This document shows positions 1 to 64,000 of a stretch of 64,000 bases of DNA, piece by piece. This DNA comes from Nothopassalora personata (Eukaryota; Ascomycota; Dothideomycetes; Mycosphaerellales; Mycosphaerellaceae). Below the pieces are notes generated by a model. That model was not told where the DNA came from. It saw only the letters and a list, made by a program, of their open reading frames with translations, and did no database searches. The first letter of the stretch is position 1. Every line of letters begins with the position of its first letter. The DNA lies in the NCBI GenBank assembly GCA_033816765.1, contig CM066288.1:3844001-3908000 (forward strand), in the 5' to 3' direction. A program made the position numbers and the translations under genes.

Positions 1-355
1 CGAGCGTAGGTATCGATGCCTTTTCCGCGTCTTTGTCCTATCTTCTCGTTCCTAAAGGTAGCCCCGAAGAGCTAGAGGGGGTTTTCTAGATGTCGATTCC
101 TTCCTAGGAGGACCTTTCGATGATTCCGGATAATGCCCTCTAGTTATATCCGACCCTTAAGGAAGCCGTAGTAGCTTCTTCAAGCGCTAGCCCCTCTAGT
201 AGATAGGTATTAGTTTCTCGTAGGAGATATATTTATATAAGTTCTCCGTTTCCCTTATTAAACCTAGTTATGTAGCTTAGTAGTAGAGCGTAAGCTATCT
301 ATACTCTTAAGGTCGTAGGTTCGATTCCTACTCTAGCTACTCCCGGCCGACTAGT
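1..355. other. RIP-mutated repeat DNA at window edge
   Basis: This stretch has the TpA-rich, CpA-poor composition of the neighbouring mutated retrotransposons but lies outside the segment shared by Gypsy copies A and C, which begins at about 356. I see no open frame and recognise no domain. The only recognisable structure is a tRNA-like block at 266-339, annotated separately. Confidence 0.5.
266..339 (+). tRNA. Degenerate tRNA-like sequence (pseudo-tRNA)
   Basis: The T arm is perfect: stem GTAGG, loop TTCGATT, stem CCTAC (315-331). It is preceded by an AGGTC variable loop and by a D-arm-like block with stem halves GCTT (275-278) and GAGC (286-289). A partial anticodon stem (291-294 with 306-309) and imperfect acceptor halves (266-272 with 332-338) complete a 74-nt outline. 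The anticodon loop is too long and several stem pairs are broken by C-to-T type changes, so it cannot be functional and I do not assign an isotype. It sits just beyond the 3' end of Gypsy copy A. It could be a RIP-mutated tRNA gene or a tRNA-derived repeat. Confidence 0.35.
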
Positions 356-3300
356 CGCTAATCGGTAGCTTAGTTAGCTAGCCGTTTTTTAGTTTTATAG
401 TATTCCTAGATTTTTTACTAACAGTTTCGTAGGTTCCTTTCTAGTTCCTAGGTATTTTCTAATTCGTCGTATCCTTTCTATTTAATAAGGTATCGCTAAC
501 CTTTCTTATCTAGGATCTTTTCGACTTCGAATTCGTTTTCTACTTCTAGTTCGAAATAGAAGCTCTCCTAGTAAGGTGTTTCGGCGTCTACTAGTTCTAG
601 CTTAGAGATATAGAAGACTAGGTGGATTTTAGCGTCTAGTAGTAGTCGTAGTCGATAGTTAACTAGTCCTACGACTTTATCGATTAAAAATAGTCCGACC
701 TTAACGTAGTCTAGTTTCTTAGTCTATCTTCTTATTCTTAAGTTTTTTGTAAGGAGATAGACCTTATCCCCCTCTTTTAGTAGAGGTGCTATTTTTCTCG
801 TGTCCTACCGTTGTCGAGACAATTTTTATTATGCATCTTCGATCGCCTTGCGTGTTTCTTTATGTACTTCCTTAAGATTATCCGTCGTTACGATTGCTCT
901 TTCGGCTTATAGGTGAGATCTAGGTGTTCTAAATAGGTTAGGATCTTTACTAAAGTTCGCATAAAATGGTGTCGTTGAAGTTGTCTCTAATTTGTAGTTA
1001 TTTAGTGCAATCTGCGCTATTAGCAGTAATGAAACCTAGTTGTCTTACGCGTAGTTAATGTAGTATCGTAGGTATTGTTCTAGCGTTTACTTTATCCTTT
1101 CGGTTTGTCCGTCTATCTCCGGATAATATACTATTAACAGCTTATGTTTAATTCCGATCGTTCCTATAAGCGTCTTCTAGTAGTTTAATGTAAATAGCTT
1201 ATCTCTGTCCGTTATGAACGCTTAAGGGAATCTATAGTATCGGATAAGTCTATCTAGTACGAGGTATCCGAGCTGCTCTACATTATACGTTTCCGATATA
1301 GGAATAAAGTATACGTATTTTATAAGTCTATTAACCATAACTAATATTATGTCGTATAGTTACTTCGTAACTTAATCTCTTAACGGTAGAAGTTTCGTGA
1401 TAAAGTCCATTATAACTTCGTCCTATGGTTTCGTTAGTAGTGTCCTAAACTGTAGGTAACCATATTTTACGTGTCTCGTAGCCTTGTTTCGTTAGTAGTG
1501 TACGCATTGTTTAATGTAGCGTAACACCTTAAGTCTTATCTATAGAAATGAGATACTGCGTTATATTAGGTCTATAGTCTTTAAAGTTCTAGGGTGTCTA
1601 TAAGTTAGTCCGTCGTAATGTTGTCGTATGCATTCCTCTTCTCGATCCTTTAGTACTTAGTATTTTCCTTACGATATAGGGAATTGTTCGTCCCTATCGC
1701 CTAATATCCGTACGATATTATTAAATTCTCTTATGTTAGTACTAAGACTTCTATCGGGGTTTGTCTTTAATATTTTATGTTATACTAGTTCTTTTCCTTC
1801 TATATAGTCGCTTCTTCGGCTTAGCGCGTCGGCGCGGCTATTCTCTCGTCCTAGAGTATATTTAATTTCGAACTTATACTGTCCTAGTAGCTCCGACTAG
1901 CGGGCTTGCCTTCGGGTAAGTTCTTTCGTCGTCGTAAAGTACGTAAGATTCTTATAGTTAGAAAGAATCGTTAACTTCGGTAGGCCCTCGACATATACTC
2001 TCTAATGTTGTATAGTAGTAACAATGGCTAGAAGCTCTTTATTATAGATGTCGTAGTTCTGTTCCGCTATAGTTATTTTCCGGGAGTAATAGGCTACTAG
2101 GTATCTCTACCTATCATGTGTCTATGTTAGACATGCGCCTATTACTATATTAGACGCATCGGTCTCGATGTGGACTTCCTTGCTACCATCAAATAATCGA
2201 AGCGTAGGGGCTAAAGCGCATTGTTCTTTAAGTTTCTTAAATGCTTTAGTCTGTTTCTTTACCCATTTCTAAGTAACGTCCTTTCTCGTAAGCATCGTCA
2301 TTAGTGCTGCTATTTTCGCGTAGTCCTTAATGAATTTCCGGTTGTAGTTCGCTAGTCTAAGGAATGATTGTACGTCCTTAACTGTTTTTAGTTCTAGCTA
2401 CTCTCTAATTAACTATGTCTTCGTAGGGTCGATCGTTATCCCTATGGTGCTAATAATAAAGCCTGAGAATTTAACTTCTTTCTTGTAGAATTCGCATTTC
2501 TCGGGTGCCGTCTTGAATCCTAATTGCGTGAGTCGTTCGAAGACGTCCTAGACTTGTTTTATGTGTTTCTATAGGGATCCTTTTATGTAGACTAGTATGT
2601 CGTCTATGTAGGCGATAACGCATACGTCGAGTAGGTCTCTAAGTGTTTCGTTTATAAGATCCTAGTAGGATACGGGTGCGTTAGTTAATCCCATTAGTAT
2701 AACTAAGAATTCGTAGAGTCCGTATCTTATTCTAAAAGCGGTTTTCTATTCTTCTCCTTCTACTATTCGTATAGCATAGAAGGCATCTCGTAGGTCAATC
2801 TTCGTATACTAGTCCGATCCGGTTAATCTGTCCTATGCTTCTTCGATGTTAGGTAGCGGGTATCGGTTCTTAATCGTAATCTCGTTTAACTTCCTATAGT
2901 CTTGTACGAGTCGTAACTTCCCGTTTGCTTTTAGAACGAACATACATAGAGTTCCTACACTTAAGGTGGATCTTCTTATCTATCCTTTAGCTAGCTTCTC
3001 CTTTAGCTATTCTCGTAGGGTCTATAGCTCTTTCTTAGACATTTGATATAGGGGTCCCTATAGAGGCTCTTTCCCTAGCTAAATGTTGATCTTATAATCC
3101 TATAGGCGGTGCTTAGGTAAGGCGGTTTTGCCTCTCTCCTCTTTAAAGAGTCGCGACTACTTACGATACTCCTTAGGAATACTTAACTCTAAGATGTTAG
3201 TATTCTTCGATAGTGCGTTACTTCTATCACTTCTAGTAACTTCGTGACCCGGCGGCCCTACACTAGTGTCTATCCCGGTCGAAGGTGGTTCTTTTATCCT

Positions 3301-5830
3301 TCTAGTCGGCGTAAGCTATATCTCGTTTAGCTGTTTCCTTGCCTTATCTACTAGTGAACGCTGCTACTACGTAGGCTAAATGTCGATAACGCAATCGCAT
3401 TCCCTAAATGTGAGTACTCCTCTTCTCTAGTCGATTACTAGATTGTGCTTTCTTAACTAAGACATACCTAATACTATGTTATAACTAGCTATATTAGTAA
3501 TATCTAAGGTAATATTCTCGTAGTGCTGTTAGATAGCTAGTGGCAATAGTATCGTCTCCTATTCTACGCTAGGTAACGATAATCCGTTTACCGCGATTAA
3601 CTCGTAACACCATTTCTTCTTTAGGGTAGCTAACCCGTTTCTTCTTATGAAAGACTCGGAGATAAAGTTCCCCGCTGCTCCTAAGTCGATTATAACACTA
3701 GTCTTATGTCCGTTAACGATTACTTGTGTCTAGAAAACTGTGTTTAATGTCGATGCATGAGCCTAAGTATTACATAACTCCCTCCGGTCGCTCATTCCTA
3801 GGGAGCTAATCCTTTTCCCGAATAGTATGTAGTTCGCTATACTTCGTACCTAGAGGCTTCGGCTAGAACCTATAGCCCGTTACCCTATGTCTACACTTGT
3901 AGTCTGTTACGTTCCTAGATCTTCTACGTTTCTAAGTAGAGTGCGCGTGCGTGTTGCACTATGTTGCGTAATTCATTCGATATAAATGTTCCTAACGGTG
4001 TAAGATATCCGGTTCCTGTTATTCGGCTTCCTATTGGTAGTCGTTCTATAACGGTAGTTGCTAGATTCTCGGTTGTTTCTATAAGTGGGTATCCCTAGGC
4101 TATGCCTCGTAGGGTGTCGAGTGTCTTATTAAACTTAATAGAATGTAGCTTCCTTCGTCCACCTATCTTAGGTAGGAATTCCTCGTGCCTTCTTTATAGG
4201 TAGATGATTATGTCGTACAGTTTCTTAGGTGCATCTACCGTAAAGGTAAGTTGTTCGTTATCGTCGTTAGTGTCGCTCTCTTCTCCTTCGGAGGAATCTT
4301 CTTCGCTTAATTCTTCCGGATCCTGTTCTTCCTCGATGGTATCTAGCCCGGTGGTTTCTTAACTTTCTTCCTATGGTTCTAGTAACTATAATCCGTTCCA
4401 TCCTAGGTCCTGATTTCCTTTATCGCTTCTATCTTCGTTAAAGTAGGATTTATCGATGTCCACTTCTCTAAGCGTGGCGTTTTACCTATGCGTCGCTCCT
4501 AGGGTTCCTCGTGGTTGCTAAGGCTAATACCCTACGCCTAATTTCGCGGCGTAGTAGATTTAACACGAGTCTTAGTAACAGAATCGCTAATGAAGGCTTC
4601 TATAACCATTTCGAGACTCGGATTCGGTCTCGTAGTCGACTCTTCGTGTTATTATGTTGAACTGTCGTAGTTGGTTCTTCGCATTAAATAGAATAACTAT
4701 CATTTGCTGCCTATAGTATCCTCCTCGTCCTTCTAAGGGGTCTAGGAGAGGCGTCGTGCTTCTGTTGTTAGCTCTCTCCTCTACTCTCCGAGTATAGTCG
4801 GTATCTCCTCAAGATCTAACGCTGCTCTTAGATTTACTAGTTCGGGGTTGCATTATATTAAATTACTCGCGGCGCACTATATTTTTACCGCGGCAATCTC
4901 GCGCTATGTGACCTTCCTTACTATAGGCATAACATGTAAGTTTTCCTTTTCCTTTAAAGGGCTTTCCGTAGCCCCTACTCTTGTCGATCTTCCGTCCTCG
5001 TTAGGTAACGTCTAGTTCTATTAGCTGTGGTCTATAGTAGGGTTGGCTTTATCGTAAGAATTCTCCCTTCGTAACGTATCCTCCTAAGGGTCTACGGTCC
5101 GGAGCGTATCCTACTATTCCTCCTACTTTGGAGTCGTATCTCTTCTCCTAGTGTCGTTCCTAGAGCTAGTTATCGATATTAATCGACGCCTTCATTAGCT
5201 CTTCGAGGTTAGTAATCCGTCCCCCGTGTCTTATTAACTCGTCCTTAACGGAGTCTTTAAGTCCACGTCGGAACATAGTTATTAACGCCGTCTAGTCCTA
5301 TCCGGTAATTTGTCCGTATTCTTCGAATTTAGCGGCATACTCTAAAGTAGACGTCTTCTACTTTAGGTGTTAAATGATTCGTATGGCCTATTAGACTTCG
5401 TTCGAGGTTCTAAAGATTGATTTTATCTTTTCTTTAAAGAGGGTATAGCTCCTAAACATTCCGGTAGGGTCTTGTCGTCCTATACCTTTAAGGTATTCCT
5501 TAAGGTAAGGTTTGATCTAGTTCTACGCACTTCCGCGAAGGTACGTAATAGCGAAGATAGTTCTTTTATCGGTATCGACTAGGTTGAACATAAGATATAT
5601 ATCTATCTAATTGATCTAGTCGTCGAACTTAGCCCTGTCTCTATAGAAGAGGTCTAGCTTAGTAGCCTTAACGTCGTTCTTCCTTAGAGTAGGCTCGTTA
5701 TCGTTATTAGACTTATCGTCCTTCGTAGTAGTCTATTATAGTAGCGCACGGCGGATGCTTCCTACTTCGCTAGGGGCGGGTGTTCCCCTACTAGCTGCTT
5801 AAGTAGCGCTTATCCTAAGGGCGTTTAAAG
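356..5830 (-). mobile_element. Ty3/Gypsy chromovirus copy A, internal region, RIP-inactivated
   Basis: On the minus strand this reads as gag, protease, reverse transcriptase, RNase H, integrase and chromodomain, running from about 5800 down to 356, but is filled with TAG/TAA where CAG/CAA are expected. It is virtually the reverse complement of copy C: the two agree base for base, including RIP-derived stops, over nearly 5 kb (about 356-5350 against 16150-21146), and diverge in the gag region. Its 5' LTR is at 5831-6262; no 3' LTR is seen, so the element is truncated or rearranged at about 356. The primer-binding region next to the LTR (5821-5828) is complementary to the LTR's own R segment. 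It encodes nothing intact. Confidence 0.85.
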
Positions 5831-6262
5831 TGTTATTATCTCGTTCTAGGGCTAGTCTTAAAGGAGAGATAAGTTAAGTCACGTAGCGGTATTCTCTAGA
5901 GAGGCTAAAGTAAGCTAAGCGAAGATAAATGATAGGAATAAGAGTTATATTCCAATTAGTAAGATAGTAACATAAGTTAAACGCGTTAGAACCATAAGGG
6001 TTTCTAGCGTTCCTAAATATAAAGGAGGCTCGTATACTATCCGGTATTAGGCGTCCGTCTATCTACTCGACCGGTCGCCTAGTCGTGTAGTCGTGTACGT
6101 CTATACGCTACTTCTACGGTCGTGTTCGACCATGCACTAAGCGCGCGGTCGTGCACGTGACCCGGACGTAGGGTCCCTTTCTCTTCCTAGCGATTAGTTC
6201 TTGTCTTCTAATTCTTCCTCCCTATGCCACGTCCTATACCGTCCTTCATCCGAACCGTAACA
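5831..6262 (-). repeat. 5' LTR of Gypsy copy A (432 bp)
   Basis: The LTR starts with TGTTACGG and ends with AATAACA when read on the minus strand. Its R-U5 half matches the LTRs of copies Y/C and D, while the U3 differs from the 387-bp Y/C type and carries repeated CACGAC motifs. It abuts Gypsy gag DNA on the left and an unrelated integrase fragment on the right, so copy A inserted into that older element. Confidence 0.8.
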
Positions 6263-7150
6263 AGTAACATAGTTACGTAGATCTAGCTAAACTTTATCGC
6301 CTATACGATAGATTAGTACGGGCTTCCTACCCCGGTTAGCGTAGTCCTCCTATTTTTAGGCGGCTTTCGCTATACTCGCCTAATACAGGTCCGTAATCTT
6401 TTATATCCTTTCTACGAATAGCGTTACCCGTTACGCGGCGTCTAACTAAGAGGTCTCTAGATCCGGTTATAACTAAACGGGTAATAGTACCTCGTATCCG
6501 TGTACTACAAAGAAGGGGCTTATTCCTAGCCTAGCGTAATACCGCGCGTTTAGAGCAAGTTACGCCGTAGGGAGCTAGCGTTTCTAGTCGGACTGCTTAT
6601 AGTTAATGTAGTTACGAAGGTAAGCCTAGACTTCCTAGTTTAATCGTTCCGGGCCTCCGTCGGTTTATAGGTAGTAGGCGGAGCTAAGCCTCTATTTTAT
6701 ACCGGTTAAACGATAGAAGGTCCTCTAGAAGGTACTCGTCTAGTTAGTACCCCGGTTACTCGTAATAGCTTAAGGGAGGCTATAGTATCTTACCTAGTAG
6801 TCTAAGAACCTTTTAGTGCAGTCCTCGGCTTTTATAGTAGGTATCGCTTCTAAAACGACGGTCTTACTTAGTCGATCCTTAATTACCTAGAGGTAAGTGT
6901 TCCCTTACGACTCGGGTATGTCCGTTATAAAATCTATCGAGATCTCCTAGAAGAATCGGTCGGGGACCGGTAAGGGTTATAGGAGGCCGTGTTTTTATTC
7001 TCTCTATACCTTATTCCTACCGTAGTAGTTACAGTTCCTTAAAAACTGCCTTACGTGCTTAGACTATAGGGGCTAGTAGAAGTTACGACTTAGTATCGAT
7101 GCTATAGAGTCCCGGTGTTAGGGCCGTAAGACTATAAGGGGATGTCGTAA
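6263..7150 (-). mobile_element. Integrase fragment of a second Gypsy family, RIP-inactivated
   Basis: Minus-strand conceptual translation shows an integrase: an H2C2-like zinc region at about 7020-7130, a core with IDFITDIPES, KDRLSK and ITSNRGTN-like blocks at about 6680-6960, and a C-terminal block with HGYEVLLPV near 6480-6510 followed by a GDKV-type segment near 6290. Frequent TAG/TAA codons occur at Gln or Trp positions, as expected after RIP. The wording differs clearly from copies A/C/D, so this is another Ty3/Gypsy family. Copy A's LTR interrupts its 3' end at 6262/6263. Confidence 0.7.
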
Positions 7151-7969
7151 TGTATAGCACGCCTACGATCTTATAATCGTAGATAAACTAAAGCTTACTT
7201 TCTTCTATCGACGCTATACGCGTCTCCTAGTGTACGTATGCGCGTTACGTGCGGCATGCTAAGCCGGGCATAGCCGCATTATAGGTAAGGGTTAGCTATA
7301 GGCTACCCTTATAACTACCTCCCCTTCTAGGACGAGCTACCCTTAGCTCGCGGCTTTAGGAGATTTCTATATAAGTGATCTATCTACTTCTCGTAGATTC
7401 CGTTGCTATACGACCCGCCTACGGGTCTCGTACGTGTCGTTATCGTAGTGTAGGTAGGTATAATGTTATAGTTACTAGGTTAACTAACTCGAGAGTTTAA
7501 GAAGCGTACCCTCTCCCTCCTTTTCCTTCTTTTTCCCTTATACTACGTTCTCGTAGCGCACTACACCCGCACTACTAGCAATCCACTAGCTCCTCGCTAG
7601 CGACTACCTAGCGACCCGCTAGTACTACTATAGCTTTAGAGGAAGCTATCTAAGACTAGCTCTACTAGGAGGCCCTTATAGGGGGCCTATTAGTACTACT
7701 AATACTATTACTAGCACTACGAGCATAGATATCTAGCGCGCTCGGCGTACTAGATACGCTAGCGAAGCGTAAGTTTAGCGTACTAGGGCCGTAGACCCCT
7801 AAGTCCTTACTAGCTAGGCGCCTAGGTACCGATATTAAGATATGTATACGCTATCTACTATACTTCGTAGCTAGTAAGTATTCGCTACGCTCTTCGCTTA
7901 CGATACGCTTACTAATAGTATAGTAGACGAGTAGGATACGTGTAATAGTGTTACTACCGGCGAGTTACT
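7151..7969. other. RIP-mutated DNA, unassigned
   Basis: This has the same CpA-depleted composition as the flanking transposons. Short protein-like stretches appear on the plus strand at 7620-7960 but are broken by stops, and I recognise no domain. It may be an LTR and leader of the second Gypsy family or another old repeat. Confidence 0.4.
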
Positions 7970-8220
7970 TATAACGGGCTATAGGTTCTAGCCGAAGCCT
8001 CTAGGCACGAAGTATAGCGAACTACATACTATTCGGGAAAAGGATTAGCTCCCTAGGAATAAGCGACTAAAGGGAGTTATGCAACACTTAGGCTTATGCA
8101 TCGACATTAAACACAGTTTTCTAGACATAAGCAATCGTTAACGGACATAAGACCCGTGTTATAATCGACTTAGGAGTAGCGGGGAATTTTATCTCCGAGT
8201 CTTTTATAAGAAGAAACGGG

Positions 8221-8550
8221 TGTTACGGTTTGATTCGTGGAGAACTCACAGCCACTCACTAAGCGAGGAGAGCAAAGAAACTTGCGGGACAGAGAGCAAG
8301 AGATCAAGAGATCAAGAGATCAAGAGAGCAAGAAAACAAGAGATCAAGAGAGCAAGAGAGAGCAGGACAGATCACGCCAAGACATGGCACTATATAGACG
8401 ACGCTCTTTTGCAAGTAGATAGGAGCCTCGTGCTCAACTCATTTTAAGTATACACCATATACTGTTTGGAACCACTACCTTCATAACTGATTGAGACATC
8501 CCTGCAAAGATCCAAGCCCGAGTTGTGATAACGTACAGCGGTTCCTAACA
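8221..8550 (+). repeat. E1 5' LTR
   Basis: This is a TG...CA repeat of 330 bp. U3 holds tandem AGATCAAG/AGAGCAAG octamers (about 8293-8365). A TATA box (TATATAG, 8391-8397) lies 39 bp before GTGCTCAA (8430-8437), the likely transcript start. The same eight bases are complementary to TTGAGCAC at 8554-8561 just after the LTR, suggesting self-primed reverse transcription. Confidence 0.9.
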
Positions 8551-8582
8551 ACTTTGAGCACCACCACCAGGGCACTTTGCAT

Positions 8583-9575
8583 ATGTCTGGGAGAGACGCT
8601 ACCCGGAGTCCGTCACGACAACAGCCACAGTCAACTGGCATCACGGAACGAATGAGCGAAATGTCGATTACAGGAAGCAGCAAGAACAACAACACTCCTA
8701 TGGGTATGCTGAACCCATTGGACCACCACCGTGCACCTAAGGTGTCTACGCCGGAGACGTTCGACGGGACCAAGGACAAACTGGAGGCTTTTCAACTGCA
8801 GGTTCAGTTGTACCTTCACTTCAACGCACACCAGTTTCAAGGCGAGGCCAGCAAGGTCTTGTACGCCGCATCCTTCCTACGAGGAAAAGCAGCTAGAGGA
8901 TTCCGACCATACCTCAAGGACTGGCTACACAACCAGGGCGAGGGAGAAACACCGAAAACGGAAACTCGAAAAATTTTCCACGACTACGACGAGTTTGAGA
9001 CGAAACTCGATGATCTATACGGGATACCAAATGAGGAGGTATACGCCGACCGACATATCCGACAACTTCGACAGACTACTTCTGTAGCGCTGTACGCCTC
9101 AGAATTCCAAGGATATGCCGCCGACCTGGAATGGAACGACGCAGCTTTGCGATCGCAGTTCTACCTCGGGCTGAAAGACAACGTCAAAGCCGAACTATCC
9201 CGAAACGCCAGCGTCGTTACGCTAGGGGCGATGATCAAGGCAGCAAAGGAGATCGACGAAAGGCTCCAGGAGTTGAGGTACGACCGACACGTACAGCCTG
9301 GATACCAGAGACCCGCCGCGAGCGGAAGAGGGGGCTTCAAGGCCAGAAGTCAGGACCCTAGTAGTTACGGGGATCCAATGGAATTGGACGTAACGGAACG
9401 TAGGACAGGAAGGGGGCTGAAGAGCAAAGGTTCCACCTGCTACGTATGTGGCGAGCAAGGCCATTTTGCAAGGAACTGCAAGAAAAGGAACATGGTTAGC
9501 CGCGAATTCAACGCAATGATTCGCGAAGAGAAGACATACCAGGAATGCGAGAGCTTTCTCTCGAAATCTGCCTAG
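8583..9575 (+). CDS. gag: E1 Gag protein
   Basis: This encodes a 330-aa capsid/nucleocapsid protein. The central part (about residues 55-240) matches the retrotransposon Gag domain, including the LRGKA and FYLGLKD-like blocks seen in related Gypsy gags. A basic, Gly/Arg-rich linker leads to a CCHC zinc knuckle (CYVCGEQGHFARNC, about residues 285-298) for RNA binding. I start at the ATG at 8583, the first in frame after the LTR. It is nearly identical to Gag of E2 and homologous to the RIP-broken gag of copies A, C and D. It ends without any readthrough into pol, because the element has no pol. The frame is fully open, so it is probably functional or was until recently. Confidence 0.9.
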   Translation: MSGRDATRSPSRQQPQSTGITERMSEMSITGSSKNNNTPMGMLNPLDHHRAPKVSTPETFDGTKDKLEAFQLQVQLYLHFNAHQFQGEASKVLYAASFLRGKAARGFRPYLKDWLHNQGEGETPKTETRKIFHDYDEFETKLDDLYGIPNEEVYADRHIRQLRQTTSVALYASEFQGYAADLEWNDAALRSQFYLGLKDNVKAELSRNASVVTLGAMIKAAKEIDERLQELRYDRHVQPGYQRPAASGRGGFKARSQDPSSYGDPMELDVTERRTGRGLKSKGSTCYVCGEQGHFARNCKKRNMVSREFNAMIREEKTYQECESFLSKSA

Positions 9576-9600
9576 CAGAAACAACCTGACGACAACGGCC

Positions 9601-10254
9601 TCACACCGCGGACTCTTGATGTGAAGGCTCGGGAGAAAAGAGACCCTTTAACGGATCGTCGAGAGGGACACCCGTTATCGTACTCCAGTGGTCCAGGGGC
9701 ATTTCGAGAATGCCGTGGAAAAAGGAATGATCTGGCACCTCTATGCCGGAGGGAACGGAGAAAGGAAGGACGGACTCGGGAGAAGGATCCTCGGACTCCA
9801 GCTCCTCGAGTGCCAAGGCAGTGGCACCATCGACGCGGTTCTCGGCGAGACGCAGTTGTTTCCTGAGACGAATCTTTTTCATTCTTCTTTCGGACAACGC
9901 CTGTTGGTCACGAGACAATCGCTGCAGAATCTCCACCTCCTCCTCCTCCAACGACTCGATGTCACGACGCAACGCTTCCCTCGCGTTCCGAAGTTTTTCC
10001 CACTGGGAAAAGGCGAGAGAGACGTCGCAAGACTTCCGGTTGTGCTTGATGCACTCGGAACACTTTGATGAACGAGGACCGACGACGCAGCGGGGACGAA
10101 CTTCGCCGGGTGCAACGACAACAGACTTGCAGGAAGAACAGGGCGCCATTTCAGTACCGTTTGTTTCGATATCGGTATAAAGGTCCAGACGACGGAGAGT
10201 GGACGAAACCTTTGGCTTGCGACGGTGTGTGGGTGATGGTAAAGAAGACGACAT
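9601..10254 (-). CDS. E1 antisense Zn2Cys6-like coiled-coil protein
   Basis: A 217-aa protein is encoded opposite to gag, between the gag stop and the 3' LTR. After a basic, Ser-rich N-terminus come six cysteines at residues 39, 42, 56, 65, 68 and 76, spaced C-x2-C-x13-C-x8-C-x2-C-x7-C. This is the GAL4-type Zn2Cys6 layout except for a longer second gap. A Glu/Lys/Arg-rich stretch at about 85-145 should form a coiled coil, as in dimerising Zn2Cys6 factors, and an acidic/Pro-rich tail follows. I chose the ATG at 10254 because the E2 homologue starts at the equivalent MSSS. Role as a nuclear DNA-binding regulator of the element is inference. Confidence 0.75.
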   Translation of the reverse strand: MSSSLPSPTHRRKPKVSSTLRRLDLYTDIETNGTEMAPCSSCKSVVVAPGEVRPRCVVGPRSSKCSECIKHNRKSCDVSLAFSQWEKLRNAREALRRDIESLEEEEVEILQRLSRDQQALSERRMKKIRLRKQLRLAENRVDGATALALEELESEDPSPESVLPFSVPSGIEVPDHSFFHGILEMPLDHWSTITGVPLDDPLKGLFSPEPSHQESAV

Positions 10255-10294
10255 CTTTAGCCGATGGAAAAGATGCACACTCGAAACGACTATA

Positions 10295-10311
10295 AGCTTC
10301 GGGACGAAGCT
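10295..10311. promoter_or_regulatory. Conserved hairpin before the polypurine tract of E1
   Basis: AGCTTCG-GGA-CGAAGCT is a perfect 7-bp stem with a 3-nt loop. It is shared with E2 (34558-34574) and recognisable, though RIP-altered, in copy Y near 11380-11400. It lies between the antisense start codon and the polypurine tract, so it could act in the antisense leader or in the element RNA. Confidence 0.5.
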
Positions 10312-10329
10312 AGGCTAGAAGGGGGATGG

Positions 10330-10659
10330 TGTTACGGTTTGATTCGTGGAGAACTCACAGCCACTCACTAAGCGAGGAGAGCAAAGAAACTTGCGGGACA
10401 GAGAGCAAGAGATCAAGAGATCAAGAGATCAAGAGAGCAAGAGAACAAGAGATCAAGAGAGCAAGAGAGAGCAGGACAGATCACGCCAAGACATGGCACT
10501 ATATAGACGACGCTCTTTTGCAAGTAGATAGGAGCCTCGTGCTCAACTCATTTTAAGTATACACCATATACTGTTTGGAACCACTACCTTCATAACTGAT
10601 TGAGACATCCCTGCAAAGATCCAAGCCCGAGTTGTGATAACGTACAGCGGTTCCTAACA
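10330..10659 (+). repeat. E1 3' LTR
   Basis: 330 bp, matching the 5' LTR except for one A/G difference in the U3 octamer array. It follows the polypurine tract ending at 10329 and is followed by the target duplication ACGGG at 10660-10664. Confidence 0.9.
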
Positions 10660-10981
10660 ACGGGTTAGCTACCCTAAAGAAGAAATAGGGTTACGAGTTA
10701 ATCGCGGTAAACGGATTATCGTTACCTAGCGTAGAATAGGAGACGACACTATTACTACTAGCTATCTAACAGCACTACGAGAATATTACCTTAGATGTTA
10801 CTAATATAGCTAGTTATAACATAGTATTAGGTATGCCTTAGTTAAGAAAGCACAATCTAGTAATCGACTAGAGAAGAGGAGTACTTACATTTAGGGAATG
10901 CGATTGCGTTGTCGACATTTAGCCTACGTAGTAGTAGCGTTTACTAGTAGATAAGGTAAGGAAATAGCTAAACGAGATATA

Positions 10982-11368
10982 TGTTATTGTCTCGTTCTAG
11001 GGCTAGTCTTAAAAGAGAGATAAGTCAAGTCACGTGGCGGTATTATTCTTTAGAGAGGCTAAAGTAAGCTAAGCGAAGATGAATGATAGGAATAAGAGTT
11101 GTATTCCAATCAGTGAGATAGTAACATGAGTTAAACGCATTAGAACTATAAGGGTTTCTAGCGTTCCTAAATACAAAGGAGATTCGCGGCGTAGAGCCTA
11201 TAGCTTAGTATAATCACCTTAATTAGTCCTACTAAGCATACTGATCACACTAATTAGTCCGTAAAGTGATTAGTGTCACGTGCGTCTAGATGATTAGTAT
11301 TACGTGTTTCTAAGTGATTAGTGTTTCGTGTGTCTAGTTGGGGCTGCCGTTTAGACCGAACCGTAACA
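10982..11368 (-). repeat. LTR of Gypsy copy Y, left member (387 bp)
   Basis: Read on the minus strand it runs from TGTTACGG to AATAACA, has the same length as 15289-15675, and differs from it mainly by C/T and G/A changes of RIP type. Its U3 carries repeated CACGTGA and ACTAATCA-like motifs. On its right a polypurine tract (GAAGGGGGATAG on the minus strand) identifies it as the 3' LTR of Y. On its left is copy X sequence ending in ATATA (10977-10981). Confidence 0.85.
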
Positions 11369-11459
11369 CTATCCCCCTTCTAGCCTAGCTTAGTCCCTTA
11401 AGCTTACTTATAACGAACGGTATCCTCTATGTATTTGCGTATAGCTTCTTCCCTTTACG

Positions 11460-12017
11460 ATGCCTATCTACTAACGCCCTTCTAGCACTATCCGTCGCCG
11501 CCGTCTCTACGAGTTCGTTAAATCCGCGGGAGAAGTTATAGTTAAGAAATGCTTAACGTGTGAAAAGCATGGTCGCGTGTATAAGGTGCACATTCGTTCC
11601 GGGAAGTGTAGTAAGTGTCTTCGTCGCGGCTAAAGGTGCGATGTAAGAGTAACTTAGTCGGAGTTTAAGAGGTTAGTAGAGGAGAAGGCTCGTCTTCGTT
11701 AGAAAATCCAGGAGTCTCGGTCCGCTTAGGAGGAGGCGATGCGGGTTTATAAGAAGGCTCTCGAGGATCTAAAGATTGCTCGCGCGCGCGAGGAGCGCTT
11801 ACGTTAGTAGATAGATCTAGTAGATCGTCGTGCCGAGGAGGCAATTTCCGTTAAGGAAAGGGAGATCGAGGAGCAGGAGATAGAAGAGGCTTCTTTGCTT
11901 CCTTCGGATATCCCTTGTGAGGGTCTAGCTCTCAACTTGTTACTAGGCACATGGGGTGCTATTAAGGGTCTCGGTAACGAGTTCTAGGAGGTACCCGAAC
12001 TACTCCCTGCTAGTTGA
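11460..12017 (+). pseudogene. Antisense Zn2Cys6-like gene of Gypsy copy Y, RIP-broken
   Basis: The plus strand, opposite to Y's pol, reads through a frame of about 185 codons homologous to the antisense proteins of E1 and E2: a basic start, C-x2-C, the V-H-I-R-S-G-K-C-S-K-C block, a final Cys followed by D-V-R-V-T, then a charged coiled-coil-like region and an acidic tail. Length and position match the 186-aa E2 protein. The third Cys codon now reads Tyr (TAT) and several Gln codons are TAA or TAG, all explicable as RIP. This copy shows that the antisense gene also occurs in a pol-bearing element and is not confined to the short ones. Confidence 0.7.
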
Positions 12018-15000
12018 CTTGTAGGTCTTTATTTTTCTTATAATATTCTCGGATCTTTTGTTAATAGTTTTGTAGGTTCTTTTCTAGTTCCTAGGTATTT
12101 TCTGATTCGTCGTATCCTTTCCATTTAACAAGGTATCGCTAACCTTTCTTATCTAGGATTCTTTCGACTTCGAATTTGTTTTCTACTTCCGGTTCGAAAT
12201 GGAAGCTCTCCTAGCAGGGTGTTTCGGCGTCTACGGGTTCCAACTTAGAGATATGGAAGACTAGGTAGATTCTTACGTCTAGTGGTAGTCGTAGGCGGTA
12301 GTTAACTAGTCCTATAACTTTGTCGATAAAAAATGGTCCGACCTTAACGTAATCTAGTTTCTTAGTCTGTCTTCTTGTTCTTAAGTTTTTTGTAAGGAGA
12401 TAGACCTTATCCCCCTCTTTTAGTAGAGGTGCTATTATTCTCGTGTCCTGCCGTTGTTAAGACAGTTTGTGTTGTGCATCTTCGATCGCCTTACGTGTTT
12501 CTTTATGCACTTCCTTAAGAGTATCCGTCGTTACGATTGCTCTTTCGGCTTGTAGGTGGGATCTAGGTGTTCTAAATAGGTTAGGATCTTTACTAAAGTT
12601 CGCATAAAATGGTGTCGTTGAAGTTGTCTCTAATTTGTGGTTGTTTAGTGCAATCTACGCCATTGGCAGTAATGAGATCTAGTTGTCTTATGTATAATTG
12701 ATGTAGTGTCGTAGGTATTGTTCTAGCGTTTAATTCATCCTTTCGGTTTGTCCGTCTGTTTCCGGATGATATGCTGTTAACAGCTTGTGTTTAATTCCGA
12801 TCGTTCCTATAAGCGTCTTCTAGTAGTTTAATGTGAATAGCTTGTCTCTGTCCGTTATAAACGCTTAAGGGAATCCGTAGTATCGGATAAGTCTATCTAG
12901 TACGAGGTATCCGAGCTGCTCTATATTGTACGTTTCTAATGTAGGAATGAAGTGTGCGTATTTCGTAAGTCTATTAACTATAACTAGTATTATGTCGTAT
13001 GGTTGTTTCGTAACTTAATCTCTTAACGGTAGGAGTTTCGTAATAAAGTCTATTGTAACTTCGTCCCATGGTTTCGTCGGTAGTGTCCTAAACTGTAGGT
13101 GACCGTATTTTGCATGTCTCGTAGCCTTATTTCGTTAGCAGTGTACGCATTGTGTTAGGAACCGCTGTACGTTATCCCAACTGGGCTTGGATCTTTGCAG
13201 TGATGTCTCTGACTCGTTGAGAAGGTAGTGGTTCCAAACAGTATATGGTGTATACTTGAAATGAGTTGAGCACGAGGCTCCTATCTACTTGCAAAAGAGC
13301 GTCGTCTATATAGTGCCGTGTCTTGGCGTGATCTTTCCTGCTCTCTCTGCTCTCTCTGCTCTCTCGAGAGAGCACCCGAGAGCACTGAGAGCACTCTGCA
13401 TATCGGGTGCATCCGCTGGTCTGCTGGCATCGATTGGTTGGCTACGGGCTTCCCCAGACCGATCCGTAACACATTGTTTAATGTAGCGTAATACCTTAAG
13501 TCTTATCTATAGAAATGAGAAACTGCGCTGTATTAGGTCTATAGTTTTTGAAGTTCTAGGGTGTCTATAAGTTGGTCCGTCGTAATGTTATTAAATGCAT
13601 TCTTCTTCTCGATCCTTCGGTACTTAGTATTTTCCTTACGATATAGGGAATTGTTCGTCCCTATCGCCTAATATCCGTACGATGTTGTTAAATTCTCTTA
13701 TGTTGGCACTAAGACTTCCGTCGGGGTTCGTCTTTAATATCTTATGTTGCACTGGTTCTTTTTCTTCTATGTAGTCGCTTCTTCGGCTTAGCGCGTCGGC
13801 GCGGCTATTCTCTCGTCCTAGAGTATATTTAATTTCGAACCTATACTGTCCTAGTAGCTCCGACCAGCGGGCTTGCCTTCGGGTAAGTTCTTTCGTCGTC
13901 GTGAAGTACGTAAGATTCTTATGGTTAGAAAGAATCGTTAACTTCGGTGGGCCCTCGACATATACTCTCTAATGTTACATAGTAGCAACAATAGCTAGAA
14001 GCTCTTTGTTATAGATGTCGTAGTTCTGTTCCGCTATAGTCATTTTCCGGGAGTAATAGGCTACTAGGTGTCTCTACCTATCGTGTGTCTACGTTAGACA
14101 CGCGCCTATTGCTATATTAGACGTATCGGTCTCGATGTGGACTTCCTTGCTACCATCAAATAATCGAAGCGTAGGGGCTAAAGCGCATTGTTCCTTAAGT
14201 TTCTTAAATGCTTTAGTCTGTTCCTTTCCCCATTTCTAAGTAACGTCCTTTCTCGTAAGCATCGTCATTAGTGCTGCTATTTTCGCGTAGTCCTTAATGA
14301 ATTTCCGGTTGTAGTTCGCTAGTCTAAGGAATGATTGTACGTCCTTAACTGTTTTTAGTTCTAGCTACTCTCTAATTAACTATGTCTTCGTAGGGTCGAT
14401 CGTTATCCCTATGGTGCTAATAATAAAGCCTGAGAATTTAACTTCTTTCTTGTAGAATTCGCATTTCTCGGGTGCCGTCTTGAATCCTAATTGCGTGAGT
14501 CGTTCGAAGACGTCCTAGACTTGTTTTATGTGTTCCTATAGGGATCCTTTTATGTAGACTAGTATGTCGTCTATGTAGGCGATAACGCATACGTCGAGTA
14601 GGTCTCTAAGTGTTTCGTTTATAAGATCCTAGTAGGATACGGGTGCGTTAGTTAATCCCATTAGTATAACTAAGAATTCGTAGAGTCCGTATCTTATTCT
14701 AAAAGCGGTTTTCTATTCTTCTCCTTCTACTATTCGTATAGCATAGAAGGCATCTCGTAGGTCAATCTTCGTATACTAGTCCGATCCGGTTAATCTGTCC
14801 TATGCTTCTTCGATGTTAGGTAGCGGGTATCGGTTCTTAATCGTAATCTCGTTTAACTTCCTATAGTCTTGTACGAGTCGTAACTTCCCGTTTGCTTTTA
14901 GAACGAACATACATAGAGTTCCTACACTTAAGGTGGATCTTCTTATCTATCCTTTAGCTAGCTTCTCCTTTAGCTATTCTCGTAGGGTCTATAGCTCTTT

Positions 15001-15288
15001 CTTAGACATTTGATATAGGGGTCCCTATAGAGGCTCTTTCCCTAGCTAAATGTTGATCTTATAATCCTATAGGCGGTGCTTAGGTAAGGCGGTTTTGCCT
15101 CTCTCCTCTTTAAAGAGTCGCGACTACTTGCGATACTCCTTAGGAATACTTAACTCTAAGATATTAGTATTCTTCGATAGTGCGTTACTTCTATTACTTC
15201 TAGTAACTTCGTAACCCGGCGGCCCTACGCTAGTGTCTATCCCGGTCGAAGGTGGTTCTTTTATCCTTCTATTCGGCGTAAGCTATAT
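12018..15288 (-). mobile_element. Gypsy pol segment (copy Y 3' part joined to inverted X), RIP-broken
   Basis: The minus strand runs from chromodomain (near 12,200) through integrase, RNase H and reverse transcriptase to the protease region, stopping at 15288. The first part, to about 14,240, keeps more CpA/TpG than copies A and C and belongs to Y. Beyond that it is almost identical to A and C, and its last 150 bp differ again. It ends with the reverse complement of the sequence that should follow copy X at 10981 (atatagcttacg), showing that this end is inverted X. A solo LTR interrupts it at 13153-13471. No intact reading frame remains. Confidence 0.7.
13153..13471 (-). repeat. Solo LTR of E2 type
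   Basis: The 319-bp LTR matches the E2 LTRs in U3 and most of R-U5 (a few U5 differences), in reverse orientation, with no internal element beside it. It is flanked by CATTG on both sides (13148-13152 and 13472-13476), and the empty site is seen in copy A near 1490-1515. It arose by recombination between the two LTRs of a full insertion. It has little RIP although it sits in RIP-mutated Gypsy DNA. Confidence 0.9.
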
Positions 15289-15675
15289 TGTTACGGTTCG
15301 GTCCAAACGGCAGCCCCGACTAGACACACGAAACACTAATCACTTAGAAACACGTGATACTAATCATCTAGACGCACGTGACACTGATCACTTCACGGAC
15401 TAATTAGTGTAATTAGTATGCTCAGTAGGACTAATTAAGGTGATTATACTAAGCTATAGGCTCTACGCCGCGAATCTCCTTTGTATTTAGGAACGCTAGA
15501 AACCCTTATGGTTCTAATGCGTTCAACTCATGTTACTATCTTACTAATTGGAATACAACTCTTATTCCTATCATTTATCTTCGCTTAGCTTGCTTTAGCC
15601 TCTCTAAAGAATAATACCGCCACGTAACTTAACTTATCTCTCTTTTAAGACTAGCCCTAGAACGAGACAATAACA
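15289..15675 (+). repeat. LTR of Gypsy copy Y, right member, now 5' LTR of C
   Basis: This 387-bp LTR reads TGTTACGG to AATAACA on the plus strand. It is followed after two bases by TTAAACGC (15678-15685), complementary to the GCGTT(C/T)AA segment in its own R region (15519-15526), the self-priming arrangement also seen in copy A. Its left flank TATAT (15284-15288) is the reverse complement of ATATA at 10977-10981. Confidence 0.85.
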
Positions 15676-18600
15676 CTTTAAACGCCCTTAGGATAAGCGC
15701 TACTTAAGCAGCTAGTAGGAGAACACCCGCCCCTAGCGAAGTAGGAAGCATCCGCCGTGCGCTACTACAACAGACTACTACGAAGGACGATAAGTCTAAT
15801 AACGATGACGAGCCTACTCTAAGGAAGAACGACGTTAAGGCTGCTAAGCTAGACCTCTTCTATAGAGATAGGGCTAAGTTCGACGACTGGATCAATTAGA
15901 TAGATATGTATCTTATGTTTAACCTAGTCGATGCCGATAAAAGAACTATCTTCGCTATTACGTACCTTCGCGGAAGTGCGCAGAACTGGATCAAACCTTA
16001 CCTTAAGGAATACCTTAAAGGTATAGGACGATTAGACCCCACTAGAATGTTTAGGAGCTACACTCTCTTTAAAGATAAGATGAAATCAATCTTTAGAACC
16101 TCGAACGAAGTCTAATAGGCTATACGAATCATTTAACACCTAAAGTAGAAGACGTCTACTTTAGAGTATGCCGCTAAATTCGAAGAATACGGACAAATTA
16201 CCGGATAGGACTAGACGGCGTTAATAACTATGTTCCGACGTGGACTTAAAGACTCCGTTAAGGACGAGTTAATAAGACACGGGGGACGGATTACTAACCT
16301 CGAAGAGCTAATGAAGGCGTCGATTAATATCGATAACTAGCTCTAGGAACGACACTAGGAGAAGAGATACGACTCCAAAGTAGGAGGAATAGTAGGATAC
16401 GCTCCGGACCGTAGACCCTTAGGAGGATACGTTACGAAGGGAGAATTCTTACGATAAAGCCAACCCTACTATAGACCACAGCTAATAGAACTAGACGTTA
16501 CCTAACGAGGACGGAAGATCGACAAGAGTAGGGGCTACGGAAAGCCCTTTAAAGGAAAAGGAAAACTTACATGTTATGCCTATAGTAAGGAAGGTCACAT
16601 AGCGCGAGATTGCCGCGGTAAAAATATAGTGCGCCGCGAGTAATTTAATATAATGCAACCCCGAACTAGTAAATCTAAGAGCAGCGTTAGATCTTGAGGA
16701 GATACCGACTATACTCGGAGAGTAGAGGAGAGAGCTAACAACAGAAGCACGACGCCTCTCCTAGACCCCTTAGAAGGACGAGGAGGATACTATAGGCAGC
16801 AAATGATAGTTATTCTATTTAATGCGAAGAACCAACTACGACAGTTCAACATAATAACACGAAGAGTCGACTACGAGACCAAATCCGAGTCTCGAAATGG
16901 TTATAGAAGCCTTCATTAGCGATTCTGTTACTAAGACTCGTGTTAAATCTACTACGCCGCGAAATTAGGCGTAGGGTATTAGCCTTAGCAACCACGAGGA
17001 ACCCTAGGAGCGACGCATAGGTAAAACGCCACGCTTAGAGAAGTGGACATCGATAAATCCTACTTTAACGAAGATAGAAGCGATAAAGGAAATCAGGACC
17101 TAGGATGGAACGGATTATAGTTACTAGAACCATAGGAAGAAAGTTAAGAAACCACCGGGCTAGATACCATCGAGGAAGAACAGGATCCGGAAGAATTAAG
17201 CGAAGAAGATTCCTCCGAAGGAGAAGAGAGCGACACTAACGACGATAACGAACAACTTACCTTTACGGTAGATGCACCTAAGAAACTGTACGACATAATC
17301 ATCTACCTATAAAGAAGGCACGAGGAATTCCTACCTAAGATAGGTGGACGAAGGAAGCTACATTCTATTAAGTTTAATAAGACACTCGACACCCTACGAG
17401 GCATAGCCTAGGGATACCCACTTATAGAAACAACCGAGAATCTAGCAACTACCGTTATAGAACGACTACCGATAGGAAGCCGAATAACAGGAACCGGATA
17501 TCTTACACCGTTAGGAACATTTATATCGAATGAATTACGCAACATAGTGCAACACGCACGCGCACTCTACTTAGAAACGTAGAAGATCTAGGAACGTAAC
17601 AGACTACAAGTGTAGACATAGGGTAACGGGCTATAGGTTCTAGCCGAAGCCTCTAGGTACGAAGTATAGCGAACTACATACTATTTGGGAAAAGGATTAG
17701 CTCCCTAGGAATGAGCGACCGGAGGGAGTTATGTAATACTTAGGCTCATGCATCGACATTAAACACAGTTTTCTAGACACAAGTAATCGTTAACGGACAT
17801 AAGACTAGTGTTATAATCGACTTAGGAGCAGCGGGGAACTTTATCTCCGAGTCTTTCATAAGAAGAAACGGGTTAGCTACCCTAAAGAAGAAATGGTGTT
17901 ACGAGTTAATCGCGGTAAACGGATTATCGTTACCTAGCGTAGAATAGGAGACGATACTATTGCCACTAGCTATCTAACAGCACTACGAGAATATTACCTT
18001 AGATATTACTAATATAGCTAGTTATAACATAGTATTAGGTATGTCTTAGTTAAGAAAGCACAATCTAGTAATCGACTAGAGAAGAGGAGTACTCACATTT
18101 AGGGAATGCGATTGCGTTATCGACATTTAGCCTACGTAGTAGCAGCGTTCACTAGTAGATAAGGCAAGGAAACAGCTAAACGAGATATAGCTTACGCCGA
18201 CTAGAAGGATAAAAGAACCACCTTCGACCGGGATAGACACTAGTGTAGGGCCGCCGGGTCACGAAGTTACTAGAAGTGATAGAAGTAACGCACTATCGAA
18301 GAATACTAACATCTTAGAGTTAAGTATTCCTAAGGAGTATCGTAAGTAGTCGCGACTCTTTAAAGAGGAGAGAGGCAAAACCGCCTTACCTAAGCACCGC
18401 CTATAGGATTATAAGATCAACATTTAGCTAGGGAAAGAGCCTCTATAGGGACCCCTATATCAAATGTCTAAGAAAGAGCTATAGACCCTACGAGAATAGC
18501 TAAAGGAGAAGCTAGCTAAAGGATAGATAAGAAGATCCACCTTAAGTGTAGGAACTCTATGTATGTTCGTTCTAAAAGCAAACGGGAAGTTACGACTCGT

Positions 18601-21146
18601 ACAAGACTATAGGAAGTTAAACGAGATTACGATTAAGAACCGATACCCGCTACCTAACATCGAAGAAGCATAGGACAGATTAACCGGATCGGACTAGTAT
18701 ACGAAGATTGACCTACGAGATGCCTTCTATGCTATACGAATAGTAGAAGGAGAAGAATAGAAAACCGCTTTTAGAATAAGATACGGACTCTACGAATTCT
18801 TAGTTATACTAATGGGATTAACTAACGCACCCGTATCCTACTAGGATCTTATAAACGAAACACTTAGAGACCTACTCGACGTATGCGTTATCGCCTACAT
18901 AGACGACATACTAGTCTACATAAAAGGATCCCTATAGGAACACATAAAACAAGTCTAGGACGTCTTCGAACGACTCACGCAATTAGGATTCAAGACGGCA
19001 CCCGAGAAATGCGAATTCTACAAGAAAGAAGTTAAATTCTCAGGCTTTATTATTAGCACCATAGGGATAACGATCGACCCTACGAAGACATAGTTAATTA
19101 GAGAGTAGCTAGAACTAAAAACAGTTAAGGACGTACAATCATTCCTTAGACTAGCGAACTACAACCGGAAATTCATTAAGGACTACGCGAAAATAGCAGC
19201 ACTAATGACGATGCTTACGAGAAAGGACGTTACTTAGAAATGGGTAAAGAAACAGACTAAAGCATTTAAGAAACTTAAAGAACAATGCGCTTTAGCCCCT
19301 ACGCTTCGATTATTTGATGGTAGCAAGGAAGTCCACATCGAGACCGATGCGTCTAATATAGTAATAGGCGCATGTCTAACATAGACACATGATAGGTAGA
19401 GATACCTAGTAGCCTATTACTCCCGGAAAATAACTATAGCGGAACAGAACTACGACATCTATAATAAAGAGCTTCTAGCCATTGTTACTACTATACAACA
19501 TTAGAGAGTATATGTCGAGGGCCTACCGAAGTTAACGATTCTTTCTAACTATAAGAATCTTACGTACTTTACGACGACGAAAGAACTTACCCGAAGGCAA
19601 GCCCGCTAGTCGGAGCTACTAGGACAGTATAAGTTCGAAATTAAATATACTCTAGGACGAGAGAATAGCCGCGCCGACGCGCTAAGCCGAAGAAGCGACT
19701 ATATAGAAGGAAAAGAACTAGTATAACATAAAATATTAAAGACAAACCCCGATAGAAGTCTTAGTACTAACATAAGAGAATTTAATAATATCGTACGGAT
19801 ATTAGGCGATAGGGACGAACAATTCCCTATATCGTAAGGAAAATACTAAGTACTAAAGGATCGAGAAGAGGAATGCATACGACAACATTACGACGGACTA
19901 ACTTATAGACACCCTAGAACTTTAAAGACTATAGACCTAATATAACGCAGTTTCTCATTTCTATAGATAAGACTTAAGGTGTTACGCTACATTAAACAAT
20001 GCGTACACTACTAACGAAACAAGGCTACGAGACACGTAAAATATGGTTACCTACAGTTTAGGACACTACTAACGAAACCATAGGACGAAGTTATAATGGA
20101 CTTTATCACGAAACTTCTACCGTTAAGAGATTAAGTTACGAAGTAACTATACGACATAATATTAGTTATGGTTAATAGACTTATAAAATACGTATACTTT
20201 ATTCCTATATCGGAAACGTATAATGTAGAGCAGCTCGGATACCTCGTACTAGATAGACTTATCCGATACTATAGATTCCCTTAAGCGTTCATAACGGACA
20301 GAGATAAGCTATTTACATTAAACTACTAGAAGACGCTTATAGGAACGATCGGAATTAAACATAAGCTGTTAATAGTATATTATCCGGAGATAGACGGACA
20401 AACCGAAAGGATAAAGTAAACGCTAGAACAATACCTACGATACTACATTAACTACGCGTAAGACAACTAGGTTTCATTACTGCTAATAGCGCAGATTGCA
20501 CTAAATAACTACAAATTAGAGACAACTTCAACGACACCATTTTATGCGAACTTTAGTAAAGATCCTAACCTATTTAGAACACCTAGATCTCACCTATAAG
20601 CCGAAAGAGCAATCGTAACGACGGATAATCTTAAGGAAGTACATAAAGAAACACGCAAGGCGATCGAAGATGCATAATAAAAATTGTCTCGACAACGGTA
20701 GGACACGAGAAAAATAGCACCTCTACTAAAAGAGGGGGATAAGGTCTATCTCCTTACAAAAAACTTAAGAATAAGAAGATAGACTAAGAAACTAGACTAC
20801 GTTAAGGTCGGACTATTTTTAATCGATAAAGTCGTAGGACTAGTTAACTATCGACTACGACTACTACTAGACGCTAAAATCCACCTAGTCTTCTATATCT
20901 CTAAGCTAGAACTAGTAGACGCCGAAACACCTTACTAGGAGAGCTTCTATTTCGAACTAGAAGTAGAAAACGAATTCGAAGTCGAAAAGATCCTAGATAA
21001 GAAAGGTTAGCGATACCTTATTAAATAGAAAGGATACGACGAATTAGAAAATACCTAGGAACTAGAAAGGAACCTACGAAACTGTTAGTAAAAAATCTAG
21101 GAATACTATAAAACTAAAAAACGGCTAGCTAACTAAGCTACCGATT
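15676..21146 (+). mobile_element. Gypsy chromovirus copy C, gag-pol remnant, RIP-inactivated
   Basis: In order on the plus strand: gag (about 15,740-16,650, with a zinc knuckle near 16,569-16,615 whose second Cys is lost), aspartic protease (Asp-Leu-Gly-Ala near 17,815), reverse transcriptase (YIDD near 18,897), RNase H (ETDAS near 19,340), integrase (about 19,900-20,650) and a C-terminal chromodomain (EVEKILD near 20,975). Stops from CAG/CAA occur throughout; the longest open stretch is 69 codons in gag (15906-16115). From about 16,150 onward it is the near-perfect reverse complement of copy A. It ends at 21146, where copy D begins in opposite orientation across the shared trinucleotide GCG. 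Confidence 0.85.
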
Positions 21147-23037
21147 AGCGTACGTGCGTGTTACACTATGTTGCGTAATTCATTCGATATAAATGTTCCT
21201 AACGGTATAAGATATCCGGTTCCTATTATTCGGCTTCCTATCGGTAGTCGTTCTATAACGGCGGTTACTAGATTCTCGGTTGTTTCTATAAGTAGGTATC
21301 CCTAGGCTATGCCTCGTAGGGTGTCGAGTGTCTTATTAAACTTAATAGAGTATAGCCTCCTTTATCTACCTATCTTAGGTAGGAATTCCTCGTACCTTCT
21401 TTATAGGTAGATAATTATATCGTACAGTTTCTTAGGTGTATCTACCGTAAAGGTAAGTTGTTCGTTATCGTCGTTAGTGTCGCTCTCTTCTCCTTCGGAG
21501 GAATCTTCTTCGCTTAATTCTTCCGGATCCTATTCTTCCTTAATAGTATTTAGCCCGGTAGTTTCTTAACTTTCTTCCTATGGTTCTAGTAACTATGATC
21601 CGTTCTATCCTAGGTCCTGATTTTCTTTATCGCTTCTATCTTTATCGAAGTAGGATTCGTCGATGTCTACTTCTCGGAGCGTGGCGTTTTGCCTATACGT
21701 CGCTCCTAGGGTTCCTCGTAGTTACTAAGGCTAATACCCTACGCCTAACTTCGCGGCGTAGTAGACTTAATACGAGTCTTAGTAATAGAATCGCTAATGA
21801 AGGCTTCTATAACTATTTCGAGACTCGGATTCGATCTCGTAGTCGACTCTTCGTGTTATTATATTAAACTGTCGTAGTTGGTTCTTCGCATTAAATGGAA
21901 TAACCGCTATTTACTGCCTATAGTATCCTCCTCGTTCTTCTAAGGGGTCTAGGAGAGGCATCGTGCTTCTATTACTAGCTCTCTCCCCTACTCTCCGAGT
22001 ATAGTCGGTATCTCCTCGAGATCTAACGCTACTCTCGGATTTACTAGTTCGGGGTTGCATTATATTAAATTGCTCGCGGCGTACTATATTCTTACCGCGG
22101 CAATCCCGTGCTATGTAACCTTCCTTACTATAGGCATAGCATATAAGTTTTCCTTTTCCTTTAAAGGGCTTTCCGTAGCCCCTACTCTTATCGATCCTCC
22201 GTCCTCGTTAGGTAACGTCTAGTTCTATTAGCTATAGTCTATAGTAGGGTTGGCTTTATCGTAAGAATTCTCCCTTCGTAACGTATCCTCCTAAGGGTCT
22301 ACGGTCCGGAGCGTATCCTACTATTCCTCCTACTTTAGAGTCGTATTTCTTTTCCTAGTGTCGTTCCTAGAGCTAGTTATCGATATTAATCGACGCCTTT
22401 ATTAGCTCTTCGAGGTTAGTAATCTATCCCCCGTGTCTTATTAACTCGTCCTTAACGGAGTCCTTAAGTCTACGTCGGAATATAGTTATTAACGCCGTCT
22501 AGTCCTATCTAGTAATTTGTCCGTATTCTTCGAATTTAGCGGCATACTCTAAAGTAGACGTCTTCTACTTTAGGTGTTGAATGATTCGTATAGCCTATTA
22601 GACTTCGTTCGAGGTTCTAAAGATTGATTTCATCTTATCTTTAAAGAGAGTGTAGCTCCTAAACATTCTAGTGGGGTCTAATCGTCCTATACCTTTAAGG
22701 TATTCCTTAAGGTAAGGTTTGATCCAGTTCTGCGCACTTCCGCGAAGGTACGTAATAGCGAAGATAGTTCTTTTATCGGCATCGACTAGGTTAAACATAA
22801 GGTATATATCTATCTAATTAATCCAGTCGTCGAACTTAGCTCTATCTCTATAGAAGAGATCTAGCTTAGTAGCCTTAACGTTATTCTTCCTTAGAGTAGG
22901 CTCGTTATCGTTATTAGACTTATCGTCCTTCGTAGTAGTCTATTATAGTAGCGCACGGCGGATGCTTCCTACTTCGCTAGGGGCGGGTGTTCCCCTACTA
23001 GCTGCTTAAGTAGCGCTTATCCTAAGGGCGTTTAAAG
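21147..23037 (-). mobile_element. Gypsy copy D, truncated gag region, RIP-inactivated
   Basis: The minus strand carries gag of the same family as copies A and C: the 66-codon open stretch at 22598-22798 is identical in protein sequence to the piece in copy C. It is cut off on the left at 21146/21147, so protease and the rest of pol are missing. Its 5' LTR follows at 23038-23468. Confidence 0.8.
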
Positions 23038-23468
23038 TGTTATTATCTCGTTCTAGGGCTAGTCTTAAGAGAGGGATAAGTTAAGTTACGTAGCGGTATT
23101 CTTTAGAGAGGCTAAAGTAAGCTAAGCGAAGATAAATAATAGGAATAAGAGTTGTATTCCAATTAGTGAGATAGTAACATAAGTTAAACGCATCGAAACT
23201 ATAAGGGTTCTTAGCGTTCCTAAATACAACGGAGGCTCGTATACTATCCGGTGTTAGGCGTCCGTCTATCTACACGACCGGTCGTCTAGTCGTGTAGTCG
23301 TGTACGTCTATACGCTACTTCTACGGTCGTGTTCGACTATGCACTAAGCGCGCGGTCGTGCACGTAACCCGGACGTAGGGTCCCTTCCTCTTTCTAGTAA
23401 TTAGTTCTTGTCTTCTAATTCTTCCTTCTATACCGCGTCCTATACCGTCCTTTATCCGAACCGTAATA
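23038..23468 (-). repeat. 5' LTR of Gypsy copy D (431 bp)
   Basis: Same type as the LTR of copy A, with matching U3 and R-U5. The terminal CCGTAACA of other copies appears as CCGTAATA, a RIP-type change. No partner LTR is present. Confidence 0.75.
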
Positions 23469-23479
23469 GTAACACACCT

Positions 23480-24640
23480 TATTAAGTTCTAGCGTAGCAA
23501 TCGTTAATTGCACGATATTATAACGGGTCTAGAGAATAAGTACTATCTAGCTACGACGTACATACGAAGAGACACGTTAGTAAAGCTAATAGAGGCTGTC
23601 CGAGAGCAGGGGATACTTACTAATGGGCGTAAACTTGTAGTAGAACACTAGATTATTTTCTTTCTCGATATATGCGCGAATAGCTTAAACTATAAGAGCC
23701 TCCGGAGGTACTATTAGTACTCAAAGTCTATAATTAGTAAGTACATCTATAAGGTAAGTAGGGCGATTATATGCCTCTATACTTAAGTAATGAAGCTACT
23801 AACAGCGGACACACTAACGCCTCGAAGACTAGTTAAGAATAGTAAGTACTAGCTATAGTTTAGTAGTTGTCTTAGCGCCCTCGATAGTACATACATTAAG
23901 ATCCGAGTGAAGGGAAAAGACGCCTCGAATTACCGCAATTATAAGGCCGGAGTATCGTAGAACGTGCTCGCTATATGCAACTTTAACCTAGACTTCGTGT
24001 ATGTGTTACCTAGCTTCGAAGGCTCCGCTAACGATATTACTATACTTAAGGCGGCGTAGTAGAAGTCGTTTAAGGTACTAGCTAGTTAGTACTACCTAGC
24101 GGACGGCGGATACGTGTCGTCAGATCGACGTATATTAATTCCGTACTAGAAGATAAGGTATTACCCAAGGGAGTACTATGCTTCGAAGATAAAGCCTCGC
24201 AATAAGGAGGAGCTATTTAACCTAAGATACAGTTAGTTCCGTAACGCTATAGAAAGAATATTCGGTGTATGTAAGCTAAGGTAGCCTATACTTTTAACTA
24301 GACCGTAGTAGGGTTTCTTAGTTAGAGAGAACACGCGCATTGTTATAGCGCTCTACGTGCTTTATAACTTCATAAATCGTGCTAGTTAACACCTAGATAT
24401 TAAGCGCGAGATAGGCTTACCTTAGTCTAACTAGCGCTCAGCTAGTCGCGGCGATACGGACGAAGTTTATAAGTCTTTTAGGGCATATCGTACTAGCGAG
24501 GATTTCGAGATAATAGCGTTTCGAGATAGGGTAGCGGAAGAGATGTAGTAGGCCTATCTAAGTGTCGTTAAATTTAGAAGGAAAGTTAATAAAGAAATAA
24601 GGTAGGGCTTAAGAGGCGAAGTGTACAGTTAATAGTAAAG
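23480..24640 (+). pseudogene. PIF/Harbinger transposase, RIP-inactivated
   Basis: Plus-strand translation shows the DDE-type transposase order of PIF/Harbinger elements: a first Asp in DGTYIKIRVKG (about 23,886-23,920), a second in LADGGYVSS (about 24,100), an LFNLRYS...RNAIERIFGV block with the Glu (24,210-24,270), then an ALYVLYNFINRAS block (about 24,350). Stops at former Gln and Trp codons interrupt it throughout. The left part is ill-defined next to copy D's LTR. The element's second gene is the Myb/SANT-like pseudogene at 34917-36269, separated from this one by later insertions. It cannot encode an active enzyme. Confidence 0.8.
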
Positions 24641-24804
24641 TTCGGACTTTTTGTACGCGCCTATCGCTCTAGAGGCTCTATCCGATTGAGAATAGGAAGA
24701 TTCGCTCGTTTTCTATAGACTCTAGCTATCGATATCCCACCTCTTGTCCTTGTTATTCTCTCTACTAGCCGTACGCGTCGCGTAGAGGTTCGTGTTATTA
24801 ATAT
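24641..24804. other. Harbinger internal DNA left of element F
   Basis: RIP-mutated sequence between the transposase remnant and the target duplication TACCG (24805-24809) of element F. It continues at 32110 on the other side of the insertion. No gene is seen. Confidence 0.5.
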
Positions 24805-24809
24805 TACCG

Positions 24810-24993
24810 TGTAAGGGCGCGCGTACCATAGGGTCCGAATGAGATAGTTGTTGTTCTACGAAGCTACGAAAGAGGAGCGCGAGGCGCGGCGGATAGATAA
24901 AGCAACGCCAAGCCGCGCTAACCCGATGCGGAAGGTCCGAGGTTCCGCCGGGACGACGCATCGTCAGTGAAGGGTCGCGGGCTGCCCGTGACA
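24810..24993 (-). repeat. F 3' LTR
   Basis: 184 bp, TGTCACGG to CTTACA on the minus strand. The last codons of pol run into it: the pol stop is at 24918. Confidence 0.92.
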
Positions 24994-27900
24994 GTACCCC
25001 CCCTCTCAAAACTCGTCTCAGTCCTCTGAGCGTTCAGTCCATTAACTCGCCTATCCATCGTCTTGTGCGGCCACTTATCACCCTTGCCTGTCGAACTCCA
25101 TAATCGTGCAAACGTCCAATCGTCTTCAAGGTCGTCCTCCATCTCTGTCACTACTGCTGCGGCTTGCGCATCAGACTCTGTTTGCTCATACTGCTGGCAC
25201 GCCCAGGGCCTAAGCCCCTCTTCGGCGAACGCTCGCGTCTGATCCTTTTGACCAAGGTTGGGTATCAATGCAGGCTCTGCAGGGTTCGCTAGAACATCGG
25301 TACAACTGTCTGTTCTGTCGTAGAGCTGAGGGCGGCGGCTTGCACCGTGATCCTCAGTTGGGACGACGGACTTTCCTGTAACCTGATCATCGTAGCGGTG
25401 CGTAGTGAACATGCGCTGACCAGATTCTATCAGAGGCAAGGCTCGGCTAGGCTTATTTGTGGCGGTGTCTCTGTCGACCCTGATCGTGTTAAGTCCGAGC
25501 ACCTCATTGACTGGAGACCAGTCAGATGGCGTTGCGAAGCCCTGAGGCGTGGGCAAATCCGGCCGGCTGTGGTGAAAGTCCGCAAGAGCGGCGGCTGCCC
25601 TCACAAACAGGTCCTCTGCAGGTTGCCAAGTCTCTCCGGCCTCCATATCCTGATAGCCAGTCCATCGCACCTTGTACCAAGTGTCCACCTTGCGCTTCTT
25701 TCCCTTCTTCACTTTGCCTGCGCGCTTCCGCGTGTACATGTCCAAGATCTTGTCCACCTCATATTCTGGTGCCGGGGCTGTGACTGTGACATCGGCGACT
25801 GCGTCAGCTGCAGTTGTGTCGGGTTCGATGGCCACTGGCGGCGGCGGTGCCAGGTGCTGTCCCTCGAGCGGTGGGAGATCGGGGTTGTCGGCTCGCTGTA
25901 ACAGGGAGGTGTGGAAGCAATTATCGAGTCCGCTCAATGCATCCGACAGGTTCAGCTTGTATGACAGCCTAGCGGGCATCACCTCCGTGATCTGGTACGG
26001 TCCTGCATATCTGCGGTCCAGCTTCTTGGATGGTCGAGTGGTGCGAATGTTCTTCGTGCTTAGATACACCCAGTCGCCAACCTTGTAGTCTGGTGGGATG
26101 CTTCGGTGCCTGTTTGCTGCTTCGGCTTGCAGCGCCTGTGACATCCTCATGTTCTCTTGAAGATTGCGATGTAGCTCACAGATGCGTTTGGCGAAGGCTT
26201 CGGCTGACTTGCTGTCGAGTCGCTGAAGGGTTGTCATGTGTCGGTCCTTGCCTGCTTGCAAATCGATACGCTCGGTGAACTCTGGGTTATATCCAACATT
26301 GGCGTAGAACGGTGACACTCCAGTGGTCTCCGACACTCGGTTGTTAATAGCGAACTGCGCTAAGCACAGCCAGTCGGCCCAGTCGCTCTGTGCCTCATTC
26401 GTGAAGGTGCGTAAGTACTGTTCCATCTCTTGGTTAGTGCGTTCTGATTGCCCATCCGTTTCAGGGTGGTAGGAGGAACTCAGCTTCCTGCTGATGCGCA
26501 GCATCTTGCATAGGCGCTTCCAGAAAGTGGCGATGAACTGCTTTCCGCGATCAGACGTGATGGTTTCTGGGAGGCCATGCCGGGTGAACACGTGCTTTAA
26601 GAAAAGTCGCGCCGCGTTCTGCGCTGTCATCGCGCCGATGGGTATCAGTTCCACTTCCTTAGTGAGTCTGTCGGTGACTGTCATAACATTGGTGTAAGTC
26701 ATGCCGTCGAGTTCGCTTGGTGGCAGGTCAACCACAAAGTCAACTGCGATGTGTTGCCAAGGTCGTTCTGGCACCGAAAGTGGGTGCAGTAATCCAGGTG
26801 GCTGGGTATGCACAGATTTCGTCGTGCGGCACCTGCGGCAATTCGCGTTGTATCTGCGCACAGATCTAGCCAAACCAGGCCAGTAGAATTCACGTGCAAC
26901 GAGCTCGTAGGTGCGGGCTCTGCCTGGGTGACCGGCCGCTGGGGTGTCATGGTTCATCTTGACTATCCGAGTGCGGAGCTTCTGGTCCTCTGGTACCCAT
27001 AGACTCCAGTCATTATACTGGTTACGGACGTACAGCAGGTCCCCTTCGACCTTGCAGTGTACTGGATGCACCTTCGCTTTCTGAAGGAGTGCTGGGGTCT
27101 CGCCCTTCTGCAGGGCTCTGATAGCTGACTTCAGGTCTGCATCCGCGGCATAAGCCATTGTCATTCTGTACTCGAGTTCGGCTTCCTGTTCCGTCTCGGA
27201 TGCTGTCTGCGTCTGCGTGGACGGTATGAATTCGGTGGCCTCCGGGTTCAGGGCTTCCTCAATTGGTGCGGTAGGTGTGTTCTCAACAGGTGCAACATCC
27301 TCAGCCGCATCTTCGACAGTTGCGCGCATCGAGTCGATCTTAAGAAATCGCTCAGGCGGCAGCAACGTCTGATGCTGATGCTGATTTCGCGGATCGTCCA
27401 CCCCCTGCGGAAGGTCCTGGCTGCGTCTCGTGAGGCTGTCAGGCTTTGTGCCTTGGACACCTGGTCGATAGACAATACGGAAGTTGAACTGGGACAGGAA
27501 TTCGGCCCAACGTGCCTGGCGCCGATTCAGCTGCTTAGTGGTCATAAAGTACTCCAAGTTCTTGTGATCCGTGAACACCTTCACGGGTTCGATGGTGTCA
27601 TCATCCGCCTCGCAGGCCAACTCCGGGCGCCATTCCTCGAAGGCCTTAATAATCGCTAGAAGCTCCTTGTCATAAATCTCATAGTTGCATTCCTGCGGGC
27701 TCAGCTTCTTTGAATAGAATGCTACAGGGTGAAGCACGCCTTCCTCGTCGTACTGAGAAAGCACTCCGGCGTTCACGAAATCTGATGAGTCCGTTTCGAC
27801 TACTGTTTGCCTACCGGGCACATAGTGTGCGAGCATACCGGCTTTGCTGAATGCTGCCTTCAGAGCGTCAAATGCTGCTTGGCATGCTGGTGTCCAGTCA

Positions 27901-29729
27901 ACCCTGCGATTCTTGTGATTACTAGGTCCATTTGACTTGGTCAATTCGGTCAGCGGCGCTGCGAGGCGTGAGAAGGCCTCGATGAACCGTCTGTAAAAGT
28001 TGGCGAATCCGAGGAACGCCTGCACATCCTTGAGGTTGGAAGGTGCTTCCCATGACTGGATACATTCAAGCTTCTCTGGGTCCATTTCGATGCCATCTGG
28101 GGTGATAATAAGTCCCAGGTACTTAACTCGCTGCTGGTGGAACTCGCACTTGTCGATGTCGACCGTCAGTCCGGCATCCCTCAATTTTGCTAGTACCTTG
28201 CGCACATGTTCGATGTGCTCCTCCAGTGTGTCGCTAAAAATTAAAACGTCGTCCAGGTACGCGGAGACGAAGTCATCCAGGTGTTCTTGTAACACGCTGT
28301 TAATGTATGACTGAAACGACGCAGGGCCATTGCATAGGCCGAATGGTAACACAAGACATTCGTACACCCCATATCGTGTAGCGAATGCTGTAAGCCATTC
28401 GTGCCCTTCTGCAATGCGAAGCTTGTTGAAGGCTGCGACGATGTCCAGCTTCGTGAAGTACCTCTTGCCGTGCATGCGGTTCAGTGTCTCTTGGATTAGC
28501 GGTATAGGGTACCTGTTCTTGATAGTGATCGCATTGAGTCCTCGGTAGTCGATGCACACGCGCAGTCCACCGCCTGGCTTTCTGACTACCAGTACTGGTG
28601 CCGGCGATTGGCTCGTCTTCTGTCCTGCTGGCCGGACTTTGCCTTGTTGCTCCTGTTCGGTGACCCACTTCTTGACTGCTTCATTCTCCTGAGGCGCCAG
28701 TCCGTAGGGCTTACGGTATGGCGGTTCTTGGGGCCCATCAGGCTTGATGTGAATTTCGTGGTCGATTCCAGGTCTGTGAGGAGGAAGTCCTTCATGGTCT
28801 TTCGCTGAGAATGCATCTACGAGATCATGGTATTCTGGTGGGAGCTTCTCCTTCGGGTTATGGTTGAACTCCTTGTTCAGGAACTGATCCAAGTCATCAG
28901 CTGCCATTGCGCTCAGCTTGATCTCACCATCGCCTTCTTCGTCCTCTTTGCCGGTAGATAGTATGTAGAAACATTCAGCGCCAGGTCGGTGCGCGTACAT
29001 CTCGAAGGCGCGCTGCGTGACGCCTATACACTCGACTTCCTCATCATCGTCGTACAGGCCCATCGAGGATAGGTTCAGTTCTGCTTCTGCCCCTCCTGCC
29101 GTGAAGCTGCGATCATCGGTGAAGGGCTCTGGTCCATATTTCATTGCTTCCTTACGTTGTCGGTGTCGATGGTTCAGGGACTGGACTGTTGTCGATGTCT
29201 TGTTCTTAAGACAGTGACCAAAGCAGTAGTCTGATCTGAGTGCCACTTCACCGGTCTCCCAGAAGATGTTTGGGTTGTGCGTGCTCAGCCACGGCAGGCC
29301 CAGGACGATGTCGTATTCGAGGTCGGTTATGTAGCATAGCATTTGCTCGTGATGACCGTCGATATCAACATCGACGAGGGCTACGTGCGTGATGCGACGT
29401 GCAGCAGCCTTACCATCCCCAAGGGTCAGGTTCTTGTTGCGCACAAGGGGTATCAAGGGTATTCTGTGTTTGCGTGTGAACTTCCAGTCGAGAAAGAGAG
29501 AGGTGGAAGCAGAGTCTACAAGGCCTCGTGCCTTCCCATGCTGTATCATTACTGGGAGTACTATGTGAGGGTGTACATCTGGTTGCTGCGGCTCCAATGC
29601 GCAGGCCGATATCTTCAGCTCCTCACCATAGTCTGTATCCGTGTCTTGCTCTTGCACTCTGTGTCTCTCAATCTCATGCTCTTTCTGTCCTTGGTTGTTC
29701 GGTTGACCACTGTCTGCCACGCTTAGGCA
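24918..29729 (-). CDS. pol: F Pol polyprotein (protease, RT, RNase H, integrase, chromodomain)
   Basis: The frame is open from upstream of 29720 to 24918 and has no ATG at its start, so it should be made as a Gag-Pol fusion by -1 frameshifting near 29741-29747. Numbering from 29720: protease with Asp-Ser at 69-70, followed by Ala where most relatives have Gly; reverse transcriptase about 335-513 with YLDD near 487; RNase H about 640-745 (TDSSDF, TDHKNLEYF); integrase with an HHCC finger about 925-965 and a D,D,E core (AVDFVVDLP, TSDRGKQF, DGQSERTNQE) about 990-1095; chromodomain about 1318-1372. A tail of about 225 residues follows, ending inside the LTR. The chromodomain probably directs integration to heterochromatin. 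The first 9 nt of my range extend the open frame into the gag overlap. Confidence 0.92.
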   Translation of the reverse strand, partial: CLSVADSGQPNNQGQKEHEIERHRVQEQDTDTDYGEELKISACALEPQQPDVHPHIVLPVMIQHGKARGLVDSASTSLFLDWKFTRKHRIPLIPLVRNKNLTLGDGKAAARRITHVALVDVDIDGHHEQMLCYITDLEYDIVLGLPWLSTHNPNIFWETGEVALRSDYCFGHCLKNKTSTTVQSLNHRHRQRKEAMKYGPEPFTDDRSFTAGGAEAELNLSSMGLYDDDEEVECIGVTQRAFEMYAHRPGAECFYILSTGKEDEEGDGEIKLSAMAADDLDQFLNKEFNHNPKEKLPPEYHDLVDAFSAKDHEGLPPHRPGIDHEIHIKPDGPQEPPYRKPYGLAPQENEAVKKWVTEQEQQGKVRPAGQKTSQSPAPVLVVRKPGGGLRVCIDYRGLNAITIKNRYPIPLIQETLNRMHGKRYFTKLDIVAAFNKLRIAEGHEWLTAFATRYGVYECLVLPFGLCNGPASFQSYINSVLQEHLDDFVSAYLDDVLIFSDTLEEHIEHVRKVLAKLRDAGLTVDIDKCEFHQQRVKYLGLIITPDGIEMDPEKLECIQSWEAPSNLKDVQAFLGFANFYRRFIEAFSRLAAPLTELTKSNGPSNHKNRRVDWTPACQAAFDALKAAFSKAGMLAHYVPGRQTVVETDSSDFVNAGVLSQYDEEGVLHPVAFYSKKLSPQECNYEIYDKELLAIIKAFEEWRPELACEADDDTIEPVKVFTDHKNLEYFMTTKQLNRRQARWAEFLSQFNFRIVYRPGVQGTKPDSLTRRSQDLPQGVDDPRNQHQHQTLLPPERFLKIDSMRATVEDAAEDVAPVENTPTAPIEEALNPEATEFIPSTQTQTASETEQEAELEYRMTMAYAADADLKSAIRALQKGETPALLQKAKVHPVHCKVEGDLLYVRNQYNDWSLWVPEDQKLRTRIVKMNHDTPAAGHPGRARTYELVAREFYWPGLARSVRRYNANCRRCRTTKSVHTQPPGLLHPLSVPERPWQHIAVDFVVDLPPSELDGMTYTNVMTVTDRLTKEVELIPIGAMTAQNAARLFLKHVFTRHGLPETITSDRGKQFIATFWKRLCKMLRISRKLSSSYHPETDGQSERTNQEMEQYLRTFTNEAQSDWADWLCLAQFAINNRVSETTGVSPFYANVGYNPEFTERIDLQAGKDRHMTTLQRLDSKSAEAFAKRICELHRNLQENMRMSQALQAEAANRHRSIPPDYKVGDWVYLSTKNIRTTRPSKKLDRRYAGPYQITEVMPARLSYKLNLSDALSGLDNCFHTSLLQRADNPDLPPLEGQHLAPPPPVAIEPDTTAADAVADVTVTAPAPEYEVDKILDMYTRKRAGKVKKGKKRKVDTWYKVRWTGYQDMEAGETWQPAEDLFVRAAAALADFHHSRPDLPTPQGFATPSDWSPVNEVLGLNTIRVDRDTATNKPSRALPLIESGQRMFTTHRYDDQVTGKSVVPTEDHGASRRPQLYDRTDSCTDVLANPAEPALIPNLGQKDQTRAFAEEGLRPWACQQYEQTESDAQAAAVVTEMEDDLEDDWTFARLWSSTGKGDKWPHKTMDRRVNGLNAQRTETSFERGGTVTGSPRPFTDDASSRRNLGPSASG

Positions 29730-29747
29730 GTGGCCTCGCCATTTCCC
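29705..29747 (-). promoter_or_regulatory. Probable -1 ribosomal frameshift signal between F gag and pol
   Basis: The minus strand at 29747-29741 reads GGGAAAT in the phase G-GGA-AAT, the X-XXY-YYZ slippery pattern, 15 nt before the gag stop (29725-29723). After a 5-nt spacer comes an 8-bp stem, GGCCACTG (29735-29728) with CAGTGGTC (29712-29705) including one G-U pair, closing a 15-nt loop. Slippage by -1 puts ribosomes into the pol frame, which is open across this region. Confidence 0.65.
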
Positions 29748-31756
29748 TGCCCGGCGGCCAGGGAACTGAGGTTGGTGTTGCCTCCGTTGTTGTTACGCGG
29801 GCGCGGTGGGCGATAGTCGCCGTCGTAGCCATACATCGGGCACTCGGTATTGCTGGATAAGTGGGGTCCGGTGCGGCATCGGTAGCACTTGCCCTGCTTC
29901 TTCAATTCCTCGCGACCCTCATAGTTGAGCGGTGGGAGGTCCCGAAGGTGAGCTGGCAAGTCTTCCTTCTTCTTGGTGCCTACGTACTGTGGTGGGCGCT
30001 GAACGACGGCGCCGGCAGCACCAGCGGCTGCAGCTGCAGCTGTGTTGCCCTGGTTCTGGTTGCCGTTGCCGTTGCCGTTCTGGTTGCCTCCTCCATTGCC
30101 GCGTGGGCGGTTGTTGTTCTCTTGAGGGTACAGCTGCTCGGTCTCGTAGAACTGCTCGTCCAGTGCAGTGCACTCTTCGATCACGTCCTGCATGCTGTTC
30201 AGACGTCGGTCCACCTCGCGGTCTCCGAAGGTCTTGATGTAGTAGCGCTTGTTGAGGCGTGTGCGGAACAGCATCAACTCGGTCTCGTCACTCCAGTCAA
30301 CCCATGCCCTCAGCTTGGAATAGCGTGCGAAGAATGGGACGAAGTTCTCCTTCTGAGCCTGTTTGCAGGTAGTGATGTCCACTGCAGCCTTGGTGGCCTC
30401 GTTGCGGACGCCGTACTGTCGAGTCATCCAGTCCAACAGTTCTTCGCCAGTCATGAACTCGTTGAAAGCCTGGTGCCCGGGGATGGGGATGCGAGGCTTC
30501 ACAGTCTTCTGCACCTCACCGTCCGTCCATCCATACAGGAAGCGTAGGGCGTCCTGTTCAGTGCGGAACGTCGCGACTGTCAACTTCAGCAGGATGCTTG
30601 TGTACCAGCTGTCATAAGTCGGGTCGTCATCGTTCTTGAACTTCTTTGGGTCAGGCACACCCTTGCCGATCTTCATGCTGCGGTCGAGGGTGGGGTCGAT
30701 GTTGATGAGACGCTCCGGCAGGTCCACGAGAGGTGTCTGCTGCGTGCGGTTGCTGCGACCACCGCCTGACCGCTGCGTGCCTTGTGTGCCTTGGCGCTCA
30801 TCACGACGTGGTCGGTCATGGTCACGACCACGGCGATCCCTGTCCTTGTCTCCATTGCCATCGTCATCATCGTCTCCTCCGCCACCTCCTCCTGCTGCCG
30901 CCTCACGGTACCGACGCTGGAGCACCTCGAGTGAGGTCTCGCGGGGTGGTGGTGATCGTGGGCGTGAGCGTGGGCGCGAGCGCGAACGACGTCCTCGTGC
31001 CTGGTCCTCTGCTGTTTGCAGACGGACCTTCAGGTCATCAACCTCAGCTTGTAATGCCTGGCTCTTCTTCTTCTCCGAGTCGGTGATATCGGCGAACTGC
31101 TGACATAGCTCGTTCGCATCCTTGTACTTCTTCTCGACAGCCTTGAGTTTGAGGGTGTCGGCGTTCTTATTCTTAAGGTCCTGGGCCATCTTCGCGAGGG
31201 CGGTCTGTTCGGTCTTGAGCATCCCGTGGATGCGATCGTACTCGGCATACAGCGTACGGTACTGCTTGTTCTGAAGTGCATTGGCGCGTTTCATCACATC
31301 GAGTTGTTGGCTAGATATGATGGCAGTGTTGAATCCCCGTAGCACGAAATCGTGGACGGTCTTCGGGTGTTCCTTGGTCAGTGTGGCCAGGTCTTCGGCG
31401 GTGATGTTCTGGAAGTCGGCGGCAGCGATGTGTTCGGCTTCGTCGTGTGAAATGAAGACTGGTGTGTCCTCCTCTTCTCCCACCCTGGGCTCGAAGAGTT
31501 CTGTGAAATCAAGCTCACCGTTCTGCTCCCTGTCTTGTGCTTTGTTCCATGCCTTGTCCAGCTCTTGCTGAAGCGCGACACCGGTGTCAACTGTGACTCG
31601 CCGAGTGTCGTCTCCTTGTGTCTGACTGTCGAAACTGGAGAGGTCGGGGAAAAGAGAGGTGCGCTTGCCTTGTGTCTGTGACTGCTGGGAAGTCATGTTG
31701 TTTCCTTCAACGCGGCCTGTTGCTGAGGCCTTTGGTGCGTTGGTTTCCTTGGGCAT
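29723..31756 (-). CDS. gag: F Gag protein
   Basis: This encodes a 677-aa structural protein starting at an ATG 170 bp inside the element. The N-terminal third is acidic, followed by a coiled-coil-like stretch (about 170-255). A basic Arg/Ser-Pro segment, a Gly/Asp run and an Arg/Asp-rich linker (about 255-340) lead to the Gag capsid-like domain (about 360-545). A Gln/Asn/Gly-rich and poly-Ala low-complexity linker precedes a zinc knuckle spaced C-x2-C-x4-H-x6-C (about 628-643), slightly longer than the usual x4. It is more than twice the length of the E1/E2 Gag and not closely related to it. The frame is intact. It overlaps the open part of pol by a few codons in the -1 frame. Confidence 0.92.
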   Translation of the reverse strand: MPKETNAPKASATGRVEGNNMTSQQSQTQGKRTSLFPDLSSFDSQTQGDDTRRVTVDTGVALQQELDKAWNKAQDREQNGELDFTELFEPRVGEEEDTPVFISHDEAEHIAAADFQNITAEDLATLTKEHPKTVHDFVLRGFNTAIISSQQLDVMKRANALQNKQYRTLYAEYDRIHGMLKTEQTALAKMAQDLKNKNADTLKLKAVEKKYKDANELCQQFADITDSEKKKSQALQAEVDDLKVRLQTAEDQARGRRSRSRPRSRPRSPPPRETSLEVLQRRYREAAAGGGGGGDDDDDGNGDKDRDRRGRDHDRPRRDERQGTQGTQRSGGGRSNRTQQTPLVDLPERLINIDPTLDRSMKIGKGVPDPKKFKNDDDPTYDSWYTSILLKLTVATFRTEQDALRFLYGWTDGEVQKTVKPRIPIPGHQAFNEFMTGEELLDWMTRQYGVRNEATKAAVDITTCKQAQKENFVPFFARYSKLRAWVDWSDETELMLFRTRLNKRYYIKTFGDREVDRRLNSMQDVIEECTALDEQFYETEQLYPQENNNRPRGNGGGNQNGNGNGNQNQGNTAAAAAAGAAGAVVQRPPQYVGTKKKEDLPAHLRDLPPLNYEGREELKKQGKCYRCRTGPHLSSNTECPMYGYDGDYRPPRPRNNNGGNTNLSSLAAGQGNGEATA

Positions 31757-31925
31757 CTGTTGCTTAGTGCCTTACCGTGTTCCGTGTTCTGAATCCGTTT
31801 GCCTCTGTTGCGATGTTGCGAGTCGCGAGTTCTGTATCTACGCCGTGCGCGGTTCTGTGAGTCTGTTCCTGTTGTTACGCGTCCCTTACCTGGATCCGCG
31901 ATCTGGGTAGGGAGGTAGAACAAAC

Positions 31926-32109
31926 TGTAAGGGCGCGCGTACCATAGGGTCCGAATGAGATAGTTGTTGTTCTACGAAGCTACGAAAGAGGAGCGCGAGG
32001 CGCGGCGGATAGATAAAGCAACGCCAAGCCGCGCTAACCCGATGCGGAAGGTCCGAGGTTCCGCCGGGACGACGCATCGTCAGTGAAGGGTCGCGGGCTG
32101 CCCGTGACA
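31926..32109 (-). repeat. F 5' LTR
   Basis: 184 bp, identical by eye to the other LTR. On the minus strand a TATA-like TTTATCTA lies about 40 bp before GTAGAACAA (31975-31967), whose complement TTGTTCTAC begins 2 nt after the LTR end (31923-31915). Confidence 0.92.
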
Positions 32110-32114
32110 TACCG

Positions 32115-32506
32115 TTACGTGCTATATAGTTAGCGCTAAATAATTAGGCTGTCTCGGAGGTCTAATAGGCTCTATCGGTTGTTGCCGCTATAGAGGCGGT
32201 TAAGAGTAACGTACTACGATATTATGAAGTGCTTAGATAGAGGAGATTTTAATAGTTAAGGTTAAAGTTAAGTATAGCATAGAATCACATACTAGTAGCG
32301 GCTAGCATAATATAAGCACGGAGAAAGCGCCGGCCCCTATTAGGCTAATGGATTGCTTAGATCTTATCTAATGGAGCTCGAAATGTATAAAGGTGTTTTA
32401 ATTCTTTAGCCTTAACTAACCTTAACTACTATATCGATTCGTAACTGCACTACCTTAATTTAGCTTATCTCCGCCCTTAACTTAATTAAAGAAATAAGCT
32501 TTCGAG
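32115..32506. other. Harbinger internal DNA between F and E2
   Basis: RIP-mutated spacer between the TACCG duplication of F and the CTATA duplication of E2. No reading frame or domain is recognisable. It presumably separated the two Harbinger genes before the insertions. Confidence 0.5.
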
Positions 32507-32511
32507 CTATA

Positions 32512-32830
32512 TGTTACGGATCGGTCTGGGGAAGCCCGTAGCCAACCAATCGATGCCAGCAGACCAGCGGATGCACCCGATATGCAGAGTGCTCTCAGTG
32601 CTCTCGGGTGCTCTCTCGAGAGAGCAGAGAGAGCAGAGAGAGCAGGAAAGATCACGCCAAGACACGGCACTATATAGACGACGCTCTTTTGCAAGTAGAT
32701 AGGAGCCTCGTGCTCAACTCATTTTAAGTATACACCATATACTGTTTGGAACCACTACCTTCATAACTGATTGAGACATCCCTGCAAAGATCCAAGCCCG
32801 AGTTGTGATAACGTACAGCGGTTCCTAACA
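32512..32830 (+). repeat. E2 5' LTR
   Basis: 319 bp. U3 contains an 18-bp perfect palindrome, TGCTCTCTCGAGAGAGCA (32609-32626), followed by GAGAGAGCA repeats, features absent from the E1 U3. The TATA box and everything downstream match E1. Confidence 0.9.
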
Positions 32831-32862
32831 ACTTTGAGCACCACCACCAGGGCCCTTTGCAT

Positions 32863-33855
32863 ATGTCTGGGAGAGACGCTACCCGGAGTCCGTCACGACA
32901 ACAGCCACAGTCAACTGGCATCACGGAACGAATGAGCGAAATGTCGATTACAGGAAGCAGCAAGAACAACAACACTCCTATGGGTATGCTGAACCCATTG
33001 GACCACCACCGTGCACCTAAGGTGTCTACGCCGGAGACGTTCGACGGGACCAAGGACAAACTGGAGGCTTTTCAACTGCAGGTTCAGTTGTACCTTCACT
33101 TCAACGCACACCAGTTTCAAGGCGAGGCTTCTAAAGTCTTGTACGCCGCATCCTTCCTACGAGGAAAAGCAGCTAGAGGATTCCGACCATACCTCAAGGA
33201 CTGGCTACACAACCAGGGCGAGGGAGAAACACCGAAAACGGAAACTCGAAAAATTTTCCACGACTACGACGAGTTTAAGACGAAACTCGATGATCTATAC
33301 GGGATACCAAATGAGGAGGTATACGCCGACCGACATATCCGACAACTTCGACAGACTACTTCTGTAGCGCTGTACGCCTCAGAATTCCAAGGATATGCCG
33401 CCGACCTGGAATGGAACGACGCAGCTTTGCGATCGCAGTTCTACCTCGGGCTGAAAGACAACGTCAAAGCCGAACTATCCCGAAACGCCAGCGTCGTTAC
33501 GCTAGGGGCGATGATCAAGGCAGCAAAGGAGATCGACGAAAGGCTCCAGGAGTTGAGGTACGACCGACACGTACAGCCTGGATACCAGAGACCCGCCGCG
33601 GGCGGAAGAGGGGGCTTCAAGGCCAGAAGTCAGGACCCTAATGGTTACGGAGACCCAATGGAATTGGACGTAACGGAACGTAGGACAGGAAGGGGGCTGA
33701 AGAGCAAAGGTTCCACCTGCTACGTATGTGGCGAGCAAGGCCACTTTGCAAGAAACTGCAAGAAGAAGAACATGGTTAGCCGCGAGTTCAACGCAATGAT
33801 TCGCGAAGAGAATACATACCAGGAATGCGAGAACTTCTTCTCGAAATCTGCCTAG
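32863..33855 (+). CDS. gag: E2 Gag protein
   Basis: This encodes 330 aa, nearly identical to the E1 Gag with only a handful of substitutions, most of them in the C-terminal quarter. It has the Gag domain at about 55-240 and a CCHC zinc knuckle at about 285-298. The ATG at 32863 is the first in frame after the LTR and corresponds to the E1 start. The intact frame and its conservation between E1 and E2 suggest selection on Gag even though both lack pol, as expected if Gag acts in cis on their own RNA. Reverse transcriptase and integrase would come from an autonomous relative. Confidence 0.9.
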   Translation: MSGRDATRSPSRQQPQSTGITERMSEMSITGSSKNNNTPMGMLNPLDHHRAPKVSTPETFDGTKDKLEAFQLQVQLYLHFNAHQFQGEASKVLYAASFLRGKAARGFRPYLKDWLHNQGEGETPKTETRKIFHDYDEFKTKLDDLYGIPNEEVYADRHIRQLRQTTSVALYASEFQGYAADLEWNDAALRSQFYLGLKDNVKAELSRNASVVTLGAMIKAAKEIDERLQELRYDRHVQPGYQRPAAGGRGGFKARSQDPNGYGDPMELDVTERRTGRGLKSKGSTCYVCGEQGHFARNCKKKNMVSREFNAMIREENTYQECENFFSKSA

Positions 33856-33958
33856 CAGAAACAACCTGACGACGAGGCATCAAACAGCGGCTTCTTGATT
33901 TGATGACCTAGGACACAGAAGTCAACACTACGACACGGAAAACAGATAAAGGACGAAC

Positions 33959-34519
33959 TTACGACGAGACCAACTCCGAGAAGGATTCAGGAAGGAGGAG
34001 ATTCCCATCCAAGGACAAGCTAGGGTCGAAGACCGAAGGATCGGAGGCAGGAAACCACCAGTCTTCCGGGATGGAAGGCGGAGCGGCCTCGAGCTCCCCT
34101 TGTTCTAACACTTGGATGCTCGCCTCCTCGACAGCGATCGCCTCGCCCTCGCGCTTTTCGTGCAGCTCAAGCTGACGACGAAGACGCGCCTCCTTCGCAT
34201 AGGCTGCCGCGATCTCTTCACTCTTGCGAACGAGATCATGACGGACCGCTTCAAGCTCACGGGTGAGCTTGTCCCGTACGGACTGAAGGGACTTCCACTC
34301 AGCAGGAGTGACTCGCACGTCACAACCCTTGATGTTGTGTTCGTTGCACTCCGAACAGCGGCCCGATTTGATGTGGACACGGCACACCTTTTCCTCACGA
34401 GTGCAGAAAGAGCACGACTTGACCATAGTAATCCCGTTCTCTCGAATGAACTTGGCAAGCTTCTTGCGACGATGCGTACTGGTTTTGGTGACGGGAAGGG
34501 AAAGGGAAGAAGAAGACAT
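33959..34519 (-). CDS. E2 antisense Zn2Cys6-like coiled-coil protein
   Basis: A 186-aa protein is encoded opposite to gag. Six cysteines at 36, 39, 46, 55, 58 and 66 are spaced C-x2-C-x6-C-x8-C-x2-C-x7-C, which fits the fungal GAL4-type binuclear cluster consensus. A basic stretch precedes it. The segment from about 72 to 135 is a heptad-like charged helix (coiled coil), and the tail is acidic and Pro-rich, resembling an activation region. It is clearly homologous to the E1 protein around the cysteines (SxxCSEC, HNxKxCDV) but much diverged elsewhere, in contrast to the near-identical Gag. The ATG at 34519 is supported by alignment with E1. Its promoter would lie between the start codon and the 3' LTR, or in that LTR. 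Function as a regulator is inference. Confidence 0.78.
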   Translation of the reverse strand: MSSSSLSLPVTKTSTHRRKKLAKFIRENGITMVKSCSFCTREEKVCRVHIKSGRCSECNEHNIKGCDVRVTPAEWKSLQSVRDKLTRELEAVRHDLVRKSEEIAAAYAKEARLRRQLELHEKREGEAIAVEEASIQVLEQGELEAAPPSIPEDWWFPASDPSVFDPSLSLDGNLLLPESFSELVSS

Positions 34520-34557
34520 CGTTGGATGACAAAGTTGGAAAGGAATGACATCTTGTA

Positions 34558-34574
34558 AGCTTCGGGACGAAGCT
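34558..34574. promoter_or_regulatory. Conserved hairpin before the polypurine tract of E2
   Basis: The same AGCTTCG-GGA-CGAAGCT inverted repeat as in E1 (10295-10311), within a 37-bp block shared by E1 and E2 although the antisense genes beside it differ. Confidence 0.5.
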
Positions 34575-34592
34575 AGGCTAGAAGGGGGATGG

Positions 34593-34911
34593 TGTTACGG
34601 ATCGGTCTGGGGAAGCCCGTAGCCAACCAATCGATGCCAGCAGACCAGCGGATGCACCCGATATGCAGAGTGCTCTCAGTGCTCTCGGGTGCTCTCTCGA
34701 GAGAGCAGAGAGAGCAGAGAGAGCAGGAAAGATCACGCCAAGACACGGCACTATATAGACGACGCTCTTTTGCAAGTAGATAGGAGCCTCGTGCTCAACT
34801 CATTTTAAGTATACACCATATACTGTTTGGAACCACTACCTTCATAACTGATTGAGACATCCCTGCAAAGATCCAAGCCCGAGTTGTGATAACGTACAGC
34901 GGTTCCTAACA
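34593..34911 (+). repeat. E2 3' LTR
   Basis: 319 bp, identical by eye to the 5' LTR, preceded by the polypurine tract and followed by the target duplication CTATA (34912-34916). Confidence 0.9.
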
Positions 34912-34916
34912 CTATA

Positions 34917-36269
34917 GTAAGCTTCTTAGAGCTATTAATTATCTAACTAACTACCTAACTAGCTATCTAACTCGAACTTCTACATACCTCCTTACTAGCT
35001 ATTTTAAGGCGTATACCTACTATTCGGAGGCTACTGAGGATACTGTCCGAATAGCGGAATCTACTAACTATTGTGCTATTAATCGCCGTAAGAAACACTA
35101 TCTATATTAATCGGATTTTACTAACTCTAAGATAGCGTAAACGTAGGTAGTAGAGCTTTATTAGTACCCTTAGAAACCTCCTTCTTTATACGGCTAGCTC
35201 GAGGCCTTGTAGGCTTAATCTTAGCTATCTTCTACTTTAACTAGAACTCTAAATCCTCGACGTTCTTAGCGTTAATAGTCTCGTAAGCTCTAGGCTCTAG
35301 CAATACCTTCTCCTTAAACATATACCGCTCTTTCTTCGTTAGTAAGAGGTACGGCTAAAAGGTAGATAGTCTAAGTAAGGCCTACTAATACACGGATTAC
35401 GAAGACGTCTATAGACGTAAGCGTGCCGCTCTATAACTCTCGAAGGCTATTTTCTAAGCTATTGCTTCTTTAACACCCTTAGCTCTATCCGTGCTTAACG
35501 ATAGAGTAGGAGACTTAGCAATATCGTCGTCGCTATAGCGATAAACACGACGTAGAGCTAAGCCGCTACGACTACCCTTACCTCTACCGCGAGTCCGTAA
35601 TAAAGCCGGCGTACTACGTCTACTACTTCGCGGAGCCGGTAAAGACGATACCGGCGCGACTAAAGATAAAGCTCTACCTACTAGACGTAGCATCTAATTA
35701 TTATCGCTACCGCTCTAGCTTAGCCGTATCGCATTAGACTCGTTGCCTTCATTAGTCTTACGCGTAAGTTCGTCCGCTTTAGTAGTATCGTCCCCTATTA
35801 TAAGCTCTTTACTATATAATCGCTAATACTATTCTATATACTAGGGCATCTCTTTCTTAAACGGACGGCACTCCTTACTGTTCGCGAAGTGATTACGCAT
35901 TTCCTTATAGTTGCCGTAATATAGCGGCTTACCTTCACTAAGCTCGGGGATCGTCTAGCCTAATATATACTTAAGATGTCTATTCTAAGACCGCTAGCGC
36001 TTCTTAATCTAATCTACCTAGTTCTCGACTTGTTTAAACGATAGCTTTATGCCGAAGCGATCGTTCAATATTAGCACTATAGAGCGCACGTCTTCGTTCT
36101 TAAAGTTGTATGCGTCTGTTATTTTGCCTTCGTCTTTTAGTCGTAACATCTCCTAGGCTAGGGCATCTCGGAGTCTATCTTAGCTCTATTTAGCGCGTTC
36201 GCTAGTACGTCTACGCTTCGCCGGACGGTCGTCAATATCGCTGTCGCTATCGTGGCTTAATCGAGGCAT
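34917..36269 (-). pseudogene. Harbinger-associated Myb/SANT-like DNA-binding protein, RIP-inactivated
   Basis: Minus-strand translation from an ATG at 36269 gives an acidic, basic-patched start followed by a Myb/SANT-like region (about 36,150-35,850: VRSIVLILNDRFG, IKKR, RHLKYILG, YYGNYKEMRNHF). A low-complexity Arg/Ser-rich part follows; its only long open piece is 35454-35693. PIF/Harbinger elements typically carry such a second gene, whose product helps the transposase reach DNA or the nucleus. TAG/TAA stops occur at Gln and Trp positions. It is convergent with the transposase remnant at 23480-24640, and E2 and F lie between them. Confidence 0.65.
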
Positions 36270-36398
36270 TATAGTGTGTAGTTTAGGCTACATCTACTAT
36301 AGTAACGAGGACTTAATGAGATCTAAGGTAAGGCGCCAAGACGGCAGTATAGTAGCTCCGTAGAGCCTCGAAACACTAGACTGTTCGACACGATAAGT

Positions 36399-36480
36399 CG
36401 CAATAAGTCAGTCAACTTATTGCGGCAATTGAAACTAATAAGGCTGCAGATAAGCTGCGAATAAGTCGCCTCAACTTATT
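36399..36480. repeat. Paired palindromes at the transposon/gene boundary
   Basis: CGCAATAAGT (36399-36408) and ACTTATTGCG (36415-36424) form a perfect 10-bp inverted repeat around CAGTCA. About 50 bp on, AATAAGT...ACTTATT (about 36,460-36,480) repeats the core. These may be termini of a small inverted-repeat element or of the Harbinger element. The CpA-depleted composition ends here. Confidence 0.45.
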
Positions 36481-36855
36481 GAAGAGAACAGGGCCTAAGC
36501 CAGGTGTCGAACCAAAACAACTAGGTCTGCACGAAGGTGGCCATGCGCAACACGCATTGCCTTTCAAAGCACATTGGCAATCAATGTAGTTGTCTGCATC
36601 GGTTGCTGCCCACTACTAGTACTTTCTCCGGCAACAAATGAGATAGCTGATGACTCGTAGCACTCAAACATCAATCATACCGCCACAAAGACACGAACAC
36701 AACAAGACCACCACTATCCAGAGTGCGATTTTCAACACCATGAACATCGCCACACTGATGGATCTCGCCGCCGAAGCCAAGGCTGCAATTTGAACCCCCA
36801 CTCCTCGATACCGTTGGAAGTCGAGGCCACGATGGCACAAGCGACCTGAAGCGAC
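36481..36855. other. Intergenic, no gene seen
   Basis: Base composition returns to normal. Short minus-strand frames at 36664-36883 have no features of a gene. Confidence 0.4.
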
Positions 36856-37140
36856 ATGCCCATTCGCCAAGTGTGCTACCCATTTGAGCAGCTACCAGCA
36901 GAGCTGCACGAGATGGTCTACAAGGAGCTGAGTCATCCTAGCATACTCCACCGCTCAACGTTTCATCACCATCCGTATCGACAAGGATCTGCCGGGGACA
37001 AGACCGAACAACGTGGAGCTATAATAAAACCTCTCTCTTCCCATACCTCCAGCTGGCCCGCGTCTCCCTAGCATTACCCACACCTCGGATCCTCTCGCAT
37101 GTAGTCCTGTCAATATCGCATCCATTCGAGCTAATATTGT
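36856..37140 (+). pseudogene. F-box-like gene remnant
   Basis: An ATG at 36856 opens a 71-codon frame whose start, FEQLPAELHEMVYKELSHP, resembles the N-terminal F-box-like motif of the large fungal F-box/hypothetical families (L-P-x-E-[LI]-x-x-x-[VI]-Y). The frame ends at 37071, while protein-like sequence (QLARVSLALPTPRILSH) continues in another frame to about 37,140, suggesting a frameshift. It looks like the first part of a larger gene that has been lost. I cannot exclude an unrecognised intron. Confidence 0.35.
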
Positions 37141-37224
37141 CGCGTCTAATCACGTGTTGGGGGTTGTTGTGAGCTCTTATGTTTCGACTATCCTTAATTT
37201 CTTACCTATTGCAACACTACCAAT

Positions 37225-37449
37225 ATGGACGACTATAAGATGCTGTTGCTAGCATCTCACCAACCGGACCTCAATGGCGCCAATTCACCGCCGCCGCAGG
37301 CGTCGCGCGTCCTGCCAGAAACAACTCTTTTTAACGATGCGCGCGGACGCGCTCGTTCTCGATCCCTTTGTAACGACGATGATATTAGTGGCAGCAGCAT
37401 CGAGATGGTAACGCCAAGCATCCGATATCCCCGCGAATACCGTGAGTGA
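37225..37449 (+). CDS. Short hypothetical ORF or orphan first exon
   Basis: An open frame of 74 codons starts at an ATG at 37225. It is hydrophilic and Ser/Pro/Arg-rich (SPPPQASR, RGRARSRS, NDDDISGSS) and reads like a disordered N-terminus. Near its end is GTGAGT, a good fungal 5' splice site, so it may be the first exon of a gene whose remainder is missing or unrecognised; I found no convincing acceptor that continues the frame. No family is recognised. Confidence 0.3.
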   Translation: MDDYKMLLLASHQPDLNGANSPPPQASRVLPETTLFNDARGRARSRSLCNDDDISGSSIEMVTPSIRYPREYRE

Positions 37450-37661
37450 CGTCATATTACGTGTCTCAGGCCAATGCTAGGGGGACGCGGGCTAGCTGGG
37501 GGTAGGGCAACAGAGAGGTGAGCTATAATTTCGGCCGGCAAGCGGCAGATGAATCCCTGCTCAAGCTCATCACATTGTACAGGGTATTACATGTGAAGTC
37601 AGTCTCGACATCGTAGTGATCGCGTTACGAAGTAACAACATCAGATTTTATTCTTGCTCTC

Positions 37662-37742
37662 ACTCGGCGCAGTCACTCAGTCATATACACTCGGCGCAGT
37701 CACTCATTCATGTACACTTGGCGCAGTCACTCATTCATATAC
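37662..37742 (+). repeat. Three 27-bp tandem repeats upstream of secreted-protein gene
   Basis: Three adjacent near-identical units of the form ACTCGGCGCAGTCACTCA plus a variable TTCATATAC-like tail (37662-37688, 37689-37715, 37716-37742) end 56 bp before the ATG at 37799. Each holds TCACTCA, close to the AP-1/Gcn4 site. They lie in the promoter or 5' leader and could set expression by copy number. Confidence 0.7.
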
Positions 37743-37798
37743 TCTCAGCGCCATCCACATCACAAGCCATTTTGCATTTCCGCCAGACTTCCGCCAAG

Positions 37799-38365
37799 AT
37801 GTTCATCCCCAAGTCCCTCGTATTCTCACTCCTCGCACTTGCCGGAGCGGCCTCTGCATACAGCATCGAAAGTCGCCAAAGTCAAGGAAACAACGTCACG
37901 ATTCTTACGCTTGAGAAGAACTATAACTCAACTGGAGGCTCGGGATCTGTATCAGCGGGTGGAACACTCCAACCATTCGAATCGATTGGCATAGGCTGTG
38001 GTGTCAATTGGGACAACAACGTTGCTTACGGAGGTAAAGACAGAGAGCAAGGACAATAGTCAAGGGCGCTAAAACTGATCAATGTACTCGCAGGTGGCGT
38101 CAACGCCGGCTCAAGCGCTTTCGGCCTCGGCGGGGGATATAGCATCACACCGGACACGATGACGGTCGGTAATGGTATTGGAATTAACGGGAAGAACAAC
38201 GCGACGGCCGATGTGACCTTCACGGGCAGCACGAACGGAACTTTCGAGCTGAAGTTTGAGTCGAGTGCCAAATTTGCTTGTGTGCCTTCGGACAATGGGA
38301 CGGTGTACTCGGTGGTGTGCAGAACTGTGACCGCGGCGGCGTCGTATCTGGACGTGAGTGCGTAG
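37799..38365 (+). CDS. Small secreted protein, effector candidate
   Basis: Two exons, 37799-38033 and 38094-38365, join across a 60-bp GT-AG intron (GTAAAG...CGCAG, with CTGAT-type branch sequence) to give 168 aa. The first 20 residues are a clear signal peptide ending A-A-S-A. The mature protein is rich in Gly, Ser, Asn and Thr with several N-x-S/T sites and three cysteines, with alternating hydrophobic residues suggesting beta structure (VTFTGSTNGTFELKF). I recognise no named domain. A role in the cell wall or host surface is possible. It is the first intact gene beside the transposon block. Start choice is supported by the signal peptide. Confidence 0.7.
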
Positions 38366-38697
38366 GTTAGTGCTTAGAGGGGCTTGTAGGCGTTGTGCAC
38401 AGATTTCGAGTGCATTGTGAGTAGTCTGGGGTGATGGTGGTGGTAGAGATCTAATCCAGGGGTCCAACTTTGTTCTAGCAATGTCTGTGAAGGAGAGTTG
38501 CGTTGACCACGCTCTGGTTATTCGGCGAGCATCGTGTGCCCCAAGCGAGGCCAGGGATCAGGATGGTCTTACTGCTCAAAAGTGCCATGCGCTCCATACG
38601 CGTCGTTGATGGTCCCACTGGTGAGACCTCTTGTCGAACATTGAACCTGATCGGCACTTTCCGAGCATCATCGATGACCACGATGACCACCATCTAC
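38366..38697. other. Intergenic, no gene seen
   Basis: Open frames on both strands here look like chance frames. A minus-strand frame (38475-38693) might be the decayed 3' part of the gene next door. Confidence 0.35.
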
Positions 38698-38865
38698 CTA
38701 ATGATGATGCTCTACATTGTACTTCGCTACAGAGTTGTGGTCCCTAGCATATTGCTCATAGGCCTTTTGAGTCGCCTCCTCGTTCTGCAAGCTCGTCCCC
38801 GTACCGTGGCACTTGCAAGCTGCGTAGTCGGCAAATGCCTGGACACCGATGGCGAGGAAGGCCAT
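38698..38865 (-). pseudogene. Small secreted peptide gene, probably decayed
   Basis: The frame opens with a hydrophobic stretch ending in G-V-Q-A-F-A, then D-Y-A-A-C-K-C and a hydrophilic, helix-like part rich in Glu, Gln and Lys. The first ATG (38865) gives only 55 aa with a short 13-residue leader. A fuller signal peptide begins ten codons upstream at a GTG (38895) that could be a mutated ATG. No further exon continues the frame cleanly. It resembles a cysteine-containing secreted peptide that has lost its start and probably its C-terminus; an intact short form remains possible. Confidence 0.35.
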
Positions 38866-39675
38866 CATTGAGGCAGCCTTATTGAGAAAACGCACGATGG
38901 TATATCACATGATGAATCTATACCGCACAGCACCTTGGGATGCTCTTTTCAAAGTCAGTATCAAGAAGGAGACAGGGCAGAGCCGTGGCCTCTATAATGT
39001 CTAGCGAGCAATGCAAGACATGAGGGCCGGCATTGTCGTTCTTGGCCATGGCAGCACCGCTGGATTTCTTGTTTATGTACACGATTCCAGCAATTTGGCT
39101 CTAGTCATAAAAGCACAGTGTCAAATCCGCCACGCGCGGATCCCAATAGCGAGATTTCCAGATAGATGGAGAGTGCCATGAGCAAGCCAGCCAGCTCCAT
39201 CGAGCCAATGATCATGTCGATGATGATTTATCGCATGCTCATCATCGTCTACATGCATTCTCGAGGACCGGGGAAAGACGCATGAACAGCTAAAGAAGGA
39301 GAAGAATACCGCGGCAGCCATTGCTTTAGAGATCTGTGAAGGATTGGTAAATGTGACGGGAATCATGAATAGCAAGAGTAGAGAGACGAGAGACGTGGCT
39401 CGAAGAGAGTCAGGAGCGCAGGACATTCGCGCAGGTCTGGTGCTTTACGCGTTGAGAGCCATTAGAACAAGACAGGAGAATGCATCCCGTGTCGAGGCAC
39501 GACCCAAATCGCAGCTTCAGCCTGGGTATATGCCGTTGCTGCTCCTTTCAAACTGTCTGGCGAGTCACCTTAGTCATACTTTCTGCATCTTTACTCCGCC
39601 TGACGATACAACTGCCTGACTGTCTCCACATACCTCCTTCTTTGGCAAAATATGGTGTCAGCTCCCACCATCACC
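38866..39675. other. Intergenic; one doubtful minus-strand ORF
   Basis: The only ATG-initiated frame of note is minus 39426-39121 (101 codons) with two hydrophobic stretches and a His/Asp-rich tail. I see no homology or splice evidence for it. Confidence 0.3.
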
Positions 39676-40098
39676 TCAATCCTCCCGCCTTCCTTCCTCT
39701 CTCCCCTGTTCATAGGAGTCGCCTACCTCATCTCCATACCTCTGCACATCGTCCACCGCCTCACTAGTCTTCTCCTCAACCTCGCCAACCTGCTCGCCTG
39801 TCCAGTTCGCAGCACCCTCAAACGACTTTCCAATCTCCTCAGGCACATTCTTCACAGTCTCAATGACGTCCGTGATACCTTCGACTGCCGCGCGGCCGAG
39901 CTTTTCAGGCGCGTCTTTTACATACTCGAAGCCTTGCTCGACGTTTTCGCTAGCGTTGTCGTAGGTTCTTTCTGCGGGGGGGTTAGTGGTCATCTAGCAG
40001 AGGGTGGCATGTGAGAGAGTGGTACCGACGTGGCCAGCGGCTTGACCGGCGCCTTCGGCGACTTCCTCGCTGAAGTTGTCTTGATCTCTGTCTGACAT
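39676..40098 (-). CDS. LEA-like hydrophilic stress protein
   Basis: Exon 1 (40098-40026) and exon 2 (39971-39676) join in frame across a 54-bp GT-AG intron (GTACCA...CGCAG) to give 122 aa starting MSDRDQDNFSEEVAEG. The protein is acidic, almost without hydrophobic clusters or cysteine, and built of amphipathic helical repeats such as ENVEQGFEYVKDAPEKLG and ETVKNVPEEIGKSFEGA, the style of late-embryogenesis-abundant/hydrophilin proteins that protect membranes and proteins during desiccation. Location cannot be told; no signal peptide is evident. The intron assignment rests on frame continuity. The family name is by composition, not by a specific domain. Confidence 0.65.
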
Positions 40099-41229
40099 AT
40101 TGGAGGGCGTGCTGAGTCAGAGTGTGAGGATTGTGTGGTCGGCTTGGATATTGGTCACTTGTCAAAGCTTGGAAGATTGCTTAGCGGGCTATAGCAGTAC
40201 GAGTTGCTCGAGCGCGATGATATCATGTGATCACATAGCGTTGTGAATGGCGGTGAGCACATGATCGCCGCATGGATTCCTGTCATACAGCATGGGTACT
40301 GTGTATGTATCTCAAAATCACAAACTCCCCCACGATCCACAGAGCACAATGCTAACGACCGTCCTCCTCTCGCATGGAGACTGGGTTCCTCATCTTCATC
40401 TGACTCAAGACAGTGCCAGTCTGGCTAGTGCTTCGCAGTTTCTCGTTCTGGTATGAGCTTCCGAAGTAGAGCGACTCGCCTTCCAGACCCAACCATGACT
40501 GATCGTCCGACACTCCTGTTGCCAGAAAAGGCTTGAGTGTACTTCTCACTGCGATGCACCATTCCTCATGCCCTACTGGACGCTGAAAACGATGACACTT
40601 TGGATAGCAGCCTCGAGCTCTTGCTTCCATTTTCCGGCCGCATGACATTCTCGACATGTTCGATGGTCTGCGCTTGGTTTTTACATGATCGGCAGTCGAC
40701 CCGTTCTGGATGTCTCATCAGTACTCGTTGGGCAACCTGAGGACAGAACCAGGCTCACCAACGCGATCGATAGCGAAGTCGATCACTCGAACGCCGCTCT
40801 TCGCCAGCTCCAACTTGTGGTCTTCTGGAGTCATCGTTTGAGCAAAAGGGCTTCCGTTGTGGTGATTCAGTCTGGGCAATGAGGCAATCGGTCGTTGAGA
40901 TTATGTTCGGATCGTCGTGTGAGGCTGCACTTGACAGATATGAATGTAGATATAAATATCTTTTGTAACGGTATGTGGCTTGCCCTTCGTAGTATTCCGG
41001 AATCGCTTTGGCGTTGACTTTGGCATGTGTGTTGAACCGACATACTGCCAATCATGACGCTTCCTGTGGTGGCACATAGTCTGTGGATGATCATCGGCAT
41101 CCCACATTATGAGATCCGCAAACTCCACAAGAGCCACACCTGACGATGTTCTGCATGATATGGGAACTCCACGGGGATGGCAAGGGCGGACAGTGTTGTC
41201 TGTGCTCAATATTGCTCTGCTTGTTGTTT
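40099..41229. other. Intergenic; possible terminal exon on minus strand
   Basis: Minus 40834-40718 reads a protein-like end (TPEDHKLELAKSGVRVIDF, then VGEPGSVLRLPNEY and stop) preceded by an AG acceptor context. Other minus frames (40352-40657, 40901-41209) are His/Cys-bearing but lack a clear start or joining introns. This may be the remains of one small multi-exon gene; I cannot assemble it. Confidence 0.3.
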
Positions 41230-43347
41230 CTATTCGCTGAGTTCGGCATTTCCATCGTCCTGAGCCTCGTCAGATGCCTCGTCCGCTACGACAGGCTTTT
41301 CGTCCAGAGGCGTCTCGTCAGACCGACCAGCGGAGACATCTTCTTCATCGTCGTTACCATCCTCATCGAGACCCTCTTCTTCGTCAACGTTCTCGCCACT
41401 TGCGTACTCCTCCTTATCGTCCGAAGGCATGCCTATGCCTTCTTGCAGCCGCCGTTGTACTTCTGCAACGAGTAGTTGCCTCCGCCGTCTCCCAACGTCC
41501 CCTGCTAACGCCATCTCGCGGAATGCCGCAGGGTCAACACATCCTTGCGACTGTTCCCATTCGGCTTCATACTCCATTTCCTCGCGCCAACCCAGATCTC
41601 CGATCAACGCACCGTGAATTGGACCGGGGTCCGGGGGCAGCAATGAGCGCGAAACATCGGCATCCTCCACAGCCTCGATGTGTAGGAGTCTCCGCATGCG
41701 TTTTTCCTCGGTCGTGTCTGCACGTCGGTCGACTGCTTCAAGGTATGCAGTCTCGGCACGGCAGAAGTCTGCCGGACTCAAGGCACGTTTGCGTTTTCTC
41801 CAATGCCTCCGAGTGGGCCTTGCGGGCTTGTGGGACCCAGAATTGCCGTGGTCTGGGCTATCTGCGTCGCTGACATCAGTGAACATTTCACTGTTGCGGA
41901 GAATTTCGTCCAGTTCCTCCTCATCGAAGTCTTTGTCAAGATTGGTGTCACCGCGACCACGAGGCATTTTCAGCCCAAGCTCAAACTCGACTTCGTCGTA
42001 GCTCAGTCGGCGGCCTTGCTTCGTGCCTGGTCGACCATCTGCAAACTTCTTTGAGTCGCTGTAGACATCGACCTTGCATCTGCGTGCGCAGGTCGCCCAG
42101 TATTGCTTTACATTTCGCGGCATACTCAACACATCCAGTGTAGCGTGCACATCAGCGTCGCGTACGACTGCAGACGGCGCCCAGTCTGTGCGACTGGAGT
42201 TCTCGGCGCGAAGCCTTGTCAAGGCTTGGAAAATGGTAACTTGCACCAGCCGGCGAGTCAAGCTGATTGTGAGGTCGTGTAAGTCTGCAAAAGCTGACCT
42301 GAGCATAGCCGGTCCATCGGTGTCTGTTGGGAGAGCATGTAGATGATGCCAATTCTGTTGCGCATCGTCACCGTTGTTCATGAATATGTCAGTGGAAAGC
42401 TCAAGGAAGGCAGCTGGTCGTAAGAGACTTTCGGGCTTGGTGGCTGCAGCGATAGACGTCGAAGATAGCTCAGCTGGGCAGGCAAGAGGTTTACTATCTA
42501 GCTCGTTATCAGCATCACCTTGTTGCTCGATCGATTCTTCATACGCCTGTTCAATCTTATCGGCAGCTTGCATGTCTATAAGCCATCCATCACCATTTAA
42601 GTTTCGTTCTGCCTTGACATCTTGATCGTGAACGTGGCATTCCAGTGCTGTGGCAGCAGCATCCAGAGCAGACTCAAGTTCGCTTGGGATTTCAAACGCT
42701 GCCGGCACATCGCTCATGTGTGCTTCGTTGACAAGACTGCCATGCGTGGAGTTGTCTGACACTCCTTCACTGAGTAGCATCAAATAGGCCTTGATTTCTG
42801 CGATACCTTTCGTTGGCACCGATTGACACAAAGATGGAAGGTCGCTGATGCCCGAGCGCTCTATCCTGCGAAAGAGATTGTCTTTCTCGCGCGCGGTCCA
42901 GTACGAGCCTCCGATCTGGGAGGAGCCTAATGATGGTGCCTTGCCACTTGAACGCCGCCGCGCATCTGCAATATCGATGTTGAGTAGATCGCGATATGCT
43001 GTGCTCAGATGTTGCTTCAATTCTTTCCGCCTCGACTTAGTGGACCGAGACTGGAGGCCTTTTTGTTGGCGGGAGATCCTTTGGCGAGGTTTTTCTGAGG
43101 AACGAGATTTCCTTTTGCTGGATTTCCCTTCGCCGGCTTCGAGTACTGCGTCTGACTCGTCGAGGAGTCGGCTCCGAGACGGTAAGGTCCCTTCGCGCGT
43201 TGCGACTGTCTGTTGAGACCCGAGTTGAGTTTGGTGAGCTCGTCGACTTTGGCCTGGAGAGTCTTGGCCTGGCCCTTGACTGTCTGAGTCTGATTCCTGT
43301 TCATCTTCACTGTCGTCGTATTCGTCTACGGAAGACGATGCAACCAT
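41230..43347 (-). CDS. RRN5: RNA polymerase I upstream factor subunit Rrn5-like
   Basis: Single exon, 705 aa, ATG at 43347. After a 145-residue acidic then basic disordered start comes a SANT/Myb-like domain at about 148-192 (SYWTAREKDNLFRRI...IAEIKAYLMLL). Mid-protein helices (about 370-470, including DVLSMPRNVKQYW) fit the histone-fold-like part of fungal Rrn5. Basic and acidic segments alternate, and the last 60 residues are strongly acidic. In yeast Rrn5 belongs to the upstream activation factor that binds the rDNA promoter and recruits RNA polymerase I. It diverges from IRC3 across 285 bp. Identification rests on the SANT position and overall architecture, so it is good but not certain; another SANT-domain nuclear protein is the alternative. 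Confidence 0.7.
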   Translation of the reverse strand: MVASSSVDEYDDSEDEQESDSDSQGPGQDSPGQSRRAHQTQLGSQQTVATREGTLPSRSRLLDESDAVLEAGEGKSSKRKSRSSEKPRQRISRQQKGLQSRSTKSRRKELKQHLSTAYRDLLNIDIADARRRSSGKAPSLGSSQIGGSYWTAREKDNLFRRIERSGISDLPSLCQSVPTKGIAEIKAYLMLLSEGVSDNSTHGSLVNEAHMSDVPAAFEIPSELESALDAAATALECHVHDQDVKAERNLNGDGWLIDMQAADKIEQAYEESIEQQGDADNELDSKPLACPAELSSTSIAAATKPESLLRPAAFLELSTDIFMNNGDDAQQNWHHLHALPTDTDGPAMLRSAFADLHDLTISLTRRLVQVTIFQALTRLRAENSSRTDWAPSAVVRDADVHATLDVLSMPRNVKQYWATCARRCKVDVYSDSKKFADGRPGTKQGRRLSYDEVEFELGLKMPRGRGDTNLDKDFDEEELDEILRNSEMFTDVSDADSPDHGNSGSHKPARPTRRHWRKRKRALSPADFCRAETAYLEAVDRRADTTEEKRMRRLLHIEAVEDADVSRSLLPPDPGPIHGALIGDLGWREEMEYEAEWEQSQGCVDPAAFREMALAGDVGRRRRQLLVAEVQRRLQEGIGMPSDDKEEYASGENVDEEEGLDEDGNDDEEDVSAGRSDETPLDEKPVVADEASDEAQDDGNAELSE

Positions 43348-43632
43348 CGCAAGGCACGAGGCGTCACTGGTGTTTCGTCAGCACTGAAGGTCGGCAGATA
43401 GAAGTATGTTGCGGAGTGTGCACAGTCGCATCCAGTGCACAGCCCAATGAAATCTAACTGTTGTTTAGGCGACACCAGTAATATTTGACCGCTCAGACCT
43501 AATTTTAGTGGACTGTGCAAAGGATGCCATGACGTTTGGTGTCACCTTTTTAAAGCAGGCCGAAGTCCCGCAACAGTCCCAAACGCGAAACTGCCACGAC
43601 GTGCTTCATCATCACCACATCCCATCAACTTC
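43348..43632. promoter_or_regulatory. Bidirectional promoter region RRN5/IRC3
   Basis: 285 bp between divergent start codons. A CCAAT box is at 43444-43448 near the middle. No long open frame of its own is seen. Confidence 0.5.
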
Positions 43633-45690
43633 ATGTGGCGTTCTGCGTCCATCGCTCGCCGTGTACATAGAGTGATCATCGACTGTACGGCGACACGAAG
43701 TCACGCACCCGTTTTGACCGGAACCTTGCGCACATCGTGGGCTGAATCACCCGGCTGCATTCAACGATGCATCAGATACACCAGCACATCGACCACAGTG
43801 GAAGGCAACCGGAAAGTCCAGCTGCGCGACTACCAGGAAGACAGCATACAAGCTGTACTCAATCACCTTGCGAAAGGGCAGAAGCGGTTGGGTATCTCGC
43901 TCGCCACTGGCAGCGGGAAGACCGTGATCTTCAGTCATCTGGTAGATCGAGTGCCAGCACCAAGTGAAAATGCCACCCAGACACTCATACTCGCACATCG
44001 ACGCGAGTTGATTGAGCAGGCCGCTCGGCATTGTCAGCAGCTCTACCCCGACAAGACCGTGGAGATCGAAATGGGCAAGCACAAAGCATCCGGTCTGGCA
44101 GATATCACGCTTGCCTCTGTGCCCACCTTGGCGCGCTCAACAGATCGCCTCCTCAAGCTCGACCGCACCCGCTTCAAGCTGGTCATAGTAGACGAGGCCC
44201 ATCATATTGTGACACCTAGCTACATGACCATCCTCGATCACTTTCGCCTGGCCGATGCCGACAGCCTGGAAGACACGGCGCTTGTTGGCGTCTCTGCTAC
44301 GTTCTCGAGACATGATGGCATAGAACTGGGCGCTGCCATAGACCACATTGTTTACCACAAGTAGGTGACTGCCTCGTAACAAAGTTGCCCGTGCTCACGG
44401 CATTGTAGGGACTATGTAGAAATGATCGAGGACGATTGGCTCACTAAGCCAATATTTAGTACTGTCAAGACTGGTGTGAACCTTGATAAGGTGAAAGTCG
44501 CGGGTGGTGACTTCCAGTCGAAAGCGCTGTCTAAAGTTGTCAATACGCCTGAGACCAACCTTGCCACATTGAGAGCTTGGCTTGCAAAGGCAGGAAACAG
44601 GAAATCTACCCTTGTATTCTGTGTTGACCTTGCTCACGTCGCAGCCCTTACTGCCATGTTTCGTCGACACAATATTGATGCACGCTTCATCAAAGGCTCG
44701 ACACGGCCGCAAGAACGAGCAGAGCGCTTGCAGGCGTTCAAGGCTGGCGAATTTCCAGTGCTTCTCAACTGCGGGATCTTCACCGAGGGTACTGATATAC
44801 CTAACGTCGACTGTATCTTGATAGCGAGGCCGACCCAGTCAAGGAATTTGTTGATGCAGATCATTGGTCGCGGTCTGCGGCAGCATCAAGGGAAAGAGGA
44901 CTGCCATATCATTGACATGGTATCATCACTTGAAGGCGGGATCGTCACCACTCCTACATTGTTTGGACTTGATCCACAAGAGCTCGTGGAAGAAGCTGAC
45001 TTCAAGACGATGAAGAGCTTGAAGGAGAAAAAGGAGCAAGAGAAGCTCAGGGAAGAACAAGCAGTCCTCGCTGCTGGTGAACCACCACCCGAACTGAAGG
45101 GCGACATCATCTTCACCGATTATGACAGCGTCAATGATCTGATTGAGGATACCAGGGGCGAGAGACACATCCGCGAGATCTCACCATTTGCCTGGGTGCA
45201 GATAGACGACACAAAGTACATCCTCACAAACCTGGATGGCGCCAACGTTAGCATCAAGAAAGAAGGGAGTGAATATGTCCTCAGGTACACAGCAAGATTA
45301 CCAGATGGCTCGACTTCTAAAGCCCCCTATGCCAGGCCACGACAGATAGGAAAATGTCCAAAGTTTGAGGGAGCCGTATATGGTGCCGACACATTCGCAT
45401 CAGAGACGTTCCCGCACCTCTTGATCTTAAAATCTGCGTTCTGGCGAGGGAAGCCTGCGTCCATGACCCAAATCGACTATCTGAACAAATTCCGCACAGA
45501 GGATGAGCAGCTTCAGCATGGCATGGTCACCAAAGGCCAGGCAGCCGACCTGATCACAAAGATCAAACATGGTGCTCGAGGGCGTTTCCGCCGTATGACT
45601 GGTGAGAAGAGGAAAGCACAGAAGAAAGTGCAGCAATTACGACAGCGGCAGAGTAGAGAACAGGTGATGGTGGGACCTGTGGTGAGATAA
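43633..45690 (+). CDS. IRC3: Mitochondrial DEAD/DEAH-box helicase Irc3-like
   Basis: Exons 43633-44360 and 44409-45690 join across a 48-bp GT-AG intron (GTAGGT...TTGTAG) into 669 aa, restoring the conserved [12 protein letters not shown] segment. Residues 1-25 are Arg-rich without acids, a mitochondrial targeting signal. Superfamily 2 motifs: Q-like RDYQ (65-68), I ATGSGKT (91-97), II DEAH (188-191), III SAT (222-224), [11 protein letters not shown] (393-401). A C-terminal region rich in Lys/Arg follows. Yeast Irc3 is a DNA-branch helicase for mitochondrial genome maintenance. All catalytic motifs are intact. It shares its promoter region with RRN5. Confidence 0.85.
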
Positions 45691-46764
45691 GCCAGCGGAT
45701 AATCGAAGATCTGTTCATGAGGCTGTTCCGGCGTGCCAAGCCGGATAGGTCGTCTGTGACCTATGCAGTCTCAGCCGCATATCGAAGCTCCATGCTATCG
45801 GATCAGGTCATGACGAGATAGATATGGTTGTCGGCAGGTTGCATTCCAAGGTATCGTGGTTGATAGCAGGCAAACGGGGTTAGCTCCGCATCGTTTCGAT
45901 AGTCTTGCATGACAGGCTGCATGAGCGTTCGGCTCCACCTTGATCGCGCCTTCCCATTGTGACCAGTGCCTTCCCACGGACCAGGCATCGAGGTAGGTCT
46001 TCAACCACCACCTTCTCATACACACGGTGAAGCGCGCGCGCATGGCCCTGTGGAGACCGGGCCGATGCGAACGCCATGAATTGATGGAAATAGGCATGAA
46101 ACATTGCAGCTCGAGCAGCGGGCATTACAAGCTGCAACCTTGACGATGATGGAACAATTTTTGCGGGCGTGTCCGTGGTTGAGTCATGCAGTATGAATGG
46201 AGACGGGTTGGAGAAGGCAAGGATGTGAAAGAAAAGTACGAACGCATTGATCGTTTAATGGTCGCGTTGGCAGTGGTAGCCTCGATCAAGCTTCAGCACC
46301 GAGTGGACGTCCCAGGCTTGCAGTGAGACTGTTCATGGAGGCGGCGACGATACACACGCTCGTCATTGCTATTGTAGCATCGCCGCGTGGCAGTGGGGTG
46401 CATCTTTTGGGCGAGATGGCGTAGATGTCGTACGCATTCGTGATTTCGCTGCTCTTTAGTGGGTGGACACCTGCACTGGAGCAGTGGAGGTTATCTCCTC
46501 CTCCGTGCACGGACTCGGTCGTAGCGTGCAGGTTCAACCTCCTGCTCCTTCACATCTCGGCACAGCGCTTCTACTGTACCTGCCACTCTTTTTTGACTGT
46601 GCAGCACTCCGACCCTGTGCACCGTGTCGTCGGCGCTTTGTCGTTGCGGCAGCCAAAGCGATCCACACTGTCATCACCCACTGTCGCTACCAGCAAGGCC
46701 GCCCGCTTCATGCTGCGAACCCCGTGAGACGGCTACGCGGTGGTAGCGCACTCCCTCAGCGCTG
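45691..46764. other. Intergenic, overlapping minor ORFs, no supported gene
   Basis: At 45795-46137 three minus-strand frames are open at once over about 200 bp, so none can be chosen. Plus-strand frames at 46425-46765 run into the BST1 leader. I see no domain or splice evidence. Confidence 0.4.
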
Positions 46765-49700
46765 ATGACGATACGGACGTCCAGCGAACATGAGGACCGG
46801 AACAAGCCTGCGCAATCCACTCTCAGTGCTCAACCAGAGGATCAGGCGAAGGGCGTCAAGGGCAAGGGCAAGGGCAAGGGCAAGAGCCGCGATATGACGA
46901 CGCGCGACAGCAATCGGGGCGGCGCACGGCAGTCGGCGCGATTGCAGGAGCGGAAGCAGAGCAGAGAACTGAGCGTGTCACCGGTCATAGAGGGCAACAG
47001 TCCATTGCTGCGCACGTGGATTCCCAGTCCGGCGCTGGAGAAAGTCCCTTTGGTCGAAGCCATCCCGACAGTCGCACCCGATACGCCAGTTCAAGACCAT
47101 CTCAGACAGCATGCCTCACGACTGCGATCGCCCTGGCGCTGCTCGTTTCTCACCCTCGCCACAAGTATCAGCGCGCTATTGCTGTTGTTCACGATTGTGC
47201 AATCGTTCCTGAACCGACAGCAGGACCCGAAGGGATGCGCGATGAGCTACATGATGCCAAAATTCATCCCGTTGCCCGACTTCAGCACCGAACATACTCG
47301 CTTTGCTAGCAAATACTCCCTCTATTTGTACCGTGAGGCAAATGTGGACGAGGACGTGCGCGTCAAGGGCATACCGGTGCTTTTCATTCCTGGTAACGCG
47401 GGCAGCTACCGCCAAGTAAGACCGATCTCTTCAGAGGCGGCGCGATACTTTCACGATACCCTGCGGATGGATGGTCATGCCATTGCAGATGGCAAGCGAC
47501 CGCTGGATTTCTTCACGGTGGACTTCAACGAGGAGCTCATTGCCTTCCACGGACAGACTCTCCTGGATCAAGCCGAGTATCTCAATGAGGCAGTAGCGTA
47601 CATTCTGTCGCTATACCACCAACCGCAGCGCTCATTGCGTGAGCCTGGACTTCCGGACCCAAAGTCGGTCATCATACTTGGTCATTCGATGGGTGGTGTG
47701 GTAGCCAGGACAATGCTACGAATGCCAAACTACCAGGAGAAGACAATCAACACAATTATAACACTGTCTGCACCACACGCGAGACCACCAATCTCGTTCG
47801 ATCCTGCCATGGTCGAGACGTATAACGAGGTCAACACATTTTGGAGAGATGCTTACTCCGGTTTGATTGCCGGCCAGAACCCCCTGGATGATGTCACCCT
47901 AGTCTCTGTCGCCGGTGGTGGACTTGACACTATGATCCCATCGGAATACACAAGCCTGACCTCGCTTGTACCTGATACACATGGTTTCACTGTATTCACG
48001 TCAAGCATACCCAATGTATGGACTGGGATGGACCATTTAGCCATTATGTGGTGTGATCAATTCAGGAAAGCCCTGGTCAAAGCGATTTTTGATGTGATTG
48101 ACGTAAGGCGGCCGGGGCAGACGCGCAGTCGGCCTGAACGGATTCGAGCGCTCAGGAAGAGGCTATTGACGGGTATGGAGCCAGTAGTCGAGAAAGGACT
48201 ATTGGAGAAGGAGCCAAACTTCTTCCTCACCTTGGAGCACAGCTCTACTGCGATCATGTCGCACGGCGAACGGCTTGTACTGCGGTCTCTTGGTGACGCA
48301 GGTACGACAAGGGCACACGTAATGCCTGTGCCAGCACAGCCCTTCGTTGAAGGCAGCAAGTTCACGCTGCTGACAGATCAGACTTTGGATGCTGGCGACG
48401 AAGAAGGCACTTTGTCAGTACTGCTGTGCAGCGTGTTTCCGCCGCCGAGCGGCTTCCCCGTGCTATCCTACGCCATCAACCTGGACTCCACAGGCAACTC
48501 AGCAGGATCTACGCGGCTTGCCTGTAAGAATGCCGCGTCGGATGTATCGTTGCTTCCAGCTTCCACCGACACCTCGGTCAATGCGTTCGACAATGCGAAG
48601 CCATTCTCGTATCTACAGTATGACCTCCACACCATTGCCGACTACCAGTTTGTGGCGGTACTCGAAAAGGCAAAAGAGCGTCAGCCTGGCTGGGTGTTGG
48701 CAGAGTTCAGCCAAGCAGCAGCGGCGTCTATCAAAATCAACAAGGGACATCACCAGATCCTCATGAGTGGTCTCAAGGTCAGACTGCCGAAGCAAAGACC
48801 CATGATGACAGAGATCAAGATTCCGGAGGTGCACTCGACTCTGTTCGCCTACTCGCTCCAAGTCAAGCAAAAGAAGTGTGACAAGTACGATTCAAGCTTC
48901 GCGCCATTAATGCGTCAGTATATCGCTGAGCCATACGAGTCGAAGTACTTCGTCAACACCAAAGGTGGCAACATCAATGTGCATGGCCTATCACCATACA
49001 TGCCACCTCCGTTGCTGGGTGGAGGCGCCACTGAAGGCCTGTCACTGCAACTCTGGACCGATCCGACCTGCAACTCGACTGTTGAGGTCACGCTCAAGGT
49101 CGACAAGCTCGGCAGCGCCGGAAAGCTGGTGATGAGATACCGCACTGTTTTTGCGGCATTTCCCTTGCTTGTGGTTGCGCTCGTGCTGCGAAAGCAATTC
49201 AAAGTCTATGACACAACAGGCGTGTTCATGAGCTTTACGCAAAGCATGGACCAGTGCATCAGAACATCGCTACCCGCCATCTTCATTGCATTGACGTTCT
49301 TCGGCATCGCAGTCTCAAAGTCTAGCCACAGCATTTGGACTCGACACCTGCTCAGCACGTCGACCGGCACATCGGAGCAGACCATCGACTTTACCATCAA
49401 CGACCTTATGCTAGGAACCTCAGATCCGTTCTTTTGGTTCCTCGTTCCACTATTTGCCATCATCTCTGTTGGCATTTGCATCACCATGAACTATGTTGTG
49501 CTTATTCTGGAGCACATCTTTGCGTTGATCTTATCGCGCGTTCGTGCGTGGACGCAAAGAACGTCGGAAGACCCCAGGAAAAATCAAGCCACTGGGCCAA
49601 TGACTCCGACCCAGCGGCTTGTCACCACTGGCATACTGGTCTTGCTGGTCGTCACGGTCATACCATACCAGTTCGCTTATATGGTGCTCTGCGTTGTACA

Positions 49701-50257
49701 GGTTGCCACGTGCATTCGTGCACTAAAAGGCGCTCAGGACACACAGTCTGCTCAAAGCTACAACTTTTACAACTACACCCACTCGATGTTAGTCCTGATG
49801 CTCTGGATTCTGCCTATCAATATGCCGGTTCTGGTCGTCTGGATACACAACCTAGCCGTACACTGGCTAACGCCGTTTTCGACACATCATAATCTGCTAT
49901 GCGTGCTCGGCTACATCTTGCTGGTTGAGATGATGAGCACCAACAACATGATACCCCGGGTGACGAGTCGGTAAGTCCATTTGTGCAGCTGTTCAGTTCA
50001 TGAGCAGAATGCTAACTTTTCACAGCAGCATTCGCCTCCTCACCAACACCATAATGTTCATATTCGCCATCTACGCCGCGGCATACGGCGTCACTTACGC
50101 GTACATGATGCATTACTTCGTCAATGCGCTATGTCTGTGGTTCTTCGCCATCCATCTTTCAAGTGGGCCGGTCTCGCTGGCGAACCTGGTGCGGTACATA
50201 ACCGCAGCTGACAGCTCCTCATCATCAACGACTAGCAAGGGCAAGAAACGACCTTGA
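46765..50257 (+). CDS. BST1: GPI inositol-deacylase Bst1/PGAP1
   Basis: Exon 1 (46765-49970) and exon 2 (50026-50257) join over a 55-bp intron (GTAAGT, branch GCTAAC at 50011-50016, acceptor CACAG) to give 1,145 aa. A Lys/Gly-repeat cytosolic N-terminus (about 30-42) precedes a membrane segment (about 127-148). The PGAP1 lipase domain follows, with FIPGNAGSYRQVR (207-219) and the nucleophile in GHSMGG (Ser308). The C-terminal third holds multiple membrane helices continuing into exon 2, and the protein ends in a Ser and Lys-rich tail. The enzyme sits in the ER and removes the acyl chain from the GPI inositol, needed for export and quality control of GPI proteins. The length suits the fungal family. 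Confidence 0.92.
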
Positions 50258-50914
50258 CAGACCAACGAAACATCTCCGAGCTCACCGGCATACGGCAACT
50301 CTGGGCCCTTTCCAACGTCATAGACGGCAGTCAACCTGACTGGAGATCATGGCGGGGTATCATGAATTACTGATTGCGACTTTGCATTTTGCGCACGGCT
50401 TGGCGACATCTGCGGCATTTCTCAGCAAGCAAGGCATCAGATGGGACGGGAGGGCTTTGTATATACCTCATGCTCTAGACCCGGTACCGGAAATCCAGTA
50501 GTAAATAATGAGTAATATGTTATTCAGGCATGGCAAGCCTTCACCTTGGGAGGGCGCGCGAGCTATGTGACATGATCTCGCGGCCGGAGAACAAGCGTTG
50601 CCTGTGTACAGCGCCGTGCATGCCTTTCAGGCAAGGGAAGCTTTGCTACTCCTTCGAACCAACGCGACGATACCCGAAAGACAGTATCACTTCGTGAGCC
50701 CCAATCGCGCTGGTCCAAAGGATCTCGGAGTCACCAACTACTTCCTGGTCCGCTCAAGGTCCCACAAGACTGCATCCTCGAGCTGAGGTCATACCTGGTC
50801 TGGACTGCACATTCGTCAGCACGCCTGGTAGCTCTACTGATATAAGACAGGCTGAGCTTGCTCGGCTTTCCCTCACGCATCGTGGCGAAGACTTGCTGAA
50901 TAGAGAACACCAAC
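50258..50914. other. Intergenic, no gene seen
   Basis: Contains the BST1 3' region. The one sizeable frame (50598-50786) starts at TTG and has no coding features. Confidence 0.4.
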
Positions 50915-51814
50915 ATGCCAGCAACTTTCACCTCCGGGGCGATATCGGGACGCACGACCCAGAAGTCGTCAGCAAGATCTTCAAGCAGCACAACATCACT
51001 TCGCATCGACACTTCCGCAGCACTCTACCAGAATGCCGAGTCGGAGTACATCACTGGCCGCTCCACCCTTCCCAAGGACTTCCTCATCGATCCCAAAAAT
51101 CCTCATGTCCGAGACCTGAAAGCCGCTCGCTCCCTACTCTAGCCCCAGCAGCCATCGACAGACTTAGTCCCTCCTAACAAATCGCCTCAAAAGTCCTTCA
51201 ACATGCCTCAGGTGAACGTCCTCTACTGCCACGCCCTCGACTTCGTCACGCCCCATCGCAACCCAGGCCAAACCCTTTACTGACCCGTACCAACAAAGCC
51301 GCTCCAAAGACCTGGGCCGCGGCGTCTCCAACTTCAGCCCGGAGACGCTGCAGAAATGCGCTGAACACCCCGCGCGGACACAGAGGGATAATGTCAGACC
51401 CTCGTGCTTTTCAGGGCGGGCAGTATAATCTCCTCTTGTCGCTCTCGCGAAATTTCGCTCGTGCCCTTTGCTGCGTAAGCACAGCATCCACTATGCCGGG
51501 TCCTCGCCGTTGGCGGGTGGGTTCTTGCTCGGGAAACGTCACGGCAGATGGTGTGCAAGCTGGCAGGAGAGATTCTCCCTTGCCGACGCCTTTTGCGGGC
51601 TGGTGTGATCATGGCAGCATGCATGAGGCGGTGAAGGAAGTTGAAGTGGTTGATGTATCATTCTGCTCTCGGGGACGGCGATACGGTGATTCTGGGATCG
51701 AGTAGCGAGCTGAGCCACTTCGAGTCGAGTCTTGAGAAGGGTCGGAGTGGTCCGTTGGGGGATGATGTTGCTGCGGAATTGGATGCCTTGTGGGATGGTG
51801 TGAAGGCAGGCTAG
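50915..51814 (+). pseudogene. AKR7-type aldo-keto reductase, broken
   Basis: Pieces of one aldo-keto reductase lie in order but in shifting frames: an ATG at 50915; HDPEVVSKIFKQHNIT in the frame of 50893; RIDTSAALYQNAESE, containing the active-site Asp/Tyr region, back in the first frame; MPQVNVLYCHALDFVTP near 51,200; VSNFSPETLQKC near 51,330; YAGSSPLAGGFLLGK near 51,500; and a C-terminal ILGSSSELSHFESSLEKG...LDALWDGVKAG ending at 51814. Several single-base shifts and at least two in-frame stops separate them. AKR7 enzymes reduce aldehydes with NADPH. The lesions are indels and stops, not the RIP pattern. No function remains. Confidence 0.75.
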
Positions 51815-51900
51815 GCTGATGGTATGGCGATCGCTGATGCGAAAACGTGGTAGCCTCACTTGAGGCTAGGTTCAGGAATTTAGACTAAGAGCCAATGACT

Positions 51901-52790
51901 CTATTCTATATCGTGATCATCGCCATGCAAGAACCGCACGACAGCCGCAGCCACAACCTCCCCATCGTGCTCCAAGGGTGCCTTCTCCACAGCCTCCAGT
52001 ACCTGTCCCGTGTCTCTCTTCGCAACGGCGCCTTACTTCTGGCGTAGCTCGATCTGTTGCCGCACCATCTTCTAGTCGAACCCTAAATGTCCTTGCGATG
52101 AGAAGAGTCGATCTGAAATGTACCAGCCTTGGATCTCGGTATGCTCAGTGGGTGCCCAGACATGGACCTTTGTACCCTTATCGATAAGGCCCGTGGTCTC
52201 TGGCGATGGTACTATTGTGACATGATCCCGGTGCATCTGGTGCACGGCAAGTGTCTTATCGTTCGTGATGAACAGTTTATGGCCGACGGGCGTCAAGTCC
52301 ATCGACGTGTGTGATAGCTCCCATCGCTCTCCTGGACTGGGCTCCACTTTGGCTCCCAGCGTACCAGCCAGAAGCTGATGCCCAAAAACAGACCTGTGAA
52401 TGCGTAGTCAGTCAATAGACCTCGAAACAAGGCAGAATATTATGCTTACGCCACTGAACTTCATGTCGGGTCTAGCCTGCCACAGCCCCTGCCACAGTCC
52501 CTCGATTAGTTCGCGAAGCTGGGCTATCCACGGATCATCGCCGTGTGCATCGTACATTGGTCCCGTGATAAGCACGGCATGAACGTCTGCGGAAAGCTCA
52601 GACGCGTGGGGGACGTGACCGTGGTGGCCATGGTCCGGATCTTCAACGACGAAGTGTCGATCAAGTTCTACACCAAGTGGCAGCTCTTGTGAATAGGTGA
52701 GTGAAGATGTTCGCAAAGCTGCCTTTCTCGTGCTGAGTGTCCGGGTGAGGCTCGTCCGTTTTCAGCACCAAAACCTTGACAGAGTCTTTA
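51901..52790 (-). pseudogene. Class I glutamine amidotransferase-like gene, broken
   Basis: Minus-strand pieces match fungal GATase1-type proteins: VLVLKTDEPHPDTQHEKGSF near 52,770-52,710; after a frameshift, VLITGPMYDAHGDDPWI (52,590-52,540); a GT-AG intron (GTAAGC...TTCACAG, about 52,450-52,395); the nucleophile region (V)CFGHQLLAGTLGAK, where an extra T in a five-T run (about 52,383-52,387) breaks the frame; a His-bearing MHRDHVTIVPSP block; and a C-terminal part with stops after GHLGFD and at ELRQK. No usable start codon is visible. It neighbours the broken AKR and regulator genes. Confidence 0.7.
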
Positions 52791-52829
52791 GAGATCTTCC
52801 TTAAGTGGTCTCAGAAATTCTTCCGAATC

Positions 52830-54440
52830 GAATGATGAAACCACTCAGCCTGTCCAGCAGGTGTCTCTTCCGCAGAATCAAAGTCTCTTCAAATCTCCTG
52901 TCTATGGCCACGCCAGAATACCGGCCGTCTTTGCGCTGTCCTGGATGAGGCATGATGCCAAGGCCTCCCACACATGATGCCGCTTATGCCAAATGTGCAT
53001 CGTGTCTGTGAGCAATCGCGAAATCTGCTGGATAGTCTCTAACAGTGTAGGTGGTCGACCAGAAAGAAAGCATGGCATTTCCTGGTTGATATTGTTGCTG
53101 CAGCTTTGCTTCGCAGGGTTGCCATGCAATTTGGCGAAGGAACCTGTCTGGACTGTCACTGAGTGCCGATGCGATCTGAATGTCGTGGAAGTCTTACGCA
53201 TGAGGTGGATGCCATACTTTCGCCGCTGGCTCCTCCAACTTGACACACGGATCCACCTTTACACAACTGCCACCTTCTGCTTGGTGGATACGGTCTGCTT
53301 GCTCCGTTGAGGACCCGGAGAGCTCAGTGAGCCGTTCCATTCCCAGCTCGTCACAAAGTTGCACGACAATCCAGGCATGTAGGCGGAACAGATCTACTAT
53401 CATACGCGGTGCATCCTGCCGGAACCCTTGCTCCCCGCCTTTCATCTCTAGCATTCGTTGGAGACCTGGTAAATGTACCCTGAGGGCGGTCTCTCTATTT
53501 CCGAGGAATAATTCATGAAATAAAAGTCTCGCAATAGCGATAAGCGTCGTGGTGCTGAGTCTGCGATCTGGGTCGTCCAATGCATTGTTGATTTCTCGGC
53601 AGAGTTCTGCCCTGTAAATCGATGGTCAGTGCATGTGCTGTAGTCAGCGCGAGAGTTATGCCACCATAACGTAGCTAGAGGTTGCTGTGCAGCCCAGTGT
53701 CGCATCAAAGCCTCGCTAGTAGGACTTGCTAGCGCGAAAATGCAGCCATACTGTAGCCAAACCAGCTCTCGGTCATCACATCAGTGACTCTACAAGGGTG
53801 ACTTACTCTACAAAAAGACGGCGTCTGGTGCCCTGCCCTGCGTTTTGGTAGGCGTTCGTTATACCAGCCAACAGCTCGACATAGTATATCATAGGGTCGG
53901 TTATCGATGCCTGCTGCATCCAGGACTGATAGTCGTGATAGTTAATGCCTGTCATTCACTCGATGTCTGTCAGGTCCCAGTACTTCGGGGCCGCATCATG
54001 ACTCCCTGACGGCCGAACGATCAGTACCTGCTTCGGTATTGATAAGCGCAGCTTACAAGCGTCGAGGGCGTCGGCATGCCATGGTTCATGCGGTACTGGA
54101 GCGTTCGCAAACAATGTCGACAATCTTTTTCCCAGCGCATCCCGTCTGACCGCCGCTTCGATCTCGTCCTGCGCGACCGTCAAGGCGCCGCCACTAAGCC
54201 TTTCGCGTTCAAAATCGAGCTGCTTGCTGATAGATGCTTCCTTGCGAGGAGTGTACCGAGGGACGAGGACGTTGAACTGGCCCACCGCTTGCGACAACTG
54301 GAAGGGCAATGTTGATTTCAGACGGCATTCATGAGTATGGAAGGCTGCTCTCGATCGAATCCTGTGACGAAGTGACGGCTCAACCACGTCGTTTGGATTC
54401 TGTAAGTTGACAAATGTGAGCTCTGATCCGGGATACATTT
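52830..54440 (-). pseudogene. Fungal transcription factor (fungal_trans_2 type), broken
   Basis: The N-terminal frame (54438-53956) begins with ELTFVNLQNPND and a basic RHRIRSRAA segment typical of fungal regulators that lack an obvious zinc cluster. It ends in TGA, immediately followed in the same frame by INYHDYQSWMQQASITDP. Further pieces, CIFALASPTSEALMRHW, AELCREINNALDDPDRR and LLFHELFLGNRETALRVHL (53,730-53,480), then HAPDRFLRQIAWQPC (about 53,150), join through plausible small introns. However, one junction near 53,810-53,750 is out of frame, and the C-terminal part (LRKRHLLDRLSGFI near 52,850) is shifted again. Normally such proteins bind promoters of metabolic genes. Confidence 0.65.
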
Positions 54441-54732
54441 GATGTGCAAGCAGAAGGTCGCAAGTGCCGAATCTGGCAAACGCAATACCCGCTTTTGGCA
54501 GAACAACTTCATTCTCGGCGTACCGTCATCGGGGCGCTGATCATTATCTGAATCGCCGTCTCGAGCGCTTACTGTACTTGCAACAACATGTGAGACATAA
54601 ATCGTCCGAATCTAGGGATTGCACGGGAAGACCGCCGGCCGGGCAAGCAGCCGCAGCAGCCGCTAGCCGAAGCCAATTTCGGATCCTCGCGCGTGGTGAG
54701 CAAGGATCACTACTGTAACTGTCTTGGCGTCG

Positions 54733-56274
54733 TTAATCGGCTCGGCCTTCCTCGCCTTCCTGATGATCCTCTTCCTCAAGGTCCATCAATTCCCTCTCGA
54801 CTCTGAGCCTGCGCTGCTCGACTTTCAATTCTTCCAGCTCCAACGTCAGCCGAGCCTTCTTCTTGGCCCTTGGATTAGTCTTTCCGCGTGAAGGCTCTCG
54901 CAACGATGTATTCTCCCTAGGAGCATCCGAGTCGCCTCTGATCTTACTGCGGCCCAGGTCTCCCTTGATATCTGTGGCGGACGACCTGTCCTTGGCTCCA
55001 CCATCCCGTTTGGGCTTCGATTTCTTGGGGCATGGTTCCAGCCCGTGTGCTTCACGCGAATTCTCGGATTTCTTCCAGCCTTTTGGCCGACCTCTTGACT
55101 TAATGGGCCGTCCGTTGTCGTCAAGTGGATAGAACTGTGCATAGCCTATCTTCTTAGGGTCTGGTGACATCTCAGCCTGATCCTCAGTACTTGACGCCTC
55201 AATAGCCGCGTCGATGTACTGATCAATTGGATGACTCGTATAGTTGACTTTCGTTCCTTCTTCACGTGGTCGTAGAATGCAGCGCCTTGTACCTGTGGGC
55301 AATGTTGACTCTACAGCCGTCTGCGCTTCTTGATCCGCCTCTTGCAATAGTAACGGCACCGGCGGAGATGGGACTTGATCGTGCTCAGTTGTCTCGACTG
55401 TCGTCGTGGTCAAGATTGCCTCCCCCGTGGTAAGCGACTGCTCCTCGGTCTTGATGGCGGCGACATGGCTTTCGTCGTCGTCGCAATTGTCAGCTTCGGT
55501 CGTTGAAGACGCACACTGCCTCTCTACGACTTCGCTTCCAAGTGTCCTAGTAGCATAGTTCTCGTCACAGACCTCGAACGCGAACTCAATCGGGTCTCCT
55601 TTCCTGCCTGAGATTCTCTTGAACCAACGTTTGTCGATGACCGTCGGGCCCTCAAGTTCCAACTCAGTTGGAGCACTCGCCGGGTTGGTGTCGTGTTCTC
55701 TCATAGGCAATCGCGGTTCAATCTCTGAGCGCGGTAGTCTGCCTCTTTGCACTCGCACCATAATCCATTCGCCAACCTGAGGTGTCAATAAGGGGTGGGA
55801 GCCGGAGCTGAACTTCGAAGGCGACTTGTCCCTAGTCCAGAACGTATACGTGGAGAAACAGTGTTCTCTGGCGAACTCGACATCGAGGCCTCGGTTGTTC
55901 TTCGACGCTGTCTCCCTCCTACGCAGTGGTATCGACCAAGTCTGTGCTTCCATCTCTTCTGATTTTCGCTTTCGGCCTGACCTCGCCTCGATCTCGACGG
56001 TAAGAACTTCGGCGCTGTACGGCACGTATGATGCCTCAAGTTCCACGCAGACTTCGAAAGGCTGATATGGTGATGCGATCACGCGAGTGCCTTTATTCGG
56101 GCTGTGATCAACTTCGCATTTGGCCTTGGAATTGAGGCCAAACTCGGTCATATATGTGGCCTGCGTCGCGCACAGTCGTAACCGCACTTCAAGTCCGTTA
56201 TGCTTCATGGTTGCGGTGGTGCTGTGTTGCAGCGAGAGTGGAATCTCGAGACGGAACTTGAAGTGGTGTTGCAT
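54733..56274 (-). CDS. Hypothetical protein with AT-hook-like motif and C-terminal coiled coil
   Basis: Single exon, 513 aa, ATG at 56274 (a second Met at residue 23 is possible). The first 230 residues form a beta-rich domain (LEVRLRLCATQATY, FEVCVELEASYVPYSAEV), reminiscent of DUF7918-like domains of unknown function in filamentous fungi; this match is tentative. The middle is acidic and Thr/Glu-rich, then comes GRPIKSRGRPKGWKK (about residues 385-400), an AT-hook-like basic motif. A Lys/Arg-rich disordered part and a C-terminal charged coiled coil (about 470-505) follow. This suggests a nuclear, DNA-associated protein, but no function is known. It is the first intact gene after the three broken ones. 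Confidence 0.65.
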   Translation of the reverse strand: MQHHFKFRLEIPLSLQHSTTATMKHNGLEVRLRLCATQATYMTEFGLNSKAKCEVDHSPNKGTRVIASPYQPFEVCVELEASYVPYSAEVLTVEIEARSGRKRKSEEMEAQTWSIPLRRRETASKNNRGLDVEFAREHCFSTYTFWTRDKSPSKFSSGSHPLLTPQVGEWIMVRVQRGRLPRSEIEPRLPMREHDTNPASAPTELELEGPTVIDKRWFKRISGRKGDPIEFAFEVCDENYATRTLGSEVVERQCASSTTEADNCDDDESHVAAIKTEEQSLTTGEAILTTTTVETTEHDQVPSPPVPLLLQEADQEAQTAVESTLPTGTRRCILRPREEGTKVNYTSHPIDQYIDAAIEASSTEDQAEMSPDPKKIGYAQFYPLDDNGRPIKSRGRPKGWKKSENSREAHGLEPCPKKSKPKRDGGAKDRSSATDIKGDLGRSKIRGDSDAPRENTSLREPSRGKTNPRAKKKARLTLELEELKVEQRRLRVERELMDLEEEDHQEGEEGRAD

Positions 56275-56353
56275 TGAGAGAAATCCAGTAGGCCAGTCAA
56301 GGCTAATATTCGCAGCGCGACACGTAAGTGAAGCTTGCGCGGTGCCACATACT

Positions 56354-58601
56354 TCAAGCCGCCCCTAGTGCCAACCAAGGCTGCAGGACCTCAAGCTCAC
56401 TATTCTCCAGCATGCGCACACTCGGTCGCCGTTGATCCCAATCTTCTTGCACTGGTATGCCGGGCATCCCCAACGTCCCACACATACTCAGTGTTCGGAG
56501 CATACTTACAGAGTCTGTCATGCTCCAACGAGGACTGTTCGGCGCAAAAATAGTGGGGATTCGCTGCGCGGTGGCTTCGTTGAAAAGTGTCGCCGGGTCA
56601 TTCGGGAGAGGCAAGGTAACGTTGCTTGCTTCGTAGTCTATAAGACCTCCCATCTTCGCCATGAGTGGTCTTAGGTATCGTGACTCCTTCCCGCGCATGC
56701 TCGATAGTTTATTGAGGAGTATATTGAGGTAATGTTTGCCTTCCAAGAATGTGGCCGAACTGTCACCAGCGGTACATTTGAGCACGTCGGCGAGGCAGCC
56801 AGCAATGTCGGACAGTTTCTGCTCCTACAGTAGAATGTTAGTAAAGTATGTGGTCAACGATACTCGAAAGCGTGAGGTAGCTTACCATGCCAATACCATG
56901 GCTGTCTAGAGCCATCGCGCTCGCCTTCGACGTAATCTCTACGACCTTTCTAGCCAGCTCTACTGGATAATCCAGCCTCATGCCGCCCTCACCTTGACCC
57001 CAGATCAAGCCATTGGAGACACCCATTTGCCAGGCGAGAACGTGAAGCCTGTCCCGTGTCAGTGTATACCTACAAAAGTCATTGGGGATGGGACACCGTA
57101 GCATCATCGCGAGACATCTGTTTGCTGTGTCTCACGAAGTATTAGGTATACCCCGGACCGCTTACCATTCTCGCGTGATGCTAATGTCGAGATGCTGGGT
57201 CTCTGTCAGCTCACCCGTTCCAATCGAATCGGCAGTCGCATCCAGCTGCTTTTGTGTGCGTGCGAGCCAAGCTTCGTCGTTCAGACTAGCTCTCCTAGAG
57301 CCACGCCAAGCGCTGACGAAAGAGTCATCAACTGCACTGAATAGGTTCGCTAAGTTCACGAAGCCGTTGAGCAATTGAGGATCTTCACTTTCGAAGACAG
57401 CCGGTAGTGTTACGGACGCGTGCAGTCTGGTGTGCTTTCTTCGTTGCACCGCATACGCTCTCTCAGTGATGAACAAGAGCCAATATAATCGCCGCCGCCA
57501 TTGCGCCTCAACCGGGCTCAGCTTCCCATACGAAATCTCATCGTCCATGTTCAGGTTCTCCGAGAAAGTAATGCTCTCCTGTAGATAGTGCCAAGCCTGC
57601 AAATGCTTCTCGTGGTTTCCATAGTATGCAAAGAGAAAGAAGGATGTCATGATACTCAAGGTAGACATGCTTTCCACATAATCAAATGTCCTTCGTTCTC
57701 GTAAGCATTCCTCAGCGAAGAGATGATGGGCCTTCTTGGTCGGATGTGGCGACGGAGGTTGCGGTATCGATTCATCCAATTGCACGATGGTGGCGGCGCA
57801 AAGCGAGCACAAGAAGCAGTATACATCCCGACTCAAGCAGCTGGTATTGGAGTAGAAGGCAGGGTCCAGGTAGACAGTCCTGTCAATGACGGGCATGATC
57901 GTATACATGTGATGAAAGAAAAGGTCGACATAGGGGAGAAAGGTCTCGCCTGAGAGTACGCGACCTTGGGAGACCTCGGAAGTAGAGGGCAAGAGCATCT
58001 GCGGTATGCTACCATTGCCCGTGGGACTTTTGCTAGTCACTGGTTGGACAGGGTAGGATGTCCAACTCGATTGCTGCGTAGGCTCTCTTTCAAAAGCGGG
58101 CAACGCTTGAGAGAGGGGCTGTTGCTGTGACATTGCTGTCGGTACGTGCTGGTGATACGGATGCTGATCAGGCGCAACGCTCGTGTGCGCTCCGTACATT
58201 GCTTCCACAGATCTCGCGTGCGAATTTCCTTGGTATTGCGCAGTGGGCGATCCATTTGCACTCCATTGCCAGTTTCCAAAAGGACCTTGGCCATTGGGAC
58301 TGGTAGGACTCGTGGGGCTCTGTGACGCCGCATCATCGTCTATCCTCCGGAGCGCATGTAGCACTCGAGCGCTGCGCAAGCCCTTGGGACCCTTCTTCTT
58401 GGGCGGTTGCAGGTACGCGCACCTGATGGATGCTTTCTTGCATGGATTACAAGGCTCCTCCCCATCGCATTTCACTTTCCTCTTGCGACAGCAGTCACAC
58501 GCTCTCCTCAGCTGCTTCGAGGCACCATTGCCTTGGGTGCTGTGGCTGGATGGCTCCGACGTGGGCAGTTCTTGCTGCCCCGGATGAGCCTCGACTGCCA
58601 T
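56354..58601 (-). CDS. Zn2Cys6 transcription factor
   Basis: Three exons (58601-57166, 57069-56886, 56824-56354) join in frame across introns of 96 and 61 bp, both GTAAGC...TGTAG/CTGTAG, the second with TTTACTAACAT as branch site, giving 696 aa. The start is the ATG at 58601. The GAL4-type cluster has Cys at 35, 38, 45, 51, 54 and 61, followed by PPKKKGPKG, a basic linker seen in sugar-related regulators of the AmyR/MAL/SUC1 type. A Gln/Ser/Pro-rich region leads to the fungal-specific regulatory domain from about residue 225 (YVDLFFHHMYTIMPVIDR) to 480. It should bind DNA as a dimer and control a metabolic pathway; which one cannot be read here. Confidence 0.85.
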
Positions 58602-59105
58602 GTTCACTGACAGCGCACAACTTCAGCTATTGTATGGCTGTATTCGGCCCTTCTCTTTCAATGCTATGTGCTGGCGCATTTCACGATACGTCGTACTCGG
58701 TGTCGCGGGCGCTCGGGCGCGAAGAGCATGGATGGGTTAGCAGCGAGAAACCAAGCAGTCGGTATCGAACAGAGCAAGCCGACAACCGACAACGTGGTTT
58801 AGTGTTGTAGACTTGAGCTGGCTTGGAACAGACCCAGAGCCAGAAAGAGAGAATCGTGCAGCCGCAGTCCCCGCACTTGACGCCATGACGCTTGGCTTTC
58901 GAGATAGAGTTTTCTGACCGACATCTGAAGGCAAGCACGGAAAGATGAAGTGTCGTGTGAGCAGCAGCAGTCTGCCACATGCGAAAGTCTCAGCCGTGTG
59001 TTGGCAGGATCGTATCTTTGGCTGCCACCGTTATCGACTGCCGTTGAAGACTTCTTGTCGTGCCTTTGGCCTGAATGAATTCATCGGCACGGAGATCGTG
59101 TCCGT
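58602..59105. other. Intergenic between Zn2Cys6 gene and SDR gene
   Basis: About 500 bp, probably the promoter and 5' leader of the Zn2Cys6 gene and the 3' region of the dehydrogenase gene. Open frames here show no coding features. Confidence 0.4.
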
Positions 59106-60317
59106 TCATCTGAACTGGTGTGGCAGTGTAGCCAGATCCACGGGTATGCCGCAGCTGCCGAGAAAGGTCTGCAATGGCGTCTGCATATCTTCATGCTTCT
59201 CGATATCGGCTGCACTGCTGCATTCAATAAAATCTTCCAGCTCCTCGCTGACAGTCTTCAATTTCTCTTTGACCGCCAAAACGCCTTCCATGCCAACGAT
59301 GTGACGCGCGGGTGGATTGTCATGACCACCAATTGCGGCCACGGCATGCACCGTCTCCGCCACGAGTCGCTCCTTCATGCCCTTGCTGAGGGGAGGATAC
59401 AGACTCTGCACCTCGCTCGAGTGTAGCTGGTCTCCAGTGACTGGCTCGGCAGCACCATCTATACGATCCAGAAGATATGAAATAATGTTCCGTGAAAGCG
59501 GAGCTGGATTGTTATCCTCTGTATAGCAGGCCATAGGTGGTGCTGACGTGATGCGATGCGTGAGGACATTAATCTCCATGTTCGGCTGTACGATCGTCAT
59601 CTTGATGTTGAACGGAGCGATCTCGTAGGCGAGACTGTCGCAGTATCCTTCGATGGCCCATTGCGAGGCACAATACATACTCAACCCGGGTGTCCCTAGA
59701 TGGCCAGTAATAGCAGTCAGCAGCACTATGTGTCCATTCTTCTTCGATCGAAAGACAGGAAGCGTGGCCTTGATGATGTTGACCGGGCCGAAAAAGTTGG
59801 TCTCAAATTGGTCCTTCACCAGACTCAGAGTACGAGGACTCTGCGACAGCTCTTCCACAGTCCCAACGACGACCTCGGATTGACAGCAGAACAAGATGTC
59901 GACACGCCCGAAGCAACGTACTGCTTCCGCGACAGCCGATTGGCACTGTCCTATGATCCACACATCCAATGCCACCACTCTCAGACGGCTGCGCCATAGC
60001 TCCTTCTCCTTCTCTTCTTTGTTAAGACGCTCTTGGCGCTTATCAGTGGACGTCTCGTCGCCGGCACCCTCGTCAGCGCTCTCCTTCGCGTGTCCAACAG
60101 AGGCAAGCTCTTCCAGGAAGTCCTTGAAGTCCCGGCTCCGTTCTTCTTCACGTTCAAACTCCACCGGCTGCACACCTGCCGTCACGTAATCGCCATGCTG
60201 TAGCAGATGTCTACACAATGACACGCCAATGGGACTATTGGCGCATGTCAGGAACCACACTCGTGGTGCGTTATGCATAGGCCATTTGATGCCTTTCTTG
60301 GGATCCGCCGATGACAT
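59106..60317 (-). CDS. Short-chain dehydrogenase/reductase-like protein with altered active site
   Basis: Single exon, 403 aa, ATG at 60317. The Rossmann start VWFLTCANSPIGVSL (about 20-34) replaces the usual T-G-x3-G-x-G with a looser T-C-A-N-S-P-I-G. A charged insertion (about 60-110) follows. The core reads VDILFCCQSE, ETNFFGPVNIIKA and LLTAITGHLGTPGLSMYCASQWA. The catalytic Tyr is present, but the Lys expected four residues later is Gln and the Ser position is Thr/Ala. The C-terminal ETVHAVAAIGGHDNPPARH block is typical of a fungal SDR subgroup. It may be a non-catalytic or altered-specificity reductase. It diverges from MED6 across 362 bp. Confidence 0.75.
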   Translation of the reverse strand: MSSADPKKGIKWPMHNAPRVWFLTCANSPIGVSLCRHLLQHGDYVTAGVQPVEFEREEERSRDFKDFLEELASVGHAKESADEGAGDETSTDKRQERLNKEEKEKELWRSRLRVVALDVWIIGQCQSAVAEAVRCFGRVDILFCCQSEVVVGTVEELSQSPRTLSLVKDQFETNFFGPVNIIKATLPVFRSKKNGHIVLLTAITGHLGTPGLSMYCASQWAIEGYCDSLAYEIAPFNIKMTIVQPNMEINVLTHRITSAPPMACYTEDNNPAPLSRNIISYLLDRIDGAAEPVTGDQLHSSEVQSLYPPLSKGMKERLVAETVHAVAAIGGHDNPPARHIVGMEGVLAVKEKLKTVSEELEDFIECSSAADIEKHEDMQTPLQTFLGSCGIPVDLATLPHQFR

Positions 60318-60679
60318 GTCGTCGCATGAGCGATACCAGCTCCCGGCAGATTCAGATTCAGTCCCAGGAAGCCAGCAGGCTAGTAATCAATTCTCGGATG
60401 CGGTACAAACGCCGGCTGAGCTAAGCTGCCCATTGAGTGCGGTCCGAAACGCCGCTAGCAACGAGGCACATGTGTACTTTCTTTGTTCACAACCATCACT
60501 TGTGTTCTCACGACACATCACATAGTCGGCAATATAGAGGGTTTTGACAGCGGGAGACTGACACGGCTGATGGTTGCACAATCAGCTCTGGCCTCAAGCT
60601 GTGTAAAGTGTTGAGAATAACACACGCGACTTGCAGCAGATCATCAGCGTACTGTATGCGCTTGCGTTGACCAGTAAAG
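60318..60679. promoter_or_regulatory. Bidirectional promoter region SDR/MED6
   Basis: 362 bp between divergent start codons with no supported gene. I see no confident named motif. Confidence 0.45.
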
Positions 60680-61858
60680 ATGGCTGCCCGACAAGATCCT
60701 CTGGACGAGATTCAGTATGTCTATCCGCCAATGCTGGAGTGGTGGGAGGGTTCGGGCTTTGGCAAGCGTATGGATGAGAACATGATCCATCGCTACTTTG
60801 CTCAGTCGCCCTTCTTTGACTGGACGACCAAGAATGGTCTCATCATACAGCAGGCGGATAACGACATGCACGCCTACAATCTCTCGTGGAATCGCCAAGC
60901 ATTGGAAGACAACCTTCGGAGACGAAATGGAACCGAGTACATGATTGTAGGACAGCCCCAACCGCATCCCGATCCTGCTCTAGCAGCCCAGGGCTTCACG
61001 ACCGGCGTCTACACTATCAGGAAGCAGGACAGGCAGCGAGCGTCGCAGGATATGTATGTTCGACCACCGCACGTGTTGACGGAGAAAAGCACTGATGGCA
61101 AAGGTCCGTGGGAACTCACTATTCTGGGCACTTATTTTGCCGTGGGTGAGGCAGTCTATCAAGCTCCGAGCGTGTTCGACATTGTGGGAAACCGCCTGCT
61201 GTCAGCTGCGAGCAGCCTGAAGAAGTTCTACGACATTGCCGACGGGCTGCCAAGGTATAGTCCTGCGACGGGCTACCATTACCTCCCTCGCAGCTCCAAA
61301 CCGACCGCCGCAGCGACATCCGTGCCAGGAACGCCAGCCAGATCACGAGAAGGCAGCTTGGCTCCAGCAATTGACTCGCAGTCGTTGAGATCGGGCTCCG
61401 TGCAACCAGATGCACAGGCTGGAACGACCTCAGCTGCCACAACTCAGCTAGAGACCAACCTTCTAGCCAAGTCTCTAGAAGATTCCATCAGGTACGGTGA
61501 CGAATACACCGATGAGAACCCTCTTCTCGGAGCACCAGGCACTTTCTATTTTCAGTCATCCAATACCGAAGTCAGGAAGCGCAGGGAGAAAGAAGCCGCT
61601 GCTTTGAGAGCTCGTCTTGAGCAAGTTACAGCGGCGAATGCTCCAGCAGTAACACCAACCGTTGACGAGGCATCCAAAGCTCCCTCGCCACCTGCGGTGT
61701 TCACTCAGGAGAAAGCTCTTAAAGCAGAAAGAGCGAACGGGGACAGAAAGAGCAGCAGGTCGGGCAAGAAGGACCGCAGGAAGAGCAGACCTGCCACGAG
61801 TCCGACCACGCTTGCAAGCACTACGAGCCCGCAGGCACCAATGTTGCCCGCTTCGTGA
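60680..61858 (+). CDS. MED6: Mediator complex subunit 6
   Basis: Single exon, 392 aa, ATG at 60680. The N-terminal half (about residues 5-205) is a Med6 domain: a QSPFFDWTTKNG block, an NGTEYMIVGQPQP strand, YTIRKQDRQ, LTILGTYFAVGEAVYQAPS and FDIVGNRLLSAASSLKKFYD, in the order of the family. The C-terminal half is disordered, with a Ser/Ala/Thr-rich linker, a conserved-looking NPLLGAPGTFYFQSS segment (about 278-292), a charged helix (about 293-315) and a Lys/Arg-rich end. Med6 sits in the Mediator head and is needed for RNA polymerase II transcription. Length suits filamentous fungi. Confidence 0.9.
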   Translation: MAARQDPLDEIQYVYPPMLEWWEGSGFGKRMDENMIHRYFAQSPFFDWTTKNGLIIQQADNDMHAYNLSWNRQALEDNLRRRNGTEYMIVGQPQPHPDPALAAQGFTTGVYTIRKQDRQRASQDMYVRPPHVLTEKSTDGKGPWELTILGTYFAVGEAVYQAPSVFDIVGNRLLSAASSLKKFYDIADGLPRYSPATGYHYLPRSSKPTAAATSVPGTPARSREGSLAPAIDSQSLRSGSVQPDAQAGTTSAATTQLETNLLAKSLEDSIRYGDEYTDENPLLGAPGTFYFQSSNTEVRKRREKEAAALRARLEQVTAANAPAVTPTVDEASKAPSPPAVFTQEKALKAERANGDRKSSRSGKKDRRKSRPATSPTTLASTTSPQAPMLPAS

Positions 61859-62624
61859 GCTTGAGGGAAGGCAGCCGAAGAAAAGCCCACTTAACGCGTG
61901 ATTTTCTGCGACTTGATATGATGCACGCCAACACTCCCTCACCACTCCCAATGCGTCGAATCAGGCGATGCTCGGCGGATCGAAAGATGATCACGAAATG
62001 GAAGGCATCGACCACACCAGCGTTCATTCGGATGTCCATTAATAAAGCCATAGATGGCATTGCTCAACGCACCACAGTCGTCTGCTCCGACGCCTGTCCG
62101 TGCTGAACAACACATGCCTGGACACGGTGCCGCATCAGCGTAGACGGCTCGTGACGGCCAGCGAAAGTCACCGCTACAGCAGCATGGAACTCATTCTGCT
62201 GCCAATGACAGTCATCTAGTAGCGATCATACGTGCTATGAGGTGAGCCTCACCAGTGTTCGAGCCGGAGCAGGGTTCAAATAGAGATAGTACAGCTTGCC
62301 TGCGCGTCAGTTTCGTGAACCACTGAGGCGCGTACCTGACATGACTAATCAGGCGTTCCACATCGCAGTGAAATCTATAACTATCAGCTAATCTACTTCT
62401 TTATTCTGGCCACTCTCAGCGCTCAGTCTTGCACGTGAAGTATTTCCTACTCAACTCCATATGAACGTCAGCGTCCACTGTGGACGTCTTTCCTTCCAGG
62501 ATCTGATCAGAATGCACGATACCACAGACTGAACACTATCGAGATTACAACCCTGTGGATCGGATCATGGCGTCCATCCTGTGCCTCCCTTCACAACACT
62601 GACGCATGAAGTGCCACATTGAAG
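61859..62624. other. Intergenic, no gene seen
   Basis: MED6 3' region and promoter of the glycosyltransferase gene. Only short frames are present. Confidence 0.4.
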
Positions 62625-63716
62625 ATGGGCATCTGCAGCCTCAGAAAGAAATTCACCACTTCCATCCTCCTCAGCGCCCTCTGCATCGTACTCCTATACC
62701 TCTTTCTAGACTACTCCCGGATCGCGCTCTTCACTCGCGTAGAGCCCCACCCCGGCCTGACCGAGAATGACATCCGCACATTCTCCCAAAACGCCATGAA
62801 CAACACCATCGTCATTATCCCCTCAAACCTCGGAATGCTCCACTGGGTCGAGAACCTCCTCTGCTCTTTAGAATCTACAGACTTCGACGCAAGCAAGATC
62901 ATCGTCTGGGCTCTGGACCAGGACACGAAAGTCTACATGACCGAGCGGAACCGCACAGCATACCACGACCCAGCTTTCTTCGCCACGAGCACGAATGAGA
63001 ACCGTCATGGCGATACTGCTGCGTATAGGCGGATGATGCTGGAACGGCCAAAGTTCTATATTGATGTGTTGTCTGCTGGTTTCAACATTCTGATGCTAGA
63101 TGCCGATACGGTGTTCTGGCAGTCGCCTCTGAGGATCCTGCCGGATGTGAGCAATAGTGTTGATGTGGTTTACAGTACGGACGCGAGGGAGTTTTATCGG
63201 GATCATGATGCGTTTCTGGATGAGAGGCGGAGGGGACCGTTTGTGCCGCCCATCTGTAATGGGATCTTTTGGATGAGGAGTTCGGCTAAGACGATTGCGC
63301 TGTGGAGTGAGATGTTGGAGGTTTTTGGGGGGTGGTGGGTGTGGAGGCCGAGGGGGTTTCAGGATGATCAGAGAGGGATGGATGTGTTGTTGAATGATGG
63401 GAGGGGGCAGGTGGTGGCGCCTTTCCCTGATGGGATCGATGGTGGGATTGTGCCTATGAGAGCTAATACGAGATCTGAGTTGGGCGTGAAGGTTCAGCTG
63501 TTGGATCAGACTCATGTTGTTAATGGTCATCTCCTCATGAACCGCAATGTGGCGTACGAACAGAACCTAGTGAAGTTGAGGGAGTCGGGGAGAGACAGGA
63601 TCGCTGCACATTTCAACTGGTGGACGGAGAAATTGACGAAGGAGGAAGGGGCGCAACAGTTGGGGATGTACTTGCTAGACGATAAAGGTCAATGTCAAAA
63701 GCATGAAGGTTGGTGA
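62625..63716 (+). CDS. GT77-type nucleotide-diphospho-sugar transferase
   Basis: Single exon, 363 aa from the ATG at 62625. A short basic cytosolic end and one membrane segment (about 12-30) make it a type II Golgi membrane protein. The lumenal catalytic domain shows the nucleotide-diphospho-sugar transferase pattern (PF03407 family): an early IVIIPSNLGM-like strand, YRRMMLERPKFYIDVLSAGFNIL, then MLDADTVFWQSP with the metal-binding DAD at 159-161. Further on are NGIFWMRSS and a VVNGHL/HFNWW end typical of these enzymes. It probably adds a sugar to secreted glycoproteins or wall polymers; donor and acceptor are unknown. Two N-x-T sites lie in the lumenal part. Confidence 0.8.
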   Translation: MGICSLRKKFTTSILLSALCIVLLYLFLDYSRIALFTRVEPHPGLTENDIRTFSQNAMNNTIVIIPSNLGMLHWVENLLCSLESTDFDASKIIVWALDQDTKVYMTERNRTAYHDPAFFATSTNENRHGDTAAYRRMMLERPKFYIDVLSAGFNILMLDADTVFWQSPLRILPDVSNSVDVVYSTDAREFYRDHDAFLDERRRGPFVPPICNGIFWMRSSAKTIALWSEMLEVFGGWWVWRPRGFQDDQRGMDVLLNDGRGQVVAPFPDGIDGGIVPMRANTRSELGVKVQLLDQTHVVNGHLLMNRNVAYEQNLVKLRESGRDRIAAHFNWWTEKLTKEEGAQQLGMYLLDDKGQCQKHEGW

Positions 63717-63807
63717 AAGCCACCAAGAGCCCCGTGATACTTGATCGTGCTAGCTTTGTGCCTGTCAAGCGTCACTGAACCCATGCTACTGGCATTACGG
63801 GCCAGTG

Positions 63808-63993
63808 CTATGACCGCAAGGTACTATCTATGCTGCGCATCATTGCATTGCGCTCTGACAACAAATCATAGCAGATAGTATCATTCTCAACAGCCTCGGC
63901 CGTTGCAACAGAGTCTGTGCCCATACGGTTTATCACCAGGTACCGTTCAGCTAGGGCAACCTGAGGCGAAAGCGCAAATGGAATATGTTGCAT
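63808..63993 (-). CDS. Doubtful ORF at window edge
   Basis: A 61-codon ATG-initiated frame with mixed hydrophobic and charged residues and no recognised domain. It could be a terminal exon of a minus-strand gene lying beyond the window, or a chance frame. Confidence 0.2.
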   Translation of the reverse strand: MQHIPFALSPQVALAERYLVINRMGTDSVATAEAVENDTICYDLLSERNAMMRSIDSTLRS

Positions 63994-64000
63994 TTGCTTG

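Follow-up and report, generated by a model that had tools for sequence, protein, structure and literature searches.

The question raised by this locus is why LTR retrotransposons that have discarded all of pol still carry a second gene, read against gag. The window analyzed here, a stretch of 64,000 nt from Nothopassalora personata (assembly GCA_033816765.1, contig CM066288.1, positions 3,844,001 to 3,908,000), harbors two such elements, E1 and E2, and a broken relative, Y. A sequence-only reading had described in all three an antisense gene next to the 3′ LTR, coding for six cysteines followed by a coiled coil, and had supposed that this gene matters to the element. The analysis presented below went beyond that reading in three respects: full-length gag-pol relatives, a cassette-like exchange of the antisense gene with U3, and arrays of half-sites in U3.

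Anatomy of the E1 and E2 elements

E1 and E2 are recent Ty3/gypsy-type LTR elements of 2.44 and 2.40 kb, respectively, both without pol (Table 1). The LTRs of each pair are 99.7–100% identical, have the ends TGTTACGG...TAACA, and are flanked by 5-bp target duplications; a polypurine tract precedes the 3′ LTR in both elements. In each element gag is the sole sense gene, while the second gene is antisense and adjoins the 3′ LTR. The gag stop and the antisense stop are 25 bp apart in E1 and 103 bp apart in E2, and in both elements 75 bp separate the antisense start codon from the 3′ LTR. The placement beside the 3′ LTR was borne out for E1 and E2, and the translations confirmed that the antisense frames of the two pol-less elements are open from ATG to stop.

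Table 1. Positions of E1, E2 and Y features in the window.
Feature	Position	Strand	Basis and remarks
E1, non-autonomous LTR element of the short, gag-only kind	8221..10659	+	direct repeats, flanks; target duplication acggg
E1 5′ LTR, TGTTACGG...TAACA	8221..8550	+	repeat comparison
E1 gag: Retrotrans_gag, CCHC zinc knuckle	8583..9575	+	Pfam E-values 8.9 × 10−11, 2.9 × 10−6; ATG picked by eye
E1 antisense gene (clade I, 217 aa); protein with six Cys, then coiled coil and acidic C-terminus	9601..10254	-	
E1 3′ LTR, polypurine tract AGGGGGATGG directly before	10330..10659	+	repeat comparison
E1 U3 half-site array, GAGA[TG]CA = TG[AC]TCTC type	10375..10480	.	ends by eye
Y, O-type antisense gene broken by RIP, with 8 stops	11460..12011	+	protein comparison
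E2, non-autonomous LTR element of the short, gag-only kind	32512..34911	+	target duplication ctata
E2 5′ LTR	32512..32830	+	repeat comparison
E2 gag	32863..33855	+	Pfam E-value 2.9 × 10−11
E2 antisense gene (clade II, 186 aa); protein with Zn2Cys6 spacing, then coiled coil and acidic C-terminus	33959..34519	-	
E2 3′ LTR	34593..34911	+	repeat comparison
E2 U3 half-site array, inverted copies included (TGCTCTC / GAGAGCA)	34669..34726	.	ends by eye

Distribution of the antisense gene

In the genome searched (54.5 Mb, 40 contigs), at least 150 matches were scored for the E1 protein and at least 150 for the E2 protein, these being the best of 745 and 781 first-look candidates, respectively. Among the scored matches, all nine copies of E1 type and 27 out of 32 copies of E2 type have no stop, and each of the other five has one TAG. 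Three sequence clades were distinguished: I (E1 type), II (E2 type), and III, which was read beside the short gag in locus L036. Clades I and II are homologous across most of their length (hhalign P, 1.8 × 10−32); the genome search for clade III yielded 114 matches, one of which is a host gene. The search for the ORF in other copies, as proposed by the sequence-only reading, thus uncovered a large family with a conserved antisense ORF in most copies.

At 22 out of 23 loci examined, one or more antisense genes lie opposite gag or pol; the 3.6 kb of the remaining locus (L024) show neither gag nor pol facing it. Three full-length elements (L051–L053), checked end to end, measure 7.0, 7.4 and 7.2 kb between the outer LTR ends and have gag frames of 692–768 aa, pol frames of 1159–1214 aa, and an antisense gene convergent with pol. 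Their gags share only 35–37% identity with that of the short elements. Among 117 intact short-gag copies, the antisense gene was found in 103 (55 of clade I/II, 47 of clade III and one further of clade II), and the other 14 are not counted as gene-less. The clade I/II searches had suggested a loss of the gene in 62 of the 117, which was rejected for 48 of them: clade III accounts for 47 of these copies and an extra stretch for one.

Two groupings of copies were observed in addition. Locus L036 and the DNA beyond it (G000:C12:1355698-1367634) contain six or more short elements of Q type in tandem, spaced 2056 bp apart. Identical RIP-marked clade I copies with four TAG and one TAA (L024–L030) are found at the ends of contigs C9, C20, C21 and C30 and on small contigs, and are perhaps a piece of a larger, possibly subtelomeric, repeat amplified after RIP.

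In protein databases, 32 relatives of E1 and 227 of clade II were found (the best 120 of the latter were inspected), as well as one homologue of clade III (E-value, 2.5 × 10−51). Two of the database relatives are named Zn(2)-C6 fungal-type. Relatives with a named source come from Cryoendolithus antarcticus, Cladosporium sp. NU13, Hortaea werneckii, Elsinoe australis and Cercospora kikuchii. The first was checked to be a member of the class Dothideomycetes, to which Cladosporium, H. werneckii, E. australis and C. kikuchii also belong. Many clade II relatives lie on metagenomic contigs of 6.0–7.4 kb, which is near the length of one full-length element, perhaps because assembly stopped at the LTRs.

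Selection on the antisense gene

Comparison of copies, a check named beforehand, gave dN/dS values that are far from neutral. Between E1 and A2 there are 51 synonymous changes against 8 replacements (dN/dS 0.039), and between D and E 70 against 31 (0.086), with binomial P-values of about 5 × 10−23 and 1 × 10−20 under a rough 3:1 expectation; the ratio for F and E is 0.097. Comparisons in which dS was saturated (above about 1) were left out, and the ratio of 0.61 for D and F was not used because it is based on 3 changes only. The size of the family and the dN/dS values rule out a chance ORF. Judged by these substitutions, the antisense gene is coding and under strong purifying selection. The supposition that it matters to the element has thus held up, with dN/dS of 0.04–0.10 where measurable and the gene kept in pol-less elements.

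Cysteine pattern and predicted fold

The spacing consensus of Zn2Cys6 domains is C-x2-C-x6-C-x5..12-C-x2-C-x6..8-C. The E2 protein (C-x2-C-x6-C-x8-C-x2-C-x7-C) fits it, as had been claimed, together with four other clade II proteins and the clade III protein Q, which has a middle gap of x11. E1, with C-x2-C-x13-C-x8-C-x2-C-x7-C, does not: its Cys2–Cys3 gap is 13, and all aligned clade I rows exceed 6 at this place. Since this gap exceeds the consensus, the E1 type is regarded as a divergent relative and not as a Zn2Cys6 member. The GAL4-type order proposed for both proteins is therefore retained as to the six cysteines, and is canonical in E2, but not as to the E1 gap. In an alignment of 20 diverse family members all six cysteines are invariant; among 123 members three are invariant and the other three are present in at least 90%.

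The Zn_clus profile search proposed for the translated proteins did not detect any family member at significance. Neither E1 nor E2 matched Pfam Zn_clus in a search in which a host gene scored 31.2 bits; among the 123 members, matches were obtained in 33, the best at E 0.06, and clade III Q scored 10.4 bits against a cut-off of 21. A clade II profile, when aligned with 13 host Zn_clus domains, placed the six cysteines in register (P, 2 × 10−4), and its segment score of 22.9 exceeded those of all 60 fully shuffled profiles (maximum 13.4) and all 60 profiles shuffled with the cysteines kept (maximum 21.1). By this comparison, the resemblance of the E2 type to host Zn2Cys6 domains exceeds cysteine spacing alone. 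Clade III matched a host Zn_clus gene at E 1.8 × 10−4; the same host gene scores 4.2 × 10−9 for Zn_clus.

The AF2 model of the E2-type protein has pLDDT of 88–95 across the cluster, with helices at residues 37–42 and 56–61. Foldseek gave Pho7 as the best matches, with weak scores, and the model superimposes on LAC9 at 1.9 Å over 33 residues, on Leu3 at 1.8 Å over 35 and on Pho7 at 2.3 Å over 36 (overall 1.7–2.3 Å). The clade I model had no Foldseek match in the PDB at E up to 10. The structure check of the cysteine core thus gave a predicted, weakly scored resemblance of the E2 type to a Zn2Cys6 cluster, in a type of model that places no metal ions, and left clade I without a PDB match. The coiled coil postulated after the cysteines corresponds to a long helix in both models, read as such, and the E2-type protein is predicted to consist of a Zn2Cys6 cluster and a long coiled coil. 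The last 60 residues contain 7–17 acidic and 0–3 basic residues in all 15 of 15 proteins.

Mosaic history of the short elements

Gags of the short elements are about 97% identical, whereas their antisense genes often share 30–60% identity. The dS values of gag and antisense gene are 0.022 and 0.43 for E1/A2, 0.17 and 0.85 for D/E, and 0.045 and saturation for E1/E2. Along E1 and E2, identity is 95–100% in R-U5 and the greater part of gag, drops to 89% near the gag end and to 31–55% across the antisense gene, is mixed in U3, and returns to 98% in R-U5. The 3′ cassette of antisense gene and U3 therefore differs in history from the remainder of the element, and the gene and U3 seem to move as a unit. 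The mosaic may have arisen when reverse transcriptase changed templates after gag and before the antisense gene, which would suffice because reverse transcription copies the 3′ U3 into both LTRs. That the gene was kept through these exchanges in all 103 of 103 resolved short elements argues for a need of it. An interpretation of E1/A2 as a U3 swap with a kept dialect was abandoned, the left-U3 identities of 64% (E1) and 73% (E2) being too close.

Half-site arrays in the U3 region

The U3s of 16 sub-families were compared; F was left out as near-identical to D. In nine of them (E1, E2, A2, D, G, L, M, O and W) the top 7-mer is more frequent than in all 500 dinucleotide shuffles. It was reached by 4 of 500 shuffles in J, 8 in I, 14 in Q, 39 in E and 42 in N, and the U3s of B and H have no 7-mer excess (443 and 423 of 500 shuffles). 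Directly downstream of the arrays follows a TATA-like motif, which reads CACTATATAG in the short elements.

Four dialects, picked by eye after the data were seen and then counted, describe most of the arrays: TG[AC]TCTC (A2 8, E1 9, E2 6, M 10 and B 3 copies), TCAG (D 9, E 4, G 7, O 8), TCTG (L 10, W 5) and GGTCG (I 8, J 7). In the first three, [TG]G[AC]TC stands before the letters named. N is mixed, H and Q are outside all dialects, and stray single sites of foreign dialects occur.

Similarity of the arrays is correlated with protein identity (Mantel r of 0.31, 0.35 and 0.38 for k of 5, 6 and 7; 31, 13 and 5 of 5000 permutations), and no correlation was found with short or long element type. 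Linkage alone could produce this correlation. I (short) and J (long) have a common dialect and proteins that are 53% identical, while their gag and promoter differ. E1 and E2 share one dialect with proteins of about 31% identity, and TCAG is found in clades I and II; both observations speak against a simple protein-site code. A single Asn/Gly column after Cys5 distinguishes the dialects in 13 sub-families (N, H and Q dropped), but is not claimed as a specificity determinant because relabeling does equally well too often.

Proposed function and alternative explanations

The reading favored here, held with about as much confidence as doubt, is that the gene encodes a small dimeric DNA-binding regulator, most likely an activator, of the element's own U3, which moves with its array as a cassette. 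The protein would bind DNA by a Zn2Cys6-type cluster at its N-terminus (of canonical form in clade II, with the Cys2–Cys3 loop enlarged in clade I), dimerize by the long coiled coil, and end in an acidic tail with Trp, Phe and Leu that has the look of an activation domain. Transcription of the gene would start in the U3 of the 3′ LTR and run against gag-pol. As a dimer, the product may bind the direct and inverted half-sites in its own U3 and control, most likely activate, the sense promoter directly downstream of the array; activation is favored over repression because of the acidic tail, which is the sole ground. Recombination would set the gene and the U3 array, as one 3′ cassette, behind different gags. 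Because the two travel together, non-autonomous elements would retain a transcriptional switch of their own and depend on others for pol alone, presumably in trans. A more tentative extension, possible but somewhat doubtful, is that such regulator-plus-operator cassettes are swapped between autonomous and parasitic elements of this fungal lineage, which evolve in this way, and form private circuits with their own half-site dialects, comparable to the immunity regions of lambdoid phages.

The same protein acting on the same target might instead shut the U3 promoter, limit copy number and protect the resident cassette. This likens it to a phage immunity repressor with operators, and the cassette swaps to selection for new immunity types. 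That so many different pairs of regulator and U3 stand behind what is almost a single gag agrees with repression, and the antisense position permits self-limiting expression, but the acidic aromatic tail is more like an activation domain, and many near-identical recent copies of single types occur side by side; we consider a repressor rather unlikely.

It is also unlikely that the protein is a zinc-binding accessory factor blind to the array, with the repeats produced by slippage or bound by host factors and the cassette reflecting linkage. Such a factor is consistent with array copy numbers that differ between copies, with dialects common to several clades and with the unmatched E1-type fold. 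It accounts poorly for half-sites that are inverted as well as direct, and for the dialect that I and J share along with related proteins in spite of their different gag and promoter.

A VANC-like role in anti-silencing or another nuclear step (chromatin, import or integration) through the element's own arrays appears improbable: VANC targets are described as tandem repeats varying between related transposable elements (PMC5735166), and E1 and E2 lack RIP skew next to heavily RIP-marked relics, but nothing observed links the protein to silencing, the missing RIP may merely reflect recent insertion, and a place just upstream of a TATA-like motif is the usual one for an activator.

Comparison with known antisense genes and regulators

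One comparison is with host genes. Like Pho7, Leu3, LAC9 and HAP1, the E2-type protein is modeled with a six-cysteine cluster, two short helices and then a coiled coil; those host proteins usually have a large middle domain. The half-sites of GAL4 are CGG triplets, whereas those described here are TGNTC-like. HBZ of HTLV-1, a bZIP protein, is a nuclear regulator that a retroelement expresses in antisense from its 3′ end, a position and proposed role shared by the present gene; unlike HBZ, neither E1 nor E2 has a bZIP domain among the Pfam families listed at E up to 10. HBZ is also named in PMC11963269.

The sequence-only reading knew of no described fungal Zn2Cys6 example. Our literature search likewise recognized, among the listings and passages it covered, no report of an LTR element with a Zn2Cys6 gene in antisense orientation, but antisense genes of fungal LTR elements as such are known. 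Boty-like retrotransposons of Botrytis with the antisense gene brtn were reportedly described by Zhao et al. (2011). In excerpts of later papers, brtn appears as the antisense gene of a fungal LTR element (PMC7264820, PMC8365987) and is mentioned again (PMC4227169, PMC5987419). Like Boty, the elements studied here are fungal, of Ty3/gypsy type, and have close to the 3′ LTR an additional gene that runs against gag-pol; unlike here, Zn2Cys6, U3 arrays and pol-less carriers are not mentioned in those excerpts of the citing work.

Retand of flowering plants is described in the cited section as having TRP28 ORFs in antisense, for which DNA binding is predicted and a regulatory role proposed, and tandem repeats in the same region (PMC11963269). 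The protein here is a six-cysteine one, TRP28 (PF04195) being absent from the families listed for E1, E2 and Q, and the repeats lie inside U3, whereas those of Retand are placed by that section between pol and the 3′ LTR. Maize Grande gene23 is likewise antisense before the 3′ LTR, following pol, and has its own promoter and a nuclear product; unlike for the E2-type protein, no Zn2Cys6 resemblance is reported for it in the passages concerned (PMC7264820). For VANC of Arabidopsis VANDAL transposons, co-evolution of protein and motif is described; as here, a TE-encoded protein is accompanied by tandem arrays of short motifs, which are specific to a family and differ from one related element to the next, but by that account VANC resides on a DNA transposon, has unrelated domains, and its anti-silencing was demonstrated experimentally (PMC5735166). 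The present carriers are not VANDAL DNA transposons: LTRs, gag and pol are found instead.

Antisense genes of LTR elements are said to have no known function so far (PMC7264820). Here, a recognizable DNA-binding design, a plausible target adjoining it, many protein-target variants in one genome, and carriers reduced to gag and the antisense gene make the function directly testable, and suggest that transposons can carry exchangeable transcription circuits.

The Y relic and neighboring DNA

The translation of Y is 87.5% identical to the O-type protein. TpA/ApT is 1.70 around Y versus 0.82 in E1 and 0.86 in E2, so RIP skew is absent from these two elements though heavily marked relics adjoin them. 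At positions 1–23239, relics marked by RIP are nested in one another and include very long inverted repeats, the arms of which (356–5893 and 15613–21150) span 5538 nt and are 99% complementary, and the left edge of the window (3–164) holds a J-type antisense-gene relic with 3 stops. A complete-looking chromodomain Ty3/gypsy element lies on the minus strand at 24810–32109; it has 184-nt LTRs that are 100% identical, gag and pol frames of 682 and 1624 aa, and a TpA/ApT of 0.67 with no RIP skew, and clade I/II antisense proteins gave no tblastn match in it. Positions 57165–58622 encode a host Zn2Cys6 transcription factor with a Fungal_trans domain, which served as the positive control in the Pfam search.
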